A stretch of DNA of 64,000 nucleotides from Macrocystis pyrifera (lineage: Eukaryota > Sar > Phaeophyceae > Laminariales > Laminariaceae). The notes under the pieces are model-generated. The model had not been told where the DNA came from. It did not search any database and saw only the letters and a list, made by a program, of their open reading frames with translations. A program made the translations under genes and the position numbers. Below, one piece after another: positions 1-64,000 of this stretch (its first letter is position 1; each line of letters begins with the position of its first letter). The stretch lies in the NCBI GenBank assembly GCA_031763025.1, contig JASSKH010000003.1:13278734-13342733 (forward strand). Reading direction: 5' to 3'.

Positions 1-77
1 ATCAACACACAAGGCGAACGCGTGTCCCAGACAGCGAACGCACTGAACATCCCGGCCCAAAACTAGTATACGTCAAT

Positions 78-3000
78 CTAACGCATCCGCTGACCATCAG
101 CTACGGTTAATTGGTCGGGCGGATGAGTGGTGGGGGGGGGGGGTGCATTTGCATTTCGTAGTACTCCGCGTGCTAGTCCTCCGGCCTGATGACGCTGAAG
201 GCACCAGGATCCTTGAGTCGCTTTCCGTGAAGTGGTGTAGAGGGACGGAAGGAGTGTGATCTTGATCGGGCCCGGGTCGTCGAGGAAGCGGACGATGTAG
301 GAGTGAGTGGAGGAGGTGTCGGTCGAGGCGCGTGGGGCAACTTTGCCCAACCACCAGAGACCATCGCGGGCCTTGTACCAGAGGTGTGCCCCGGCAGGTA
401 GAGGTGAAGAGCTGAAACGGTGAAGCCAGAGGGTGCGTGGTACGAGGCTGTACCCGGGGGCGAGGAAGATTTCACCCCGGGACCGCGAAAGTTCACGGTG
501 AGCGGCCCCGATGCGCATCTGGCGGTATAAACGGTTGGTCTGGCGGTGCTGTGAAGGGGTGCCCGACCAATAGCGGAGGATGTGGGATCGGTGGAGCTGT
601 AGGTCTCGTTCGTGTTCCCAAGAAGGGCTAAGGAGTCCGGCCCAGTGTGTTTCGTACATAACGGCGAGAACGCCTCCCCGGCCACGAACGAGTTGGTGTC
701 CCGAGATCTGATCGACCTCGAGGCGTTCAGGCGGTGGAGAGATGTCGTCGAAGGTGACGTGGAAGGGCGGGGACTTGGTGGAGAAGGAGCTGAGCACGTA
801 CTTAGTTAGGTCGGCCGGTAGGTGTTTGGGGAGATCGTCGATGTCGTCGGGGTTCCGGCAGGGCTTGCAGCGGAGAACGGAGACGCGGTGCTTGGAGTCC
901 CGCCCCGGCATGTCCGAGGGAAGGTCGACGTAAAGGAGCTTGTCGTGAAGGGGCCGTCCATCCGGGACGGCTGAGGCTGGTGCTGGGCCCACGGCAAGAA
1001 TCTTGAACGGGCCAATCCAGTTGAAGGAGAGTTTGGTCTTGAGAACGGTGGCGTCGGTGCCTTTCTTGGCGCCCTGGCGAATAGTGGCAGCGGTGTTGTA
1101 GATCCATGCCCAACCGCCGACAGAGAACGGAGGGGAAAGGCGGAGGGCGTCCATGATGGGGGCGTTCCGGCGGTCGAGGCGTGAGACGTAGACCGCGTGG
1201 AGTTCCCGGACGGCGCGGTAGGCGCGTTGCTGACGACCAGTAGCGAGGTCAATGTAAGCGAGCTGGTCCCGGTTGAGGCTTTGATGTCCGCCGATGTTGG
1301 GAGCGTCGAACACGGTGAGGGGGGGGAGGCGAGGTAGTCGGCCAATGTGCACTTCGTTGGGGGCCAGTCCGGTGGCGGCGCTGACGGAGTTGTTGTAGGC
1401 GCTTTCGATGTGAGGAAGATGCAAATCCCAATCGTTTTGTAGTTCGTTGCCGACCATGGCGAGCATCAAGGCCATGGTGTGATTGACGCGTTCGACGCCG
1501 CCGTTGGTGCAGGGGTGGTAGGAACTCGTGGAGATTTTGTTAATGCCGAGGCGTTCGTAGAGGGCGCGGGAGAGTTTGGCGCAGAATTGAAGGCCGTTGT
1601 CGGAAAGGAGAGTGACGGGGCATCCCCAGAGAGGGATGTAGCGATCGACGAGGATGTCGGCCGTGCCGGATGCTGTGAACTCGGCTTCGGTAGTGGCGTA
1701 CATGTCGGCGCGGCGGCTGAAACGGTCGGTGAAAAGCAGGATGTAGGCGTTGCCCCGAGGCGTGATGGGTAAGGGCCCGAAATAGTCGACGCTGACGAGT
1801 ATACCGGGGCCGTTAGGTAGCGGCAGGGAGAGGGTGGGCCAACGAATTGTTTGGCGCGAAGACTTTCGCGCCTGACACTTGAGGCAGCGGCGGAGCCACC
1901 AGCGGGTGGAGATGTCCATGCCGATCCACCAGTAGAACCGCATAAGCATGCTGAGTGTCCGAGAAACACCCAGGTGGCAAGAGGTGGTGGAGTGGCAAGT
2001 GTGTAGGACCCACGGTCGCATCAACATTGGGACGTAAATGCGAGGTGGCGATGTGAGGGGTTGCGGCGTAGTCGTACGAGGTTGGCCCAGGGGAGTCACG
2101 TGTGGTCGGTGAACAAGAAGGACTGTGTCGTCGTCGGTTGTGTGCAGCTGGCCTTTCGCGGCGAGGGCGAGGACCTCCGAGAGAAGTGGGCGACGGTTTG
2201 AGGGGATGTAGTCTAAGAGGTCGCCCGGTGGTGGTGAAGGTGAGCCCAAGGAAAGATATCGTATGGTAGCTGAGCAAAGGGGTTCGGTGCGTTGTTCGCG
2301 CGCCCAATCGGTGGAGGTATAATGCTCAACGCAGGAACTAAGGTGTGGGTCGTCAGCAGACCGGACAACGGGTTCAGGTAGTGGGAGTGGTTGAGTAGGG
2401 GAGGGCGGGGGAGAAGGCCCTGGGGCGGTGGACTGTGGTGGTGGCAGGGACACTGGTGGTGTAGCCGTCGCTGGTGAGGGCGAGTCTTGAGCGGCACCGC
2501 GACGGGCTGCATCCGGTCGCCGAGGCAGTGGCCTGGGTGCGACGGCAGGTGGACGGCGGTGGGTTGGTGGAGGTCTTGAGACTGCCGCAGTTGACGATCG
2601 ACGGCCAAATCCGTAGTCCGTTGGAGTAAGGGGGGTCCCTGCAGCAGCGGCGGAACGGTGACGGGTCCGAGAAGAAATTAGGCTTGACGAGGTACGAGGA
2701 GTGGCCGAAGGTGAGACGCCCAAGGTGGGCGATGGGGAGACGAAGGGTGGCCTGAAAGCCACACCAGCAGGAGCGCCAGCGGTCACGGCGGCTTTCTCGG
2801 AGCTGGAAGGCGATTCGGCGATGGAGTCGAGGATAGAGAGATGACCGACGAAGGCGCTGCGAAGCGAGTTGACGGTGGGGTCTTGGGCAAGGCGGGGGCC
2901 GGCGGGAAGGCTGCGAGGCGGTCCGGCGGCGGGGTCTTGAGCAAGGCGGGGGCCGGCGGGAGGGCTGCGAGGCGGTCCTGCGGCGGGATCTTGAGCAAGG

Positions 3001-3224
3001 CGGGGGGCGGCGGGAGGGCTGCGAGGCGGTCCAGCGGCGGGATCTTGAGCAAGGTGGGGGCCGGCGGGAAGGCTGCGAGGCGGTCCAGCGGCGGGATCTT
3101 GAGCAAGGCGGAGGCCGGCGGGAAGGCTGCGAGGCGGTCCAGCGGCGGGATCTTGAGCAAGGCGGAGGCCGGCGGGAGGGCTGCGAGGCGGTCCAGCGGC
3201 GGGATCTTGAGCAAAGCGGGGGGC
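78..3224 (-). CDS. pol segment: integrase with chromodomain and Tudor-like C-terminal tail
   Basis: After the Pro/Ala-rich repeats there is an H-H-C-C zinc-binding domain (CHSTTSCHLGVSRTL ... CLKCQ, about 1,870-1,995). The DDE catalytic core follows: Asp in VSVDYFGPL (about 1,785-1,812), Asp in LLSDNGLQF (about 1,585-1,612) and Glu in GVERVNH (about 1,482-1,502). Further on is a chromodomain-like stretch (ERLEVDQISGHQLVRG ... THWAGLLSPSWEHERDL ... HILRYW, about 590-740), the module that directs chromovirus integration to modified chromatin. Beyond it (about 240-390) lies HLWYKARDGLWWLGKV ... YIVRFLDDPGPIKITLLP, whose G-x-W-W-x-A/G-K-V and Y-x-V-x-F-x-D-D pattern resembles Tudor/Agenet folds. 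The ORF stop is at 78-80. The catalytic residues are all present. The chromodomain call is good; the Tudor-like call is by pattern only. Confidence 0.9.
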   Translation of the reverse strand, partial: APRFAQDPAAGPPRSPPAGLRLAQDPAAGPPRSLPAGLRLAQDPAAGPPRSLPAGPHLAQDPAAGPPRSPPAAPRLAQDPAAGPPRSPPAGPRLAQDPAAGPPRSLPAGPRLAQDPTVNSLRSAFVGHLSILDSIAESPSSSEKAAVTAGAPAGVAFRPPFVSPSPTLGVSPSATPRTSSSLISSRTRHRSAAAAGTPLTPTDYGFGRRSSTAAVSRPPPTHRRPPAVAPRPLPRRPDAARRGAAQDSPSPATATPPVSLPPPQSTAPGPSPPPSPTQPLPLPEPVVRSADDPHLSSCVEHYTSTDWAREQRTEPLCSATIRYLSLGSPSPPPGDLLDYIPSNRRPLLSEVLALAAKGQLHTTDDDTVLLVHRPHVTPLGQPRTTTPQPLTSPPRIYVPMLMRPWVLHTCHSTTSCHLGVSRTLSMLMRFYWWIGMDISTRWWLRRCLKCQARKSSRQTIRWPTLSLPLPNGPGILVSVDYFGPLPITPRGNAYILLFTDRFSRRADMYATTEAEFTASGTADILVDRYIPLWGCPVTLLSDNGLQFCAKLSRALYERLGINKISTSSYHPCTNGGVERVNHTMALMLAMVGNELQNDWDLHLPHIESAYNNSVSAATGLAPNEVHIGRLPRLPPLTVFDAPNIGGHQSLNRDQLAYIDLATGRQQRAYRAVRELHAVYVSRLDRRNAPIMDALRLSPPFSVGGWAWIYNTAATIRQGAKKGTDATVLKTKLSFNWIGPFKILAVGPAPASAVPDGRPLHDKLLYVDLPSDMPGRDSKHRVSVLRCKPCRNPDDIDDLPKHLPADLTKYVLSSFSTKSPPFHVTFDDISPPPERLEVDQISGHQLVRGRGGVLAVMYETHWAGLLSPSWEHERDLQLHRSHILRYWSGTPSQHRQTNRLYRQMRIGAAHRELSRSRGEIFLAPGYSLVPRTLWLHRFSSSPLPAGAHLWYKARDGLWWLGKVAPRASTDTSSTHSYIVRFLDDPGPIKITLLPSLYTTSRKATQGSWCLQRHQAGGLARGVLRNANAPPPPTTHPPDQLTVADGQRMR

Positions 3225-3320
3225 CGGCGGGAGGGCTGCGAGGCGGTCCAGCGGCGGGATCTTGGGCAAAACGGGGGCCGGCCGGAAGGCTGCGAGGCGA
3301 TCCAGCGGCAGAGTCTTGAA
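2870..3320 (-). repeat. 54-bp tandem repeat (about 8 units) within pol
   Basis: About eight near-identical 54-bp units encode an 18-residue Pro/Ala-rich repeat (RLAQDPAAGPPRSLPAG in the integrase frame). The unit length is a multiple of three, so each strand-frame stays open, and shifted frames read SRSRRWTASQPSRR or LKIPPLDRLAALPP. The unit near 3,217-3,223 has one extra G relative to its neighbours, which explains the frame change between the RNase H and integrase segments. It lies exactly between RNase H and integrase, so it would form a flexible spacer. Copy number is prone to expansion, contraction and assembly error. Confidence 0.9.
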
Positions 3321-4937
3321 CGGCGGTGAAAGTCACAGTAGAGCAGGGGGTAAGAACCAAGTCCGAGTTGTTCATACGTGGTCCGTGTCGGCGGAAATCG
3401 CCAAAGTCGTTTTCGGTGCAGGGGAGTGGTGGGATGGTGTCGCAGGGAGCGGTTGAGGGTGAGACAAGCCCACCCAAACCGATGCCCGGGGTGAAGGGGT
3501 TGATCGGAGTAAAACCGCAGGCTTGGATAAGGTAGATACCTTTGGTGTCGGGAGGGGTGAGGCGGTTGGGTCCGGTGCGGTCGAGATCGGTCGCTGGTTG
3601 TGGAAGTCGCGACAGGAAGTCGGCATTACCATTAGCTGAGCCTTTCCGATACTCCAAGGTGTAGGAGTAGGCGGAGAGGAATTCCAGCCAGCGTTGGACG
3701 CGAGCGTTGTGTTCACCGACTTTAGCGATACTCTCAAGTGCCTTGTGGTCAGAGTAGATGTGGAACTTGGTGGACCAGAGGTGGCCGCGGAGGCGTTTGA
3801 TGGCCCAAACGATGCTACCGGCTTCGAGGTCGAGGGGGGTCCAGGACCGTTCGTTGTCGAGAGTGGTGCGGCTGATAAAGACGATGGGACGGACGGAACC
3901 GTCGAGTTGTTCTTGTTCGAGAGTCGCGCCAAAGCCGTCGATGCTGGCGTCGCAGTAGAGGCGAAAAGGTCGGGAGTTGTCGGCAACGGCATCCCAGTCT
4001 GGGTAGACCAAGACCGGAGGGGTAGCAAGTTCGTGGAGGATCTGGCGAACGATAGTTTCCATTTCCGGCGTGAAAACGAACTTAACACCTTGTTTGAGCA
4101 GGGCGTTAATGGGTCGGAGCCGAGTGGAGAGATTCTTCAGGAATTTACGGTAGTATCCTATGCCTCCGAGGAGTGAGCGCACTTGCTTGGTGTTCGTAGG
4201 CATGGGCATCTGAGTTAGGGCGGCAACCTTGTCGGCGTTAGGGCTAACGCCGGAGGAGGAAATGGTGTGTCCCAAAAAGTCGGCGCTGGTAGCGCCAAGC
4301 TTGGCTTTAGACGGGGATAGCTTGAGGTTGTGTTTTCGAAGGCGTTCGAAAAGGGAGCGGATATTGGCGACGTGGGCCGCAGGGTCGGGATCGAAAACTA
4401 TGACGTCGTCGAGGTAGGCCGCTACGCGGTCAAGATCTTTGATGACCTCGTTGATGACCTTGACAAACCAGCCGGGCGCGGCGCTGCTGCCTTGGGGCAT
4501 GACGAGCCACTCGAAGAGTCTGGTGGGCGTGCAGAAGGCGGTCAGGGGTATGGTGTCGTTGTCGATGGTGATTTGGTGGAACGAAGACACGAGATCGAAC
4601 AGGGAGAAGATACGGCCTTTACCGAGGGAGTCGAGAACCTCGTCGACGCGGGGGATGGGCAGTTGGCCCAGGGAGCTGATGGCGTTAAGCTTTTTGTAGT
4701 TCACGGTTATCCGAACATTGCCGTCTTTCTTGGGAATGGCGACCATAGGGCTGGCGTACGGGGAAGTGGAGTGTTGGATCAGACCGGCAGCCAGATATTG
4801 GTCGAGAACAGCGTCGGCCTTTTTGGCGAGGATAGGGTTGATGCGGTAAGGGCGGGAAAAGACGGGGGCGCTGTCCGGGGGGATGGAAATCTTGAACGGA
4901 ATAAGGGAGCACGAGCCGAAGTCGGTTTTGGACGTGG
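3225..4937 (-). CDS. pol segment: reverse transcriptase and RNase H
   Basis: The reverse transcriptase palm and fingers are clear: MVAIPKKDGNVRITVNYKKL, then the PIPRVDEVLD and FSLFDLVSSFHQI blocks (the first catalytic Asp in SLFD), the LFEWLVMPQGSSAAP block, and the catalytic YLDD box at about 4,402-4,416. RNase H follows at about 3,960-3,620: the LYCDASIDGFGATL start, FISRTTLDNERSWTPLDLE, then IYSDHKALESI and NADFLSRLP. The pattern is that of Ty3/gypsy elements. After RNase H comes a linker of about 90 residues with no recognised domain, which runs into the 54-bp repeat array, where the frame changes again near 3,220. It copies the element RNA into DNA and removes the template RNA. Confidence 0.93.
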
Positions 4938-4944
4938 AAAAAAA

Positions 4945-6261
4945 CGTCGGGAAACTCGCACAGAACGTCCCCCAGAGCTGTGATGACCGAGGGGGACCAA
5001 CCAGAACCGCGGAGGTCGAAGGAGATTTCGCGGAGGTGTAGCGGAAGTCGGTCCCAGAGGCGGAGGAAGCTTGTCCGTTGGTCGGCAGTTAGGCGTTCCA
5101 GGAGTTTGGGGCAAGGGGTCTTGGGGGGATCCGCGGGGGGTGTACCGTCGTCATGCACGGGGATGTTGTCGTGCAGGGCGTGAATGTCGATAACAGCTGG
5201 GGCTGGAGGTGACGTTGCGGGGAGACCTTGCAGTGCTGATACCGGAATTTGTATGAGGGGAGAGGAGGAAGTCCCCAGAAGGTCGCCTGGTTCAAGATCA
5301 GTGAATCCCGAGAGCGGGATGCTTTGGTAGCCGTTGGCGACGAAGATTTCGGTTTCGGAGTCAAGGCCGTCGCGGGGAAGCATGTCAACGAGGTAGTGGC
5401 CGGTGGGTGCCGGAATGCCGGAGGGACGCACCAGATTTACCTGGACGAGAGATGGCGTAGCCGAAAGTGAGATTGCGTGAGCGCCGGCGAACTCGAGGTG
5501 TAGGGTGTCGGGAGAAGGTCGGTGGTCGTGGATGAAAGTGGAGAGACCATGCTTGTAAGAAGTGGTTAGGGAGAGCTCGCCAAAGAGCGGTCGCGAGGGG
5601 AGGCGAGGCAGGGTTACGTACGTGCGTTGTTCGAACCGCATCCAGCTATCTCGTCCCAGTAGAACGGGGTGTTGCATAGTCCCATGTGGCACTATGCACG
5701 CCCATACGGCGAGCTCGGCGGAGGGAGTGTTGTCGTGTAAGAACTGGATGCTGAGTCGGACGGAAATCGAAGTGAGGAGCGGAGCGGATTTACCAAAGCC
5801 GCCCCAGGAACGAGGAGCATCGTGTCGTTCGCATATGTCCGACGCAGCGTTGTTGTGCTTCATACGGGCCCAAGCTTCAGCGGAGATGAAGGTCTGGGGG
5901 GAGCCGGTGTCCAAGAGAGCTACAAGGCCGTAGCGGTTGGATGCGGAGGGTCCACTGTGTACTCTGATCCTGGTCGTGAAGGAGGCGTCGTCGATGGTAA
6001 CGATACCGCTCGAGAGGCCTGGCCCGTGTTCGGCAATGAGGGAGGGGAGCGCGGAAGGGAGAGCAGCTCCGGACGAAATGGCAGAGACCAATGCGTGCGG
6101 AGGAGTGGCCTCAGGAAGGAAAGGGGGCCGTAGGTGATCCAGCGTGGAGTGCGGTGTAGAAGCTGGAACGGTTGCGCTGATCTCATGGATCCCATTTTCG
6201 GAGGGTGAAACGCGAGAGGCGCGGGGGGGGGGGGGTGGGAGTAGAGGGGGGGAGGCAAGCT
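4945..6261 (-). CDS. pol segment: retropepsin-type aspartic protease and linker to RT
   Basis: This frame continues from the NADAR C-terminus through a Pro-rich linker to a protease core. VALLDTGSPQTFIS (about 5,890-5,925) carries the catalytic D-T-G-S triad motif of single-domain retroviral proteases, and the segment PHGTMQHPVLLGRDSWMRF (near 5,640-5,695) fits the second conserved hydrophobic-G-R/D loop. The enzyme would cleave the Gag-Pol precursor. The frame then runs on to CEFPDVFF, where a run of seven A on the plus strand (4,938-4,944) shifts the frame by one. Past that point the original frame is meaningless, while the adjacent frame continues the conserved pre-RT region (SRPYRINPILAKKADAVLD). 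Confidence 0.82.
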
Positions 6262-7638
6262 GGTGGCGGATCTTCATGAGGATGTCGCCCAACAAGTTGA
6301 GTCCCGGCCAGTGTGGAGGTTGTAAGGCTCGCGTATCGTTACACCTGAAGCCTATGCCCCAGACGAGGTCGTAAGGACTTGCTTCGGCGAGGAACTTGTC
6401 GCCGGTGTCTACGAGTTGTTGTAGTAAAGGGGGAGCCGAAAACTTGGCGAGGTTGCCCTTGAAAACGATGTCGTACCGATGTTGTGCCCAAAGCTCTTGA
6501 TTAAATTGGAGACCGAGCGTCCGAGGCGTTTTTGTTGTGCGGGATTCGGAGAGGACATGATCATCCGGCGAGCTGATGTGTCGCCGAAAAGCTTGGCCTT
6601 TTCCGACATCATGTACTGTTCCGCACAGTTGTAGTGCTCGTTATCTACGGTGAACGTCGAAGGATACCACTGGGAAAAAACCGAGGAATGATCCCAAAAA
6701 AAAAGAATTTGGGAGGGGCTCAGGGTCGAGGGGAGTGGAGAGGGGGACGTTGTGTGGGACGTTGTCGGGGAAGGCGTGGGTGAGACGACTTCGCTCCCCG
6801 AAAACGTGTGGGGTAAGGTCGATTGTGACGAGGCCCCGGGAGGATGTACGTGACGGCGAGACGCTCGTGACAGAGCACCCTGGGAGTCCCTGCTAACAGC
6901 ATTTAACGTATGCGGAGGAGGGAATAACTCGGAAGAACATGCGGTGCCTGTAATAGTCCGTGACCGGGGTGTGGGTGTCGGTACAGGTGGCTCCTGGCAT
7001 AATCTTGGTGACTTGGTCGAGTCTTCCGCGGGTGAATCCGCGGGAAAACCGTCCCTTGGGCCCAGGGAGAGTGGTGTGGTCAGCACGGGGCGGGCAGCTA
7101 CGAGTCCAGGAGATCCTGCAGAACCAACGGAGGTCGAAGTATGTGCTGTCCGGGATCGACGGACGCCGGTTGACGTGTGCCGATAACATCGTTCGTCAGA
7201 GGACGTAGATGAGTTGGGAGTCGATGGCCCTGGGGGAGGAGCAGAGCCGGAGAGGGAGTGGATACCGCTGTTGGCCGTTGTTGTCGTGTCGCCCACAAGA
7301 TTGGCAAGATCCGCAGACATTTCGGCAATGTTGGGCAAGGCGCGGCGTCGCGCATCGACTGGGGACACCGAGGGGAGCGTTGAGGGAGTGCTCGGTGTGC
7401 CCGCCTCCTCCTGCCCACACCTCAAACCAACCGCTTGAACAAGGGAGCCAACCCTAGATCGAGGGGTTGATATTGAAGATAGGTTAGAAGGGGGGGGGAA
7501 AGAGGGGGAGGGGTCGGGAGAATTAGTAGAGCCGGCGGCCCTTAAACAATACGCTGCCCGAGGGTCCAGAGAAGTACCTGGCGCGGTCGCGTGTAGTGCC
7601 GCTGGTGAAGTCGCGAGCGGTTCTTCACCATCGGCTGG
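6262..7638 (-). CDS. N-terminal part of pol: low-complexity linker plus NADAR (YbiA-like/DUF1768) domain
   Basis: Directly after the gag TGA the same frame is open for about 230 Ser/Pro/Thr-rich codons, then enters a NADAR domain (about 6,713-6,262). Visible hallmarks are FFWDHSSVFSQWYPSTF, CAEQYMMSEKAKLFGD and QKRLGRSVSN. After a one-base shift near 6,525 the adjacent frame continues with GNLAKF, EASPYDLVWGIGF, and W-G-N-LLGD-LM-R at the domain end, all matching the family. NADAR proteins process NAD/ADP-ribose-linked N-glycosidic substrates, and some remove ADP-ribose from guanine in DNA. Here the domain is spliced into a retroelement polyprotein upstream of protease. No sequence homopolymer explains this particular shift, so -1 frameshifting, decay or a read error all remain possible. 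No in-frame ATG start is evident at its head, so expression by readthrough of UGA is the simplest model (inference). Confidence 0.85.
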
Positions 7639-10056
7639 TCAGTTAGTACGGAAGGTGCCCGGTTGCCGGGAGTTTTGATTGCCTCCGTGTTGTGAAGGAC
7701 CGAGGCGCATGTTAGCTGGGGTAGTGGGGGTCTGGGTTGTGGGACCGGTTACAGTGAGGGCAGAGGAGGGAGGTCCTTGAGGGGAGGGGGGGGTGAGCTG
7801 TGGTGCCGAGTTATCCCGGGAGTGGTGGTTGTTGGGAGAGTAGTTTGTCCACTGAGAGCCTGCAGTACGGTTGGAGTTCCCGTGGGAGCGCTCGTTTTTA
7901 AAATGGGAGTTGGACCGGCGGTTGTTATTGGAATTGCCGGCAGAGTTGTGTCCCCTCGAGTTGAAACGCTTGGAGTAAGAGTTCGAGTTCCGATGGGCAT
8001 GGCGTTCGTACTGTCCCCGACGGTATGAAAGCATACGTTGTTGCCACTGTTGAAAAGCGTAGCCTCCGTCGTTGAGCTGGCCAAGCCGGGGATTGAGCAC
8101 ACCTGACTTGTTTATGAAGGGACTCTGACACGTCTTTACGCTGTGGTCCTGTCCGCCACAGTTGAGGCATACGCCACGCCAAGTGCGAAGAGCAGTCGCT
8201 CTAGCAGTAGCGCCAAGAAGAGGACTCCAGAGGGGGGGGTCGGTGGTCGAAAACGTGGTAGACACCATGTACACTTCGTCGAAGTGTTCGAGAGGCCAGT
8301 GGTTGTAACCCAGAGTGAAAGGGTCAATGTCTGGGGACGTAGAGACGTTCATGACATAGGGGTTGCGTTGGGAGCCTTGTTGGTTTGGGTTGGAATGATT
8401 GCGCGAACGCGTCTGCTGAGCAGGGGCCGATGACGGCGGGGACGACGAAAACGTCGTGTGGCCTCCTGGGGAGGTATAAGAAAAATATTTTTCGCCATTT
8501 AGGGCAGGTGTATTATTCGTAGCGTACACTTCATGAGCCTGCCACATGGCCGAGACCGAAGGGAAAGGTTCTACCGCAGTCATCAATTCACCCGGGTACA
8601 AAACCGGAGTCAAAGCAGGAAACTGTCTACTAACACTGGTACGCACTACCTCTAATACCATGGCGTCGCTGGGCTTAAAGACCTTTTCAGAACCTTGTAC
8701 AACCGCTGTCAACTCCCTCAAAGCCCGCAAATAAATGGAATACACCGTGCCCGTTGGTACTCCGAACGCTTGAAGCTTCTCGAATGCGCGGCCTTGGTCG
8801 CCGTGGTCGAAGTGCGTGCTCAGCAGACGCAAGAGTAGGCGAAAGGCAGACGGGCCGGCATTGTCCTTTTCCCGAAGGTGATCGCGCACCTGTTGTCTCC
8901 GGAGATGTAGTCTTCGTCGGTTGACGAGGAGAAATAGTCGCCAACACTGTGCTTTCGTGGGCGTTGTTCAGGCCGAGGGGAAGGTCCGCTGTTGCTGGAC
9001 CGGGGGCGTGTGGTCGAACTGGACGATGACGCGCGGCGGGCCGGGATGTCGGAGGTGCGGCTGTTGTGGTTGTTGTCGTTGCCATCGCGATCATGGTCGT
9101 CGTCCGGGCGCCTGCGGGTGACCGGTAGGCGGCCGTCCGAGCAACCCATCGCCCGCTGTTGGCGCTGGCCGCGGGAGGCGTTATATTCTGCCACGGTCGG
9201 CCAAGTGTGGTCGTATGTGGAGTGAAAAGCCCTCAAGATGGTGACCAATCTGAGTAGTTTGGCACGCACGACGTCGTCGGTCACATTAGGTAGAGATTCC
9301 AGGGCGTGCCGGAGGGTGGTTGAGGCGGTAGAATGATAGAACCCTTTGATGGCGGAGGCAGCCGACGAGATGGCTGCCCGCCTGTCCTCTGGGACATGGT
9401 GTGACGATATTAATTGGCGTATGGAAACGTGTAAAAACGCGACGTCAGAAAACTCCAAGACAAACCCCAGCGGGGCAGGGTTTCTCGTGGGAGAAGTGGG
9501 GGGAGGCGGTGTGGCGGGAGCTGAAGAGTCGGCCGGGGGAGTAGGGCCGGTGCTGGGAGTCGAGGCAGCGGTCGAAACCGCGCGGAAGGGAGTGGGATCG
9601 AGGCCTTGAGAGGCCAGAGTTAGGGCATGTTTGGCCCTTAGTGAGGCCACCAGTTTCTCGGCGCGGTCGATCTCGTCCCGCTCCCTCGCCTGTCGCTCCT
9701 GTAGGAGCCTCGAAAGGCGTGCTTCACGCCTGGCGCGTTGCACATTGTTGTCTTCGAGCCACGCCTGTAGTTCCGAGATGGACGGCTCGTCCTCCGCAGG
9801 TGTTGTTGTTGCGGCGGGAGGCGCAGCTGACGTGGTGTCGGCCGAGGCCGGGGGTCGCTCTGGAGAGGGAGTGGCGAGGGAGTTTTCCGAGGTGAGGAGT
9901 GTCGGAACAGGGGGGGCTGTTGCGGTGGCTACCGGGGTAGGGGTGAGAGGTGTTTGTTGTCCCATCACCGTCGTTTGTGTGAATGCCGTCATCCTCATCA
10001 CCGGAGGACTCCGGCCCAAAGTCCACGCCATCCTCTTCATCTTTCACGTTTACCAT
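7639..10056 (-). CDS. gag: Gag-like protein of the Ty3/gypsy element (one frame break)
   Basis: Two overlapping frames make up gag. The first (about 10,056/10,040 down to 8,820) has an acidic start, a Pro/Thr/Ala-rich stretch, then a charged helical segment with heptad character around 'QERQARERDEIDRAEKL'. The second (8,889-7,639) holds a helical capsid-like segment and a zinc knuckle CLNCGGQDHSVKTC (C-X2-C-X4-H-X4-C, near 8,130-8,172), followed by an Asn/Ser-rich tail. The frames join by a one-base shift near 8,890. Two ATGs are candidates: 10,056 (context AACAATGG, acidic peptide) and 10,040 in the frame that carries the rest; using the first would need another shift near 9,950. The zinc knuckle is the nucleic-acid-binding signature of retroviral and Ty3 Gag; the remainder is assigned by position. 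It ends at a TGA, after which the same frame stays open into pol. Confidence 0.8.
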
Positions 10057-10639
10057 TGTTGCTGTTGGCAGAAGCCGACGACAAGGGAGCGAAGGGAGGG
10101 AAGGAGGGAGGGGAGGGGAACATGTCTGAGCCCTAAGAGATCGTGCCATGTGGCGTAGCGAGCGGGGTGTGTGGGGGGGGGGGGGCTTGGGGGTGCTGTT
10201 ATCCATGTGCGAGCGAGTTTTATAGTGACCGGTCGCGGTGATGGAGTGTGTTCGTGTGCGCCCTCCGTCCGTTTGAGTGTACTGTAGACTCTTGTGGCGC
10301 TCTGGTTGAAGCCTAGTTATATTTGGGCTCAGGTGGCCCCGCTCGTGTCCCGTGGTGGAAGGAGGTATAGAGATACGACCTTTTAGACCCGTTTGAAGAG
10401 GAAGTGTAGAGACACTTCTGCGCACTTGACTGTAGTAACGGGGTGTAGAGACACTCCGTTTGTTCGCAACAGTATCTTGAATTTCTTGAACGACGCTGGC
10501 AGGCCCGGGGGTTTCGTACTGGGAGGGGTGTAAAAGGGACCCGTGCCCGGGCTGGTTTGGGAGGGCGGGAGTCGTATACCCGGGAGAGGAAGGGGAGGGA
10601 AAAAACCGAAAAACAATAAAAAAGAATGCAAAAGTCCGG
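10057..10639 (-). other. Putative leader/5' LTR region of the retrotransposon; no gene
   Basis: This stretch lies upstream of gag in the element's direction. Reading frames here are open but low in information. It holds a G12 tract (about 10,174-10,187) and three short imperfect copies of a GTAGAGACACT-like motif (near 10,366, 10,403 and 10,445). A 5' LTR end and primer binding site should lie here or further upstream, but with no second LTR in the window to compare, I could not place them. Confidence 0.35.
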
Positions 10640-12421
10640 AGGAAGGTGGGCACGGGAAGGTGGTGTCCGTCGAACGGGTGGAAGAGGGTACCGTACCAAC
10701 CATGTACTTGACTCGCTTTGTGATTCGAAGACAAAACTCTCGGCAAAATCATCCTCCAATTGTTGACTCTGTGTCTGAAGACAGCTGTCGGTTGCTGTCA
10801 GATTCAGAGACCGAATAATTGTACTGGTATTCGCGTCTTCTACGTTGCGAAGTGTGTTAGTAATCGTCAACAGTTCCACTGAATTTTTATCCGGAAAAGA
10901 ATTTCCATCCGTACGGCTCAAAATTTCTCTCTCATCGCCGAAGGTTCCACTATGTTCATCCAAAACTGTACAAGCGTGTACTTCTGGAAAAAAAAATACG
11001 ATTGTGCCTGTCCAAAACGAGTGGTGTAAGGTTGAAAATTTCGTCGTAGTTTTTCAAAGCTGCAAAAGTGTGCAAATCTGGAAAAAAAATACGATTAGGA
11101 CGGCTGGAATTTACGTAAGGTTCGTCGAAAAGTATATCACTCGGGGGACCTGCGTGTTTTGGCATACCTGAAAAAAAAATGCGATTACGACGGCTGGAAT
11201 TTACGTGTGTTTCGTCGAAAAGTACATCACTCGGGGAACTTGCATGTTTTGGCGAATCTGAAAAAAAAATGCGGTTACGGCGACTAGAATTTACGTATGT
11301 TTCGTCAAAAAAATCATAACTCAGGGGACCTGCGTATTTTGGCAAATCGGAAAAAAAAGTGCGATTAGGACGACTAGAATTTACGTATGTTTCGTCAAAA
11401 AATTCATCACTCAGGGGACCTGCGTATTTTGGCAGATCTGAAAAAAAAATGCGATTAGGACGACTAGAATTTACGTATGTTTCGTCAAAAAATTCATCAC
11501 TCTGGGGACCTGCGTATTTTGGCAGATCTGAAAAAAAAATGCGATTAGGACGACTAGAATTTACGTATGTTTCGTCAAAAAATTCATCACTCTGGGGACC
11601 TGCGTATTTTGGCAGATCTGAAAAAAAAAATGCGATTAGGACGACTAGAATTTACGTATGTTTCGTCAAAAAATTCATCACTCAGAGGTCCTGCGTCCAA
11701 AAATATACTCTCCTTGCGAAGTGAAAAGCAGAGAGAGTAGTATTTTGCGAAGGCGTCCGATGAGTCATCGGTGCAAAATATGCTCTCTAAAACGTCACGC
11801 TCGTGAGGTTCCACTAAGTTGGTGAGGGAGGCGGGGGGCACTGCGTTCAGGGTTTTTCTGTGACGCGGTACGTACGAGGTCCAGATAATTTTCAAGCTCA
11901 TCAGGGCTTAACGAAGACCAATGAACTGCGTGCTCTGTCTGAGGGAAATCGGACAAAAATGTAGCATCATCAAACTGTGCGTTGTCCAACTCATCATTCG
12001 TGGACGGAGCGACTACGTCCGTGAGTGGAAGCGGGTGAGGTAACTGCAACCTGTCCATTACACGCGCAAAATGACTATGGTGCGAAGAACGAGGTGCCGG
12101 GTGTTCGCAAAAAGTTGTATACAAGGCCTCATCGCGAGGATATGTTATATGAAAATCGTATGGGCTACAAGCGTCGGTCGGCTCTGTGGGGGTGTACGAC
12201 TGAGATTTTTTTTTCTTCAGCCGTGATAGTTGGTGTGAGTAAGCATTTAACGCAGCGATAGTCGCTATCGGTGTCGACATGAGCTTATTTGCATCAGCAA
12301 CAGAGATGTGCTTTTCAGCGACGTCTGGTTCGTCGTCGAAATCCAAACTATAAATAGCTTCATGAAAAAGGATGATCTGAGGTGAGATCACTACGGAAAG
12401 CTCGTCAGACCGGTCGACCAT
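10640..12421 (-). CDS. Unknown acidic protein with 30-residue tandem repeats; frames broken at poly-T runs
   Basis: An ATG at 12,421 opens about 200 acidic codons with a basic patch (LKKKK) and a DELENYLD segment. Near 11,830-11,900 the coding look moves to the next frame (LTNLVEPHERDVLESIF), which enters the repeat array. There each 90-bp unit reads about 30 residues such as GPLSDEFFDETYVNSS followed by RPNRIFF. After the array it continues as VLDEHSGTFGDEREILS and an acidic Ser/Thr/Asn-rich end, near 10,700. The breaks fall at the poly-T runs of each unit. I recognise no family. It has the retrotransposon's orientation and sits just upstream of gag, so it may be an extra ORF of that element or a separate gene beside it. 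The opposite strand is also open across four repeats, so coding itself is not proven. Confidence 0.4.
10985..11700. repeat. 90-bp tandem repeat array, about 8 units with variable A-runs
   Basis: Units of about 90 bp share the core ACTAGAATTTACGTATGTTT, then CTGCGTATTTTGGCAGATCT and a poly-A run on the plus strand. A-run lengths by unit are about 9, 8, 9, 9, 8, 9, 9 and 10. A 9-A unit is exactly 90 bp and keeps frame; 8- and 10-A units shift it. The right-hand (higher-coordinate) units are nearly identical to each other, and the left-hand ones more diverged, as expected of expansion from one end. Confidence 0.92.
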
Positions 12422-15400
12422 TTAGAAACGCGCGGACGCGAAGGCGGAAGTTATTTCACAGGCGCAGGCGTGCGCGCTACGGCGGTCGTCTCTAGAAGCG
12501 GGCGCAACGCGCGCGTTGCGTTACGGTGCAGTGCTACCCAATGGAGAACACGAACGCTGGTAGACAGAAAGACAAAGACAGAAAAAAAAAAAAAAAAAAA
12601 AGGAAGAAAGACAAGGTACTCTAAAATGCAGTGACTCGACTCATGCCAAAACAAAAAAAAAGGAGGAAGGCTCACACCTAAAGGCAGAGGAAGGCTCGAA
12701 GAACAGGTCGAAGCGGTGGCCACGAGCAGAGATGTAGTCCGTAAGACGCCGCCAAGTGTGATGTGCGAGGAGAGAGAGCAGTAAGGGTTCCAAGGGATGA
12801 TGATCCACAGAAGAAGTGTGACACAGGTATCTGTGCTTGGTCAAACTCAGACCTAGTTCTTATTGGAGTTCTCGTATTTTATTGGTGCGAAGCTTGCTCA
12901 AAAAGGGGCAAGTGAGAAGAGTGAGAAGGGAGGGGGGGGGGGGAGTAGATGCTTTTTGAAGCCAGAAGTATCATCTGGCTTCAACCGGCTATAATCTACT
13001 GGCAAGGGTGCATGCTATATCCTCAACTTCAATAGTGCAACACTCCGTAAGGGTGCATGCGTTACCCTCGACTTCAACAGTACAACACCTCGTAGAACCT
13101 GACGAACATACCACGTGCGTACATCTCTGTCTACTCGGCTACTCAGATGCTAGTCTGCGTACCATGTCCGCGAATACAAATATCTTAATCCAAACGGGAT
13201 ACATACGTGTACGAGGAATACTAGCACTGCGTACCAGATACTACAACTACGAAATATCTTATTCCAGACGGTAAAAGGGATACGTGTACGGAAGAATACT
13301 AACCTGCGTACCGGTAATACAAATACAAGATATCTTATTCCAGACGGTAAAAGGAATGAGATCCAATTACTAGAATAATATCTAACGGTCCCTACTGCTG
13401 GTTGGTCTATATACTATAAAGCAGGGTACTCTATCACACTACCGGTGTTTTTGACAGTCCCGTTGAGTAAATCGAGGTTTTTCGGCAAAAAAAGCCAGTT
13501 CTGAGACCCCTTCAAAAATTTCCCATAATAGTTGGTCTTATAGAGGACATTTGGTTTTTTCAATTTGATTTGATTTTTTTTTTCTACTTTAATTTGCATC
13601 TGATTAGCCGACGAGTGAATCAGGCAGGATTCTCAAGGCAAATTAGAAAAAATCAATTTGAGTGAAAAGTCTTTTGGGACTTTTTTCGTGCGATTTTTAT
13701 AAAATTCAATTTCGAATTTGGGAGTTGATCAGCCTTGATGTAGCACGTTCACGGTTGGTCAACACACCCGCTGGAGTCGGGGTGATTCTTGGCCGCTTCG
13801 GTGACCACGGTCGAGGCGATAAAACGCGAACCTCAACGACAGGCGACCGGAGCAATAGCCGCGCCCACGGTCACAGACTATAGCACATCGTATCCCGGCG
13901 GTGGCGCCTCAAAAATATGTCATGGCGGCCGCAAGCCCAATTTTTCGGCCTACCCGATCGGCCAACCATCACGAAAACCGAGCAAAATGAACAAAAAAAA
14001 AGAGGATACGCTCGAGACCTCGATAGCTGCATCACCGTTGCTGTTCCGCACGTGGCGCTTGAGGGCTTACTCCGCCCGCCCAAGACACCCTGAGAGTGAT
14101 AGCTTCCTATCCTGCGCCACCAAAAAAGAAAAAGAGGCTGGCGGCGGCGCGCACGCGACAACGCAAACCTTGGCTCTCGTCTACGCTCGTCGCTGTTTGT
14201 CGGCTGGGCGTTGTGTGACGCGGTGCGTTATTCCAGGTTGTTTCGAATTCCTTTTTGTTTGACAGTGAATGCGCCGCTTCCCGATAGGATACAAACACGT
14301 TTTTTTATCGAAATCAAATTAAAATTCATTAGCTTGAAATTTTAATACCAAATAACAAAATTTAGCGTTCCCCGTTAATATGGCCCCCAACGCGTTGTTA
14401 CGCGGAACACATTGCCGTAACTTTTTTTTTTAATGCGTGACTTTGTTGTGTATATATCCTTCGAATTGTCATGTTATATATTACTCTCTGCGACTTCGAG
14501 GGGGGGTCCACTGGCGTGGTTCGAGAGCCGCGACACCGGCCGCTGACTCTCGTTGCCTATCGTACGCTGGTACCCGGGATTCCCCCCCCCCAGCCGACTG
14601 GCCGGGGCTCTAACAAGCACAGTCTCGGACGACCGAGACTTCTAATGGTAGTAAACCATTGACATACCCCACTCTCCCAGTGAAAGCCCCGAATTGCTAT
14701 CAGTTAATCACAAACAATAATAAAAGTATAATACGGTGTGGCCAGCACCATGTGGCCGCTCCGTTCCACCCACCTTTGAAAGAGGAAAGGGGCGGGTGGG
14801 TGGGAGAAACCACAACAGTAGCCCTAGCCTCTAGGCCTATCAATCGGCAGCGAGCAGTGCCGTGCTCTACTCGCGCACCAATCACGAGAAGCTAGGAGGG
14901 GGCACGGGACGAGTGTGGCCGTTCTTCTCTTCTCTCTGCCTATGAACAAATTAAGCCATTTAGTTTCCGTCGGTAGGGCCCATGTCTATAAATGATTAAT
15001 TCCGTCGGTTGTGAACAAAACAGGCATCTCACGTGAACTTAGAGATACAACGCATTTGTTATCGCCTATCCCCGGTATCAGAAAGCTCCGGAGAACTGGG
15101 AGGTCATCTACAGTAGTTTTTGTAGTTTTTGTTGGCATTTACGTTTCGTGGTTTGGATTTTCTGTTACTTCGTAATGTTTTTGGGTTTTGGGTATTGGCA
15201 CTCACGCTACTTGTACAGGTGGTCGGATTGCAATTGTAGCAACAAAAAATGTTGACTAACTATTATGTACGTATCGTGACACCTGCAGTAAGTTTGGATG
15301 GGAACTTTGCTCAGTGTATGTTGCGTTGTCCGCCATACTGACAGCGTACGCGGCACACGCCGCGCTTAACATGCACTCACCTATAAATATATTAATGCCT

Positions 15401-15774
15401 GATATTTATAGTGCTTTTGAGCTCTTTTAAGGGTATTTTTCAGAGACGTGGAAACCCGAGGATGAATTTCAATTGTCCCCGGGGGAAAAAAAAAATCATG
15501 AACTTTCTCGTTTTTTTTTTCCCGTAACAGCCGTGCGTAACACCCAAAGCTGGTTTCGGGTTTCTACGCATAAGTTATTCCCCTGATTTGCCCTAACCGA
15601 CATCCCTGAAAAAAACGTTGCAGCAGCGACCAAAAGACAAAATGACACCACACTTGTAAACAGGTCAAAATGAAAACAAAACTATACGGTGGGGTTTCTG
15701 GAGGAAATTACGAAAAGCGAGTTTTCTAGAGATGTCTTTACTTGGTTTTCGTATCCCCCCTATTATATACCTGG
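12422..15774. other. No convincing gene; small tandem repeats and homopolymers
   Basis: I see no ORF with a recognisable product. Present are a poly-A run of about 20 (12,580-12,600), a G14 run (about 12,931), a 46-bp direct repeat (about 13,005-13,095, GGGTGCATGC core), and a repeat of about 75 bp (about 13,190-13,345, ending ATCTTATTCCAGACGGTAAAA less one base in each copy). Near 15,478-15,525 a G/A-run faces a T/C-run as an imperfect hairpin. The 157-codon open frame at 13,789-14,262 is Ala/Arg-rich without family features and I do not call it a gene. Confidence 0.5.
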
Positions 15775-15775
15775 T

Positions 15776-16340
15776 ATATATATAGGTTAGGTTGGCATCG
15801 GTTGGCGACGACGCTGTAAAACACGCCTCTCACTGCGTGAGCTAGACAGCCAGGGTACCATTTTCTTTCTTTTTTTTTTGGCGGTTACTACGGCTGGCGG
15901 TCAAGTTAGGTAATTTTTGTGCGGGGAGAACCTTTACTCCGCACAAGGAGGATGATCGCATCACGTAGTGTGCATATGGTGAGGCACACACGAGGCAGTT
16001 ACATAGTACACCCATTGCTGTCTCTGGAAGTGGACACACCAGAAATTAAATCAATTCATTGATGCTGTCATCCATATGCAAGAAAATCCGCCTTTAGAGC
16101 GGTTCTTCGTAGGATGCAGCTCACCCTTCATGCGACTCGCCCAACATCTCACGGCGCTTCGCGCTTGGTGCAAGCAATGTCGGCCTGGTCGGTGAAAACC
16201 CGACGTGCTCCGTCCCGGCATTGTAGGGATGCGAGGGTCTATGGTCATACGACGGCGGCCATGCATGATAGTGAGTACACCCCCCCCCTATGGTCATACG
16301 ACTACGGCCATGCATGATCATGAGTATACCCCCCCCCCCC
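15776..16340 (+). repeat. Dispersed repeat R1, full-length copy 1
   Basis: About 560 bp that aligns along nearly its whole length with 33,536-34,058. Shared landmarks are GGTTGGC near the start, a T-run followed by GGCGGT, GAGAACCTTTACTCCG, GTCATCCATATGCAAG, GGATGCAGCTCACC, GGTGAAAACCCGAC, and an end with GGCCATGCATGAT followed by a C-run. No ORF is conserved between copies, so it is non-coding and non-autonomous. In this copy the last 45 bp or so (TATGGTCATACGAC to the C-run) is present twice in tandem. Confidence 0.85.
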
Positions 16341-16530
16341 CCCCTCTGGGTATCGAAAATGGGTAGAGGGGGGTCAGATTTTTTTCTTCGTGCACCCCTG
16401 ACCCCCGAAAGTACGAACGAAGAACTAGTATATGTATACGAGTATATATACATATTAAAGCCGTAGTACGCGATCGAAGCATTACACATAGTTTGCAAAC
16501 ATGAGTTTCGACCAAATCCTCGATCTCACG

Positions 16531-17662
16531 TGTGAGGTGATGGCCGAGGTAGGGTAAGGGTAAGGGACGCAGGTGTACCTGGCAGCTGGGAAGCAGTGCT
16601 TCGCTTCTTCTGATTTAGATCTTTATTGATAGCGAGAGCTGAGGAGGTGCTCTGGTAGAGAAGTGAGAGGTAGGGGGGAGGGACTCGACACCCAGATATA
16701 CTCGTCCCACCCCACGCCACAAGCTGTCCCAATTTTCTCTTATCTGATGTATTCCTAAAGAACTTTCCTATGGCTACCGATCGTTCTTCTGCTAATAGAA
16801 GAACTTCTCACTTTATGGTCCTATTTAACATTACTCTCGTCTAACGGGATATCCGCTCTAGAGAACATTCCTAAAAGAACGTTACTCTCGACTAACGGAA
16901 CATCCGCCGGGTTAATCGATTCTTTGGATTATTCTCGTATTCCTGATACTACAAAACTGTAGACTACATTATCTATATCTATAGCCCATGAGTACTTCGC
17001 TCATATCACATTAGCCCACCCTGAATAGTCGTATATGCAAACCACAAGATGGTCGAAGGGTGATGACACGGCTCATCCCAAACAACCAGAAAAAGGTGGT
17101 CGAAGGTGCGGCTATTCAAAACAAAATAAATGAGGCTATAGATTCCCCCACACTCGCTGAATGCGACGACGTCAGATGTGAAGTGATGGCCGAGGTAGGG
17201 TAAGGGTAAGGGACGCAGGTGTATCTGGCAGCTGGGAAGCAGTGCTTCGCTTCTTCTGATTTAGATATTCTTTATTGATGGCGAGAGCTGAGGTGCTCTG
17301 GTAGAGAAGTGAGAGGTAGGGGGGGGAGACTCGACGCCCAGATATACTCGTCCCACCCCACGCCACAAGCTCTCCTATTTTCCTCTTATCTGATGTACTC
17401 CTAAAGAACTTTCCTATGGCTACCGATCGTTCTTCTGCTATTATAAGAACTTCTCACTTTATGGTCCTATATCCGTTAAGGAACATTACTCTCGTCTAAC
17501 GGGATATCCTCTCTAGAGAACATTCCTAAAAGAACGTTACTCTCGATTAACGTATCCGCCGGGTTAATCCATTCTTTGGATTATTCTCGTATTCCTGATA
17601 CTACAAAACTGCAGACAACATTAAATACATCTATAGCTCATGAGTACTTCACTATTGTCACG
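16531..17662. mobile_element. Miniature LTR element (TRIM-like): two ~480-bp direct repeats around ~166 bp
   Basis: Two direct repeats (16,531-17,010 and 17,177-17,662) are about 90% alike by eye, with small indels. The first begins TGTGAGG and ends ATATCACA, giving the TG...CA ends and short inverted termini typical of LTRs; the second begins TGTGAAG and ends GTCACG. Between them lie only about 166 bp without coding capacity. That is the structure of a terminal-repeat retrotransposon in miniature. The host 5-mer TCACG precedes the first copy and occurs at the end of the second, which either is a target duplication or belongs to the LTR end. No primer binding site is clear. A simple tandem duplication is the alternative. 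Confidence 0.6.
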
Positions 17663-18333
17663 GCTGTTGTATTTTTTTCAATTTTATCAATATACATGTG
17701 GTGTTCACATATTATACGTATCGGTGATGCGTATCGATGATGTGTCATCGAGTATATTCGTACGCGTACCCGGCACGAGGAGAGGTTTGGCTGAAAGATT
17801 ATGGTTTGGGTATCTACTGTAGTTGGACCTTTGGGCTGTGAGCAAAGAACCTTGGGACGTGAAGAGGCGAGGAGAGGTTTGGTTTAAGTGCTTGGTCGGT
17901 CAACCCTTCTGGCACCTCGAGATAGCGACCCAAACACTAATATCCTTGGTGTTGTGGACTGTCTACGACAAGCACGAGCGCCCAGCAGTATGGGTAGGAA
18001 CGTGTTGCACTTGTGCCGTATGTACGACGCCTTGCATTGTAACTCAGGAACCCAACTGTGTCATCCCCTAATCACCAGGTGGCCATTTCTGTAATCCTCA
18101 TTTGTTACCGTCAATTTTCCCCCTCCCCCAAGAGTTAAGGTGCAAAGCGTCTCTACTTAAAGTGCAAGAGAACAGCAGCAGATCAAAATTATGCGAATGT
18201 TGTACTGCTGTTGATGTTTTGAGTTTTTGCAATTGAAAAAAAATCAAGGTTCGATGTTGTGCATACGTGTTGCTTTCTTGCTCAGATAAGCAATGGCCCG
18301 TCCAAACCTGTTTTTTTTTTTTTCCTTGTGCAG
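17663..18333 (+). other. Intergenic or upstream intron; holds diverged repeat R4
   Basis: No coding exon was found. Positions about 17,926-18,095 are a diverged copy (order of 70% by eye) of 57,382-57,550: both carry GATAGCGACC, GTCTACGA, GCCCAGCAGTA and CATC-CCAATCAC-type landmarks in the same order. The T-rich stretch at 18,311-18,323 followed by CAG is the splice acceptor of the first visible carrier exon. Confidence 0.5.
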
Positions 18334-20440
18334 GGGCCCCTTCACTGTGCCATGCACACCCTTCGACAAAGTGGACCGAGCGGGCTGTACGTCGGCCTCC
18401 CGCCGTGGCTTACTTTTGCACTCCCCCGGTACGAGCACGAGCGCGGAGCAACGCGCGCAATGTTTGCTTGTCTTCGTATACTCGTACTCCTGGAGTCTGA
18501 CACGCACGCCGCCGATCCAACGCTGACGTTCGCATGCAACGTATCATAAACGAGCTACCAGGTGGCATATTGCAAGCATTGCATCAGGGGCCTCGACCAG
18601 AGTCGTCTATCTGCAGTATCTGCAGCTCTGCGTGCATCTTCCCCCCCCCCCCCCCCCGCGTATTCATGCCCTTTTGTCCGTGTTTTCTTCTGTTGCTGCT
18701 GCTTCTTCTCTCGTGTCCACAACAACAGATCTGCGATACGCTTCACCACGTTCGAGCGCGTGTCGGGGTGGCTGCAGGAAGGTCAGGGGGAAGTGCACGT
18801 CCTCAACGCGCTTGCGGCGGGTACCCTGGCCGGCGCCATCGAATCCGCGACGTGCCTCACCCCCCTCCAGAACATCCAGATCAAGATGACCCAGGACGCC
18901 GACGCCCCGCGGCAGGCTCGCATGTACCGGTAAGGCCAGTGCCAAAGAAGTGACACGTGATTGTCTCGCGGGCGATCGGACTGGCTGTACTCTTAGCGCA
19001 ACACAATATCTCTTCATGTTTTCAGCGGTATGTGCTTGTAGCGCCATGCGAGGAGCGCAAGCCTGTAAATGCTCACTCTGCTCGTGTGCTGCACAGAAAA
19101 GACTTCGAATGCGTCCTATAAAAGTGTCATACAATCGCTATGGTACATTAATACGGTTTCGTACGTGGTATGTATCTGCTGCTTGTTGTGCTTTTTTTTA
19201 GGCTGATCTTTTTCGCCCGTCTCACATACAGCAACCGATTCCCAGAGTAACGTGTCACCTATATTTCACCACCGTGTTTTGTCCGCTGTGTGTATGTTAG
19301 GGGGTTCCTTCACGCGCTGAGCGAGATTCCGCGACGAGAGGGGCTGCGCAAAGGGTTTTTTAGCGGCTTGTGGCCAACGGTGGTCAAGGGGGCGATGAAC
19401 AACTGCGTTCGATTCGGACTGTTCAACGAGGGGGGGGAAGGGCTCTCCGAAGGTCGCGAGGGGACGCGCCAGACGAGCCGCTTGGACCGGGCGCGGTATT
19501 TGGTCTTGGAGCGGCCGCCGGTGCCGTCAGTGCGGTGAGTACGGGGAGGGGGGGGCGTTGTTGTACGGATACCTACAGTAGGACTGCTGTTGTCGTGACA
19601 ACTGTACGTACGTCTGCGGGGAGTTCCTGTCGAGGCCGTTTTGTATATTGTTGCTGGAGAAATGCTGGAGAGAACGATGCTTTTTTTTTTGCAACCTTTA
19701 CGTTGCAGCATGGTTTACGTTGCAGGAGAAGCCCCCTTCGGTCACCAATCAACCTCTCGCAACCTTCAGGCCGACAACAAAAGCATGTCGGGGGGTGTTA
19801 CTCGTCCAGAAATATACAACCACATCGGTCGTAGCCCTACTGCAGCTGGTAACCCCACGGTGTTTCTGTTGGCGGTGCGAGTGCGCAGGTGGTGACGCAT
19901 CCGATCGACACGGTCAAGTCTAACCTGCAAGGGCTCTCCGCAGCAAAATACTCGGGCAGCCTGGATTGCGCCAGAAAAATTTTGGCGTCTGCTGGCGTCT
20001 CTGGTCTCTTCCGCGGGTTAACACCCCGGATAACCAGGTGGGTTCGGCTGTCGGGGCTATTCGGTGGCTGTGTTTTCTACACATGTGTGGCACATTTTTA
20101 ACGTCGGGAGGTCAGGCGCGAGCCGGACGCAGTACAACCGCGTCATAATTTTAGCTGTTTTTGTTTCACGCGGCTGTTGTCAAGAGCGCTTGCGTACGCC
20201 TGGTGTCGATAGGGACTGACTTCGCCACCTCTGTGGCACGAAAAGTCGAACATTGGCGAACAGCGGGTAACAACAACAATCGCGCTTAGCTAGTCTAGCC
20301 AATCGATAATACTACCCCCCTTTCCCCTTGCTTTGCTGCTGTCGTCTTCCGCGCGTCTGCGCAGGGTGTGCCTAGAGATCGGCCTGCAATTTAGCCTTTA
20401 CGACGCCATCTGCAGGGTTCTGGACAAGAAATTGGAATGA
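18334..20440 (+). CDS. Mitochondrial carrier family protein, citrate/tricarboxylate-carrier-like (5 exons, N-terminus missing)
   Basis: Exons are 18,334-18,428, 18,729-18,929, 19,301-19,534, 19,889-20,037 and 20,365-20,440 (stop TGA), all with GT..AG borders and matching phases. They spell carrier repeats: GPLHCAMHTLRQSG and GLYVGLPPW; SAIRFTTFE; a second repeat LAAGTLAGAIESATCLTPLQ; GLWPTVVKGAMNNCVRF; then VFGLGAAAGAVSA, THPIDTVKSNLQGL (the P-x-D-x-x-K signature) and GLTPRITRVCLEI before the end. The RVCLEI ending and NxxxRF segments resemble SLC25A1, which exchanges citrate and malate across the inner mitochondrial membrane; the substrate is inferred. Exon 3 needs one more G in a G8 run at about 19,430-19,437 to stay in frame. 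The exon(s) for the first transmembrane pair and first signature were not found, so this is a partial gene, a distant first exon or a pseudogene. Confidence 0.78.
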
Positions 20441-21327
20441 GCGGGAGCCCAGCATGTGCTCCATGTTCTAGCTTGTGCTCTGTATACTTCGCTGCTGTCG
20501 TGCAGTCTGGGACAAGTGTCTCATCGAACCTAAGCATGTTCGAATGTGGTTGTTCAACATTTTGGCAGTTTCATGACTACCTGAATCATCTTCGTTCTTC
20601 GCCTAAGACTTGTCAACAAAGCATGCAGTATCAGTGCCGTGCGGGTGGTCATATTTGGACCTGTAAAAATACACCCACACCTAGTCAACTGAAGACGGTT
20701 GAAGGTGCGCCGCTCGCTCGCTCATCTAATAATATAATAGTTACGCCCATGATTCCTGGTTTCTCTGGACAAGCCACGCAACGGCGTGAGTTTATCGCGG
20801 CACGGTTGGCCGGCATAAAACTGGCGGCGAAATTCACACCGATGCTTCCACGCAACGCACCCCGGAAAATCCGCAGCTGATCAACAACAAACGAAAGCAT
20901 ACACCGGAACGAATCTTGCTTGGTTCGGCAGAGCTATCATCTCGGTTCTCAGCAATTGGCGATTCTCTGCGTGTGGTGACCGGATATTATCAAACAGGGG
21001 GGGGGACGAGCCCACCAGATCACGGCACCAACGTTGGGTACTTTAATGCGGCTTCATGATGTAGCCACGGTGCAATCACCAGTGAGACATATCGCGCCGC
21101 CGCGGTGCGGTCTGAGGTCGACGAGGAGGACGGGATCGAAGGCCGCGTATTCCTTCAGACCTGTACAGCAGAGGGCGGCACGGGCACGTCAAAAGAGAGA
21201 TATCATAATTGAGAGCTGGCGACAACCAGGGGATCCCATTTCGAGGAACTGGTGAAAGACATACAGCACGGACGGCAATGCTAGAAACGCAAGAACAACC
21301 CCTGGCATGTGGCACTGCCTGCTTGAC
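20441..21327. other. Intergenic, nothing recognised
   Basis: Between the carrier stop and the end of the minus-strand Sfi1-like gene I see no domain, RNA gene or repeat shared with the rest of the window. The open frame at 20,437-20,880 overlaps the carrier stop, has no family features, and is most likely chance. A short G8 run at about 20,998-21,005 is the only simple-sequence feature. Confidence 0.5.
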
Positions 21328-23200
21328 TTAACCACATCTGCAGGAAGAGAGGACGGACTCGGGTCTCACAGCGGGATCGCACCTCAGTCCACCCGAGGCC
21401 GCCAAAGCGACGTAGTCCATTGCATCAACGTCTTCTTCCAGCGCGGGGGTGCGATGTCCCTCTAATCGCACAAAACCTGCTTCTGCTGCCTGACAGCTCA
21501 TTGTGGCTGCTGCCCCAGTAGCCGCCGCCGAGCTCATTGCACTCCCCGCCGCCGGCAATCCTCGACCACGACTGTGCTTGTAGAACTGGCCGGATCCGGG
21601 CCGCACGCGTTCCTTCAGGTCCTTGTCTCTACCTTCTCTTGTGCGAAAAGCGGCCCTCGGTGTACCCGCCGATCCATTGCGTTCGCGGCCACTACTTTCC
21701 AAGGACGGAGAGTTCCGGTCACCCCCATCCCAACGAGCATCACCACTTGGCGCCGTAGTAGCCCGCTGCACGACGTGGCTGAGCAGGCGGTAACCTCCTT
21801 GCCTTCCGTCCAGACCTTGAGCTACCAACCTGTGAAGTTCTTCTACCCTGCGCAGCAAATGCGAGCGGGGAGCACAAGTGCAGCGCTGTCCTCGGCTAAC
21901 GGCGTAGACGCAGCGGCAATGATTTTTGCGCGGATTACCCGGCTGGCGTCGCCTGCCCGTGATGACGGTGACAGCGGCGGCCGGCGACGGTTGCGATGGC
22001 GGTAGGGTCTTCTGTTTCTCTCGCGGAGGCGCCTTTCGCCATGCCTCGAAACCACCGCGCAAGGTGCGTATGCGAAATGACGTGATCAAACGACGGAGAG
22101 TCGTCGCCGAGAGAGCGTTCCGTGCCAAGGTCAGAAAACACTTGCGAACGAGCATTTCCTCAAGTTGGCGCCCGACTACTGCCCGGAGGAGGGTGTGTCT
22201 GTCTCTGGCGCCAGATGATAAGAGGCGCCAACGGCATAAGGCCGATGCCACAGCCCGTCGAGCAATCAAGCAACGGAGAGTGCTGACACGCATCTTCCAA
22301 AGTCGAAGCCACTCTCGCCATTGGTCTATCCCGTTTCTTAGATGGTCGTAACTGGATGCTGTTGTGCTGTGGTAGAGTATCCAAGCTTTCAGAACCTGAC
22401 GAGAAAAAAATGGCAGTAGTACAGGATGTTATAATCAAGGTGTTACAGTAGGGGTAAGTGGGTGGGTGGGTGCAAAGGGTGTCGTCGAAGTGCATAAACA
22501 ACTACCAGGAGGCATGTCAGTAGATGCGCACATGCAGGTATGGAGGCATGCGGAGTCATTGATAGTGTGTGTGCTGGATAGACACGTCGTGATCACCCAC
22601 GCTTGCGCCCGCAGATAACTTGATGAAACATCCGTTTTCAGGGTCTAAACACACACATAGACGCAAAAGGCGTGGCGAAACATTTCCCGACGTTTTCTCG
22701 GAATTCCAAGCTTCGTGTCTTGTGCGCCACTGTTCAAGTCAGCATAAATTCTACAAACCTCCTGGGCACAAGCTCAGCATAGTGTACAGATGAAGCTGCC
22801 TACGAAGTAGTGAGTGGCGAAGCAAGGCCTTCGCACCTTGGACACAAGGTTCTGAGAATGGTGATCACGCGCCGCTTCAAGCGCGGCGCGCTTTTCCGCC
22901 TTCTTCTTCCAGCGCTGCAAAGCCCCTCGCACCGCCAGACGCCGCAAGAGCACCAGGAGAGCCGTGAGTTTAACCGCTTCCTTCCAGCGTCGCACAGCAG
23001 CCCTGATGCATAACGTTTCGACGAGATGCCGCAGACCGGCTTCCCTGTGTGCCCATTTTCTCCAACGGCGCATGACAATGAGCGCAAAGTAGCCCATGGC
23101 GACAAAATGCTGTACGTGATGGCAGGCAAGAGCACGCCGTACGCAAACTGAGCATGAGAGGGCGATCGCAGGCACTACACACATAAACGCACACACGGAT
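21328..23200 (-). CDS. Sfi1-like protein with Trp-centred helical repeats (partial model)
   Basis: Two exon blocks are visible. The upstream one (about 23,160-22,843) reads FALIVMRRWRKWAHREAG, RAAVRRWKEAVKL and RGALQRWKKKAEKR, ending at a possible GTGCGA donor. The downstream one (about 22,355-21,328, after a likely ACAACAG acceptor) reads QWREWLRLWK, SALCRWRLL and GGFEAWRKA, then a long Arg/Ser/Gly-rich tail to a TAA. Trp residues recur about every 23-25 residues in basic helices, as in Sfi1/centrin-binding proteins of basal bodies and spindle poles. That would suit a flagellated alga (inference). The phase between the two blocks does not match with the simplest splice choice, so a small exon or another border is missing. 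A further upstream exon may lie near 23,385-23,318 (RRLTKSGLRLATLKHRERKQ before GTAACC). Confidence 0.5.
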
Positions 23201-24114
23201 TAAGGCTTCAGGTGGTATATATACGTATTTTTTCTGTGTCAATCAACACGTTAACGATTTCTTCCATGTCCGAGGCAGTGACCACAAACAGTCTAATGTC
23301 AAAATACGTTATCTCTGTAGGGTTACCTTGTTTACGTTCTCGATGTTTCAGAGTGGCGAGTCGTAAACCACTCTTGGTCAAGCGTCTTAATAAATGTCAG
23401 GCGCTCAGTGTCACATATGCCTAAAACTGTGGTGAGTATGATACGACGATGAGTTAAGCCAGCTGCACGCAGAGACGCGTGACTCTTTCGACTACAGAAA
23501 CTAGGTACGTTACTCCATGCTAGGTGACGGACTGAAATAGTGCAGGAGTGGAGTTGGCATTTTTTGCTCCAAAAGTACTGCTCATACGGAGATCGTGTCT
23601 TCTACCAACCATAGGGCCAGTTCAGGTGTTGAAAAACCCCTTCGTTCTGCAAGGAGTAGTGCCATCGACTTGAACCGCAACTTCAAAAGTTAATTTCGTG
23701 CAATATGTTGTAAATTAAACAGAAATGACGGCCAAAACGTCGGTTGCAGAAGCAGTATGGGCATGTTTGTCCAAAGACAGGTTCGAGTTAATTCCTCTCA
23801 AAATCCACTCTGCAGTGGGCTATTTACGAATCCGTAGTTGCAGTCGAAATTACAAGGTTTTTCCGGAGGCTTTGATGCTGAAGACAACGCTTAAGCCACG
23901 CAAAGAGCAATGTGAAAGGTGCCTGTACTACGAGGGTAGTAGACTAGGGTATTTGCTAGCGTTGTATGGTTTTTAGTTGTTTACGTGGTTCTACGTGAAA
24001 TACGCGGCCTCCTTTGCAAGAGGATCGTCCTATGTTTTCGGGGCCAAGATTTAGGTCCTGGGAGATTTCTTTCCATCCGCCCGCACAGTTTCGCCATTGC
24101 TGTAAGGAATCAGG

Positions 24115-24364
24115 TGGGGGTGTACTCATGATCATGCATGGCCGTAGTCGTATGACCATATATCCTCGCATCCCTATAATGCCGGGATGGAGTGCGTCGG
24201 GTTTTCACCGACCAGGCAGATATAGCTTGCACCAAGCACGAAGCGCCGTGAAATGTTCGGCGAGCCGCATTAAGAGTGAGCTGCATCCTACCAAGAACCG
24301 CTTTTGAGGCGGATTTTCTTGTATATGGATGACAGCGTCAATTAATTGATTTATTGTCTGGTGT
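24115..24364 (-). repeat. Dispersed repeat R1, 3' fragment
   Basis: The reverse complement matches the right half of R1: GGCCATGCATGAT end, GGTGAAAACCCGAC (seen here as GTCGGGTTTTCACC), GGATGCAGCTCAC and GTCATCCATATACAAG. It is truncated relative to the copies at 15,776 and 33,536, and is flanked by a G-run on the R1 3' side. Confidence 0.8.
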
Positions 24365-25304
24365 GGGGGGGTTGTTTACACCTAAAGCTAAATGCAAGCT
24401 AAATGAAAGCTACTGTAAATGGCGGTGGCATGCGTAGGAGGGGGGACATTGCCACCTTTGGTCGGCGATAGGATGGTTTTTTTTCTGCTCTATGCAGCGT
24501 GTTGAACAAGCAAACTTGTCTCACTTGCTGCTGCTGCTACTGCTGCTGCTGCTGCTGCTCTTCAAACTTCAAGCGGGGAGGACTGTAGTTCTGACGAAGT
24601 CTAGGTATGACTTTTATGACTCTTTTTTTTTGTGTTTCAGCTTGCCTGTTCTCGCTCATCCATTGTCTTTCTGCCGCGACGGTTGCGGATCATCGAGCGG
24701 CAGTGTGTTATCCACCGCGGAACGTGCTCTGCATGACACCTATTCATGGCGGCAGAGGGAATAGCCGCAGCGAGTGAGGCGACGCATTAAGGAGAACGGG
24801 GTGGGAAAAGTATGACACCCGTTGTAGTGGACAGGGCGTGGATACTATCGTCTCCAGTCCTCGGGATAGCATGTTAAGGTCTTAGTCCGTTGGGCTATTG
24901 GCGAAAGGTTAACCGATCGCCTACACAATCCAAGCCTTATAAAACTCTCCCCCCCTGGAACGGACCGGATATACGGGTCGACGTGCCACCAACACGCGGT
25001 TCCAATTTTGGGGATCCAGAAGTATTATTTTTTTTTTTTTCAGATTCTTGCCATGATGAAATTCACTTTTCTTTTAAAAACTATTTCATGATGGACGTGA
25101 GGTGCGGACTCACGACCAACGACCCATGTCCTGCCGATGAGGCCATACGTGAAGGCATTAGTCCGTTGGGCTATTGGTAAAAAGTTAACCGATCGCCTAC
25201 CCAATCTAAACCTTATAGCAAGCAGCACAGCAGTACAATATCATGAAGCATGAAATAACACATCGTACCAACCACTGCTGTACTACTGTACTACATCCCT
25301 GTAC

Positions 25305-25413
25305 TATTACGGGGGTCCATAGTTAATAGGACCTATGGTACACATAAAAACCTACATATTTACGTATTTTTACTAACAATATTTGGTCCTACTTACTATG
25401 GTCTTCCGTAATA
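25305..25413. mobile_element. 105-bp MITE (family M1), TA target duplication, copy 1
   Basis: The element spans 25,307-25,411 between TA dinucleotides. The left terminus TTACGGGGGTCCATAGTTAA is inverted at the right end (ACTATGGTCTTCCGTAA), with terminal inverted repeats of about 27 bp and an A/T-rich middle (ACATAAAAACCTA). Two further copies of exactly the same length lie at 60,280 and 62,229. TA duplication and TIR-only structure fit a Tc1/mariner-mobilised non-autonomous element. No transposase is in the window. Confidence 0.85.
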
Positions 25414-26148
25414 CTACTGACTGTTGTACGATACATATTTATCTTGGTGAGGTCGTGCGATGATTGAAGCATGCTTGAAGCGGTGTTGCAGAGCAACGAT
25501 GAAGCTGGTGCTTACTACATGGGCATAACACCCACTGCTTTGGGCTCTAGTTACCGTACTGTAGTACCTTGTAGATGTAAGGGACGACTGCCTGCAGTGA
25601 TTCATTACAACAACACTGTTGAACTACCACGAGGGTTTCGTACTTCGTACTTATACTCTTCCTGTGTTGTTCGAAATCGATCAAAGCATTAAAAAACGGT
25701 GAATGAACCGGTTTTTTACACCGACGTCTTCTGAATAAGGCGCAGGCTTGGAATCAGTGACAATACGAACGGGTGTTCTACCGTATACGTACCTGGTTCA
25801 GCACACCGATCGCAAAGATGCAAGTATCCTAGAAACCGCCAGCCAATGCACAGTACCGAAGCTGGTGCAGACACTGACCTGTGTGAGTGGGGGGCATATA
25901 CGAGGGATACTCCTCGAGCGTTCTGTTCCCGGGCGCCGTACAGCCGTCGCAAGGCCCCGGCGGGTGTGGTCTCGTCTGCCGACACCCGCGCTCCCAACCT
26001 AATTAGTAGTAAATCTTGGCGATCCTCTGGAGGCATACCAGAGTTGGAGAGTGATTCTCTCTGACCCCTGGTTGCTTCCCAGCCCTGGTTACAGACGGTG
26101 GGTCAAACCCAAAGGTGGGGGCGTGCACAGGGTTGGAGATGTATGTAT

Positions 26149-26187
26149 GGTGCATGATTCTCTATCCTGCTCTTGGAATCATGCACC
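26149..26187. repeat. Perfect 12-bp inverted repeat (hairpin)
   Basis: GGTGCATGATTC at 26,149-26,160 is matched by GAATCATGCACC at 26,176-26,187, with a 15-base loop. It lies about 500 bp upstream of the DUF445 gene start. Its role is unknown; it is not followed by a T-run, and bacterial-style termination is irrelevant here. Confidence 0.7.
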
Positions 26188-26708
26188 AGCAGAGAGTGAG
26201 GTAGATCCATGTGACTACAATAATTAATACTCTGTGTCTTTAGATCTCGAAGCGTCATACCAGGTACACACTTTTTAAAGACGGTCGGCTCTCGTGGTGC
26301 AAACGTTTGAGGTCAATTACGTTCGGGAGCAACTGACCTTGGTATATGCAGCTCGAACCTTCGGTACCCGCGGTCCGTGGCAGCTTCGATTCCACCGTCA
26401 CATGGCCCCGGTGAAGTACATGCTTGTCATTGCCATTGTACACCACCGGTAAAAAAATATCCAGAATTGAAAGCGAGGGTTTCCATAAATATTTTGCGGC
26501 GTTACTGGTTCGGGCGCGGGGCAATGTAATAAAAATGTAATGTCATCCATCTGCTACAGAGCAGAAGCTGCCAGCTGCGCGCCCAGCGAGAGAGGGCACT
26601 AGGAGGTGTGCTATGCCGCAGTGGCAGAATATCAAGTCGACTGGTCACCCAAGCGTCAGGTGCAACTCTAGGTCACTCATCATCAGGCAGCTTTGAACCG
26701 AAAAAAGC

Positions 26709-29700
26709 ATGCCGCTACTCCTATTAATAGCATGGAGACGGAAGCTATCGATGAGTTCGCTTATTGCACATGTTTCGGCACTCCAGCTGCTGCTTGTTGG
26801 AGTCATGGTGGCGTCGGACACGTTGTTGCCGGCACAAGCTTTCGTGCCTCAACTGGGTATTCGCCTTTCTCCGGGTGACCTCGACTTGGCACGAGGAGCT
26901 GGTCGACGCAGCCGACAACCGGGTTTTGCTGCTGCTGCTGCTGCTGCTGCGTCGACGCGGCATCTTCGATCGCGCAACCAGGTGAGAATATACGCTTGTA
27001 ACTTGAATGCCACACGGGCGGGCCGTTTTCTGCGACACACAACACGACTGGAACGCATGAGATCGACGTTTAGGGCATAGAGGTCTCATGTTCTATACTC
27101 GTTGTATCGTAAGCCGCACCCAGTCTACTCGGACGGCAGCTCGGGTTACCTGCTTCCGTGCGGTGCTTTAAGGTCATTGATGGCGTCATTCGATTCGTTC
27201 TCGTACAACCACGTACCAGGTACCTGGTAAACCTGGGTACGTATTTACGTGTATATTGGCTGCTGGAGCGGAGGTTGTTAGAGCAGCGACAGCAGTGTCA
27301 TCGTCGTGCGGCATATGGCAGAGGAGGGTTGGTTGTTGTCTTGAAGGGACGGGGGAGGGGGGGGTGTTGTTTGTTGGGGGGAAAGGAACGAGAAAGAGGA
27401 AAGAGATGAGGGCGACGCAAGAGCACTTTCCACGATCCCTGACATCTCCGGGCTTGGCCGCCCTTCCGCACATCAGTACATTCTTTCGCCTGACTTCATC
27501 CCTGTCATTGCTCACAGAGTGGTCGAGACGTACCCCGTTTACAAGATCCGCATCGCATTTCAGTCGTCACTAACTGACTTGCGTTTATACGTAGCCCTGT
27601 ATCTCGAGATTTGTTTGCGGTGTTCAATCGACGACCCGTCGCCATCATGCCAAGCGACGAAAATCATGCAAACCCCGCCTCGCCTGCCCCCCCCTGCATC
27701 CCCTCCCCCCCGGCATGCACCCCCCCCGAACCCCCCTAACTTCTTCAAATCCCCCACCCACGAAACGCCTCCTAGGTTACGCCGCCACTGCTAGGCCCAG
27801 CCGGTGCACACGACTCGCCTGGGCGTCCTCAAGCCTACGGGCATCCAACCGAAAGCGGAAGGAGGTGGGCGCCGTGCCAAGGAATCGCGGGGCCCGCTCC
27901 GTGGACATTCGCAATCACAAAGACACCGTTGACGGTAGCAGCAGCAGCAGTGCCCGGGTCAGGAGAAGGGGGGTGGTTTCGGGGGCGAAAGGAAGGGCGA
28001 TCGTTCAGGAGAGGCGGGGAGTGGCACCGCCCGGGTGCGGTGGCGGAAGGGGTCGGTGGCGAGGGTGGGGAGGGTCTCGTGTCGGGTGTGGCGGCTGGCG
28101 GCGACGCGGCGGCGCCCGTGGCGGCCCCTGACGGAGCCGCCGCGGAAGGGGGGGAAGACAGCAGCTGGGTTAAGAAGCGGTGAGAGCGGCTTCTCTCCCT
28201 CACGATCGAGGACGTTGTCGGTCGTGGTGTATGTCAATGGTGGGTACTCTGCCGGTAGCGCGTAAGAGGGAGGCTCGGTTGCTCCGAGAATCGGGAGGCC
28301 CAAGGAAGAATAGATACCTTCGGCGGTGTGAAGACGAACCAAAACCTATCACCGATGCTGTGCTATTTTGACTCGGGGTGCAGCGTGTACCTCACGCTCG
28401 CGGCTGTCTTCCGTGGTTGGGCCGGTAGCGGCGTTAGCTTACTGCACAGTCGTAGGCTGTAGTTTTTCGAGGCGTCTCTATTTGGAGTAGAAACGATGCT
28501 CCGTCTCGAAAGGGATGCGTGGCCATCGGTCAAATGACTACGGCAACCAACAAATGTGAACCCCCCCCCCCCCCCCCCCCCCCCCCCGCTTCCCCCCACG
28601 CCGCGTTTCTCAACTTGGTTTGCGTCGTCTTCTGCGGTCATGCAGGTGGCGCTACGCGTTGGCCAAGATAAAAAAAGAGCCGCTGCAAATACTCACCATT
28701 CCAGTCTCCGCAGCCTGCGTCGGCTGGATCACGAACAAGGTCCGGCTTACATTGGGAGTGATGGAAAATAGTGCGCACGATCTATCTATCTGTCTCGTAC
28801 TGTAAATCCTTTAGATCCTAGCCTGCCGTTAAGATATCCTGCGCAGGATCCTGTATGCGTAGGACACATCCAACCCAGAAAAAATGTCCTAGATCATGCA
28901 GGTTTTACGGGCTCCCACCCGGCAACATGAGCTACTGTAAATCATCCGGATCAATGATGTATCTATCCTGAAGGATCTAGATCATGGAAGTGCGAACCGA
29001 TGACATGTCCGAGGTGTGAAGTAGTGCAGTACTTGGCATGTTCTCAAGCGAAAAGCCTCGAGGCCGTAGCTTTACCGCTAGTGAAATTACTGCGAAGTCC
29101 GCTGGTCGTCAACCCCCCCCCCCCCCCCCCCCACCGGAAATTAAACTAACTCATTGAAGCTGTCATCCATATGCAAGTCCGCCTCACAAGCGGTTCTTAG
29201 TAGGATGCAGCTCACCCTTCATGCGACTCGCCGGACACCTCACGGCGCCTCGCGCTTGGTGCAAGCAATGTCTGCCTGGTCGGTGAAAACCCGACATGCT
29301 CCGTCCCGGCATTGTAGGGATGCGAGGGTCTATGGTCATACGACTACGGCCATGCATGAGATCGAGTACATCTCTCCTATCGAGTACACTCCCCCCCCCT
29401 CCCGCCAGTCTTGTTGGAAAAAACCGGGGAGGCGTTGCGGCAGGGGGTATCGGGCCACGGGATTGTCGTCGTCGTACCGACCCGCCGGGTCGGAACGAAG
29501 TACCACCAACTATAGCTACCCTTCTTGCGTTTTTAGCCTCCCTTCTGTCTAGGCGTACGCCGCGAAGGGGTGGCGTGACAATACCGCGCGATGCACCGAT
29601 GGGGTGCGTATGAGTGCTCGTGCCGGTGGTGCAGGAGCCAACAGTTTTGGTTTTTACACGTGTGCAGTCTGAATCGGTCCACGTGGTAGACTGCTGTCTG

Positions 29701-32700
29701 TCGCCACCCGAGGCCAGGGCGACGCAAACGTTGCCGGCAAGAGCAACGCAAAGCTACAGTAGCCGTAAAAGCGTGCTTTTTTGTAGACACTTCGCCCTTG
29801 CCATGAAACATTTCTTGCTCCGCGTACATTCAATACGGCTCACCACCCCCGCCCGCGCCCCCCCCCCCCCCCCCCCCCCCCATCTAGAACGTGAGCTGAT
29901 TTAGTTTGTTTCTCCCTGCCTTCTCTCGTTTTCGTCCTCTTGGTTGTGCCGGTGCTCGGTTCTTGCGTGCGACGATCCCGGGAGAAGCTGGCCGTGGAAA
30001 TGATTTTCCACCCGCTGGTATGGCGCGGCATCCCGTTGCGAGTCATCGATGGGGAGCCGCTGGGGTTGATAGGGTGGCAGGGTATCGTGCCGGCTAAGGC
30101 CGGCGTGATGGCGGAACGCATGGTGGACATGGTCACGACGCAGCTCGTTGATGTGGAGGAGGTGAAAGTTTCTTCTCTTTCGTGTTTTTGGTCTCGTGAA
30201 GATCGCGTGCTACGTCACCTATTTTTTCATGAGGCTTCTCTCTTTCAATTCAGGAGCACTGTACCTCACACCCAACAACCGAGTTTGTGTGTGTGTGTGT
30301 GTGTGTTTTTTTAAAAGCTAAACCCGATAGTGAAAAGTGTTTGGGCAATCTCTCACCATAGTACGGCTCAGAGCGCGCGCAGTACTGCGGGGGGTCAAAC
30401 GGTGCCCAAATATTGTGCGTCTCTTTTTTGTTAGCGCAATTCTCGGACGTCGCTCGGTAGACACGGGGTGGGCAAAGCGAAAACAACCTGTCTTGCTTTG
30501 CCACGGCAGTGCATGGAAGAAACGCGTAGGAAGCCTCACGCGAGGGCCCGACGCGCTCGTGAGGACCGAGCAGCGAAAGCGATCGCCTCCGCCGTTTCCA
30601 CCGCCACCGCCACCGCCGCCACCTCACGAAGTGGCGCTATAGGCTACGGCGGTATAAATTCCCCCTCTCGATCAGCCTCCGCCCTCAACGCTGACGCCGA
30701 AAAATCAAACCAATCACCCGTGAACAGGTCTTCCGCCGCCTCTCCCCGAGGAAGATCGCTCGGCTGCTTGGCCCGGAGATCAACTCGATCGTCCAGAACG
30801 TGTACGATGATCTTGCCCCGAGCCAAATGGCGTGGCTTCCCGAGGGGTTCGGGTCTGGCCTTACGCCCCAGGCGGTGAGACGCGGGCCGCGGCGTCGACT
30901 CAATGTCTGTTGTTTGGTACCGACTTCTGGTGAAGTGTGTGTGCTGGGAGACTCTGGAGTGCGCGCTGTGTGTACCCTGCGTTGCACGTGATGGTGTGAA
31001 CGGCTAGCAGTAGCAGCGTGCGAGGAGGGAACGGATGCGTCGTCGCTTGTCTCCAATGTTACCGTTTCACTGCCGTCCTGTAGGGCACACGCGGCGTACC
31101 CTCGGGAAAGCCTCCGTCGAGACCAGGAACTTCGTGATTTCTTGCCCCCGCCCCCCCCAACCCCCGGGCATGATATTCTCCCTACCAGCCCCCTCACCCC
31201 CTAATGCTCACTGTATGTGTACTCTTGCCCTACGTCGAATACTGTCCTTGCACAAACGCGTTCGTTGGTTGTTGTTATTATATTATCCGCTCTCGCATGT
31301 GAGGTGGATGAGCTTAAGGGACTACGGCGTGGAATGCTGATGGGGCTGACGAAGGACATGCAGACTCACGTGACTAAGGTGGACTCACTAGAGTAGAAAA
31401 AAGAGCGCAAACGGCGTGAAAAACCCCGCGGCATTTTCCCGTCGCCGCCGCCCGTCGCTTTTCTTGTGTTTAGTGTTCGCTGGCACTTTTTGCGTGGACA
31501 GTCGTAGCGTCGTGTCGGCAAAAATAGGTGGAACCGCGGAAGTATCAGGGAGCAGTCCCATGCGAAAGTTGGTAGTTGTTGTCACTACGTCAGTCGATTC
31601 GTCTTGTGCGTGGTTTAGCGCTGGGTGTTGTTACACGTGTCAGGGAACGCTATTCGTTTGGTCACCCTCGTAACCTCAAAAACGCCTCTTTGTCGTGTGG
31701 GGTCTCAGCGGTTGAACCTATCTCAACGGTAGCTTTCAACAGTAGCTTGGATCCATGCGTCCCTATCAGAGCGTGGACATTTTTCAGCCATTTCGCGCCT
31801 TGTGACGGGCGTTCGCGGACCTAAGCCCACGAAAAAAGGCAGAGAAGGAAGAGCTGTTGTATTCGTATACGTCGAGTCTATGGCCTATGCCCCCAGCGCA
31901 CAGTGAACAAATTCATCAACTCTGCTGGTATTGCTTTTTTCGTATTATACAACGACAGCGATGGGAGATGCTCGAAGTGCGTCGATGGAGTCTGATCGCC
32001 AAAATACAGCCCTAGATTTGTCCGTGGCAAAGTAAAAAAACGCTAATTTTGGTCTTTTTTGTGTGGGTCATTCATCTACCGCGAAAATCCCCCGACCGCG
32101 AAGGTGCTCGACTTGAAGGAGATGGTTGTCGGCGAGATGCTCCGAGACCGTTCCCTGATGGTGTCGCTGTTCCAGAAGTGCGGCAAGGCGGAGTTCAAGT
32201 TTCTTGTGAACAGGTACCGTACGTCAAGACGCGTCCTATGATAGCGGTAGAGCACTCTTTGGGCTAAAACCATTCTGACTGGCGGGGGCACTCCTCAGCT
32301 CAGGAGCTACAGCCAAGACGACCGAAAAATCCCGCCAATGCTGTACGTACATGATAATGTTTTTTTTAAAAACCCTACGACAGGGCATTTATAGGGCTAG
32401 TAGGCTAGGCTACGCTTGTGTTTGTTTTTTTTTTCTCAAAAGCCAGATAAAGAGAGCTCCTTACGTATGGAGCCTCAGAAAAGTAAGGTGCTCTTACCTC
32501 AACCGCTACCATAGCAGCCCTCTCGAGAGACCTTTCCACCGTCTTCGGCGGGCTCTTGACAACGCTTGGCATGTTTTTTGAGGAGCCAAATCGCTCTCGT
32601 ATGTAGCTGCATAATCCAATCCAGGCGTCGCCGTGTGCTATGATCACATCGAAGAGTCCGTTAATCTGTTGCCTCTCGCACGAACCACGATATGGACGGG

Positions 32701-34542
32701 TCGTTCGCCCTTCCTTCCTCCCCTCCTCGCCGCCCGGCCGCCCCCAATGCAAAACCAGTGGATTCTTCTTTGGCTTCCTCCTGGGGGTGGTCCAGATGTT
32801 TGTCTGGCTCCTGTACGACAAGCCTTGGACACTGCCAGCGGGAGGCGCGGTAGTGGGCTACATAACCAATTGGCTGGCCATCAAGCTCATCTTCGAGCCC
32901 GTGGATCCGGTAAAAAAATGGGCCCGTTCGTGCTCCAGGGGCTGTTTCTCAAGCGGCAGGATGAGGTAAGCCGTCGCCGACACCCCAAAACCGTCTCAAT
33001 TTTTCACCTTGAGAGCAACCGTTGCAGTGAGAGCGCGAGTCGGCAAATATTGAGGCAAAATCGACGGGCAATGGGAATTTACGCGCTAAAAAATGATGGG
33101 CAAGTGTACAAGGGGGGAGAACGGACGAAACCTGTGACCATGGCTTACCCAGAAGGCTTTTGAGGGCAAAATCCTCCTGCGCGTTGAGCCGGAAGGTAAA
33201 AGTGATGATAAGATTAAAAAAAATAAAGCCAAAATGGTGCGTTTTGTCAACGTTCGTACCTTGTGTCCTCGCGGCGCTTGCTCCGCGAGCATAACTGGTG
33301 AACGGACCCGAGGATACGCTGCCGACTGGCGGCGGTACGCGTTAGAGCTAATGAGCTAGGCCGAAAACGAGGGGAAAAAAAAAAAAAAACGAAAGCTTCG
33401 TGCAGTGCAGTGCAGTGCAGCGCGTGCCTTAGGTCTCGAAGAGCACATACTGACACGCATCCCTTTTCGTTCGAAACCGACTCAGCAAACCAAACGAGTA
33501 TTTATCACCCCTCCCCCCCCCCCCCCCCCTTATATAGTATATGTACTGTAGGTTGGGTTGGCGTCGGTTGGCTACGGCACCGTCAAACATGCCGCTAACT
33601 ACTTGAACTAGACAACCAGGGTACCGTTTTTTTTTTTTTTTTTTGGCGGTCGGTCGCAGCTGGTGGTCGAGTTAAATCATTCGTGCGTGGTAGAGAACCT
33701 TTACTCCGTACAAGGAGAAGGATCGTATCACGTACCAGGTAGTGTTTATGGTAAGGCACCCAAGAGACAGTTACATAGAACTCCGATTTCTGTCTTTGGA
33801 AGTGGCTACACCAGGAGATAAATTAGCTCATTGAAGCTGTCATCCATATGCAAGTCCGCCTCACAAGCGGTTCTTACGTAGTAGGATGCAGCTCACCTTT
33901 CGTGCGGCTCGCCGGATACCTCACGGCGCTACGCGCTTGGTGCGAGCAATGTCTGCCCGGTTGGTGAAAACCCGACGTGCTCCGTCCTGGCATTGTAAGG
34001 ATGTCAGGGTCTATGGTCATACGAGTCCGGCCATGCATGATATCGAGTACACCCCCGCGCCCCCCCCTCCGGTGCCCGCGCGCTTTTCCCACTGCCTTCT
34101 CAATACACTACATATCGAAAAATCGAAAAGGTGGCCGCAGATTTCGCTGCGTTCTTCTCGGACAATGTCTTGACGTCGAAGAAGTTGTGGGCGTCGATGA
34201 TCGGAGGCTCGCGGGCGGTAGCTTTCCGGGATCTGGTCACCGCACGCGTTGTACCCTTCGTGTCGCGGGCGTCGGCGGTGGCCGGGGCTAATCTGGACCC
34301 CCTGACGGTGAAGGGCCTTGCGGCTAGGGCTGCGGACAAGCTCGTGGACCACGTGCACGTGCTGCACGACTACACGGACAAGACGCTTGCTCTGCGGGCG
34401 ACCATGACCGTGCAGATGCAAAAGGTGAAAGGGGGGAAAGCGGGAGACACCTTTTTTTTACAAGCCAGTGGCGGGTCGTAGTTGGCGCGTGTTCGTTGGT
34501 TTTTGTCGTTGCATGTATAGACCAGACCAGACCGTCTCGTGG

Positions 34543-34573
<31 letters not shown>

Positions 34574-36690
34574 TTTTTCTCGTTGTTTGTCCGGTGCGCG
34601 CAATGGGCGGGAGGGGGGGAAGGGGGGGGGGGGGGGGGGGAAGGCGCACTCATTTATTGCTTGCCTTAGTCATTTGACCCTTTTCCACTCACCTCTTTCG
34701 AGACGGAGCACCGTTCCTACTCCTACTAGAGACACCTTCAACAATTGGGCGCTCATTACGCTGTTTCCATATATTGCATAGAAACTTTTTGCTAATCTTA
34801 TCCCCTTCCTGTTTGGCCGCCTGTGGCCACCCGTTTTCTCGCTGCTATCCAGTGTATCATACTCCTCCATGTCACATACGTCAATTTCCCTCGTCTCCTC
34901 TTCTAACACATCTCGTTCCTCCTTGTACTTTTCATATTCTCTTACTATGTGACTTCTACTCTCTATTGCTTTGCCACACGAGCACATCTGTGCATCTGGT
35001 TCCTCCTCCTCCCGGCTACTGGTATACCTCTTTCTTCTTTCTGACAGGTCCAGGTCACCTAAACGCAATCACAGTTTCAGCGTTTTCGCAAAGTCCATTG
35101 GGCCGTGCAAATAAGGTTTCATGCCTATTCCCTCGCTCAATCCCCCGTGTATCTCTAAGCGTTTTTCCCGATTTCACCTTGTTTCTTAGCGCTAGCGTTT
35201 CCCTTCTGTCTATCCTTTCTTCTACTTCTGCCTTGTGCCTCCCAAACTTCCCGGAGGACATCACCTCTTCTTGGTTTCCCCCTATATCCTTCCATACTTT
35301 CTCAACTACGCCATCCCACCTTATTCCAGCTCCCTTTTGTTGCTTTCTCCCACACAGCTGTATCAACTATAGCTGGCAACCTCTTTTTTGGCATGTTCCT
35401 TAAATCATATTGTCATTTCAACTTTCTCTTGTCTCTATTGTCTTGAGTGGGTGCATTCCCAGTTCTGCCCTTAATACTCTATTACTAGTCGTCCTTGAGC
35501 ATCTTAGGATTTTTTTAGCGGCTGTCATTTGTACTGTTTCCAACTGTTTTACGAGTTTTGCGTTCCCTTCCCCTACTGCTCCTGCATGTTCTAGCTTTGA
35601 TACTATCACATTCGTCAGGATACATCTCTTAATCCTCGTGTCAAGGTGCGAGTCTGTTAGGATCGCATCCATCTTGCCTACGTGTGTTTTACCCTTTCCT
35701 ATCACTTTTGCTGTGTGTGTATCCCAAGAGCAGTTTTTTTTAGATCTCTACGCCAAGGTACGTATACTGGTCTGCGATCGGCAATTCATCTTGTCCCCAC
35801 TCCGAACTTAAATTTACCGGGTTCACCTTATCTTCGTTACAAACAACTAGTGCGCACTTATTGACGTTCGTCGTGGGAGGGGGGGCGGGAAGGAGGGAAA
35901 GGGAGGGACGGCTCGAGCGATAAAAACGAACGACGCCTGCGGTTCAGATCTGCCGTGCTTCTCCGCATCCCGACTCATAGAGAGTGAGAAGACGCTTGAA
36001 AGGGATGAATGGTTACTGCAGCCACCCGCAGCTTGAGCAGGCCACACCCCCCGTTTGTTAGTTCTTCACCTCTCTGCCCGTCACCTGTACCGTGCCTCTC
36101 CTCCGCATTCCGACCCACAAGAGACGGGAACATGCTCGTAGGGGACATATCGTTACTGCAGCTTCCCGCGGCTTCGAGCGGGCCATGCCACCCGCTCTTA
36201 CAAACCGCAGTCGCTAAATTCCTCGCCTCTGCGCCCGTCGGACACGCCGAGGAGGCACCAACAAGACCGGTGTACGTCCGTCTCAACACTTCTATATCTT
36301 CCAACTACTCCCTATTCTCACTTCTCCCCCTCTCCCCCGACCCAGATGTCCACCCGCACCTTCGAGGGCGTGTTGCACCCGGTATTCCAGGAGGAGGAGT
36401 TCACACTGATCATCGCGGGCGCCATACTCGGGTCGATAGCGGGTTTTCTGCAGATGTTGCTCAGCACTAAGGGAGTTAGGGATGCAGCGAAGAAAGCGGC
36501 GGCCATGGCGGCGGAAAGGGCGGCAGCCGCCGCGGACGGGGTTGTTGAGGCCGGGGAAGGGCTCGTGGCAGGGGTCAGCGCCAGCGGGCCAGCCCAGGTG
36601 GCTCAAGCCGCGCAAGCGAAGGTGGCCCAAGCTGCGCAAGTGAGGGCGACCGGTTGGAGGCAACGGGCGGTGTGTACGGCGAAGCGGTAA
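26709..36690 (+). CDS. Predicted plastid-targeted DUF445 family membrane protein (10 exons)
   Basis: Exons: 26,709-26,981; about 27,923-28,179 (start uncertain); 28,646-28,739; 29,988-30,161; 30,728-30,874; 31,304-31,378; 32,104-32,213; 32,759-32,965; 34,131-34,424; 36,346-36,690 (TAA). Apart from one break, phases agree at every junction. Exon 1 gives a signal peptide ending LLPAQA|FVPQ, the Ala-Phe site of heterokont plastid import; the second Met (residue 15) may be the true start. The body matches DUF445: LTIPVSAACVGWITNK + LAVEMIFHPL, LGLIGWQGIVPAKAGVMAER, KVLDLKEMVVGEMLRDRSLM, FKFLVN, FFFGFLLGVVQMFVW, then a second GYITNWLAIKLIFEPVDP and VLQGLFLKRQDE, and last FEGVLHPVFQEEEFTLIIAG. The repeated G-x-ITN-x-LA-x-x-x-IF-x-P motif is typical. 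Exon 8 breaks by one base at an A7 run (about 32,911-32,917). The Ala-rich end may continue past a possible CG|GTAAGG donor at 36,685. Biochemical function of the family is unknown. Confidence 0.85.
28559..28587 (+). repeat. Poly-C tract
   Basis: A C-run of about 27-28 lies in intron 2 of the DUF445 gene, 60 bp upstream of exon 3. Similar C-runs occur at 29,112-29,131 and 29,861-29,881 in the next intron, and 33,514-33,529 in intron 8. Such pyrimidine runs may serve as splice-acceptor tracts but are also sites of length error. Confidence 0.8.
28813..29022 (+). repeat. Dispersed repeat R2, copy 1 (intron of DUF445 gene)
   Basis: About 210 bp shared with 52,157-52,380 and, in part, 44,723-44,885. 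Landmarks in order are AGATCCTA-CCTG, GCAGGATC, CATCCAACCCAG, CTAGATCATGCAG, CGG-CTCCCACCCG, AGGATGTAGATCAT-type and GATGACATGTCCG. It is non-coding. Several ATCATG/CATGAT words give local dyad symmetry. Confidence 0.75.
29139..29400 (+). repeat. Dispersed repeat R1, 3' fragment in DUF445 intron 3
   Basis: Begins after a C-run at CACCGGAAATTAAACTAACTC and carries GTCATCCATATGCAAG, GGATGCAGCTCACCC, GGTGAAAACCCGAC and GGCCATGCATGA, then a tail with GAGTACA twice and a C-run. It lacks the left half of the full-length copies. Same orientation as the host gene. Confidence 0.85.
30284..30313 (+). repeat. (GT)n microsatellite followed by T8
   Basis: About 11 GT units followed by T8, in intron 4 of the DUF445 gene, about 120 bp after exon 4. 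A second, similar tract (about 15 GT units plus T9) is at 34,541-34,579, about 120 bp after exon 9. Confidence 0.85.
33536..34058 (+). repeat. Dispersed repeat R1, full-length copy 2 (DUF445 intron 8)
   Basis: Matches 15,776-16,285 over about 520 bp, including the left half (GTTGGCTACGGCACCG region, T18 run then GGCGGT, GAGAACCTTTACTCCG, GGCACCCAAGAGACAG) and the right half (GTCATCCATATGCAAG to GGCCATGCATGATATCGAGT and a C-run). It ends only about 70 bp upstream of exon 9, between the branch/acceptor region and the rest of the intron. Confidence 0.88.
34541..34579 (+). repeat. (GT)n microsatellite followed by T9
   Basis: About 15 GT units and T9 in DUF445 intron 9. A G-rich tract (34,608-34,641) with a G18 run follows within 50 bp. 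Confidence 0.85.
34670..35868 (-). pseudogene. 5'-truncated non-LTR (LINE) reverse transcriptase fragment, antisense in DUF445 intron 9
   Basis: On the minus strand, frames broken by small indels read like the C-terminal part of a non-LTR retrotransposon RT. DELPIADQYTYLGVEI has the Y-x-YLGV block. Next is IGKGKTHVGKMDAIL and a thumb-like stretch with LETVQMTAAKKILRC and LRAELGMHPLKTI. Near 35,000 a cysteine motif MCSCGKAIESRSHIVREYEK resembles the C-x-C-x(n)-H zinc motif at LINE RT C-termini. The catalytic palm and any endonuclease are absent, so the copy is dead. It ends near 34,670 without a clear poly-A. Confidence 0.62.
35960..36195 (+). repeat. Degenerate ~140-bp tandem repeat in DUF445 intron 9
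   Basis: Two diverged units share GTGC-TCTCC-GCAT-CCGAC, then GGTTACTGCAGC or CGTTACTGCAGC, CCCGC-GCTT, GAGC-GGCCA and CACC-CTC-GCCCGTC. The second unit ends about 150 bp before exon 10. Confidence 0.55.
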
Positions 36691-39101
36691 GGGGGGCGCG
36701 GAGGCGGGGGACAGGGGGGGGTAGGGGAGAGCGGTGTTCGGGGCTTTGGGACTGCGCAGCAAGTTGTTCAATTGCTTTGTCGGCAGCGCCAAGATGCTAT
36801 GGTATTCCGGAGGCCTTGCCGTCCCATGTGCGCTTCGCAGTACCCGTGCTCAGATGTTATACTGTCGCGTTTGTGCGATGTCTTGTTTGATGTATCGATG
36901 CGATCGAAGGGGAGGCGAAGCATGAAGCGGACGATTTCAGGCTCAGAGCTGTTTCCTCTTGAACGTTTGTCTGCTGTTGTGGCGTGGGTTGTGCTACTGT
37001 GCGCCACCGCTTCCTCTCAAGTGTTTCCTCGAAACTGGAGATTGCAACCCCTCTCGCTTGCTGCGACATAGGTCCTGCCGCTTTCCCCTCTTTCTCCTCG
37101 CGCACCCAATCGCCGCTCAACTCCTTTCGTTGTGCATACGTATTTCACACATTGCCCAGGTGTACGACATCAACGCGTGAGGTCGCCTTGGCGAGCTATC
37201 GCTCGTTGTCGACGATGGGGAGAGCCGCCGCGGCGGCCGTCGCGGACCGTTACCACCGCCGCAAACGACGCGAACCAACCGACAGCAATCCCGCCGCCGA
37301 TACGGATGATTCCAGTCCTTCCAGTCCTTCACCCTCTCCACCAACAATAGACGGTTGATCCGCGCCTTTTTTTTCTAGCCGCAGAAGCGGTTGCCGTTGC
37401 CACACGATATAATTGCCGTCGGTTTCACGTTAGAATGTCCTCGGGCCCCAGGGGCAACTTTGGTTGCGCCCGGCCTTGCTGATGTTGGGTCGGTGGCATG
37501 CTGACTCGATGGGAGATGATTTTTTTTTTTATACTGCTGTTGGTGTAGGTGGAATGGTTTGAGGAGCATGCGCGCTTGCTTCCGTTTTCTGTGTTTTACC
37601 CGCTCCGTCTGCTCTACGATGGCTGTCCACGCCATTGTTAGCCCCTTCACTAAGAATACTGCAAAAATATCCCCACACTAATTCCAAGTTGTTAGTCCAA
37701 CAAAATGGTTGCACTTTTAGAGTGGGTTAAGAGTGACACTACTGCTGTGCGTGGCCCATATGTCGATCGGTTTTGATGGGGGGAGTACACCGTCGGGAAG
37801 CGAGGAAGCGAAGCGACTCGACAGTTTTGAGAGCAGGCAAGCACACCGCACATATATGATATGTGGAAGTGTGGAGCTTATTTTTTTTTTTTAGTTTTAC
37901 CTATCCGCGAGGAGAAAAAAAGGGGGGGGGGCAAGGCGTAGGGGCTCGCGGGGCTTGGCCGCGAAGCCGTGATGCTATGGTCACACCTACGTCAGCGAGC
38001 GACGGTGGGAACACTCCGCAACGGTTTTAGGACGAGGTACATGCGTAGCTCCTGTTGTTTTACGCTTTTTTGCCTTTCCTCCATGTGTCAAGGACGCGCC
38101 ATGTATGTCGAGACTAAAACGCTGCCCGTTTCCGCTGGGTAATGACCCGTTGGGTGCAATCGCGCCATCTTTTTTATTCTGCGCTGTCCCCGTACGGTGG
38201 GCTGGCGACATTTGTACCAGTATTCGATGCCATGGAACGCAGGCGTTGTTTGTTAATGTCAGGGTGATACGGCGTCAATCCGAAACGTGCTGTTGGTTGT
38301 TTCACTACCGGGATACTTGGGGACTATCGAGGGGATGCGTTGCTGTGCCATCCCTCCAAGATAGCAGACTGTGCACGCCAAATCAACAGAGGCGTCCTTT
38401 TGTCGTCGCCTACTACTGTAGCTTCTCGGAGCAAGCGGACGAGCACCAAGATCGCCACGATCGCGACTTCGTCGGCAACGACCTGGTTTGGATTTGTCTT
38501 GTTCCTTTTTTTTTGCTGCGACCTATCGATGTGGGGCGCACGCTTGCTACGTATGAACGCGGTGTCTCGCGCAGATTTTCTTCTGTTCGTAGCGCCACAC
38601 GGCTGGTACCTCGTACGGACTTTCCAATTAATTAATAAATTGGCACAATTTAGGCCACAACGGGGAGACGCTGAGCGACCAAAGGCTATCGCGTTCCGCT
38701 CGTTGGTATGTTGGTATGTTTCCACTGGAACTCTTCGCTCATTTTGCACCCCTGCTAAAGGTAAAGATACATCTGATACCAGTAAACTATTCCCTGGGTT
38801 CAGGTACTGTAGGGTCTCCTATAACGGCAAGTCCAACCGTGTCCGTCCGTCCGTTCGTCCGCAATATCTCGCGAAAACCGTGAAAAGGCACACCGGTAGA
38901 CTTTACGCCAATTGACGGTGTAAGGAACTGAAATAAGCTCTTCAACAGGCTATATAGGGAACAGCACGGCAACGCCTGTCGTTGTTCGTGTTCTATAATT
39001 GGTAGATGCTCTGTTCAGTTGCGGTCGACGGCGACGACGCGGAAACCAAGGACTCTTATCAGCCTACAGTGCGCAATACGGTTGTAGGTGATGGATGCAC
39101 A
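36691..39101. other. Intergenic; no supported gene
   Basis: Downstream of the DUF445 stop. A short open stretch near 37,157-37,358 (VYDINA, then an Arg/Ser/Pro-rich piece) could be a terminal exon if the donor at 36,685 is used, but it has no conserved sequence. Open frames at 38,105-38,635 and 38,340-38,915 overlap each other without domain content. A short GTCC repeat occurs near 38,841-38,857. Confidence 0.4.
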
Positions 39102-39282
39102 AGGTGGTCGAGACTTCCCCCTTGCACAAAGTGGGCGTAAAACATTGTGGAGAAACTTTGTAGCAAGTCCCTCAACGTATCGACACAACTCGGTTCTCGT
39201 CCAATGGTGCGCCACACTGCTCAATGTCTCCACAAGGATATTTTTACGCCCAGATTGTGCAAGGGGGGGGTCCCGGCCACCT
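39102..39282. mobile_element. TIR element family M3, copy 1
   Basis: Left end AGGTGGTCGAGACTTCCCCC, then TTGCACAAAGTGGGCGTAAAA. The right end is its inverted partner (TTTTTACGCCCAGATTGTGC, then a G-run, GGTCCCGGCCACCT). The inverted repeats are about 40 bp, total about 180 bp, non-coding. A second copy is at 43,995. The target-site duplication is not clear. Confidence 0.75.
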
Positions 39283-40563
39283 GCGTGATTACTTGACGGA
39301 AATTTGTCCTCCTCGTTTCCGTCCGCATGACTTCAGACTACTTGCCACAACCGGTTCCACATTTTTGTGATAGCATCAACCAACATTCCCCGCCGGAGCA
39401 AAGTTGTTGGCACGGATAACAGCCTTGGGGGCGCCGATTTCCTGTTGCTGCATATCTGTGGCGCGTCCCGCCGGTAGGGTCACCCAACGTGGAACGAGGA
39501 AGGAATCGAGCAGGCCCATTTCTCAGCGTTTCATCTGAAGACATTTTTGTAGCACTTCCTAGAAATGATACGAATAGGTGACGGACAGCAAAAGAAGAGG
39601 GGGCAGGAAGGACGGAGAGGAGTACGCAAACTTAGAGGCCCCACGGTGGGCTCTGTAGATTGTTCGGCGCTAGGGTGTTAAAAGAAAGTGATGCGTCTTC
39701 GGTGACACAACGTTAGGGAGTTGTACATACCTGGTAGTACGTTAGCGACAAGTGTACAGCTATAATCGCTGACTATGGCCAAAGTACCAGGTGGTTACTG
39801 TAGTAATCCCGCAGCGACGTGCGTTGTCGATTCCATCGCCTTTCGAAAACCACATCTTATCTGCCGAAATCGTGGCACCCAAACGCAACGATGAACAACA
39901 CATGGCGTTCGAGCGGCCTCGACAATGTGGTGCTGAGAACTGCCCGCGACGATGCGATGCTGGGAACTGCCTCTCCACAATACGGCAGCGTGAATTATAG
40001 TAATATACTAGTCCAGCAATCAGGCAATCTTCGGGAAAGTTGTCGTAGCTTCCATACGATACTGTTTGTCACGCTTGACCGCGATTCTTGCCCTGTGTCG
40101 TGTTATATTGTCTTCAGAAAATCTCAATGCCCAACATTATAAGCTAAATTCCCCACCTTGCTGAGGTCTCTGTGGCGGGAAGTTCATTTGTGTCCGGCTG
40201 TCCGATTGAACTGTTCCTGGAATAGACACCACAAACTCTTTCTACAATGAATCAACGAGGAAAAGCAGAGCAAAGTAACGAAAACATATCTATGTTCGCG
40301 TACCGAGAAAAAGTCTTACCCAGATTGAACAAAATGTTGTCGACCCGGCATACCTGATAGCTCTTACTATCGAGGTTTATGCTCTCCACAAAGAATCGAC
40401 ACACGCACAGGTACCAGAAACATGTATATACACAAAGCTTCGCGACTTTTTTATTAGGCTACAGACGAAGCGAACATTGTAACTGGTGATCCTTGTGGGA
40501 TATGCAACCACTTCATAAACATGTGCATTTGATTGGGAATAATGAACTTGTTGAATTTGCTTA
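39283..40563. other. Intergenic; nothing recognised
   Basis: No ORF with family features and no repeat shared with the rest of the window. Contains two of the over-represented TACCAGGT sites (39,729 on the minus strand, 39,785 on the plus strand). Confidence 0.5.
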
Positions 40564-41068
40564 GGCCACTTCTTATGCAGTCGGATTTGGAGTCAGTTGA
40601 AAAAGTCCCTTTCGGCACGTTCGCATGAACTTTTGCCCCGGAAATGTTGAAAATTGGTCTTTGTCGCCTCAGAATGTGTCGGAGTTCTCTCTAAGATCTA
40701 TCAGGGGGTGTTTCCCGCTTCTCGAGGGGTCCGGTTGTAAGAAATCACCGTCCACACTTTTCCGATCCAACTGAGGTGAACATGATCGCGATCGTGGATC
40801 GGATCGAAAAATACGTTTTTTTCGATCCGATTGGGCGTTTGGATCGTATTTGATCGAGTAGTTGAATCGAAAAAGTGCGGTCGGCAATTTCCTGTATCTA
40901 GGTGCCTGGAGAAACGGGAAACACCCCCTGATAGACCTTGGAGAGAGGTCGGACGCATTCTGAGGCGAGAAAGACCAATTTCCAACATTTCCGGGGCAAA
41001 AGCTCATGCGAACGTGCTGAAAGGGACTTTTTCAACTGACCCCAAATCCGACTGCATAAGAAATGGCC
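40564..41068. mobile_element. 505-bp fold-back element, ~165-bp inverted repeats, TTA target duplication
   Basis: The left arm (about 40,564-40,725, starting GGCCACTTCTTATGCAGTCG) is inverted in the right arm (about 40,905-41,068, ending GCATAAGAAATGGCC). Long matching blocks include CAGTTGAAAAAGTCCCTTTC, AAATGTTGAAAATTGGTC and ATCAGGGGGTGTTTCCC. TTA flanks both ends (40,561-40,563 and 41,069-41,071). A 3-bp TTA/TWA duplication is typical of PIF/Harbinger elements. The centre has a smaller palindrome of GATC-rich sequence. No transposase is encoded, so it is non-autonomous. Confidence 0.8.
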
Positions 41069-42450
41069 TTAAGGTCGTTCTTATCGGAGATGATTTATTT
41101 CATACGTTCATATTTTTTTCTCTCAATTTTTGAATTTTACAGATTTTCCCGTTTTTTTTTCCAAATATGTGAAATAATACTTTCCTGATTTGTTTGATTG
41201 TGAAGAATTTCACAATTTGTGAGAGAACGCCTCCGTATCTTGATACATATGTCCAATAGTTTCCAAACCTGGGAAATTCTGGGGAAAAAGCTCTCCGATA
41301 AGAATGGGCCTTACCCCTATCGGTGGTGTACAACTGGCAGATACTTGGCAGACCGAGGAAGGGTAGACTGTTGCGGTGTGACACATGGAGTAGCGGAGGT
41401 ATGTCGCTAACGACAGTTCTGCACGAAGCTGGCGCAAGAAAATGCTGTCGTTCTTTTCCCTGAAAACACTTCGAAGGGTTACAAGCCTTCATACATATGA
41501 TGTATTTTCCTATACATTGACTGTGCGCGAGGTGAACAGACACCGAGCACGATTCTCTGGTTTGTCGATACGGTAAGCTCGCACTACCGACGCTCGAGCC
41601 GACTAGCGGCGAGGGATCGCGCCCGCCCATCGAGGTATGAAAGCTGCGAAACACTCGAAACATACGAATACATGTATACAGAGGATGCACTTGGACTCTC
41701 CAATATTGTACCTTCATGTCGCCGTAGTCGTACGGCCACAGAAAAACAGCGCTCGCACCCATGGCCTCCAAGCTGATTCGTAGCCCCTGAATAAAAAACC
41801 GTACGGCCGTACATATCATTGATAACGAACCACGTCAGTCACTGCAAGCACGGCCGACATCCGCTCGCGGTTTGGCGCCGGGGTAAAACGGCGCACAACG
41901 ACGGTGTGAGACGCGCGCTAAACACGCGCGTGCTGCATACCGTTGTAGGGGTGTCACCTAAATTTTCCTGAGTTTTTTTTTTTACTTGACGGGCTCCTTA
42001 TTTCCCGCCTAAAAAACGTGACTTTTGTTGGGAAAAAAATAATGCGTAAGCCGATGAATATTCGAATCAATCCCCCACATGTTCTAGAGTACAATAGACC
42101 GAAAAACCTTGTGGAACGGAAACGGTATTTCGACAAATAAGGCATGCCTTATTCGGTAGTTCCTCAGCGCCCTTGAGGAGCCCCGTCAATCAGAATTAGT
42201 TTAGCCAAAAAAAGGTATAGTACCCACCCCTATCGTAAGCGCACATCGTGACCTTACCGTATGTCACAGCGAAGACTGCCGCGAGTATTGGGACATTGTG
42301 GAAAAAAAGCGACCGCCTTTTGGTTCTGTCCCGGCGTGGTGTAAGAGATTTGCTTTTGCCTGCGTACTTCGTTGGGCCACGCTCCTCTCTCACGAAGACA
42401 CTCATGGAAGCGTGCACGGCAAGGCGAGACGTTTCCCCTCCCCCCTCTCC
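41069..42450. other. Intergenic; A/T-rich blocks, no supported gene
   Basis: A long open minus-strand frame (41,100-41,819) has mixed, unbiased composition and no family resemblance, so I do not call it. T-runs occur at about 41,151, 41,973 and elsewhere. Confidence 0.45.
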
Positions 42451-42506
42451 CCTTCTGGTCATACGACTACGGCCATGCATGACAATGAATACCCCCCCCC
42501 CCGCCC
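42451..42506 (+). repeat. Dispersed repeat R1, 3'-terminal fragment
   Basis: Only the last part of R1 is here: CTGGTCATACGACTACGGCC, then ATGCATGACAATGAATACC and a C-run. Confidence 0.6.
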
Positions 42507-43658
42507 TCCCCTCCTCGTACGTAGCCGGTTTTTTTTTATCATTTCGCGCCAAGTCCGCTATAATTAAGTACGCGGTCATTGAAGGCATGACGAGAAGAAA
42601 AGCAACACGTCTATAGTTACGTACCAGGTACACGCTGGCAGCAACTTCGAAGGAATTTGCTGCAGCTTCGGGGGGGGGGGGGAGGTCCCCAGCAAGAGAA
42701 AACTCGTTGTCACAATGGACACAAAACTGTGACACCTGTAAACACGAGCTTGGGTACATACCAGGTATACATATATATGACACGTTCACAAACCAATACG
42801 ATACAACACGAGAAGTTTGATTAGTCTCTCCTACTGTAATTCAAGACATCAATTAGGTTTCGCCCCCGAGGCAGACGACATCAAACGCCTTCATTACATT
42901 TTTTCTTCTCCATCCCATTCGTTATCCTCGCCCTATATGCTCTTCCGCTCCCTCAAATCCGAGGTCACGTAGCGGGCGCTCCTCCCCCCCTTCCCCACTA
43001 CGGTTCGTGCCTTGATTTTTATCGCAGGAGGAATTCAGCATTTCCTTCCCTCGTCGACACGCGTCGAATTGCGTCGACATAGTATTGTGGTTGAGAGTCG
43101 TGATATCGGTGAAATGAACGCACGTCCAGGCAGCAAAGATGGCAGGAGACGGCACGTTCACCCCCTTTCGACGACAGACGGCAGATTTTTTTCAGTCCAT
43201 TTTATCTTGACGGACGTCAAACCACAAGGGTTTTCGTAGTGTGGAAAAAAACTCGGTCGTACACCCTTGATCGGTGCACGTTTCCCTTGACTAATCGTCT
43301 CCTGAGAAGAATTTGCCAGGCACAGAGGCCTGATGCCCGGAGCGTAATATTGTATCTGGACGGACGTTGAGGAGAATTTCGCTAACGGTGGGCGGTACGA
43401 TGTGGCAATATAAACACGGCCTGCAATAAAGCGCTACCATTTCAACGTCGACGCCATAACTCAACGGCTTACTGGGGCGTGCGTGCCTCATTCCCCATGG
43501 TTACTTAAAGACCGCCAATACCTCGCCAAAGGCTATGCTATTTAAAGTACGCCAACATGAAGTAAAAAAGCATGGGAGAGAGTTTGGCATCGGAGCACGT
43601 TTTTTTTTTTTTTTTTTTCAGTTGTGAACCCGACACCCATAAGAACCATTCCGTCGTT

Positions 43659-43870
43659 TCTAGTCACCTAAAGTTTCCTTCTTTACCTCGCCGTCGCTCT
43701 CCCCGCCGACCACAACCACCGGAAGTCCTGGCTTGACGCCTCTCATGCCACGAGCACCGCCGCCCAAGAATTCCCGGGCGGCCTTTGCAGTGCCGAACGC
43801 CGTCCATGCTACTACCACGATCGATGGAGGCATGATCTGAACCGTCTGTTTCGAAGAGATCGGCATTTTT
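43659..43870 (-). CDS. Small hypothetical protein (about 68 aa)
   Basis: An ATG near 43,865 opens a 68-codon frame to a TAG, with GC-rich third positions like the recognised exons. It starts MPISSKQTVQIMPPSIVVVA, and VVVAWTAFGTAKAAREFLGG could be a membrane or amphipathic helix. A Gly/Val-rich basic part and an acidic end (GESDGEVKKETLGD) follow. I do not recognise a family. It may also be one exon of a longer gene. The upstream side on this strand has an A-run. Confidence 0.35.
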
Positions 43871-43994
43871 TTCGTTTTTACAGGCGTGATGTTTCGGGAC
43901 GATATCAAGTGTCAACCAAGGACACTCATCTTCCTGTTAGGTGGAATCGAGGTGGGGGGTTAGCAGCGCGGTGCGATGCTACTTCGACGTTCAC

Positions 43995-44224
43995 AGGTGG
44001 CCGGGACCCCCCCCCCCTCCCTGCGCAATGCGGGCATAAACGAAACCCTTGCGGAGACATCGAACAACGTAGCAAACCCCGCAAGGTGTCGGACAGTCGA
44101 CAACCTCTCAATTCGGGCACGCCTGAATATGGTGTGCTAACATTGTTCAACGTCTCTACAAGGATGGTTTTACGCCCACGTTGTGCACGGCGGGGGGGGG
44201 GGGGGGGGGGGGTCCCGGCCACGT
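43995..44224. mobile_element. TIR element family M3, copy 2
   Basis: Left end AGGTGGCCGGGACC, C-run, TGCGCAATGCGGGCATAAA. The right end is inverted: TTTTACGCCCACGTTGTGCA, a G-run of about 20, GTCCCGGCCACGT. The interior shares TTGTTCAACGTCTCTACAAGGAT-type sequence with copy 1 near the right end. Non-coding. Confidence 0.75.
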
Positions 44225-44329
44225 GTGTTTCTCATGATTAGGACAAGACTCGAGGGATTTTAGTGGTGTGTCATGACAAACAACAACCAACCCGTGAGTA
44301 TAGACGAGTTAATTGTTGTGTGAGGGAAA

Positions 44330-44670
44330 GGGGGGGTGTTCTCGATAGGAGATATGTATTCGATCGCATGCATGGCCGTAGTCGTATGCCCATAGACCCT
44401 CGCATCCCTACAATGCCGGGACGGAGCATGTCCGGTTTTCACCGACCAGGCAGGGAAGCGGGGGGGGGGGCGGGTGTAATCATTGTATTATCATGCATGG
44501 CTGTAGTCGTATATGACCAGAGACCCTCGCATCCCTAGAATGTCGGGACAGAGCACGTTGGGTTTTCACCGACCAGGCAGATACTGCTTGCACTAAGCGC
44601 GAAGCGCCCGCGAGGTGTTCGCGTGAAAGGGTGAAACTGCATCCTGCTAAAACAGCCGCTAGTGAGGGAG
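44330..44670 (-). repeat. Dispersed repeat R1, two 3' fragments in tandem
   Basis: Two R1 3' fragments follow each other on the minus strand. The first (44,330-44,453) runs from the tail to CTGCCTGGTCGGTGAAAACC. A G-run then interrupts, and a second (about 44,495-44,665) restarts from GCCATGCATGAT and runs to GGATGCAGTTTCACCC. The pair suggests insertion of one copy beside another, or template switching. Confidence 0.78.
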
Positions 44671-44722
44671 ACTTCGACTGCTCGAGGGGTTGGTTGATAT
44701 TAATTGTTGTCGGAACTCGGGG

Positions 44723-44885
44723 ACAACTCCAGCAAACCCAGAAAACCTATCCTAGATCATGCAGGTTATACGGCTCCCCCGCGGTGACCATGAGCTAGAT
44801 CATGTAGACCAGGCAGACTCTCTTCCCTGAAACATCTACTACACCATGAAGCGGGAATCGATTCTCTGTCCGGAGTGTGAAATAG
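44723..44885 (+). repeat. Dispersed repeat R2, copy 2 (partial)
   Basis: Shares CTAGATCATGCAGGTTATAC, GGCTCCC, GAGCTAGATCATGTAGACC, CTCTTCCCTGAA, and CTGTCCGGAGTGTGAA with copies at 28,813 and 52,157. Confidence 0.7.
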
Positions 44886-46050
44886 TTTATTTTACACTTG
44901 TTGCGTGTTCCGTTCGGGGAGGACAATTTGGTGCACGATCTGTGTTCTGGTCAAGGTTTTTCCTGCCACTGTGTTTGGAGGGTATTTTTTGCAAGTGTGG
45001 TGTCGCCAATCTTCGACGCACCCGGTACAGACGACGGAATGCGTATGTATGCACCAGCCTGTACATCGCCCTCTCTCGCTACATCCCCTCTTCAGCTACG
45101 CGCGTTGGCGCTGCTTCGAACATGTGGCGCCGTTCGTGTGCACTGTGGGAAGGCAAAACAAGCCCGTGTACCCGGTATGAAGGTATATGATTTGTACATT
45201 TTTTTTTCATGCTTTGTGTCGCAAACCGGCAAACAAAGCGAGTCGCGTAAAATAGCCACGGGAGTATGATGGCAAGGGTAACACCCGCTAGATCACCTGG
45301 ATCGCGCTTGGAACGTCTGCGGCTATGCGCACGTCCATGGCTGGCACCGCTTGGACAAAGAAGTCCCCGAGCTCTTTCTAAGTGGGCACACGGGTTCAAA
45401 CACAGCATCATCCGAAGAGCATTGTTGGGCCGGGCGGACACAGGGGGAGGGGGGCAGCAACGGGTTGAACGTTGTGCGTATTTAACATTGTTCAGGTGAT
45501 CCAGATAGTTGATTCGCGCGTGACTACGTATAGCGAGAGGCTTGGATTGTGTGTTGGAGTCAACGCCGGGAAGTAATAGTACTAACGACAGCAGTGAATT
45601 GTCATCACAGATTATAAGCCCGGCGCAAAACAATATCAAGTATGTTGTACGCTCGACATTGTGCTCACGATACATCGAATGCATCTCGCCCCCCCTGCGT
45701 ACCGGCAAATTGGTGTGACATTCTTTGTTTACAATCTTGGCGCTGACGTGCCACAGATGTCCCCCCCCCCCCCCCCCCCCCCCCCCTATCCCCTTTCGTC
45801 GCCCCTCTGTGAACAAGTGGGAGCCCGGGGGGCTCATTCAAGTCGCGGTACTCCTAACGCCGTTGCCAGAAAAAGGACGAACTCGTGGGCCGAACCCCAA
45901 ACACTCCGCCGGCAGTAGCGCGTATGGCGCCTGGATTGTTTCTCCCCATCGGCCCGACGAAGGTAATACCAGCCGACCTCTGACGTAGTACATGACCTAC
46001 CGTACACTATCATATCTATGTCTTCGATCGTCTCCCTGTACATAGAGGAC
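44886..46050. other. Intergenic; no firmly supported gene
   Basis: An open plus-strand stretch near 44,995-45,190 (FDAPGTDDGMRMYAP and LQLRALALLRTCGAVRVH) has exon-like codon use but no recognisable family. A C-run of about 26 lies at 45,760-45,786. Confidence 0.35.
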
Positions 46051-46560
46051 TTATAAGCGCGTTTTTTGTGTCGAAGCAATCCCCCGCCCTTTCATGTCCG
46101 TGTCGTACTGTTTCGCCTTTGTAATACTTGCCTGTGCTTGGTGTTGAAGCCCTGCAAGAAGGACGCTCGTGGATAAACAAGCCCCCTCGAGGTCAGCTCC
46201 TTCAGTGTCCTTCGGCGCGTGTGTTCTTTTTCTATCGTCTTTGGCAAGCCCACCGCCCCTGCCGACGCAAGGGATGGCGCTGCAGGTACTAGTACGTTGT
46301 GCGCTCTTTTGCTGCTCGGTTCCAAAGCCACTGCTATTGTTTCGTTTGCTGCTGCTGCTGCTGCTGCTGCTGTTGCTGCGGTTGCTGCTGCTGCTGTGGT
46401 CAGAATCAGCATCGCCTTGACGGCGGTCGACGTCCCCGTGGCGATCAACATTTAGCTCTTCTTGGTATCTCTGCAGTGCAGGGGAACGGGGACAGGTAAC
46501 GGCGGCATGGAAAGCCAGCAGCTGCTGGCGTAAAGCTTGCAGGGTCTCTCGCATGCAGTT
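46051..46560 (-). CDS. Possible exon: Ser/Asn-rich low-complexity protein
   Basis: The minus strand reads RETLQALRQQLLAFHAA, LQRYQEELNVDRHGDVDR and a poly-Ser/Asn run made by CTG/CAG triplets (about 46,350-46,390), then a charged tail to a stop at 46,051. An acceptor such as TATCAAG near 46,570 or GCATGCGAG near 46,550 could join it to the ORF at 46,984, but the phase was not resolved. The family is unknown. Confidence 0.35.
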   Translation of the reverse strand, partial: NCMRETLQALRQQLLAFHAAVTCPRSPALQRYQEELNVDRHGDVDRRQGDADSDHSSSSNRSNSSSSSSSSKRNNSSGFGTEQQKSAQRTSTCSAIPCVGRGGGLAKDDRKRTHAPKDTEGADLEGACLSTSVLLAGLQHQAQASITKAKQYDTDMKGRGIASTQKTRL

Positions 46561-46977
46561 TTGAGGCATGCTTGATAAATTTTTGGGTCTGTATCAAGTA
46601 ATACTTGTTCCACAATTCATGCCGCACTCGCACGAGGTTAGGACAGAAGTAGGGGCGTATATTGTACGATTTAGTCGTTTCTGGCCTACCTGGTATTAAG
46701 TGGCGTGAATGCACGACTGGTTGCACCTTTTTCGACGCTTGAGATACAACTTGAAGCCTGATGTTCCTTGTGTTACACAATCGGAGCCGAACCTTCAGCA
46801 CGGAGGGATAAGCCCCCTATTCAAACCCTCGATAGCTTAGCCCAACCTGTTCGAAAGCTCTCTCAGTCAAATCAAAGTACCACAATAATAAGCTACAGTG
46901 GTACTGTATATACTCCCCAAAGAGTTTTAGGGGAAATCCTTTCTCCTCTTTTTTTCGCTGCGACCACGTATTGCACC

Positions 46978-48360
46978 CTATACCTTCCAACACACCTCTT
47001 CGTCGAAGCTAGCTCCGGACCAAGTGCTCTCTGACATAGAGTGGCAGCTGCTCTCACTCCAGATGGATGACGACGCGTTTGGGGACTGTGACAGTCCATC
47101 CGTTGTACCCCCGTCTGACCCCTTGGGCACCAAAGAGCCATCATCGAGGTCGGAACATCCCGACCTAGAAAACGTAAGACCCGCAACTCCCTGCGTCACC
47201 TTCAACCTGCCCAGCTCTTGCCTTAGCGTGCATGTGTCACTATTTCCAGTCGCCCCGTGTTGTCGCCCTTGTGAGACATGTTTCACGGGTTCCTCAACGC
47301 TCTTCTTGCCCCACCTTCGGGAGAGGCGACCCGTGTCCGGAGCCGTCGGGCCCACACCGACCGTCGGTGGCTGCGATGAAGCTGGATGGCTTGTTTTCGT
47401 CTTGCTGATGCAGTTGCTTCTTCTGCCGCCGCCGCCGCCCTTTCCGAGGCTGGGAGGTGCTGTCCTCGGCAGCGTACGAGCTTGTTGTTGGGCGATTCCA
47501 TGGGGGGTTCTGCCGCGGAGGCGGGCGGTGTCGTTGTCCGTGAACATCTTGTTGACCAAGGTCCACGGTTTCGGGGCAGCCTCCGTGGTGTTTGACGAGG
47601 TCGCTGTTGTTATCGCTGCTCCCACCGTTGCTGCTGCCGCGGATGGAGGCGGACTACTACTGCGCCTTCTTTCTTGTATGGTGTTGTCGACAGAGCTGTT
47701 GACAGATGCTTGGTGGCGGTTGCAGCTGTTGTTGTCGGTGGCGGCGGCGGTATCGTCGAGGCGGTGACCGTCGTCCATCTCACCACCACGGCCACAGCAA
47801 ACGACTTGTTGTTGTCGTTGTTCTTGTCTCGGGGATTCCACCGCTGAGCAGTCAGCAGCGGAAACAACGCAGGGGGGGGCTGTTTCTGCGTTTTCTGCGT
47901 ATGCGTGGTCCGCCAAAGAAGGTATGGCCGTGACAAAGGTCGGCTTGCCTCTGTAGCGACTTGGCGCGGCCGCATCCCTTTCGTCTCGCCGTAGAGGAGG
48001 CGCAGTCTGAAGACTCACCCCGGCCTCCTCCCCTGCATCACCCGACGCTACCGCCGGCACGCTAGGCCGAGACGGACAGGTACAAGCACGCACAGATTCG
48101 CGTGTTCTTCTTTCCGCGCGACCGGTTGCACGCGACGCTTTCGAGCTACCATGAGACGGCGAGAGGGGCAGGGCAGGCGCAGGGTAGGGCATAACCGTTG
48201 GGTGGGGGGCGACAGGATAAAATAAAGCGCCCCGTTTTAAAGTGCGGCAGATGTTGCGGTGTTCGAGGTACCAAGGCGCCTTCGGGGATAATATCTTCCG
48301 CGCGTGTTGCTGTGCTCGTTTCCTGCTCTCGGTGCGCCCGCTGTTTTTCGAGGAAATCAT
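46978..48360 (-). CDS. Hypothetical low-complexity protein (about 460 aa)
   Basis: An ATG at 48,360 opens 459 codons to a possible AAG|GTATAG donor at 46,984, where unspliced reading stops at once (TAG). The product is Ser/Thr/Pro/Ala-rich with Gln/Asn tracts, a lysine/arginine-rich start (SGRTESRKRAQQHARK) and an acidic C-terminus (WSGASFDEEVCWK). No folded domain is visible, so most of it should be disordered. Such proteins are common in brown algal gene sets (general knowledge). The opposite strand is open over 47,024-47,767, but the minus strand is longer, starts with ATG and ends at a usable donor. Confidence 0.45.
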   Translation of the reverse strand: MISSKNSGRTESRKRAQQHARKILSPKAPWYLEHRNICRTLKRGALFYPVAPHPTVMPYPAPALPLSPSHGSSKASRATGRAERRTRESVRACTCPSRPSVPAVASGDAGEEAGVSLQTAPPLRRDERDAAAPSRYRGKPTFVTAIPSLADHAYAENAETAPPCVVSAADCSAVESPRQEQRQQQVVCCGRGGEMDDGHRLDDTAAATDNNSCNRHQASVNSSVDNTIQERRRSSSPPPSAAAATVGAAITTATSSNTTEAAPKPWTLVNKMFTDNDTARLRGRTPHGIAQQQARTLPRTAPPSLGKGGGGGRRSNCISKTKTSHPASSQPPTVGVGPTAPDTGRLSRRWGKKSVEEPVKHVSQGRQHGATGNSDTCTLRQELGRLKVTQGVAGLTFSRSGCSDLDDGSLVPKGSDGGTTDGLSQSPNASSSIWSESSCHSMSESTWSGASFDEEVCWKV

Positions 48361-48415
48361 TAAGTACACGCGAGTGCCCCAACAACGCCCATTTCTAGCC
48401 CGCACACAGCAATAC

Positions 48416-50560
48416 CTAGAGTTGTTCGTTTCGCAGGGTACCTGTGGTACACTGCAAGCGTGGGGGGCGTATTATTAAAAGCCGATCGCTGGCTATCTTT
48501 AGCCTCGGAAGTAAACAAAGACGAAAAAGGGGCGCGAGAACGACACCGCGTGATGCCTTCGCAGTCCAACGAAATATCGTGTAAAAGCTGTGCGTACTGG
48601 TACATATGTCAGACAGACATTCTGTATACCTCGGAGCGGCACGTTGGGGTGGCGTCGGCCTCGGTAGTTTTCCGCCGACAGACTCAAGCGAGCAGCTTCC
48701 CTCGGCGGTTAGCACCCCTACCGATGGTTCTCCGGTCGATAAACAACCCGTCCCCTCGACCTGTATTAAGCCGCCTGCTCCATGAATGCTGCACCACTGG
48801 TGGGGAGAGGGTTCGAGAGATTCGCTGTGGTTGTATCCCGCACCACAACTTCCCAAACCGGAATTGGTGCCAGCTGTTACGGGGGTGGTGATCGACTCTT
48901 GTCCAAAGAAACGACAAGGTAGGGACGGGACGAGGCTGGCCGACCAAGAGAGAAGTCGATATTTTTGGAACGTCCGCACGTGGCAACGGACAGGTCGGAG
49001 TGCTCGGGTCGATCAGATATCGTTTCGAGTTTTGAACGCATATATTCGTTGACCCCAGACACATAAGCATATATCGCCGCCAATCGAGCCGTTTTTTTAA
49101 CGATCGATTATAATTGTCTAGGCTTGGGAACACTGAACGCGCAGTCCTTCGAGTGGGCAGTGGAGGGTTGCCGCATGGTCACGACTGTAAGGACAAACGT
49201 TACCCAGCATCCGCTGAACCAACTCCAGTAAAACCGAAAAATCCGGCATTCGTTGAACCAACTCTTCCACAAACGTAACTGCGCGGATCGCCGGCTGGTG
49301 GTGGTGGTGTTGGGTCATGGGATATAGGCGCGCTCGAGGCTTTGTTTTTGCAAAGCGCAGCAATAATGGTCGCTGAACGACGGCAAGACGCAAACGCAAA
49401 AGGAAACAACCATCCGATATCCCACTGGTTTACGCGGTCTACAGTACCTACAGGGCAGTGCGTCGACCCGCCGTAAGACAGGGGACTGTATTTTGAGCCC
49501 AAAACGTTCGTATCTTCGCTGGCGGGGCTCCTCTTTGCATCGAGGAGCAACTGAATCCGATATACAGATTTGAAATGTTGTTGTACCCTGGTACTGATAA
49601 CTAGGCGCTTCGGGCTTCGCTTACTATATTATACCTGGTAAGCTTTTTCAGAAGTCTGTTGTTATTGGGTGAGGTGTACGAAAACGAGCTCCTAAAAACA
49701 ACGAGGAGTCTCCGACAAAAGTAGGCGCTTTGCTATACCCGTACATGTATCACACCTTCGATACAACCCCCTGCTGCCGTTGGAGCGCATCCGCGACACG
49801 TCCGCCGCGAAAGCTTCCTCAAAGTCCGGCTCATCGTGGCAGCGGCGGCGGCGGCGGCGGCGGCGGCTTCGTGCGCCGCGACGACCAAGTTCGCACGAAT
49901 CCCAGTTCAGCGCGTCCGACGACGTTTTGGCTTTTGACCCGGCGCTACCACTACTTTTGACGTGTTTTTTGTGCGCCGCTTGCCGTGCGCACACGTCTCT
50001 CCATGCGCCCTTTATATTAGCAAGAGGAGTATATTCGGGGGTGGCTAAGAAGTGAAGGGGAGTGATCCTGCAGGTACTTTTTTTATCGCCATACACTAGT
50101 TGTGTGAGTGAAGCAACTGGTGGAGAAGTGGGCAAGGGCCACGATATTGACTTGAAAAACGCAGCCTAACCTCTGGTGTGCAAAACCCGAAGCGCCAAAG
50201 CCAAGCACAGCAACCCTGCACGATCGACTGCTTTCACGGTGTGTTTGTTACGCAAGAAGAGATGATCTCCGTGGCTCCCCAGAAGCGGTTTCTGGTTGCC
50301 CCTCGCTGTGACCCCGTACACACACGCAAAAGTGGGCTGCCACGAATGCGTGTGAAAGCACGTAAACCAAGCAAATCGTGAAGTATTTTTCCGTCGAAAA
50401 CCTGCCTCAAACACCACCGTTCCCAACAGCAAAAATTGCACTGTGTGACGCGGAACGCGTGTGACTTCGACTCCATCTACAGGCAGTATCTCCACGGCAA
50501 GCGTGGCATCATCTTCGTCATGAGTGGTTTCCCGGGGCTCGCTTACTGCAGTAGGGTGCA
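48416..50560 (-). other. Possible further minus-strand exons, unassigned
   Basis: Three pieces look coding by composition: about 48,900-48,650 (Gly/Ser/Glu-rich, including HSESLEPSPHQWCS), about 50,045-49,780 (LHFLATPEYTPLANIKG, a CGG-run giving poly-Arg, then DEPDFEEAFAADVSRMR), and about 50,555-50,400 (SEPRETTHDEDDATLAVEIL after a CTGCAG acceptor). They share the strand of the ORF at 48,360 and may be its upstream exons. Borders and phases were not resolved, and there is no recognisable domain. Confidence 0.25.
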
Positions 50561-50564
50561 TATA

Positions 50565-51060
50565 TACTTTGGAGTACCCGGGTACCAAACGTGGTTGTTA
50601 TGGTCATGCTCGGGTAGATACCCGTGTACCCCAAGGATTTGCCATATAACACGCATCATAAGATAACACCCCCCCTCGGTCTAAAAAATTCGAACATGAT
50701 TTTCTCTCCACAATGGGGGACAGTGCAAACACCGCCGAACGATGAATGCGTTTATGAAAAACTCTCGTCGAGACCCTTTCCAAAACCACGATTCTCGCTT
50801 GTGTGTGACTGATCCCCCTCGGGTTTGGAGAAATTCGGCTCCGAAATTCGTCGTGGGGGGTGTGTCATCGTATCACCCGTGTGATACGGTAAAGATGTAT
50901 CCCTTTTACCACTCTGTCCCGCAATACAAGTATCACTTGTACATTAGTAGTGTATCAAAACGGTGTATACTCTCGAGTACCCGGGGGTACCAAACCTGGT
51001 GGGCGTTGGTCGCACTCGGGTAGATACCCGGGTACCCCAAGGATATACCCAGTATGCCCT
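50565..51060. repeat. Direct repeat of a palindrome-rich ~80-bp unit
   Basis: Two units (about 50,568-50,640 and 50,972-51,046) share GAGTACCCGG..GGTACCAAAC, then CTCGGGTAGATACCCG and GTACCCCAAGGAT. The first contains the perfect palindrome GTACCCGGGTAC (50,573-50,584), and both contain CGGGTA-GA-TACCCG. Spacing is about 405 bp. They may be ends of an unrecognised mobile element. Confidence 0.6.
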
Positions 51061-52046
51061 TTCAAACACACACCCTTGGTTGGTCTCGACCCGCAAACAC
51101 GCACCTGCCCGATAGTCGCGAGGTGGCGGCCGGACCAACGGAGAACCACCAGACCCGGACTTCTCCTCCCTAGGGACGCGCTGACCTAGTGTTGTATGTG
51201 CGGCATAACCAAGGATAGCGGGGAGGGGTCGAGGGGTTTGGTTGGTAAGGGTGACGGGGGGGGTCGGGGGGTTGAGGCCACATGGTGCGTGGGAAGTATC
51301 ACTGTTTGTGGTGCAGTGGGGCATGGGACAGAGAGGATAACCCTGTCGTGTTGGTCTTTGGCGTACCGACGGAACTTCTTCCAGGGAAAAAGTTGTGATA
51401 AGTGTTACCATTTTACCTGTCCTCTCTTGCTATCTGTCTGTGGTGGCGAATCAGAGATCTAACGAAGCCACTGCCCGCCTTGAGACATGCGCGGCGTAGC
51501 TGAAACGAAACGTCTCGGGCGCTGTGTAGGTTTAGATTACACATTCAGCTCCACATGCGCCCATGGACATTTTTCTTGACGCCAGCCTCTGGCCACATCG
51601 CGAGATTAGCAGCTTGAAACTGGGGCGGCAACACTAAATCACTCCACTCGCTTACGTCAGATAATTCCTTTGGCAGTACGTAAAAATCGTGCCTGCTTCT
51701 TACTTGAGATAATATATTTAGCAGTACGGGGAAATCGTGTCTGCATCGTGATATTTTTTTCGCAACAGGCATTCATTTGCTTACCTACACCGGTCAAAAT
51801 TGTCGCGTGACTCCCTGATTTCGTTCGCACATATACTGAGCCCACAAGGTACTCGACGACACGTGGCTTGGTGCCTGACGAAAGAGGGCCTATCGCGTTG
51901 CGCTTCGTTGTCCAATGGCGGCGCCCCCGCCTTTCTCGCAGAGCTTGTCTCTCGCGCGAGGTTGTGTTCGCTGGTCTCTCCACTCTTTGAGAGTATGCAT
52001 CTACCCGTGATATTCTTTCACATTTAGGACAGATCACGATCTACGT

Positions 52047-52143
52047 TTGACCCTTTTAGTACTGCAGTCCCGTTTTGGGGACAAAGAACTTGGAATTAGA
52101 GTGGTTTGTCCCCAAACTGGGACTGCAGTACTAAATGTGTTAA
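52047..52143. mobile_element. piggyBac-like MITE (family M2), copy 1
   Basis: The element spans 52,051-52,139. The left end CCCTTTTAGTACTGCAGTCC, then CGTTTTGGGGAC, is inverted on the right (GTCCCCAAACTGGGACTGCA, then GTACTAAATGTG). Flanks are TTGA (left) and TTAA (right), a degenerate form of the TTAA duplication. Ends beginning CCC plus TTAA targets are the piggyBac pattern. No coding capacity. Confidence 0.7.
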
Positions 52144-52156
52144 AGTGAAGAACACA

Positions 52157-52380
52157 CGCGTAGATACCCTAGATCCTAACCTGTCGTTATGATACGCTAT
52201 GCAGGATCTGTACAGTGCGCGTCCAACCCAGGAAATGTTTGCTAGATCATGCAGATTCTTCGGCTCCCACCCGTCAACACGATCTACAGGTAGACCATAC
52301 AGGCCGGGAATACATCTGCCTGGAGGATGTAGATCATCAAGTGGAAATCGATGATCTGTCCGGTGTGCGCAGTCTTTCGC
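52157..52380 (+). repeat. Dispersed repeat R2, copy 3
   Basis: Shares with 28,813-29,022 the landmarks TAGATCCTAACCTG, GCAGGATCTG, GTCCAACCCAGG, GCTAGATCATGCAG, GGCTCCCACCCG, AGGATGTAGATCATC and GATGATCTGTCCG in the same order. It lies 14 bp after the M2 MITE. Confidence 0.75.
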
Positions 52381-52399
52381 CCGTATTCGGTTTGTGAAG

Positions 52400-55300
52400 T
52401 ACCAGGTGCTGAATCCCAACTGAGGGAAATTCCAAGCTATGGACGTAAACTGCCAAAACAGATACCTGAATATCCAAGTTCTGTACTCACGGGTGCTTGG
52501 AACCTGGCATCCCATGCACCTTTCGACTGCAGGGTCTACCAAGTCTTCTCCGGCAAAGCTGACGCAGACATTCTACAGGTGAAACTCCAAACACGATTAA
52601 ACTATACTAGGTATCTTGAAGCGGTGGTCGTCTGCCCTGTTGAGATGACGCAGCGCAGCCGCAACCTTGAAGCAGGCCATGCCAATCCGGAGACAACACA
52701 CGTCCCGCGTGCTCCTAAAGGTCGGTGCACGTGCATGCTGTACAATCGGGGGGGGGGGAGGTGAGACCGCTCACTCGGGCACCTGGGAGAGAGATGCTAT
52801 CTTGTGCGTGCCCCGCCCCCCCTTTTCCGGCAATTGGCGCACGTGAAGGGCCTTACGGTCGAGGTCGAGGGCAACCACGGTGCACTGGCCACTGCACAGC
52901 GCCAAGGCACACGTACAGGCAGATAGCCAGAACGAGAGGGAAGGAAGGAGGGAGGGAAAGGGAGAGAGATGCAACGATACAAAGGGATCAAGTCAGAAAT
53001 CATAATGTGCTGTTCGTTTCGACTGAAGCAGGACGGCAGCGGTATGTTGGCGCTTTTCTACAGCAAATCATTGAGACGAGTGAAACAGCTAACCCAGGCC
53101 AAAAAACAAAGCAAACAAGCGGTGTCCCGAAAAAACGTTCGATGGCGTGATGCTTCAGGCCCTTATCCCTCCCCACTTTGATTATCGTATTTGTACCAAC
53201 CTTATGGGAGGTGATATTAATAGTGGCAAGCAGAAATCGCATTAGGTTCCTGCGGTAAACCTTAAGCCCGGACATCAACTGTAGGTGACACGCTGGTAAG
53301 ACGGCATCAATACTCGTTCTGTTTGGTCTTGTCTGCAGATGAAATATGAACGAGACGTGTGACGAGCGTACCATCTAAATAATCCGTCTAGAATTCGGTT
53401 TTGCGCCTATCTTGCGATCCCTGAGTTTCTATTACCGAGTCGACAGAAACATAGTAATGTCGTCGAATCGGTCGGACTCTTGATCGGCTCCGCGTTGCTA
53501 CTGTACAACACCCTTGGAGTCCCCACGTAGCAAGTGCGCTATTTGTCAGCACGTTTTTGGTCGGTGTGCGAGGCTCACCCTGCGTACTCCACGGGTGTCG
53601 CGGCCACCGCTCCATCTCTGCTGCGCGCTCTTGCCCTGTTTGACCACCTGCGCCTGGTCTCGAGGCGTTGGGGGTTGTGCTGTATCACTGTGTATAATGT
53701 TTTCTGTCGTTATTCAGCACAAGGGGGGGAATGGGGACAGCATCATCCCCTTCGGCAGTCGGATCTGGCTCAAAGGTGGTGCGTCACCAGCATAAGCGTT
53801 AAGGGCATCTATTAATATACCAGATATGTGACGTGCTATTCAGCCACGACAAACGAAGGAGAGCATTGGTCTACCGCAAGCCGGCCTGCCTGCGCTCAAC
53901 ACCGCACCTACCCCAGCCTCCCCCACCTACTCTCCTACAGCCTTATGTAGCCGATCCGGCTCCTCTCCGAGCGAATGGCTGCAGGCGTTATGCCCGGTGC
54001 TACTAAACAGCCTTGCCCCGCGCCCTTCATAATGTGCACCCACACAGAGATAACGCATGAGGACGAAGGATAATGGCGATATACGATGTATATCCTCACC
54101 GAGCATGTCTGGCTCCTGACTGGTTCACAATCCTCGCCTCGGCGGTCTCCGGCTTTCGTCTATCGCCCGAATTTCGACACTCCCTGTCGTCCTCGGAAGC
54201 CGGGTTAGCACAGTTGCCAGACGGGTGATAAACACCTCCCGATTCGCCTGGTCCCCCCAGCTTGGAGGGAAGAAGTTGGGCGAAAGATAAGAAAGTTAAA
54301 ATACAGCCAGCATAAGGAGGGTTCCGTCTTGATGGTGTCAGCCCACATCGGTCATTACGCGATTATCGAACCGGTATGGGGTAAGGACCAAATTCACTGC
54401 CGGGTGCAAAAGGGCTTTTGGAGAGCGAGTTCGAAAATCCGTGACCTGAGACCTGAGAGTTGGTTGGGCGACCCAAAGCCCTAGAAAGCCACCCACTGGA
54501 TTGTCGGGGTCGACAACATCTTCGAAGAGCACTGGCCGTTTGTTGTACAGTATTTTTAGATACATCATGTTTTGTGGCTGGGATAGCATTTAACCCTTCC
54601 AATAGCCCAGCGTTTCTCGGAGAAAAAACGACTCTGGACAGTATGAGAGTACCCATATAAGCCACCACCCAGGGCGCAAAGTCCCTCTCTCTGGCGCACA
54701 CGCCTGACTGCCGTTAACCCTGCGCGACTGAGACTATGAACTTGATAATATCCGCGTGCACCTGATTATAACGTCTCCGGCGGCCACCGTCAGTATCCAC
54801 ACCGGGCTCCTTTCTTCCGCTCCTTGCTTGGGTCTGAGACGGAATACTCGCATATGTACAATCACCGACACCACCGCCATTCTCGCCGCCAGCTTCATGC
54901 TCTCCGTCCCCTGCGTACGGTTTTACCGCACCAATTCTCCCGCCCAGCGGCCGACTCCCGGCGGCTTGAAACCCGTTGCGAATGCCACGACAGTGTACAT
55001 TAGAAGACTCGCCGTCGCTGACGGTGACGTGAACGGAACTCTCGACGCTCAGATTAACCATGCTGCCCGCCTGATCAAACGTTCCGCCGGCGAAACCGTC
55101 GATGTAATTACACGAGTCCAGTCCATCTCTCCTGACAGCGTTTCCGGCCCCTCTTTCCGCCCTGCCGCGATGGTAAGACTTCTTGGAGTAGAGGCCAGGT
55201 GCGGAGCTACCTTTCCGACGGGCCTGATCCACGGATTTGCGTCGTTGTCGCTGCGGAAACGAATGCGCCTGTTTCGTTGTGGGTCTCTCTCGCTCGACTT

Positions 55301-55986
55301 GTTCATTGCTTCAACAGGAGGGCGCGCGCAAGGATATGCCAACAACGGTCGAGGAGAGAAATCGAGCGGCGTGAGGGAGTCCGCAATGTATCCGCGGGCA
55401 TTGCTCATCATTTTCAGTCAATCCCAACATACGAATGGGATACTTTCCAGTACCCCTGGATCGTCATCGCTGCAGGGGCTGTCAAACGGTACGGGAGAGA
55501 AACATTAGATGTGTGACTGCCGGTTGGGCGGCTCGAACCGGAGCGAAATGGAGAAACGAGGGAAAAATATCGGCGAGCACGAACAACTCAAGAGATATCC
55601 CTTCGACCTCCTGAGTGGGCGTTTCCTACCCCATTGCACGTGGGAAGTCTGGAAGCGTTTGAGCGTGACGCTCCCCTTCTATCATGCTTCGTTTCGATCG
55701 GCGTCCGCTAAGCAAAGCTGGCCAGCGCCGACGTTGCGAATCGAATGCGCATGAAAACGAAATGAACCAAATAAAAAACATGCATACCGATACACACCGA
55801 AAAGAGCTTTGACTTCGTCCACGAGCTCGCTTCTTGTTTTTTCTGTCGCTGCTCCCGCATTCCGAAGCGGATCTTCCCCCGTCGACAGACAACCTCCGCC
55901 TCTCGTCCGTATCGATGCTCGTGTGCAGCACCCCATGAATCAACGAAGAAACACTGACACGCTGACCTGACCCGGTAGCACCGACG
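52400..55986. other. No firmly supported gene; ambiguous open frames
   Basis: Frames that look partly coding but lack any family are: 52,430-52,575 plus (YPSSVLTGAWNLASHAPFD, then FSGKADADILQ before GTGAAA), 54,589-54,338 minus (NKRPVLFEDVVDPDNPVGG), and 54,756-55,508 plus (250 codons, first codon GTG) facing open minus frames. None has domain evidence, and strand could not be decided for the last. A (GGAA/GGGA)-rich patch is at 52,930-52,970. Confidence 0.3.
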
Positions 55987-58147
55987 TCATCCTTTGCGCG
56001 CCGTTTCGTTGCCCCCATCTCCCCGCCGTTTCATTTTGTCGAGAGTTTTTTTTCTGGAATCCTGGACGAGGAGAAGGACGACATCTTCGAACCTCGAGGG
56101 TGGCGTCCGATTCGTGTCCTTCCCTGAGACCCGTTCCGCGGCACGGCGGGACGCTTCTTTTTTCCACTTGAGGGCAGCCCTGGCGGCGCGCTTCATGTCC
56201 TCCTCCTTCTTCATCTAGTTATGGCCAGCGTCGTGACAATACCGCGAAAGGTGCACTAGGACAGTCAGCCAGTTTGTACGAACTGGCTGCGAGGAGGGAG
56301 GGTAGGCACTCGCTTATTGCTTGCCTTAGTCATTGATCCATTGACCACGCATCCCTTTCGAGACTGTGTCTGGAGGGGGGGAAGGGTGATATTGAACACA
56401 CGTACTCCATAGTTTTTAGTGTTCGTAGCGCTAAAATTATTTTGGCGCATGACTTGTTATCAGAAGCAGCCCGAAGGATGGCGCCGCCAGCAACTTCCAG
56501 CCGTCCAATGTGCCCGACAACAATCGTATCAAGATACGATCCCTATCTATTTTCATCGGCGAGGCTGGTGATAATCATATCCTCATCGTACTTTACATAA
56601 TATTATCACCGCTCTCACCCTTTCTCGTTCCAGCTCCATCAAAGGGGTTATTTCGTGGAGGTCGGTCATAACATTTCGACCCTGTCCAGGTGATGCGCGC
56701 GAAACGGTGGGGAGGGTGGAGACACATGTTTACAGAAGTAGGTACCACTGTACATTAACTGTCAATAGTATTGTACGGCTGTACCCAATGGGCAAAATAA
56801 TTCCGGAGTACCTGGTAAAATGCTATCATCGCCAACGGGACATTTTAGGCTTTGGCAGCGATTACGCGTGGAACGTCGTGTGCCGAGGTAACTTGCAACA
56901 AGTTGGGATACGGAGAGAGGGAGTCAGTGCTAAATATCGAGCTGCTTTATCGTGTCCCGGGTGGACTCGTACTACGTACTGTATATATCGTTAGCAAAGA
57001 CAGCAGCAGTAAAGTTAGCATTCGTTTTTTCAGACCCTACTTCGACGCTTCCAGCAAATTTTCCGTGGAAGATTTTCCGTACTTCAGCGAGTATATCTGC
57101 ATCGTCCCAAAGCGACTCGATCGCACCGACCGCTACAATGCATTCACTTCTCGAAACCCACGCTAAACAAATGGACCACACTGTATCATCACATTTGAGT
57201 CACGACATTGCTGCTGCCACGATGTATTGTGGGACAGACCCGCCAACAAGAAACACCCAATCTAAATCAAAATCTTGAAACCTTAACCCATTTAATACGA
57301 CTACATACAGTAGTAGTCTCGTTGCATACGATGGGGACATACACAGTCCTAAAAGGTTAACTCCTTTGGGACTCCTAGATAGCGACCGAAACAACGATAA
57401 CTTTGGCGCTATCAACCGTCTACGAGCAGCGTAAGAGCCCAGCAGTACGGGTGTAGGACCATGCTGCGCCCGTGCTCTACGACTCCTTGTGCTGCAACTC
57501 GGGCGCTGATTTGTATCATCACCCAATCACGCAGGGGCCGTCGCGGAAATCGTCCAGTTTTGGCATCAAATCTTCCCTCACGTCGTCCCAAGAGGGTAAA
57601 CATGACACCAGCCTTGAACAACCTCGAGCATGGGCTACTATATACCAAGCAGGGTTTACTGTAGCGTAGCACTCGCCGCCGAAGACGGCCTCTAATTCTA
57701 AACATGAGCCTCTGACGTTCTAATTTAGGTTGTTCTTGCCCGTGGGCCTGGACTGCTGCAAATTACCTCGTCCGCAGGCCTGTGCGGGGCCTCCTCGGTA
57801 GCATGGCCATGTTCGTCGTAGCAAGCATTTTTCCTCGCCAGTTTAAGATCGTCCAAGCGCATTGCCCGCTGCTTGATGGTGGATCGCATTTGCCCGGCTA
57901 GACCCCCCTCCTCTGCCCCTGCCGGCAGCTGCTGCTGCCCGTCGTCCTCTGACGCTTCCCAACCCACACCGAAGCCAGTGCCCTCGTCTGCTGGATCCCC
58001 GAATATCAGCATCGTCGAAGCTCTTGTACTCGTCCTATTATGAACAACGCTCAGCGGCGTTGCCGTCTCACTTTCAGAATTTGTGCGGACAAGAGATAGC
58101 GCATGTTGCGTTGCTGCTGCGGGTGTGGGGGGCAAAGGGACGGACAT
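55987..58147 (-). CDS. Two-exon hypothetical protein (about 202 aa) with basic helical C-terminus
   Basis: Exon 1 runs from the ATG at 58,147 (context AAAAATGTC) to 57,767, 127 codons, ending PADE at a GTAATT donor. Exon 2 runs from 56,214, after a TAACTAG acceptor, to the TGA at 55,987-55,989, 75 codons; the phases match. The protein starts MSVPLPPTPAAA, has a Ser/Thr-rich stretch, the segment MLIFGDPADEGTGFGVGWEA, Gln/Glu/Gly-rich sequence and RSTIKQRAMRLDDLKLARKN. Exon 2 is a lysine/arginine-rich helix (MKRAARAALKWKKEASRRAA) followed by RFEDVVLLLVQDSRKKTL. I do not recognise the family. An alternative acceptor (CCTTCCAG) 15 bp upstream of the ATG could join it to an earlier exon that I did not find. 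Confidence 0.5.
57283..57360. mobile_element. piggyBac-like MITE (family M2-related), 70 bp, TTAA flanks
   Basis: The element (57,287-57,356) starts CCCATTTAATACGACT and ends AGTCCTAAAAGG, flanked on both sides by TTAA (57,283-57,286 and 57,357-57,360). It lies inside the intron of the 55,987-58,147 gene. Very short, so the call rests on the perfect TTAA pair and the end similarity to the copies at 52,051 and 61,108. Confidence 0.55.
57382..57550 (+). repeat. Diverged dispersed repeat R4, copy 2
   Basis: Collinear with 17,926-18,095: TAGATAGCGACC, GTCTACGA, GCCCAGCAGTACGGGT, CCTTG-GCTGCAACTC, ATCACCCAATCACGCAGG. Non-coding; copies are strongly diverged. It lies next to the 70-bp MITE. Confidence 0.5.
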
Positions 58148-59287
58148 TTTTCTTTTTCGCTGCTGGAAGGCGCGAACCCAACGTACCACTGCTGTGTCGA
58201 GGGGCCGCTTGGCTAAGCGCCACGACACGCACTATCTGGTCGCAATGCGGGTGGCAGGTCAAAAAGAATGTCCAAAAAGATATACCGTAATGATAAGCTA
58301 TAATGCGAGATACCCCATGTACGAGACACGAAGCAGACATGAGACATGTGACACGAGACGAGATACAACGAGAAAAACACGACGAGATGACGAGACGGCG
58401 AGATCGATACGTAAAACCAGAAAACTAGTCGTAAAAAACCCGTAAAAACACGGAACACGTAGAAAAGAGCGACGGTTTCACACCAACCATCACCTATTGC
58501 GCCGCGTTGAAACCCGAGTCGGCATGCGGAGGGAGTTGGCCTTTCTCAGATCGTGTTTACAGAATACCGGCGCACAGGTCAGCAGAGGTGCCTGCCTTCC
58601 TCTGCCCGCTCTCTGCGAGGAGGACGGAAGCGTGGAGATTATAGTCCCATGGAGATATGCCTGCCTCACAGCCTGGCACGCCCGGACGTCATGGGTCCAC
58701 TGAAGGCTTCGAAGGCTACGAATTCTGCTTCGAAATCGTTATCGTGGCAGCAGCAAAGCCCCGTTTCCACAGACAGGATCGCTGCAGCCCACAACGCGCA
58801 AATGGGTAAGCAGTAAGCAGTGCTCGGGCCGGGGCCGATGCAATAAGGGGTGCCTCAATCCAGTACGAGAGAGTTGCATGAGTTGTATCTGGCTGAGCTG
58901 CCGTGCTCGCCTCATACTCCCATGCGGGAATTATGCCGAGGCGCATCACGTGCGAGAAAACAGTAAATAATCCAAAACTTGTACAAATAGTACTGCTGTA
59001 CGAGTACACGTTCGTTCGTTTTTTTTTTTTTGTGCAGCAGACGCTCTGTTCTTTCTGTCTCTTCTTCTGTTGTCTCAACCCGTCGAGGCTACTCGTGTGT
59101 GAGCCTGATTCTGTCACCTTCCAGGTGGAGCAGTGCAATCCAGAGAGAGAGAGAGGGGGTTGCATCTTGCGAGTTGAAAAACACGAGTCGCAGCAACTGA
59201 GTTGCTGATCGCCGATCGCCGATCGCAGGGGAGGTTTGGTTGGAATACACAAAAGTGCCACCAGTGGTAGCAACACAAACTCGAACC

Positions 59288-59295
59288 ATGTCGTG

Positions 59296-59339
<44 letters not shown>

Positions 59340-59341
59340 GC
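59288..59341 (-). repeat. (TGCC)n microsatellite
   Basis: About twelve TGCC units in a row (GCCTGCCTGCC...). Flanking sequence has no exon signature. Confidence 0.9.
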
Positions 59342-59539
59342 TTTGTGTGATACAAGTCGAAATTCAAGTTTGGATGTAAAATTACAATGTTACACCTGTC
59401 TGTCCGGAAATGTAAGGACAGTTGCGGTATTAACGTTGATACCTGAATAATCCTTACATTCTGGGCCAGAGTGATGATACATGTGACCCGTGACCGGTGA
59501 ACCAGGGTCTCCCGCGGACAATAACTGCTGCTGTGTCGT

Positions 59540-59638
59540 TTGCTAATAGACTACTGTGTTACATCGTACCTAAAGTTTGCACTCGATTTCAGTGACAAGC
59601 TGAAGGGCTTTTTCCGGGAAGGCAAGGCGACGATAACT

Positions 59639-59679
<41 letters not shown>

Positions 59680-59700
59680 GGCGTGCCGTGGCGTAATCCC
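59540..59700 (+). other. Possible exon containing an (AGC)n run
   Basis: After a TTTCAG acceptor (about 59,592) the plus strand reads DKLKGFFREGKATITAT and then a run of about 12 AGC triplets (59,642-59,678) giving poly-Ala. The codons before the run look coding, and the run is typical of this genome's triplet tracts. No family. It could belong with the coiled-coil exon at 60,596, but no joining exon was seen. Confidence 0.25.
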
Positions 59701-60277
59701 CGAGTGGTGGCCTCGCCGCTTTTTTTTTCCTCTTGCATTTGTGCTGCACTTGGCCAGGCAAAGAGTTAAGTTAGTGTTGCGCGAGCATCATCCTGGTATC
59801 GTATAATGCTTTATAATATGACCGATATATGCAAATGGGACCAGGGTACGTACTGCTGTTTGTATATGGTACATGTTGCGCGTTTACCGAGCGACAGGGT
59901 TCATCGTACAGAGTAGTACCGGTACATGGCAGCTGGTACATGGTTCATGGTACATGGTACTTCATTTCGTGTGTTACGGTACACACGTTCGTAGTACCTT
60001 GCTGGTCACACTTTAGTCGTTCCACCACACATAATTAATGCCAAGTAGAAATGCGGTTATGATACTCTCGAGGTACCAGGTATAATCGTCATACCATACA
60101 GTCAGTATTCAGTATATTAAAGTAGTACAAGCAGTAGCGGCATTCAAGAGTATTACGGCAGTCGAGAGAATCCGACAAGCAGTTGCGACTTTTTCCTGGG
60201 GAATCTGTCTATTTATATGATATGAGTTACACCGAGGTACCGTACCGAGTATATACCGCCGTACTCTGTACGTGCAG

Positions 60278-60386
60278 TATTACGGGGGACCACAGTAAAT
60301 AGGACCTACGGTACACACGAAAACCTATATATTTCCTTATTTTTACTCACAATATTTGGTCCTATTTACTGTCGTCCCCCGTTATA
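60278..60386. mobile_element. 105-bp MITE (family M1), copy 2
   Basis: The element spans 60,280-60,384, flanked by TA. Left end TTACGGGGGACCACAGTAAA, right end GGTCCTATTTACTGTCGTCC then CCCGTTA. The middle matches copies at 25,307 and 62,229 (TAGGACCTACGG, then AAAACCTATATATTT). Confidence 0.88.
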
Positions 60387-60595
60387 GTAACGACTACTGC
60401 TGTTTCGTGCGGCAGTCGAGAATATCCGACTGTCCCGACTTATTCCCGAGTACATGCCATACGAGTGCATGGACACAAAGCCGCCAACGAGTGCGAGTAT
60501 ATATATATATACTCGTGGTAGTTTTACTGCTGTGAGGTTCAGTGGGCGAGACGCATCCAGCTACTAACGGATCCAACAACCCTCGCCCGAAACAG

Positions 60596-60714
60596 AAGCC
60601 ACGACCGCGGCGATGCGCGCCGACTATGACGCCAAGATAGCCGAGCTGATGGCGGACCTCGAGGGGACCAGGGGGGAGAAGGAAAAGACGGAGACCGACC
60701 TGGCAATCTTGAAG
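60596..60714 (+). CDS. Single exon of a coiled-coil protein
   Basis: A TACTAAC branch-point consensus (about 60,571-60,577) and CAG acceptor precede the exon, and an AAG|GTGCGC donor ends it. It encodes about 40 residues including RADYDAKIAELMADLEGTRG and EKEKTETDLAIL, a highly charged heptad-patterned helix like the stalks of kinesins or SMC-type proteins. The exon begins in phase 1 and ends in phase 0. Partner exons were not found in the window, so the gene is partial or its other exons lie beyond 64,000. The kinesin guess rests on style only. Confidence 0.5.
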
Positions 60715-61107
60715 GTGCGCTCGCCCCAGCAACCTGTCGGGGGTATGTTGTGTGTTCTTCCCATTAAGCCGTTCTCTCTACCCGTCGACATCCAGGACCA
60801 GTCAGTGGACAAAGCTATTGTGATAGCCTTCATCATGAGTGATCGCTTGGTTTTCTATATGTTGCGCGTGCTACGAGTAGTAGGGTTCGCATAATAGCAA
60901 TTTTTGGCCAAAACGTTTCTGACTAACAGGGGTTTTTATTGGTGCTGCACTGCATGCATACAAAACCTAAATCTGACTCTAATCCCAAGTGGCTGTGTCC
61001 CCAAGATGGGAGTGCCGTGCGCTCCTAAAAGGCCTTACCGAGGGGCTACCGAGCAAGGCATGCCTTATCGTTATGTACGTAAAGCCGTGGATTTTTTCAT
61101 CGGACTA

Positions 61108-61280
61108 CGCTTTTAGGACTACAGTCCCGTTTTGATGAGAAACCATTCAAATTCAAAGTAGTTTGTCCCGAAAACGGGACTGCAGGCCTAAAAGGGTTCA
61201 AAACAAGGAGGCCTCAGAAAATTCAGGGGGACTGCAGTCCCAAAAGGGTTCAAAACAAGGAGGCCTCAGAAAATTTAGGT
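61108..61280. mobile_element. piggyBac-like MITE (family M2), copy 3, with a duplicated 38-bp flank
   Basis: The element (61,108-61,195) runs from CGCTTTTAGGACTACAGTCC to GGGACTGCAGGCCTAAAAGG, with inverted ends like 52,051. The right flank TTCAAAACAAGGAGGCCTCA (61,196 on) is repeated after a second TIR fragment (GGGGGACTGCAGTCCCAAAA, 61,221-61,241), so the end plus flank is tandemly duplicated. Confidence 0.65.
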
Positions 61281-61859
61281 GCTACTCTGGCCATGGCATG
61301 CGTCATTTTTTTTTTGCCCAATCCACGCCCGGCGCGATTTTACGTATGGTGAACTATTTATTGCACCGAGCGATGCACCTTCGTGATCGCATTGTGTGAG
61401 AGTGCGTGCGTGGCTCGAGGCACACATGAAGTCAGGAGACCAAGCTTGCGGTTTGTTTGCGTGCGCCTTGTTGTGCAACGCTCCGTGTGTGTGCGCGACT
61501 CAAAGCTGCGGCTTTTTACTAGATCGCACGGAAAGAAAAGGTGAATTAATGCTATCATGGGCGCACCGGTTGGGCATCGCGGACGGTTGTTGTTGTTGTT
61601 CTCACATTAACTCATGTCCATGACAATTGAGTCCGTGGTTTTGTCGAGAGCTGCAACTACTCGAGGGGGGGGGGGGGGGGGGTAGGTTATTTTTGGTGTT
61701 CTCACGGGTATGTATGGTAGGTCAAATGCTAAATCGACCACACCTTGGATGACGAGACACTTGACGTTTTATTTTAATGTTGGGGCGTCAGCGCAAAAAA
61801 AACGTCACGTTACGTTACTACCTACGTCAACTACTTTCTTTCTGGATTTTGTGATAACA

Positions 61860-62640
61860 TAGTGATAGTGTGTTATGATACTGGCGGGCGATCGCGTAAC
61901 ATTATGTTAGTCTAAGAGTGTTACCTTGATCCCGTGCTGACCGCAGTATATGTGTTACGGTGTTAAGAGTATGCATGCAGCCTATAGCGAGTAACACTAC
62001 TAATACTGTGCTGGCGTGTTCGCGGAATTCCCTGTGACTGTCGTAACACACGTTGAAGGGATAACGTACATGGTCATTTCTTCGTGTTACATTATGTCGA
62101 CATGAGCCCGTAGCGGGTAACGTTATGTTATTAATAGTGCGTCAGTGGGATTCTTACTTTTGCTACCGTAACACCTTTAGACGGATAACGTACACGGCCA
62201 AATAAACGCGTACTGGTACGTAACACTATTACGGGGGTACATAGTTAATAGGACCTATGGTATACATAAAAACCTATATATTTAGATATTTTTAATAACA
62301 AAATTTGGTCCCGTTAACTATGGACCCCCGTAATATGTACCATGGTAATTAATAGTGTGTTGGTGTAATCCTAGTGGCTACTCGTACGCGTATCACACGT
62401 TAGAGGGATGACGCCTCTATGGTCAATACAACGTTAACATTATGTTACCGTATCAGCCGCAGCAGCAGTCCGTATCGAGCGACGTTATGTGAGGGTGTCA
62501 ACGGAAGTCTTGCTACCACAACATACGTTAACGGATAACGGATATGATCGATAAAACACGAATAACATTGTGTTGATGTGTTATCAGTAGCTCGTATGGT
62601 TATGATGTATGTAGTGACAAAAGTTAGCAGATAACGTATA
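61860..62640 (+). repeat. Degenerate ~120-bp satellite, interrupted by an M1 MITE
   Basis: The motif CACACGTTGAAGGGATAACG or close variants recurs near 62,049, 62,170, 62,396, 62,522 and 62,624, each with a nearby GTAACATTATGTTA-like word. Spacings are about 121, 226, 126 and 102 bp. Subtracting the 107-bp M1 insertion and duplicated TA from the 226 gives about 119, so the array existed before the MITE arrived. Confidence 0.7.
62227..62335. mobile_element. 105-bp MITE (family M1), copy 3
   Basis: The element spans 62,229-62,333, flanked by TA. Left end TTACGGGGGTACATAGTTAA, right end GTTAACTATGGACCCCCGTA then A. It sits within the ~120-bp satellite array. Confidence 0.9.
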
Positions 62641-62909
62641 TACACACCCTCAATCTAACGTCAAGAATATTTTACTGCCATGGTACGTAGCTCGTACGTG
62701 CGAGTGTGCAGATTACGTTATAGATGGATGCTGTACTGCTGTGTTATATATAGATGGATAACGGCAAAATTTATACGTCGCGGGACAGCTTACGCGGACT
62801 TTAATTGCGCGCCGCGCAATGTATGTAAAACCCCTGTTCTGGCAGATACTAGAGCAATGTATAGTCATTCCCATTGACTACAGCCAACTTTTATGAGAAT
62901 CCTCGGCAG

Positions 62910-63380
62910 ACATCGATCGACAAAACCAACGACACCGTCATGAAATCTGAACGGAATGCGCTGGTGAAGGTCTCCGACCCAGCCTAGTGCCACAGTACAG
63001 TGCTCACACCTCGGTCGGTGATATGTGGCGTGGGCTGACCAGGCGTCTGATAAAAAACATTTTGGCACTGGTCTGTAGAAGACAGACGACAAAAAATCTC
63101 TACCCTCTCCGATGGCAAAAAATAGACCATTTTTCAGGTTTGACATCGATCGACAAACCCAACGATTACGTCACGAACTCTGAATGAAGCACGCTGGTTA
63201 GAGGCTCCGACCCACACTAGTATCACAGTTCTCACACTTCGGTCGTTGATATGTGGCGTGGGTGGGCCAGGCGTCTACTAAAAACGTATTTGGCAGCTGG
63301 TGGTGTAGAAAACAGACGACAACAACTCTCGATTCCTCTCCGTTGGCATTAAACATAACTTTTTGAAAGCTTTGACGAAG
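62910..63380 (+). repeat. ~230-bp tandem duplication
   Basis: Two units (about 62,912-63,142 and 63,144-63,375) share ACATCGATCGACAAA, CTCCGACCCA, CAGTTCTCACA or CAGTGCTCACA, CGGTCGGTGATATGTGGCGT, CCAGGCGTCT, GAAGACAGACGACAA and CTCTCCG-TGGCA. No ORF is kept in both. Confidence 0.75.
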
Positions 63381-64000
63381 AGCATAGGACGCCGCGGCCA
63401 ACCTCTCGCCCCCTAGACCACGGATTCCAATTATACCTCCCAGGCCATAATTTACACTCATTGGCCTTGCCCGGTACCAAGCTCGTTGACCGTGGGTGCA
63501 TTATGTGTCGAGATCGAAGGTCAATCGTCGCGTGACTGCGGGTGTGCGAGCTGCGAGGTGTGTCTTTCTTCTTCTAATTTGTGTGCGGCGTGATTTCACG
63601 TGGTTCCCGTGGCTCCCGTCAATACAGCGATTTTATTGGAAGATGGCTCCCGTCGTTCACGTCATTTCAGCCATTTGATTGGAAGATGGCTGGCGTCAAC
63701 TACCCCGTGTTATTTTAGACTTGCCATGGATAACGTACTGGCGGGGTTTCCTGAAAAAAATGAGGCTTTTTTTGCGGGGATCCCTCCTAAATATCCCCTG
63801 TGTTTGGGGTTTTAACATATGGAGGCGTTTTTTTACCGGGGATGCCATGATATCCTTCCCCCCGGGATATTTTTGTAGGTATCCCCTACTGGGATGTCGG
63901 CGAAATTGGATGTCACGGCTATGTTATGTTTCCCCGCCACGCCGCTTTACCACTAACACAGGTAACATATTAGATCCCGGGGAGATCCAAAGGGTAACGT
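63381..64000. other. Intergenic; nothing recognised
   Basis: No gene or shared repeat is supported here. A short direct repeat occurs near 63,590-63,690 (TTTCA-ACGTGGTTCCCGTGGCTCCCGTC and GATTGGAAGATGGCT-type words occurring twice). The window ends without an exon signature. Confidence 0.4.

Follow-up and report, generated by a model that had tools for sequence, protein, structure and literature searches.

Why does a retrotransposon of the giant kelp Macrocystis pyrifera carry a NADAR (YbiA-like) domain within its polyprotein, and what could the domain do there? A sequence-only reading of 64,000 nucleotides of the kelp genome (contig JASSKH010000003.1 of assembly GCA_031763025.1), a stretch hereafter called the window, had placed such a domain between gag and protease of a Ty3/gypsy element. 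This placement is upheld by Pfam matches to NADAR, reverse transcriptase (RT) and integrase, and by the DTGS motif of the protease.

The element is 14,846 bp long and lies on the minus strand, at C211:13277326-13292171 of the assembly. Below, its parts are given in window positions, all on the minus strand. The 5' LTR (TGTGAT...ATCACA, 12757..13438) was located by blastn of the left flank, and the 3' LTR, from C211:13277326, falls just beyond the window's left edge. The two LTRs align over 685 bp with 99.27% identity, 4 mismatches and 1 gap (blastn). Together with the CTAC target-site duplication on both sides, they identify a Ty3/gypsy LTR retrotransposon. In sense direction, a leader with an accessory frame is followed by gag, a TGA, a linker, NADAR, the DTGS protease, RT and RNase H. 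A 54-bp tandem repeat separates these from integrase, behind which comes a stretch with weak resemblance to a chromodomain. The succession of protease, RT, RNase H and integrase is that of Ty3/gypsy elements, with the protease recognized by its DTGS motif only. A candidate primer-binding site, TGGCGGCGTC..., is present at 12737-12754, two bases inside the 5' LTR.

The leader region (10056..12421), delimited by open reading frames and a repeat, contains an accessory frame (MVDRSDEL...) that is broken in the window copy. This frame, upstream of gag, encodes acidic 30-aa tandem repeats, for example SDLPKYAGPLSDEFFDETYVNSSRPNRIFF, which correspond to a 90-bp repeat in the DNA. The region is common to both sibling copies fetched for it (94-96% nucleotide identity), and the accessory ORF at 11795-12421 had no Pfam match. 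Gag (7639..10056, recognized by ORFs and a motif) is spread over several frames in the window copy. It has a zinc knuckle (CLNCGGQDHSVKTC, 8128-8169), its ORF 7639-8967 had no Pfam match, and it terminates in a TGA followed by C (7639..7641). Beyond the low-complexity linker (6703..7638, 312 codons without a stop in the gag frame) and NADAR lies the protease region (5381..6025, DTGS at 5900-5911). It had no Pfam protease match and is conserved in four related proteins (P0001-P0004). RT (4261-4737, Pfam RVT_1 9.3e-28), RNase H (3667-3981, Pfam RT_RNaseH 3.6e-29), the 54-bp tandem repeat (2873..3309, 8.1 units, 94% match) and an integrase with H2C2 zinc domain and rve core (1512..2033, Pfam 4.4e-13 and 5.6e-08) follow.

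The NADAR domain as a whole occupies about 6254-6702, and it is split over two frames. Its N-terminal half (6505..6702, with the motifs FFWDHSSVFSQWY and CAEQYMMSEKAK) matches Pfam NADAR at residues 313-378 of ORF 6409-7638(-) (E=1.4e-15), and its C-terminal half (6257..6508, EASPYDLVWG) at residues 34-128 of ORF 4685-6640(-) (E=7e-23). With 58.4 and 82.1 bits, both halves exceed the gathering score of PF08719 (35.1), so the Pfam search proposed with the original claim came out in its favor. The sole solved structure matched by sequence, 8bau, is also a NADAR. The extent first assigned to the domain, 6262..7638, has to be narrowed, because 6703-7638 is the linker. Likewise, the domain had been described as in frame with gag and directly behind it; the linker is indeed open in the gag frame, but the TGA, the linker itself and a frameshift in the middle of NADAR intervene.

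The location of the two halves in different frames means that the window copy is frame-shifted inside NADAR, and RT (ORF 2374-5088) is in yet another frame. Such split frames indicate either a damaged copy or errors of the PacBio assembly in base runs. Across NADAR, 14 of the 16 fetched siblings from the window's own family (family A) read in phase and without a stop. In sibling L140 the NADAR stretch contains a stop close to its beginning, and sibling L141 has a simple repeat in place of the upstream part.

The genome searched comprises 537,376,219 bases in 223 contigs. Of 1264 first-look candidates, 150 were scored; all 150 were above the cut-off of the NADAR family, and 126 of them, counted by hand, were without a stop inside the match. 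When the C-terminal half of the window's NADAR was the query, the 73 leading rows, window included, had at least 81% identity. Around NADAR matches, 20 copies picked by NADAR score were fetched as 9.9 kb stretches, which leaves some element ends out of reach and favors intact copies in families B and C. NADAR is present in 20/20 of these by choice; protease and RT pieces of the window's element were each found in 19, integrase pieces in 17 and a gag piece in 15. The RT piece of copy L125 covers 34 residues only, and copy L126, without protease and RT, looks truncated. At least three element families carry NADAR: the window belongs to A, 18 of the 20 fetched copies to B, and L125 and L126 to C. 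Protein relatives with the same domain order occur in metagenomes. Among six proteins found, the same protease region comes after NADAR in P0001-P0004, and P0002 extends as far as the beginning of RT; P0005 resembles family B and stops short of the protease, and P0006 is not element-like. The latter protein (557 aa) apparently contains two NADAR domains; it has three matched stretches, the last two of which are probably one split domain.

The sequence-only reading had allowed for a single accident, a host or bacterial NADAR gene inserted by chance into one copy, and the frame damage of the window copy would fit such an event. The many copies, the same place of the domain in three families and the metagenome relatives with the same order refute this idea, and its probability is practically nil. 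NADAR appears to be fixed in the element lineage. An enzyme at this position has a parallel in betaretroviruses, where a dUTPase sits between nucleocapsid and protease and is made by frameshifting. The kelp NADAR is likewise an enzyme in the nucleocapsid/protease slot, whereas fold and chemistry differ.

The kelp element joins a known architecture, because Dinatale et al. 2025 described in Ectocarpus a Gypsy lineage in which Pol of every family carries a YbiA-family NADAR N-terminally (PMC12477816). They suggest that the domain came from bacteria and has a role in RNA processing. The lineage of Ectocarpus sp. 7, of which Gypsy-12_Ec32 is an example, shares this NADAR position with the kelp element. 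A putative chromodomain past the integrase is also reported for Gypsy-12_Ec32; the Pfam Chromo matches in kelp (570..719 in the window, E=0.23; E=0.0058 in L125) are both below the gathering score. The alga is a different one, and the two are likened by the architecture as described, not by sequence. A NADAR in a retroelement protein is also reported for ORF1 of Tx1 from Crassostrea gigas, which is a LINE rather than an LTR element and whose NADAR is described as divergent (PMC12477816). No further report of the NADAR-Gypsy architecture was among the matches listed in the open-licence literature, and the main text of the giant kelp genome paper (PMC10498591) is without the words NADAR or Gypsy. 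The main text of PMC12477816 is without the words readthrough, stop codon, frameshift, catalytic, purifying and Macrocystis. As far as these words tell, a second alga, constraint data and a UGA-C with a hairpin are new here, the latter two being absent from that main text. Its occurrence in a second brown alga makes the NADAR a long-kept part of a retrotransposon lineage, and not a curiosity of one genome.

Has the lineage kept NADAR as a protein? The dN/dS comparison suggested by the earlier reading speaks for it. Compared with families B and C, the window's NADAR has a dN of 0.37-0.50, with dS saturated or 1.6. The protease has a dN of 0.43 against B (18 copies) and 0.30 against C (1 copy), RT of 0.16 against B and 0.31 against C (the latter over 34 codons only), and the linker of 0.63 against C. 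Judged by these values, the constraint on NADAR between families is about that on the protease and less than that on RT.

Within family A, pN/pS was calculated from 14 of the 16 siblings, leaving out L140, L141 and the window. It is 1.42 at identities of at least 97% (38 pairs), 0.515 at 93-97% (12 pairs), 0.441 below 93% (41 pairs) and 0.513 overall. We read this fall with distance as a selected lineage that leaves decaying dead copies behind. Positive selection on NADAR was considered and rejected, since pN/pS exceeds 1 solely among near-identical family-A copies, as expected from dead-copy decay. The same family-A DNA read in shifted frames gave 0.70 and 1.29 versus 0.51 in frame, and thus the margin of the true frame over frame +1 is moderate. 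In families B and C, whose copies were picked by NADAR score and thereby favor intact ones, near copies showed no neutral value (0.34 in 34 pairs at 98% identity or more, 0.56 in 120 pairs at 95-98%). The linker was rejected as a constrained protein: pN/pS is 0.99 over five same-length copies, the least alike pair of which is 60% identical and probably out of register. Purifying selection on NADAR in the lineage would best explain these patterns.

Active-site residues are numbered as in the Phytophthora NADAR (PMC11543638), mapped through 8bau alignments with an inferred offset of two residues between chain and paper. The window has equivalents of E43, K50, K75, R79, W89, R93, E125, D130 and W133. 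Among the element rows covering each position, the residue is retained for E43 in 4/4, K50 in 9/9, K75 in 10/13, R79 in 12/13, W89 in 12/14, R93 in 13/14, E125 in 13/15, D130 in 14/15 and W133 in 15/15, where rows P0007-P0014 and P0022 count as element by similarity alone, not by context. E125 is thus missing in two of 15 rows and K75 in three of 13, and the residues for guanine-ADP-ribose hydrolysis are mostly kept in element NADARs. Position 125 is D in BC4488 and H in the phage type (PMC11543638, PMC11125620), and the glutamate at this position groups the element NADARs with the YbiA family. The fold agrees, as seen on a model of the relative P0002. For residues 71-220 of this model, the pLDDT block means lie at 94-99. 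Its best PDB matches, 8bau (E 1.1e-13, TM 0.80 on target) and 2b3w of E. coli YbiA (E 1.3e-7, TM 0.76), indicate a YbiA fold. The Phytophthora nicotianae NADAR (8bau) shares this fold and the active-site equivalents. It is a stand-alone protein and shown to be a guanine-ADP-ribose hydrolase (PMC11543638), whereas the kelp NADAR is fused and known from its sequence.

A proposed tree of element against cellular NADARs gave a partial answer on origin. Among 93 rows, 13 of the 14 element rows form one supported clade (98/94), in an analysis whose bootstrap had not settled. The clade sits among bacterial, metagenomic and viral-contig NADARs, and no sister is supported. P0005 falls outside on weak support, and a single clade of all 14 was not rejected (p-AU 0.333). 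The tree is compatible with one NADAR capture, and acquisition before the element families diverged would be the best explanation. No related element came up when viral contigs were scanned with the window's protease/NADAR frame and with its RT frame. One protein named as a 'NADAR family protein' of a Paracoccaceae MAG (P0007) is 88% identical to the C-terminal half of the window's NADAR; most likely, it represents brown-algal DNA in a bacterial bin.

How might the ribosome reach NADAR across the end of gag? TGAC is found there in 15 of 16 family-A siblings (the exception, L141, has a simple repeat) and in every one of the 14 copies of families B and C that were tried out of 20 fetched. A gag TGA, in frame and followed by C before pol, is also described for fission-yeast Ty3/gypsy readthrough elements (Tj1, Tosmo1-3 and Tcry1; PMC10085805). 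The passages on these elements make no mention of NADAR, and the strong hairpin behind the stop is a trait of kelp family A. Behind the TGA, the linker has 0 stops in the gag frame, while the two remaining sense frames have 6 stops each. A hairpin begins 6 nt past the TGA (7588..7635, with the stem at 7598-7635 and a candidate pseudoknot arm at 7588-7591). In the two family-A copies folded, it has z-scores of -4.30 and -4.75, with 0/200 shuffles as stable, and in the window it is the most stable among 112 TGA-started stretches (sense strand, window 1-12756). Elsewhere the z-scores are weak: family C gives -1.3 and -0.6, and family B gives -0.9 and -1.1. The junction alignment draws its 12 A rows from the window and from 11 of the 15 siblings that have a junction, and adds two C rows; nine rows are distinct, and B contributes none. 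The 12-pair stem and the 4-pair candidate pseudoknot were drawn from the same sequences in which they were then counted, and 93.8% of the cells pair, versus 23-53% when the structure is slid. In two of the pairs, both partners differ between A and C, which amounts to two events at most, and 123 of 500 shuffles also reach two such changes.

The phase of NADAR relative to gag varies between copies. In family A, NADAR is in gag phase in 7 of 15 siblings, and the frame from UGA to NADAR is unbroken in 3 of 15. The domain is in gag phase in 4 of 12 family-B copies, every one interrupted by a stop, and in neither of the two C copies; an unbroken gag-to-NADAR phase occurs in 0/12 B and 0/2 C copies tried. 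NADAR-Pol could also be made by ribosomal frameshifting or internal initiation, with the hairpin either incidental or serving the frameshift. Gag and NADAR are out of phase in 8/12 B and 2/2 C copies, in one B copy the NADAR frame continues without a stop past the UGA in a different phase, as frameshifting would require, and 7/20 copies have an in-frame ATG before NADAR. However, the phase offsets are 0, 1 and 2 within one family, as random indels would give, and the in-phase linker of family A runs 312 codons without a stop in the window and is unbroken in three of 15 siblings. We consider this route possible but doubtful. In family A, readthrough of the stop codon at the gag UGA-C appears to be the best reading, and for families B and C it is only suggested. 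The UGA-C with a hairpin in one family offers a testable account of NADAR dosing and packaging.

Taking these lines together, we regard the region as the part with which Pol probably begins in a Ty3/gypsy lineage of many copies that acquired a YbiA-family NADAR. Ribosomes would read through the gag UGA at a low rate and produce Gag-NADAR-Pol, within which NADAR would enter the particle before being cut free by the protease. Tethered to Gag-Pol, the domain would be adjacent to the RNA genome and the growing cDNA. There, it may hydrolyse ADP-ribose off guanine of the element's RNA or cDNA, whether the adduct is damage or a host mark, and its removal would let reverse transcription proceed. From the retained residues we infer that the domain would have hydrolase activity; it would also be packaged and be needed in transposition. 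NADARs are reported to strip guanine-linked ADP-ribose from DNA (PMC11543638) and from RNA, with E. coli YbiA among the RNA-active ones (PMC11833690). In the hydrolase panel of the latter study, NADARs were the sole family that removed ADP-ribose from guanosine in RNA; a retroelement that keeps such a domain therefore predicts that nucleic-acid ADP-ribosylation bears on brown-algal retrotransposition. The joint explanation, namely a NADAR in Pol under purifying selection, UGA readthrough, and in-particle removal of guanine-linked ADP-ribose that aids reverse transcription, stands in our judgement at an even chance.

Other roles for the domain were weighed against this explanation. The mark may be placed deliberately by the alga on the RNA, cDNA or Gag of the retroelement, and the NADAR would then be an anti-defence enzyme. 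The same enzyme class is present in animal RNA-virus polyproteins, and anti-defence has been proposed for NADAR and macrodomains (PMC9503650); the mostly kept active site and the constraint between families would also fit. On the other hand, no writer of the DarT type was identified: DarT (PF14487), the resident transferase expected of a DarT-NADAR toxin-antitoxin pair, had 0 matches in a six-frame search of the kelp's own genome, with a control that matched in 1/14 genomes. Furthermore, no ADP-ribose mark on brown-algal nucleic acid was found in the literature searched, and the excess of pN over pS among near-identical family-A copies speaks for decay rather than an arms race. We consider a deliberate host mark unlikely. 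The removal of host ADP-ribose, put forward by the sequence-only reading as a possible function, thus retains the support of the kept residues, while the missing DarT and the published guess of RNA processing weigh against it. More specific still, and quite unlikely in our estimate, is the proposal that brown algae ADP-ribosylate guanine of retroelement RNA or cDNA and that this gypsy lineage packages a NADAR eraser via UGA readthrough. If true, this would be, to present knowledge, the first demonstration of a retrotransposon that reverses the ADP-ribosylation of nucleic acids, and an ADP-ribose writer so far undescribed would be predicted in the algal host.

Alternatively, the domain may have lost its chemistry and serve in RNA or nucleotide binding, in packaging or in the folding of Pol. 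The rows without E125 and the location downstream of the zinc-knuckle part of Gag are in line with this, but most rows keep the residues for both binding and catalysis, and there would be no reason to expect E125 in a domain that only binds. It seems improbable. We assign the same low probability to an N-glycosidase acting on small molecules in the particle or the cell, either free ADP-ribose derivatives or riboflavin-like intermediates. Riboflavin intermediates are a reported substrate of E. coli YbiA (PMC11543638, PMC9503650), which means that the substrate cannot be read from the sequence, and the element NADARs are of the YbiA type by their glutamate at position 125. The fusion to Pol, though, points to a nucleic-acid partner, and no riboflavin context was seen.

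Two further observations concern the window at large. Past the chromodomain-like stretch, within 8939-9486 of L125 and 81-719 of the window, a second conserved stretch appeared Tudor-like by eye; a C-terminal Tudor-like fold is not claimed, as the single-sequence model reached a pLDDT of 36 and there was no Pfam match. A dispersed repeat of about 250 bp occurs in both orientations at 16035-16347, 24113-24365, 29132-29395, 33809-34070 and 44330-44608, with copies roughly 80-94% alike.
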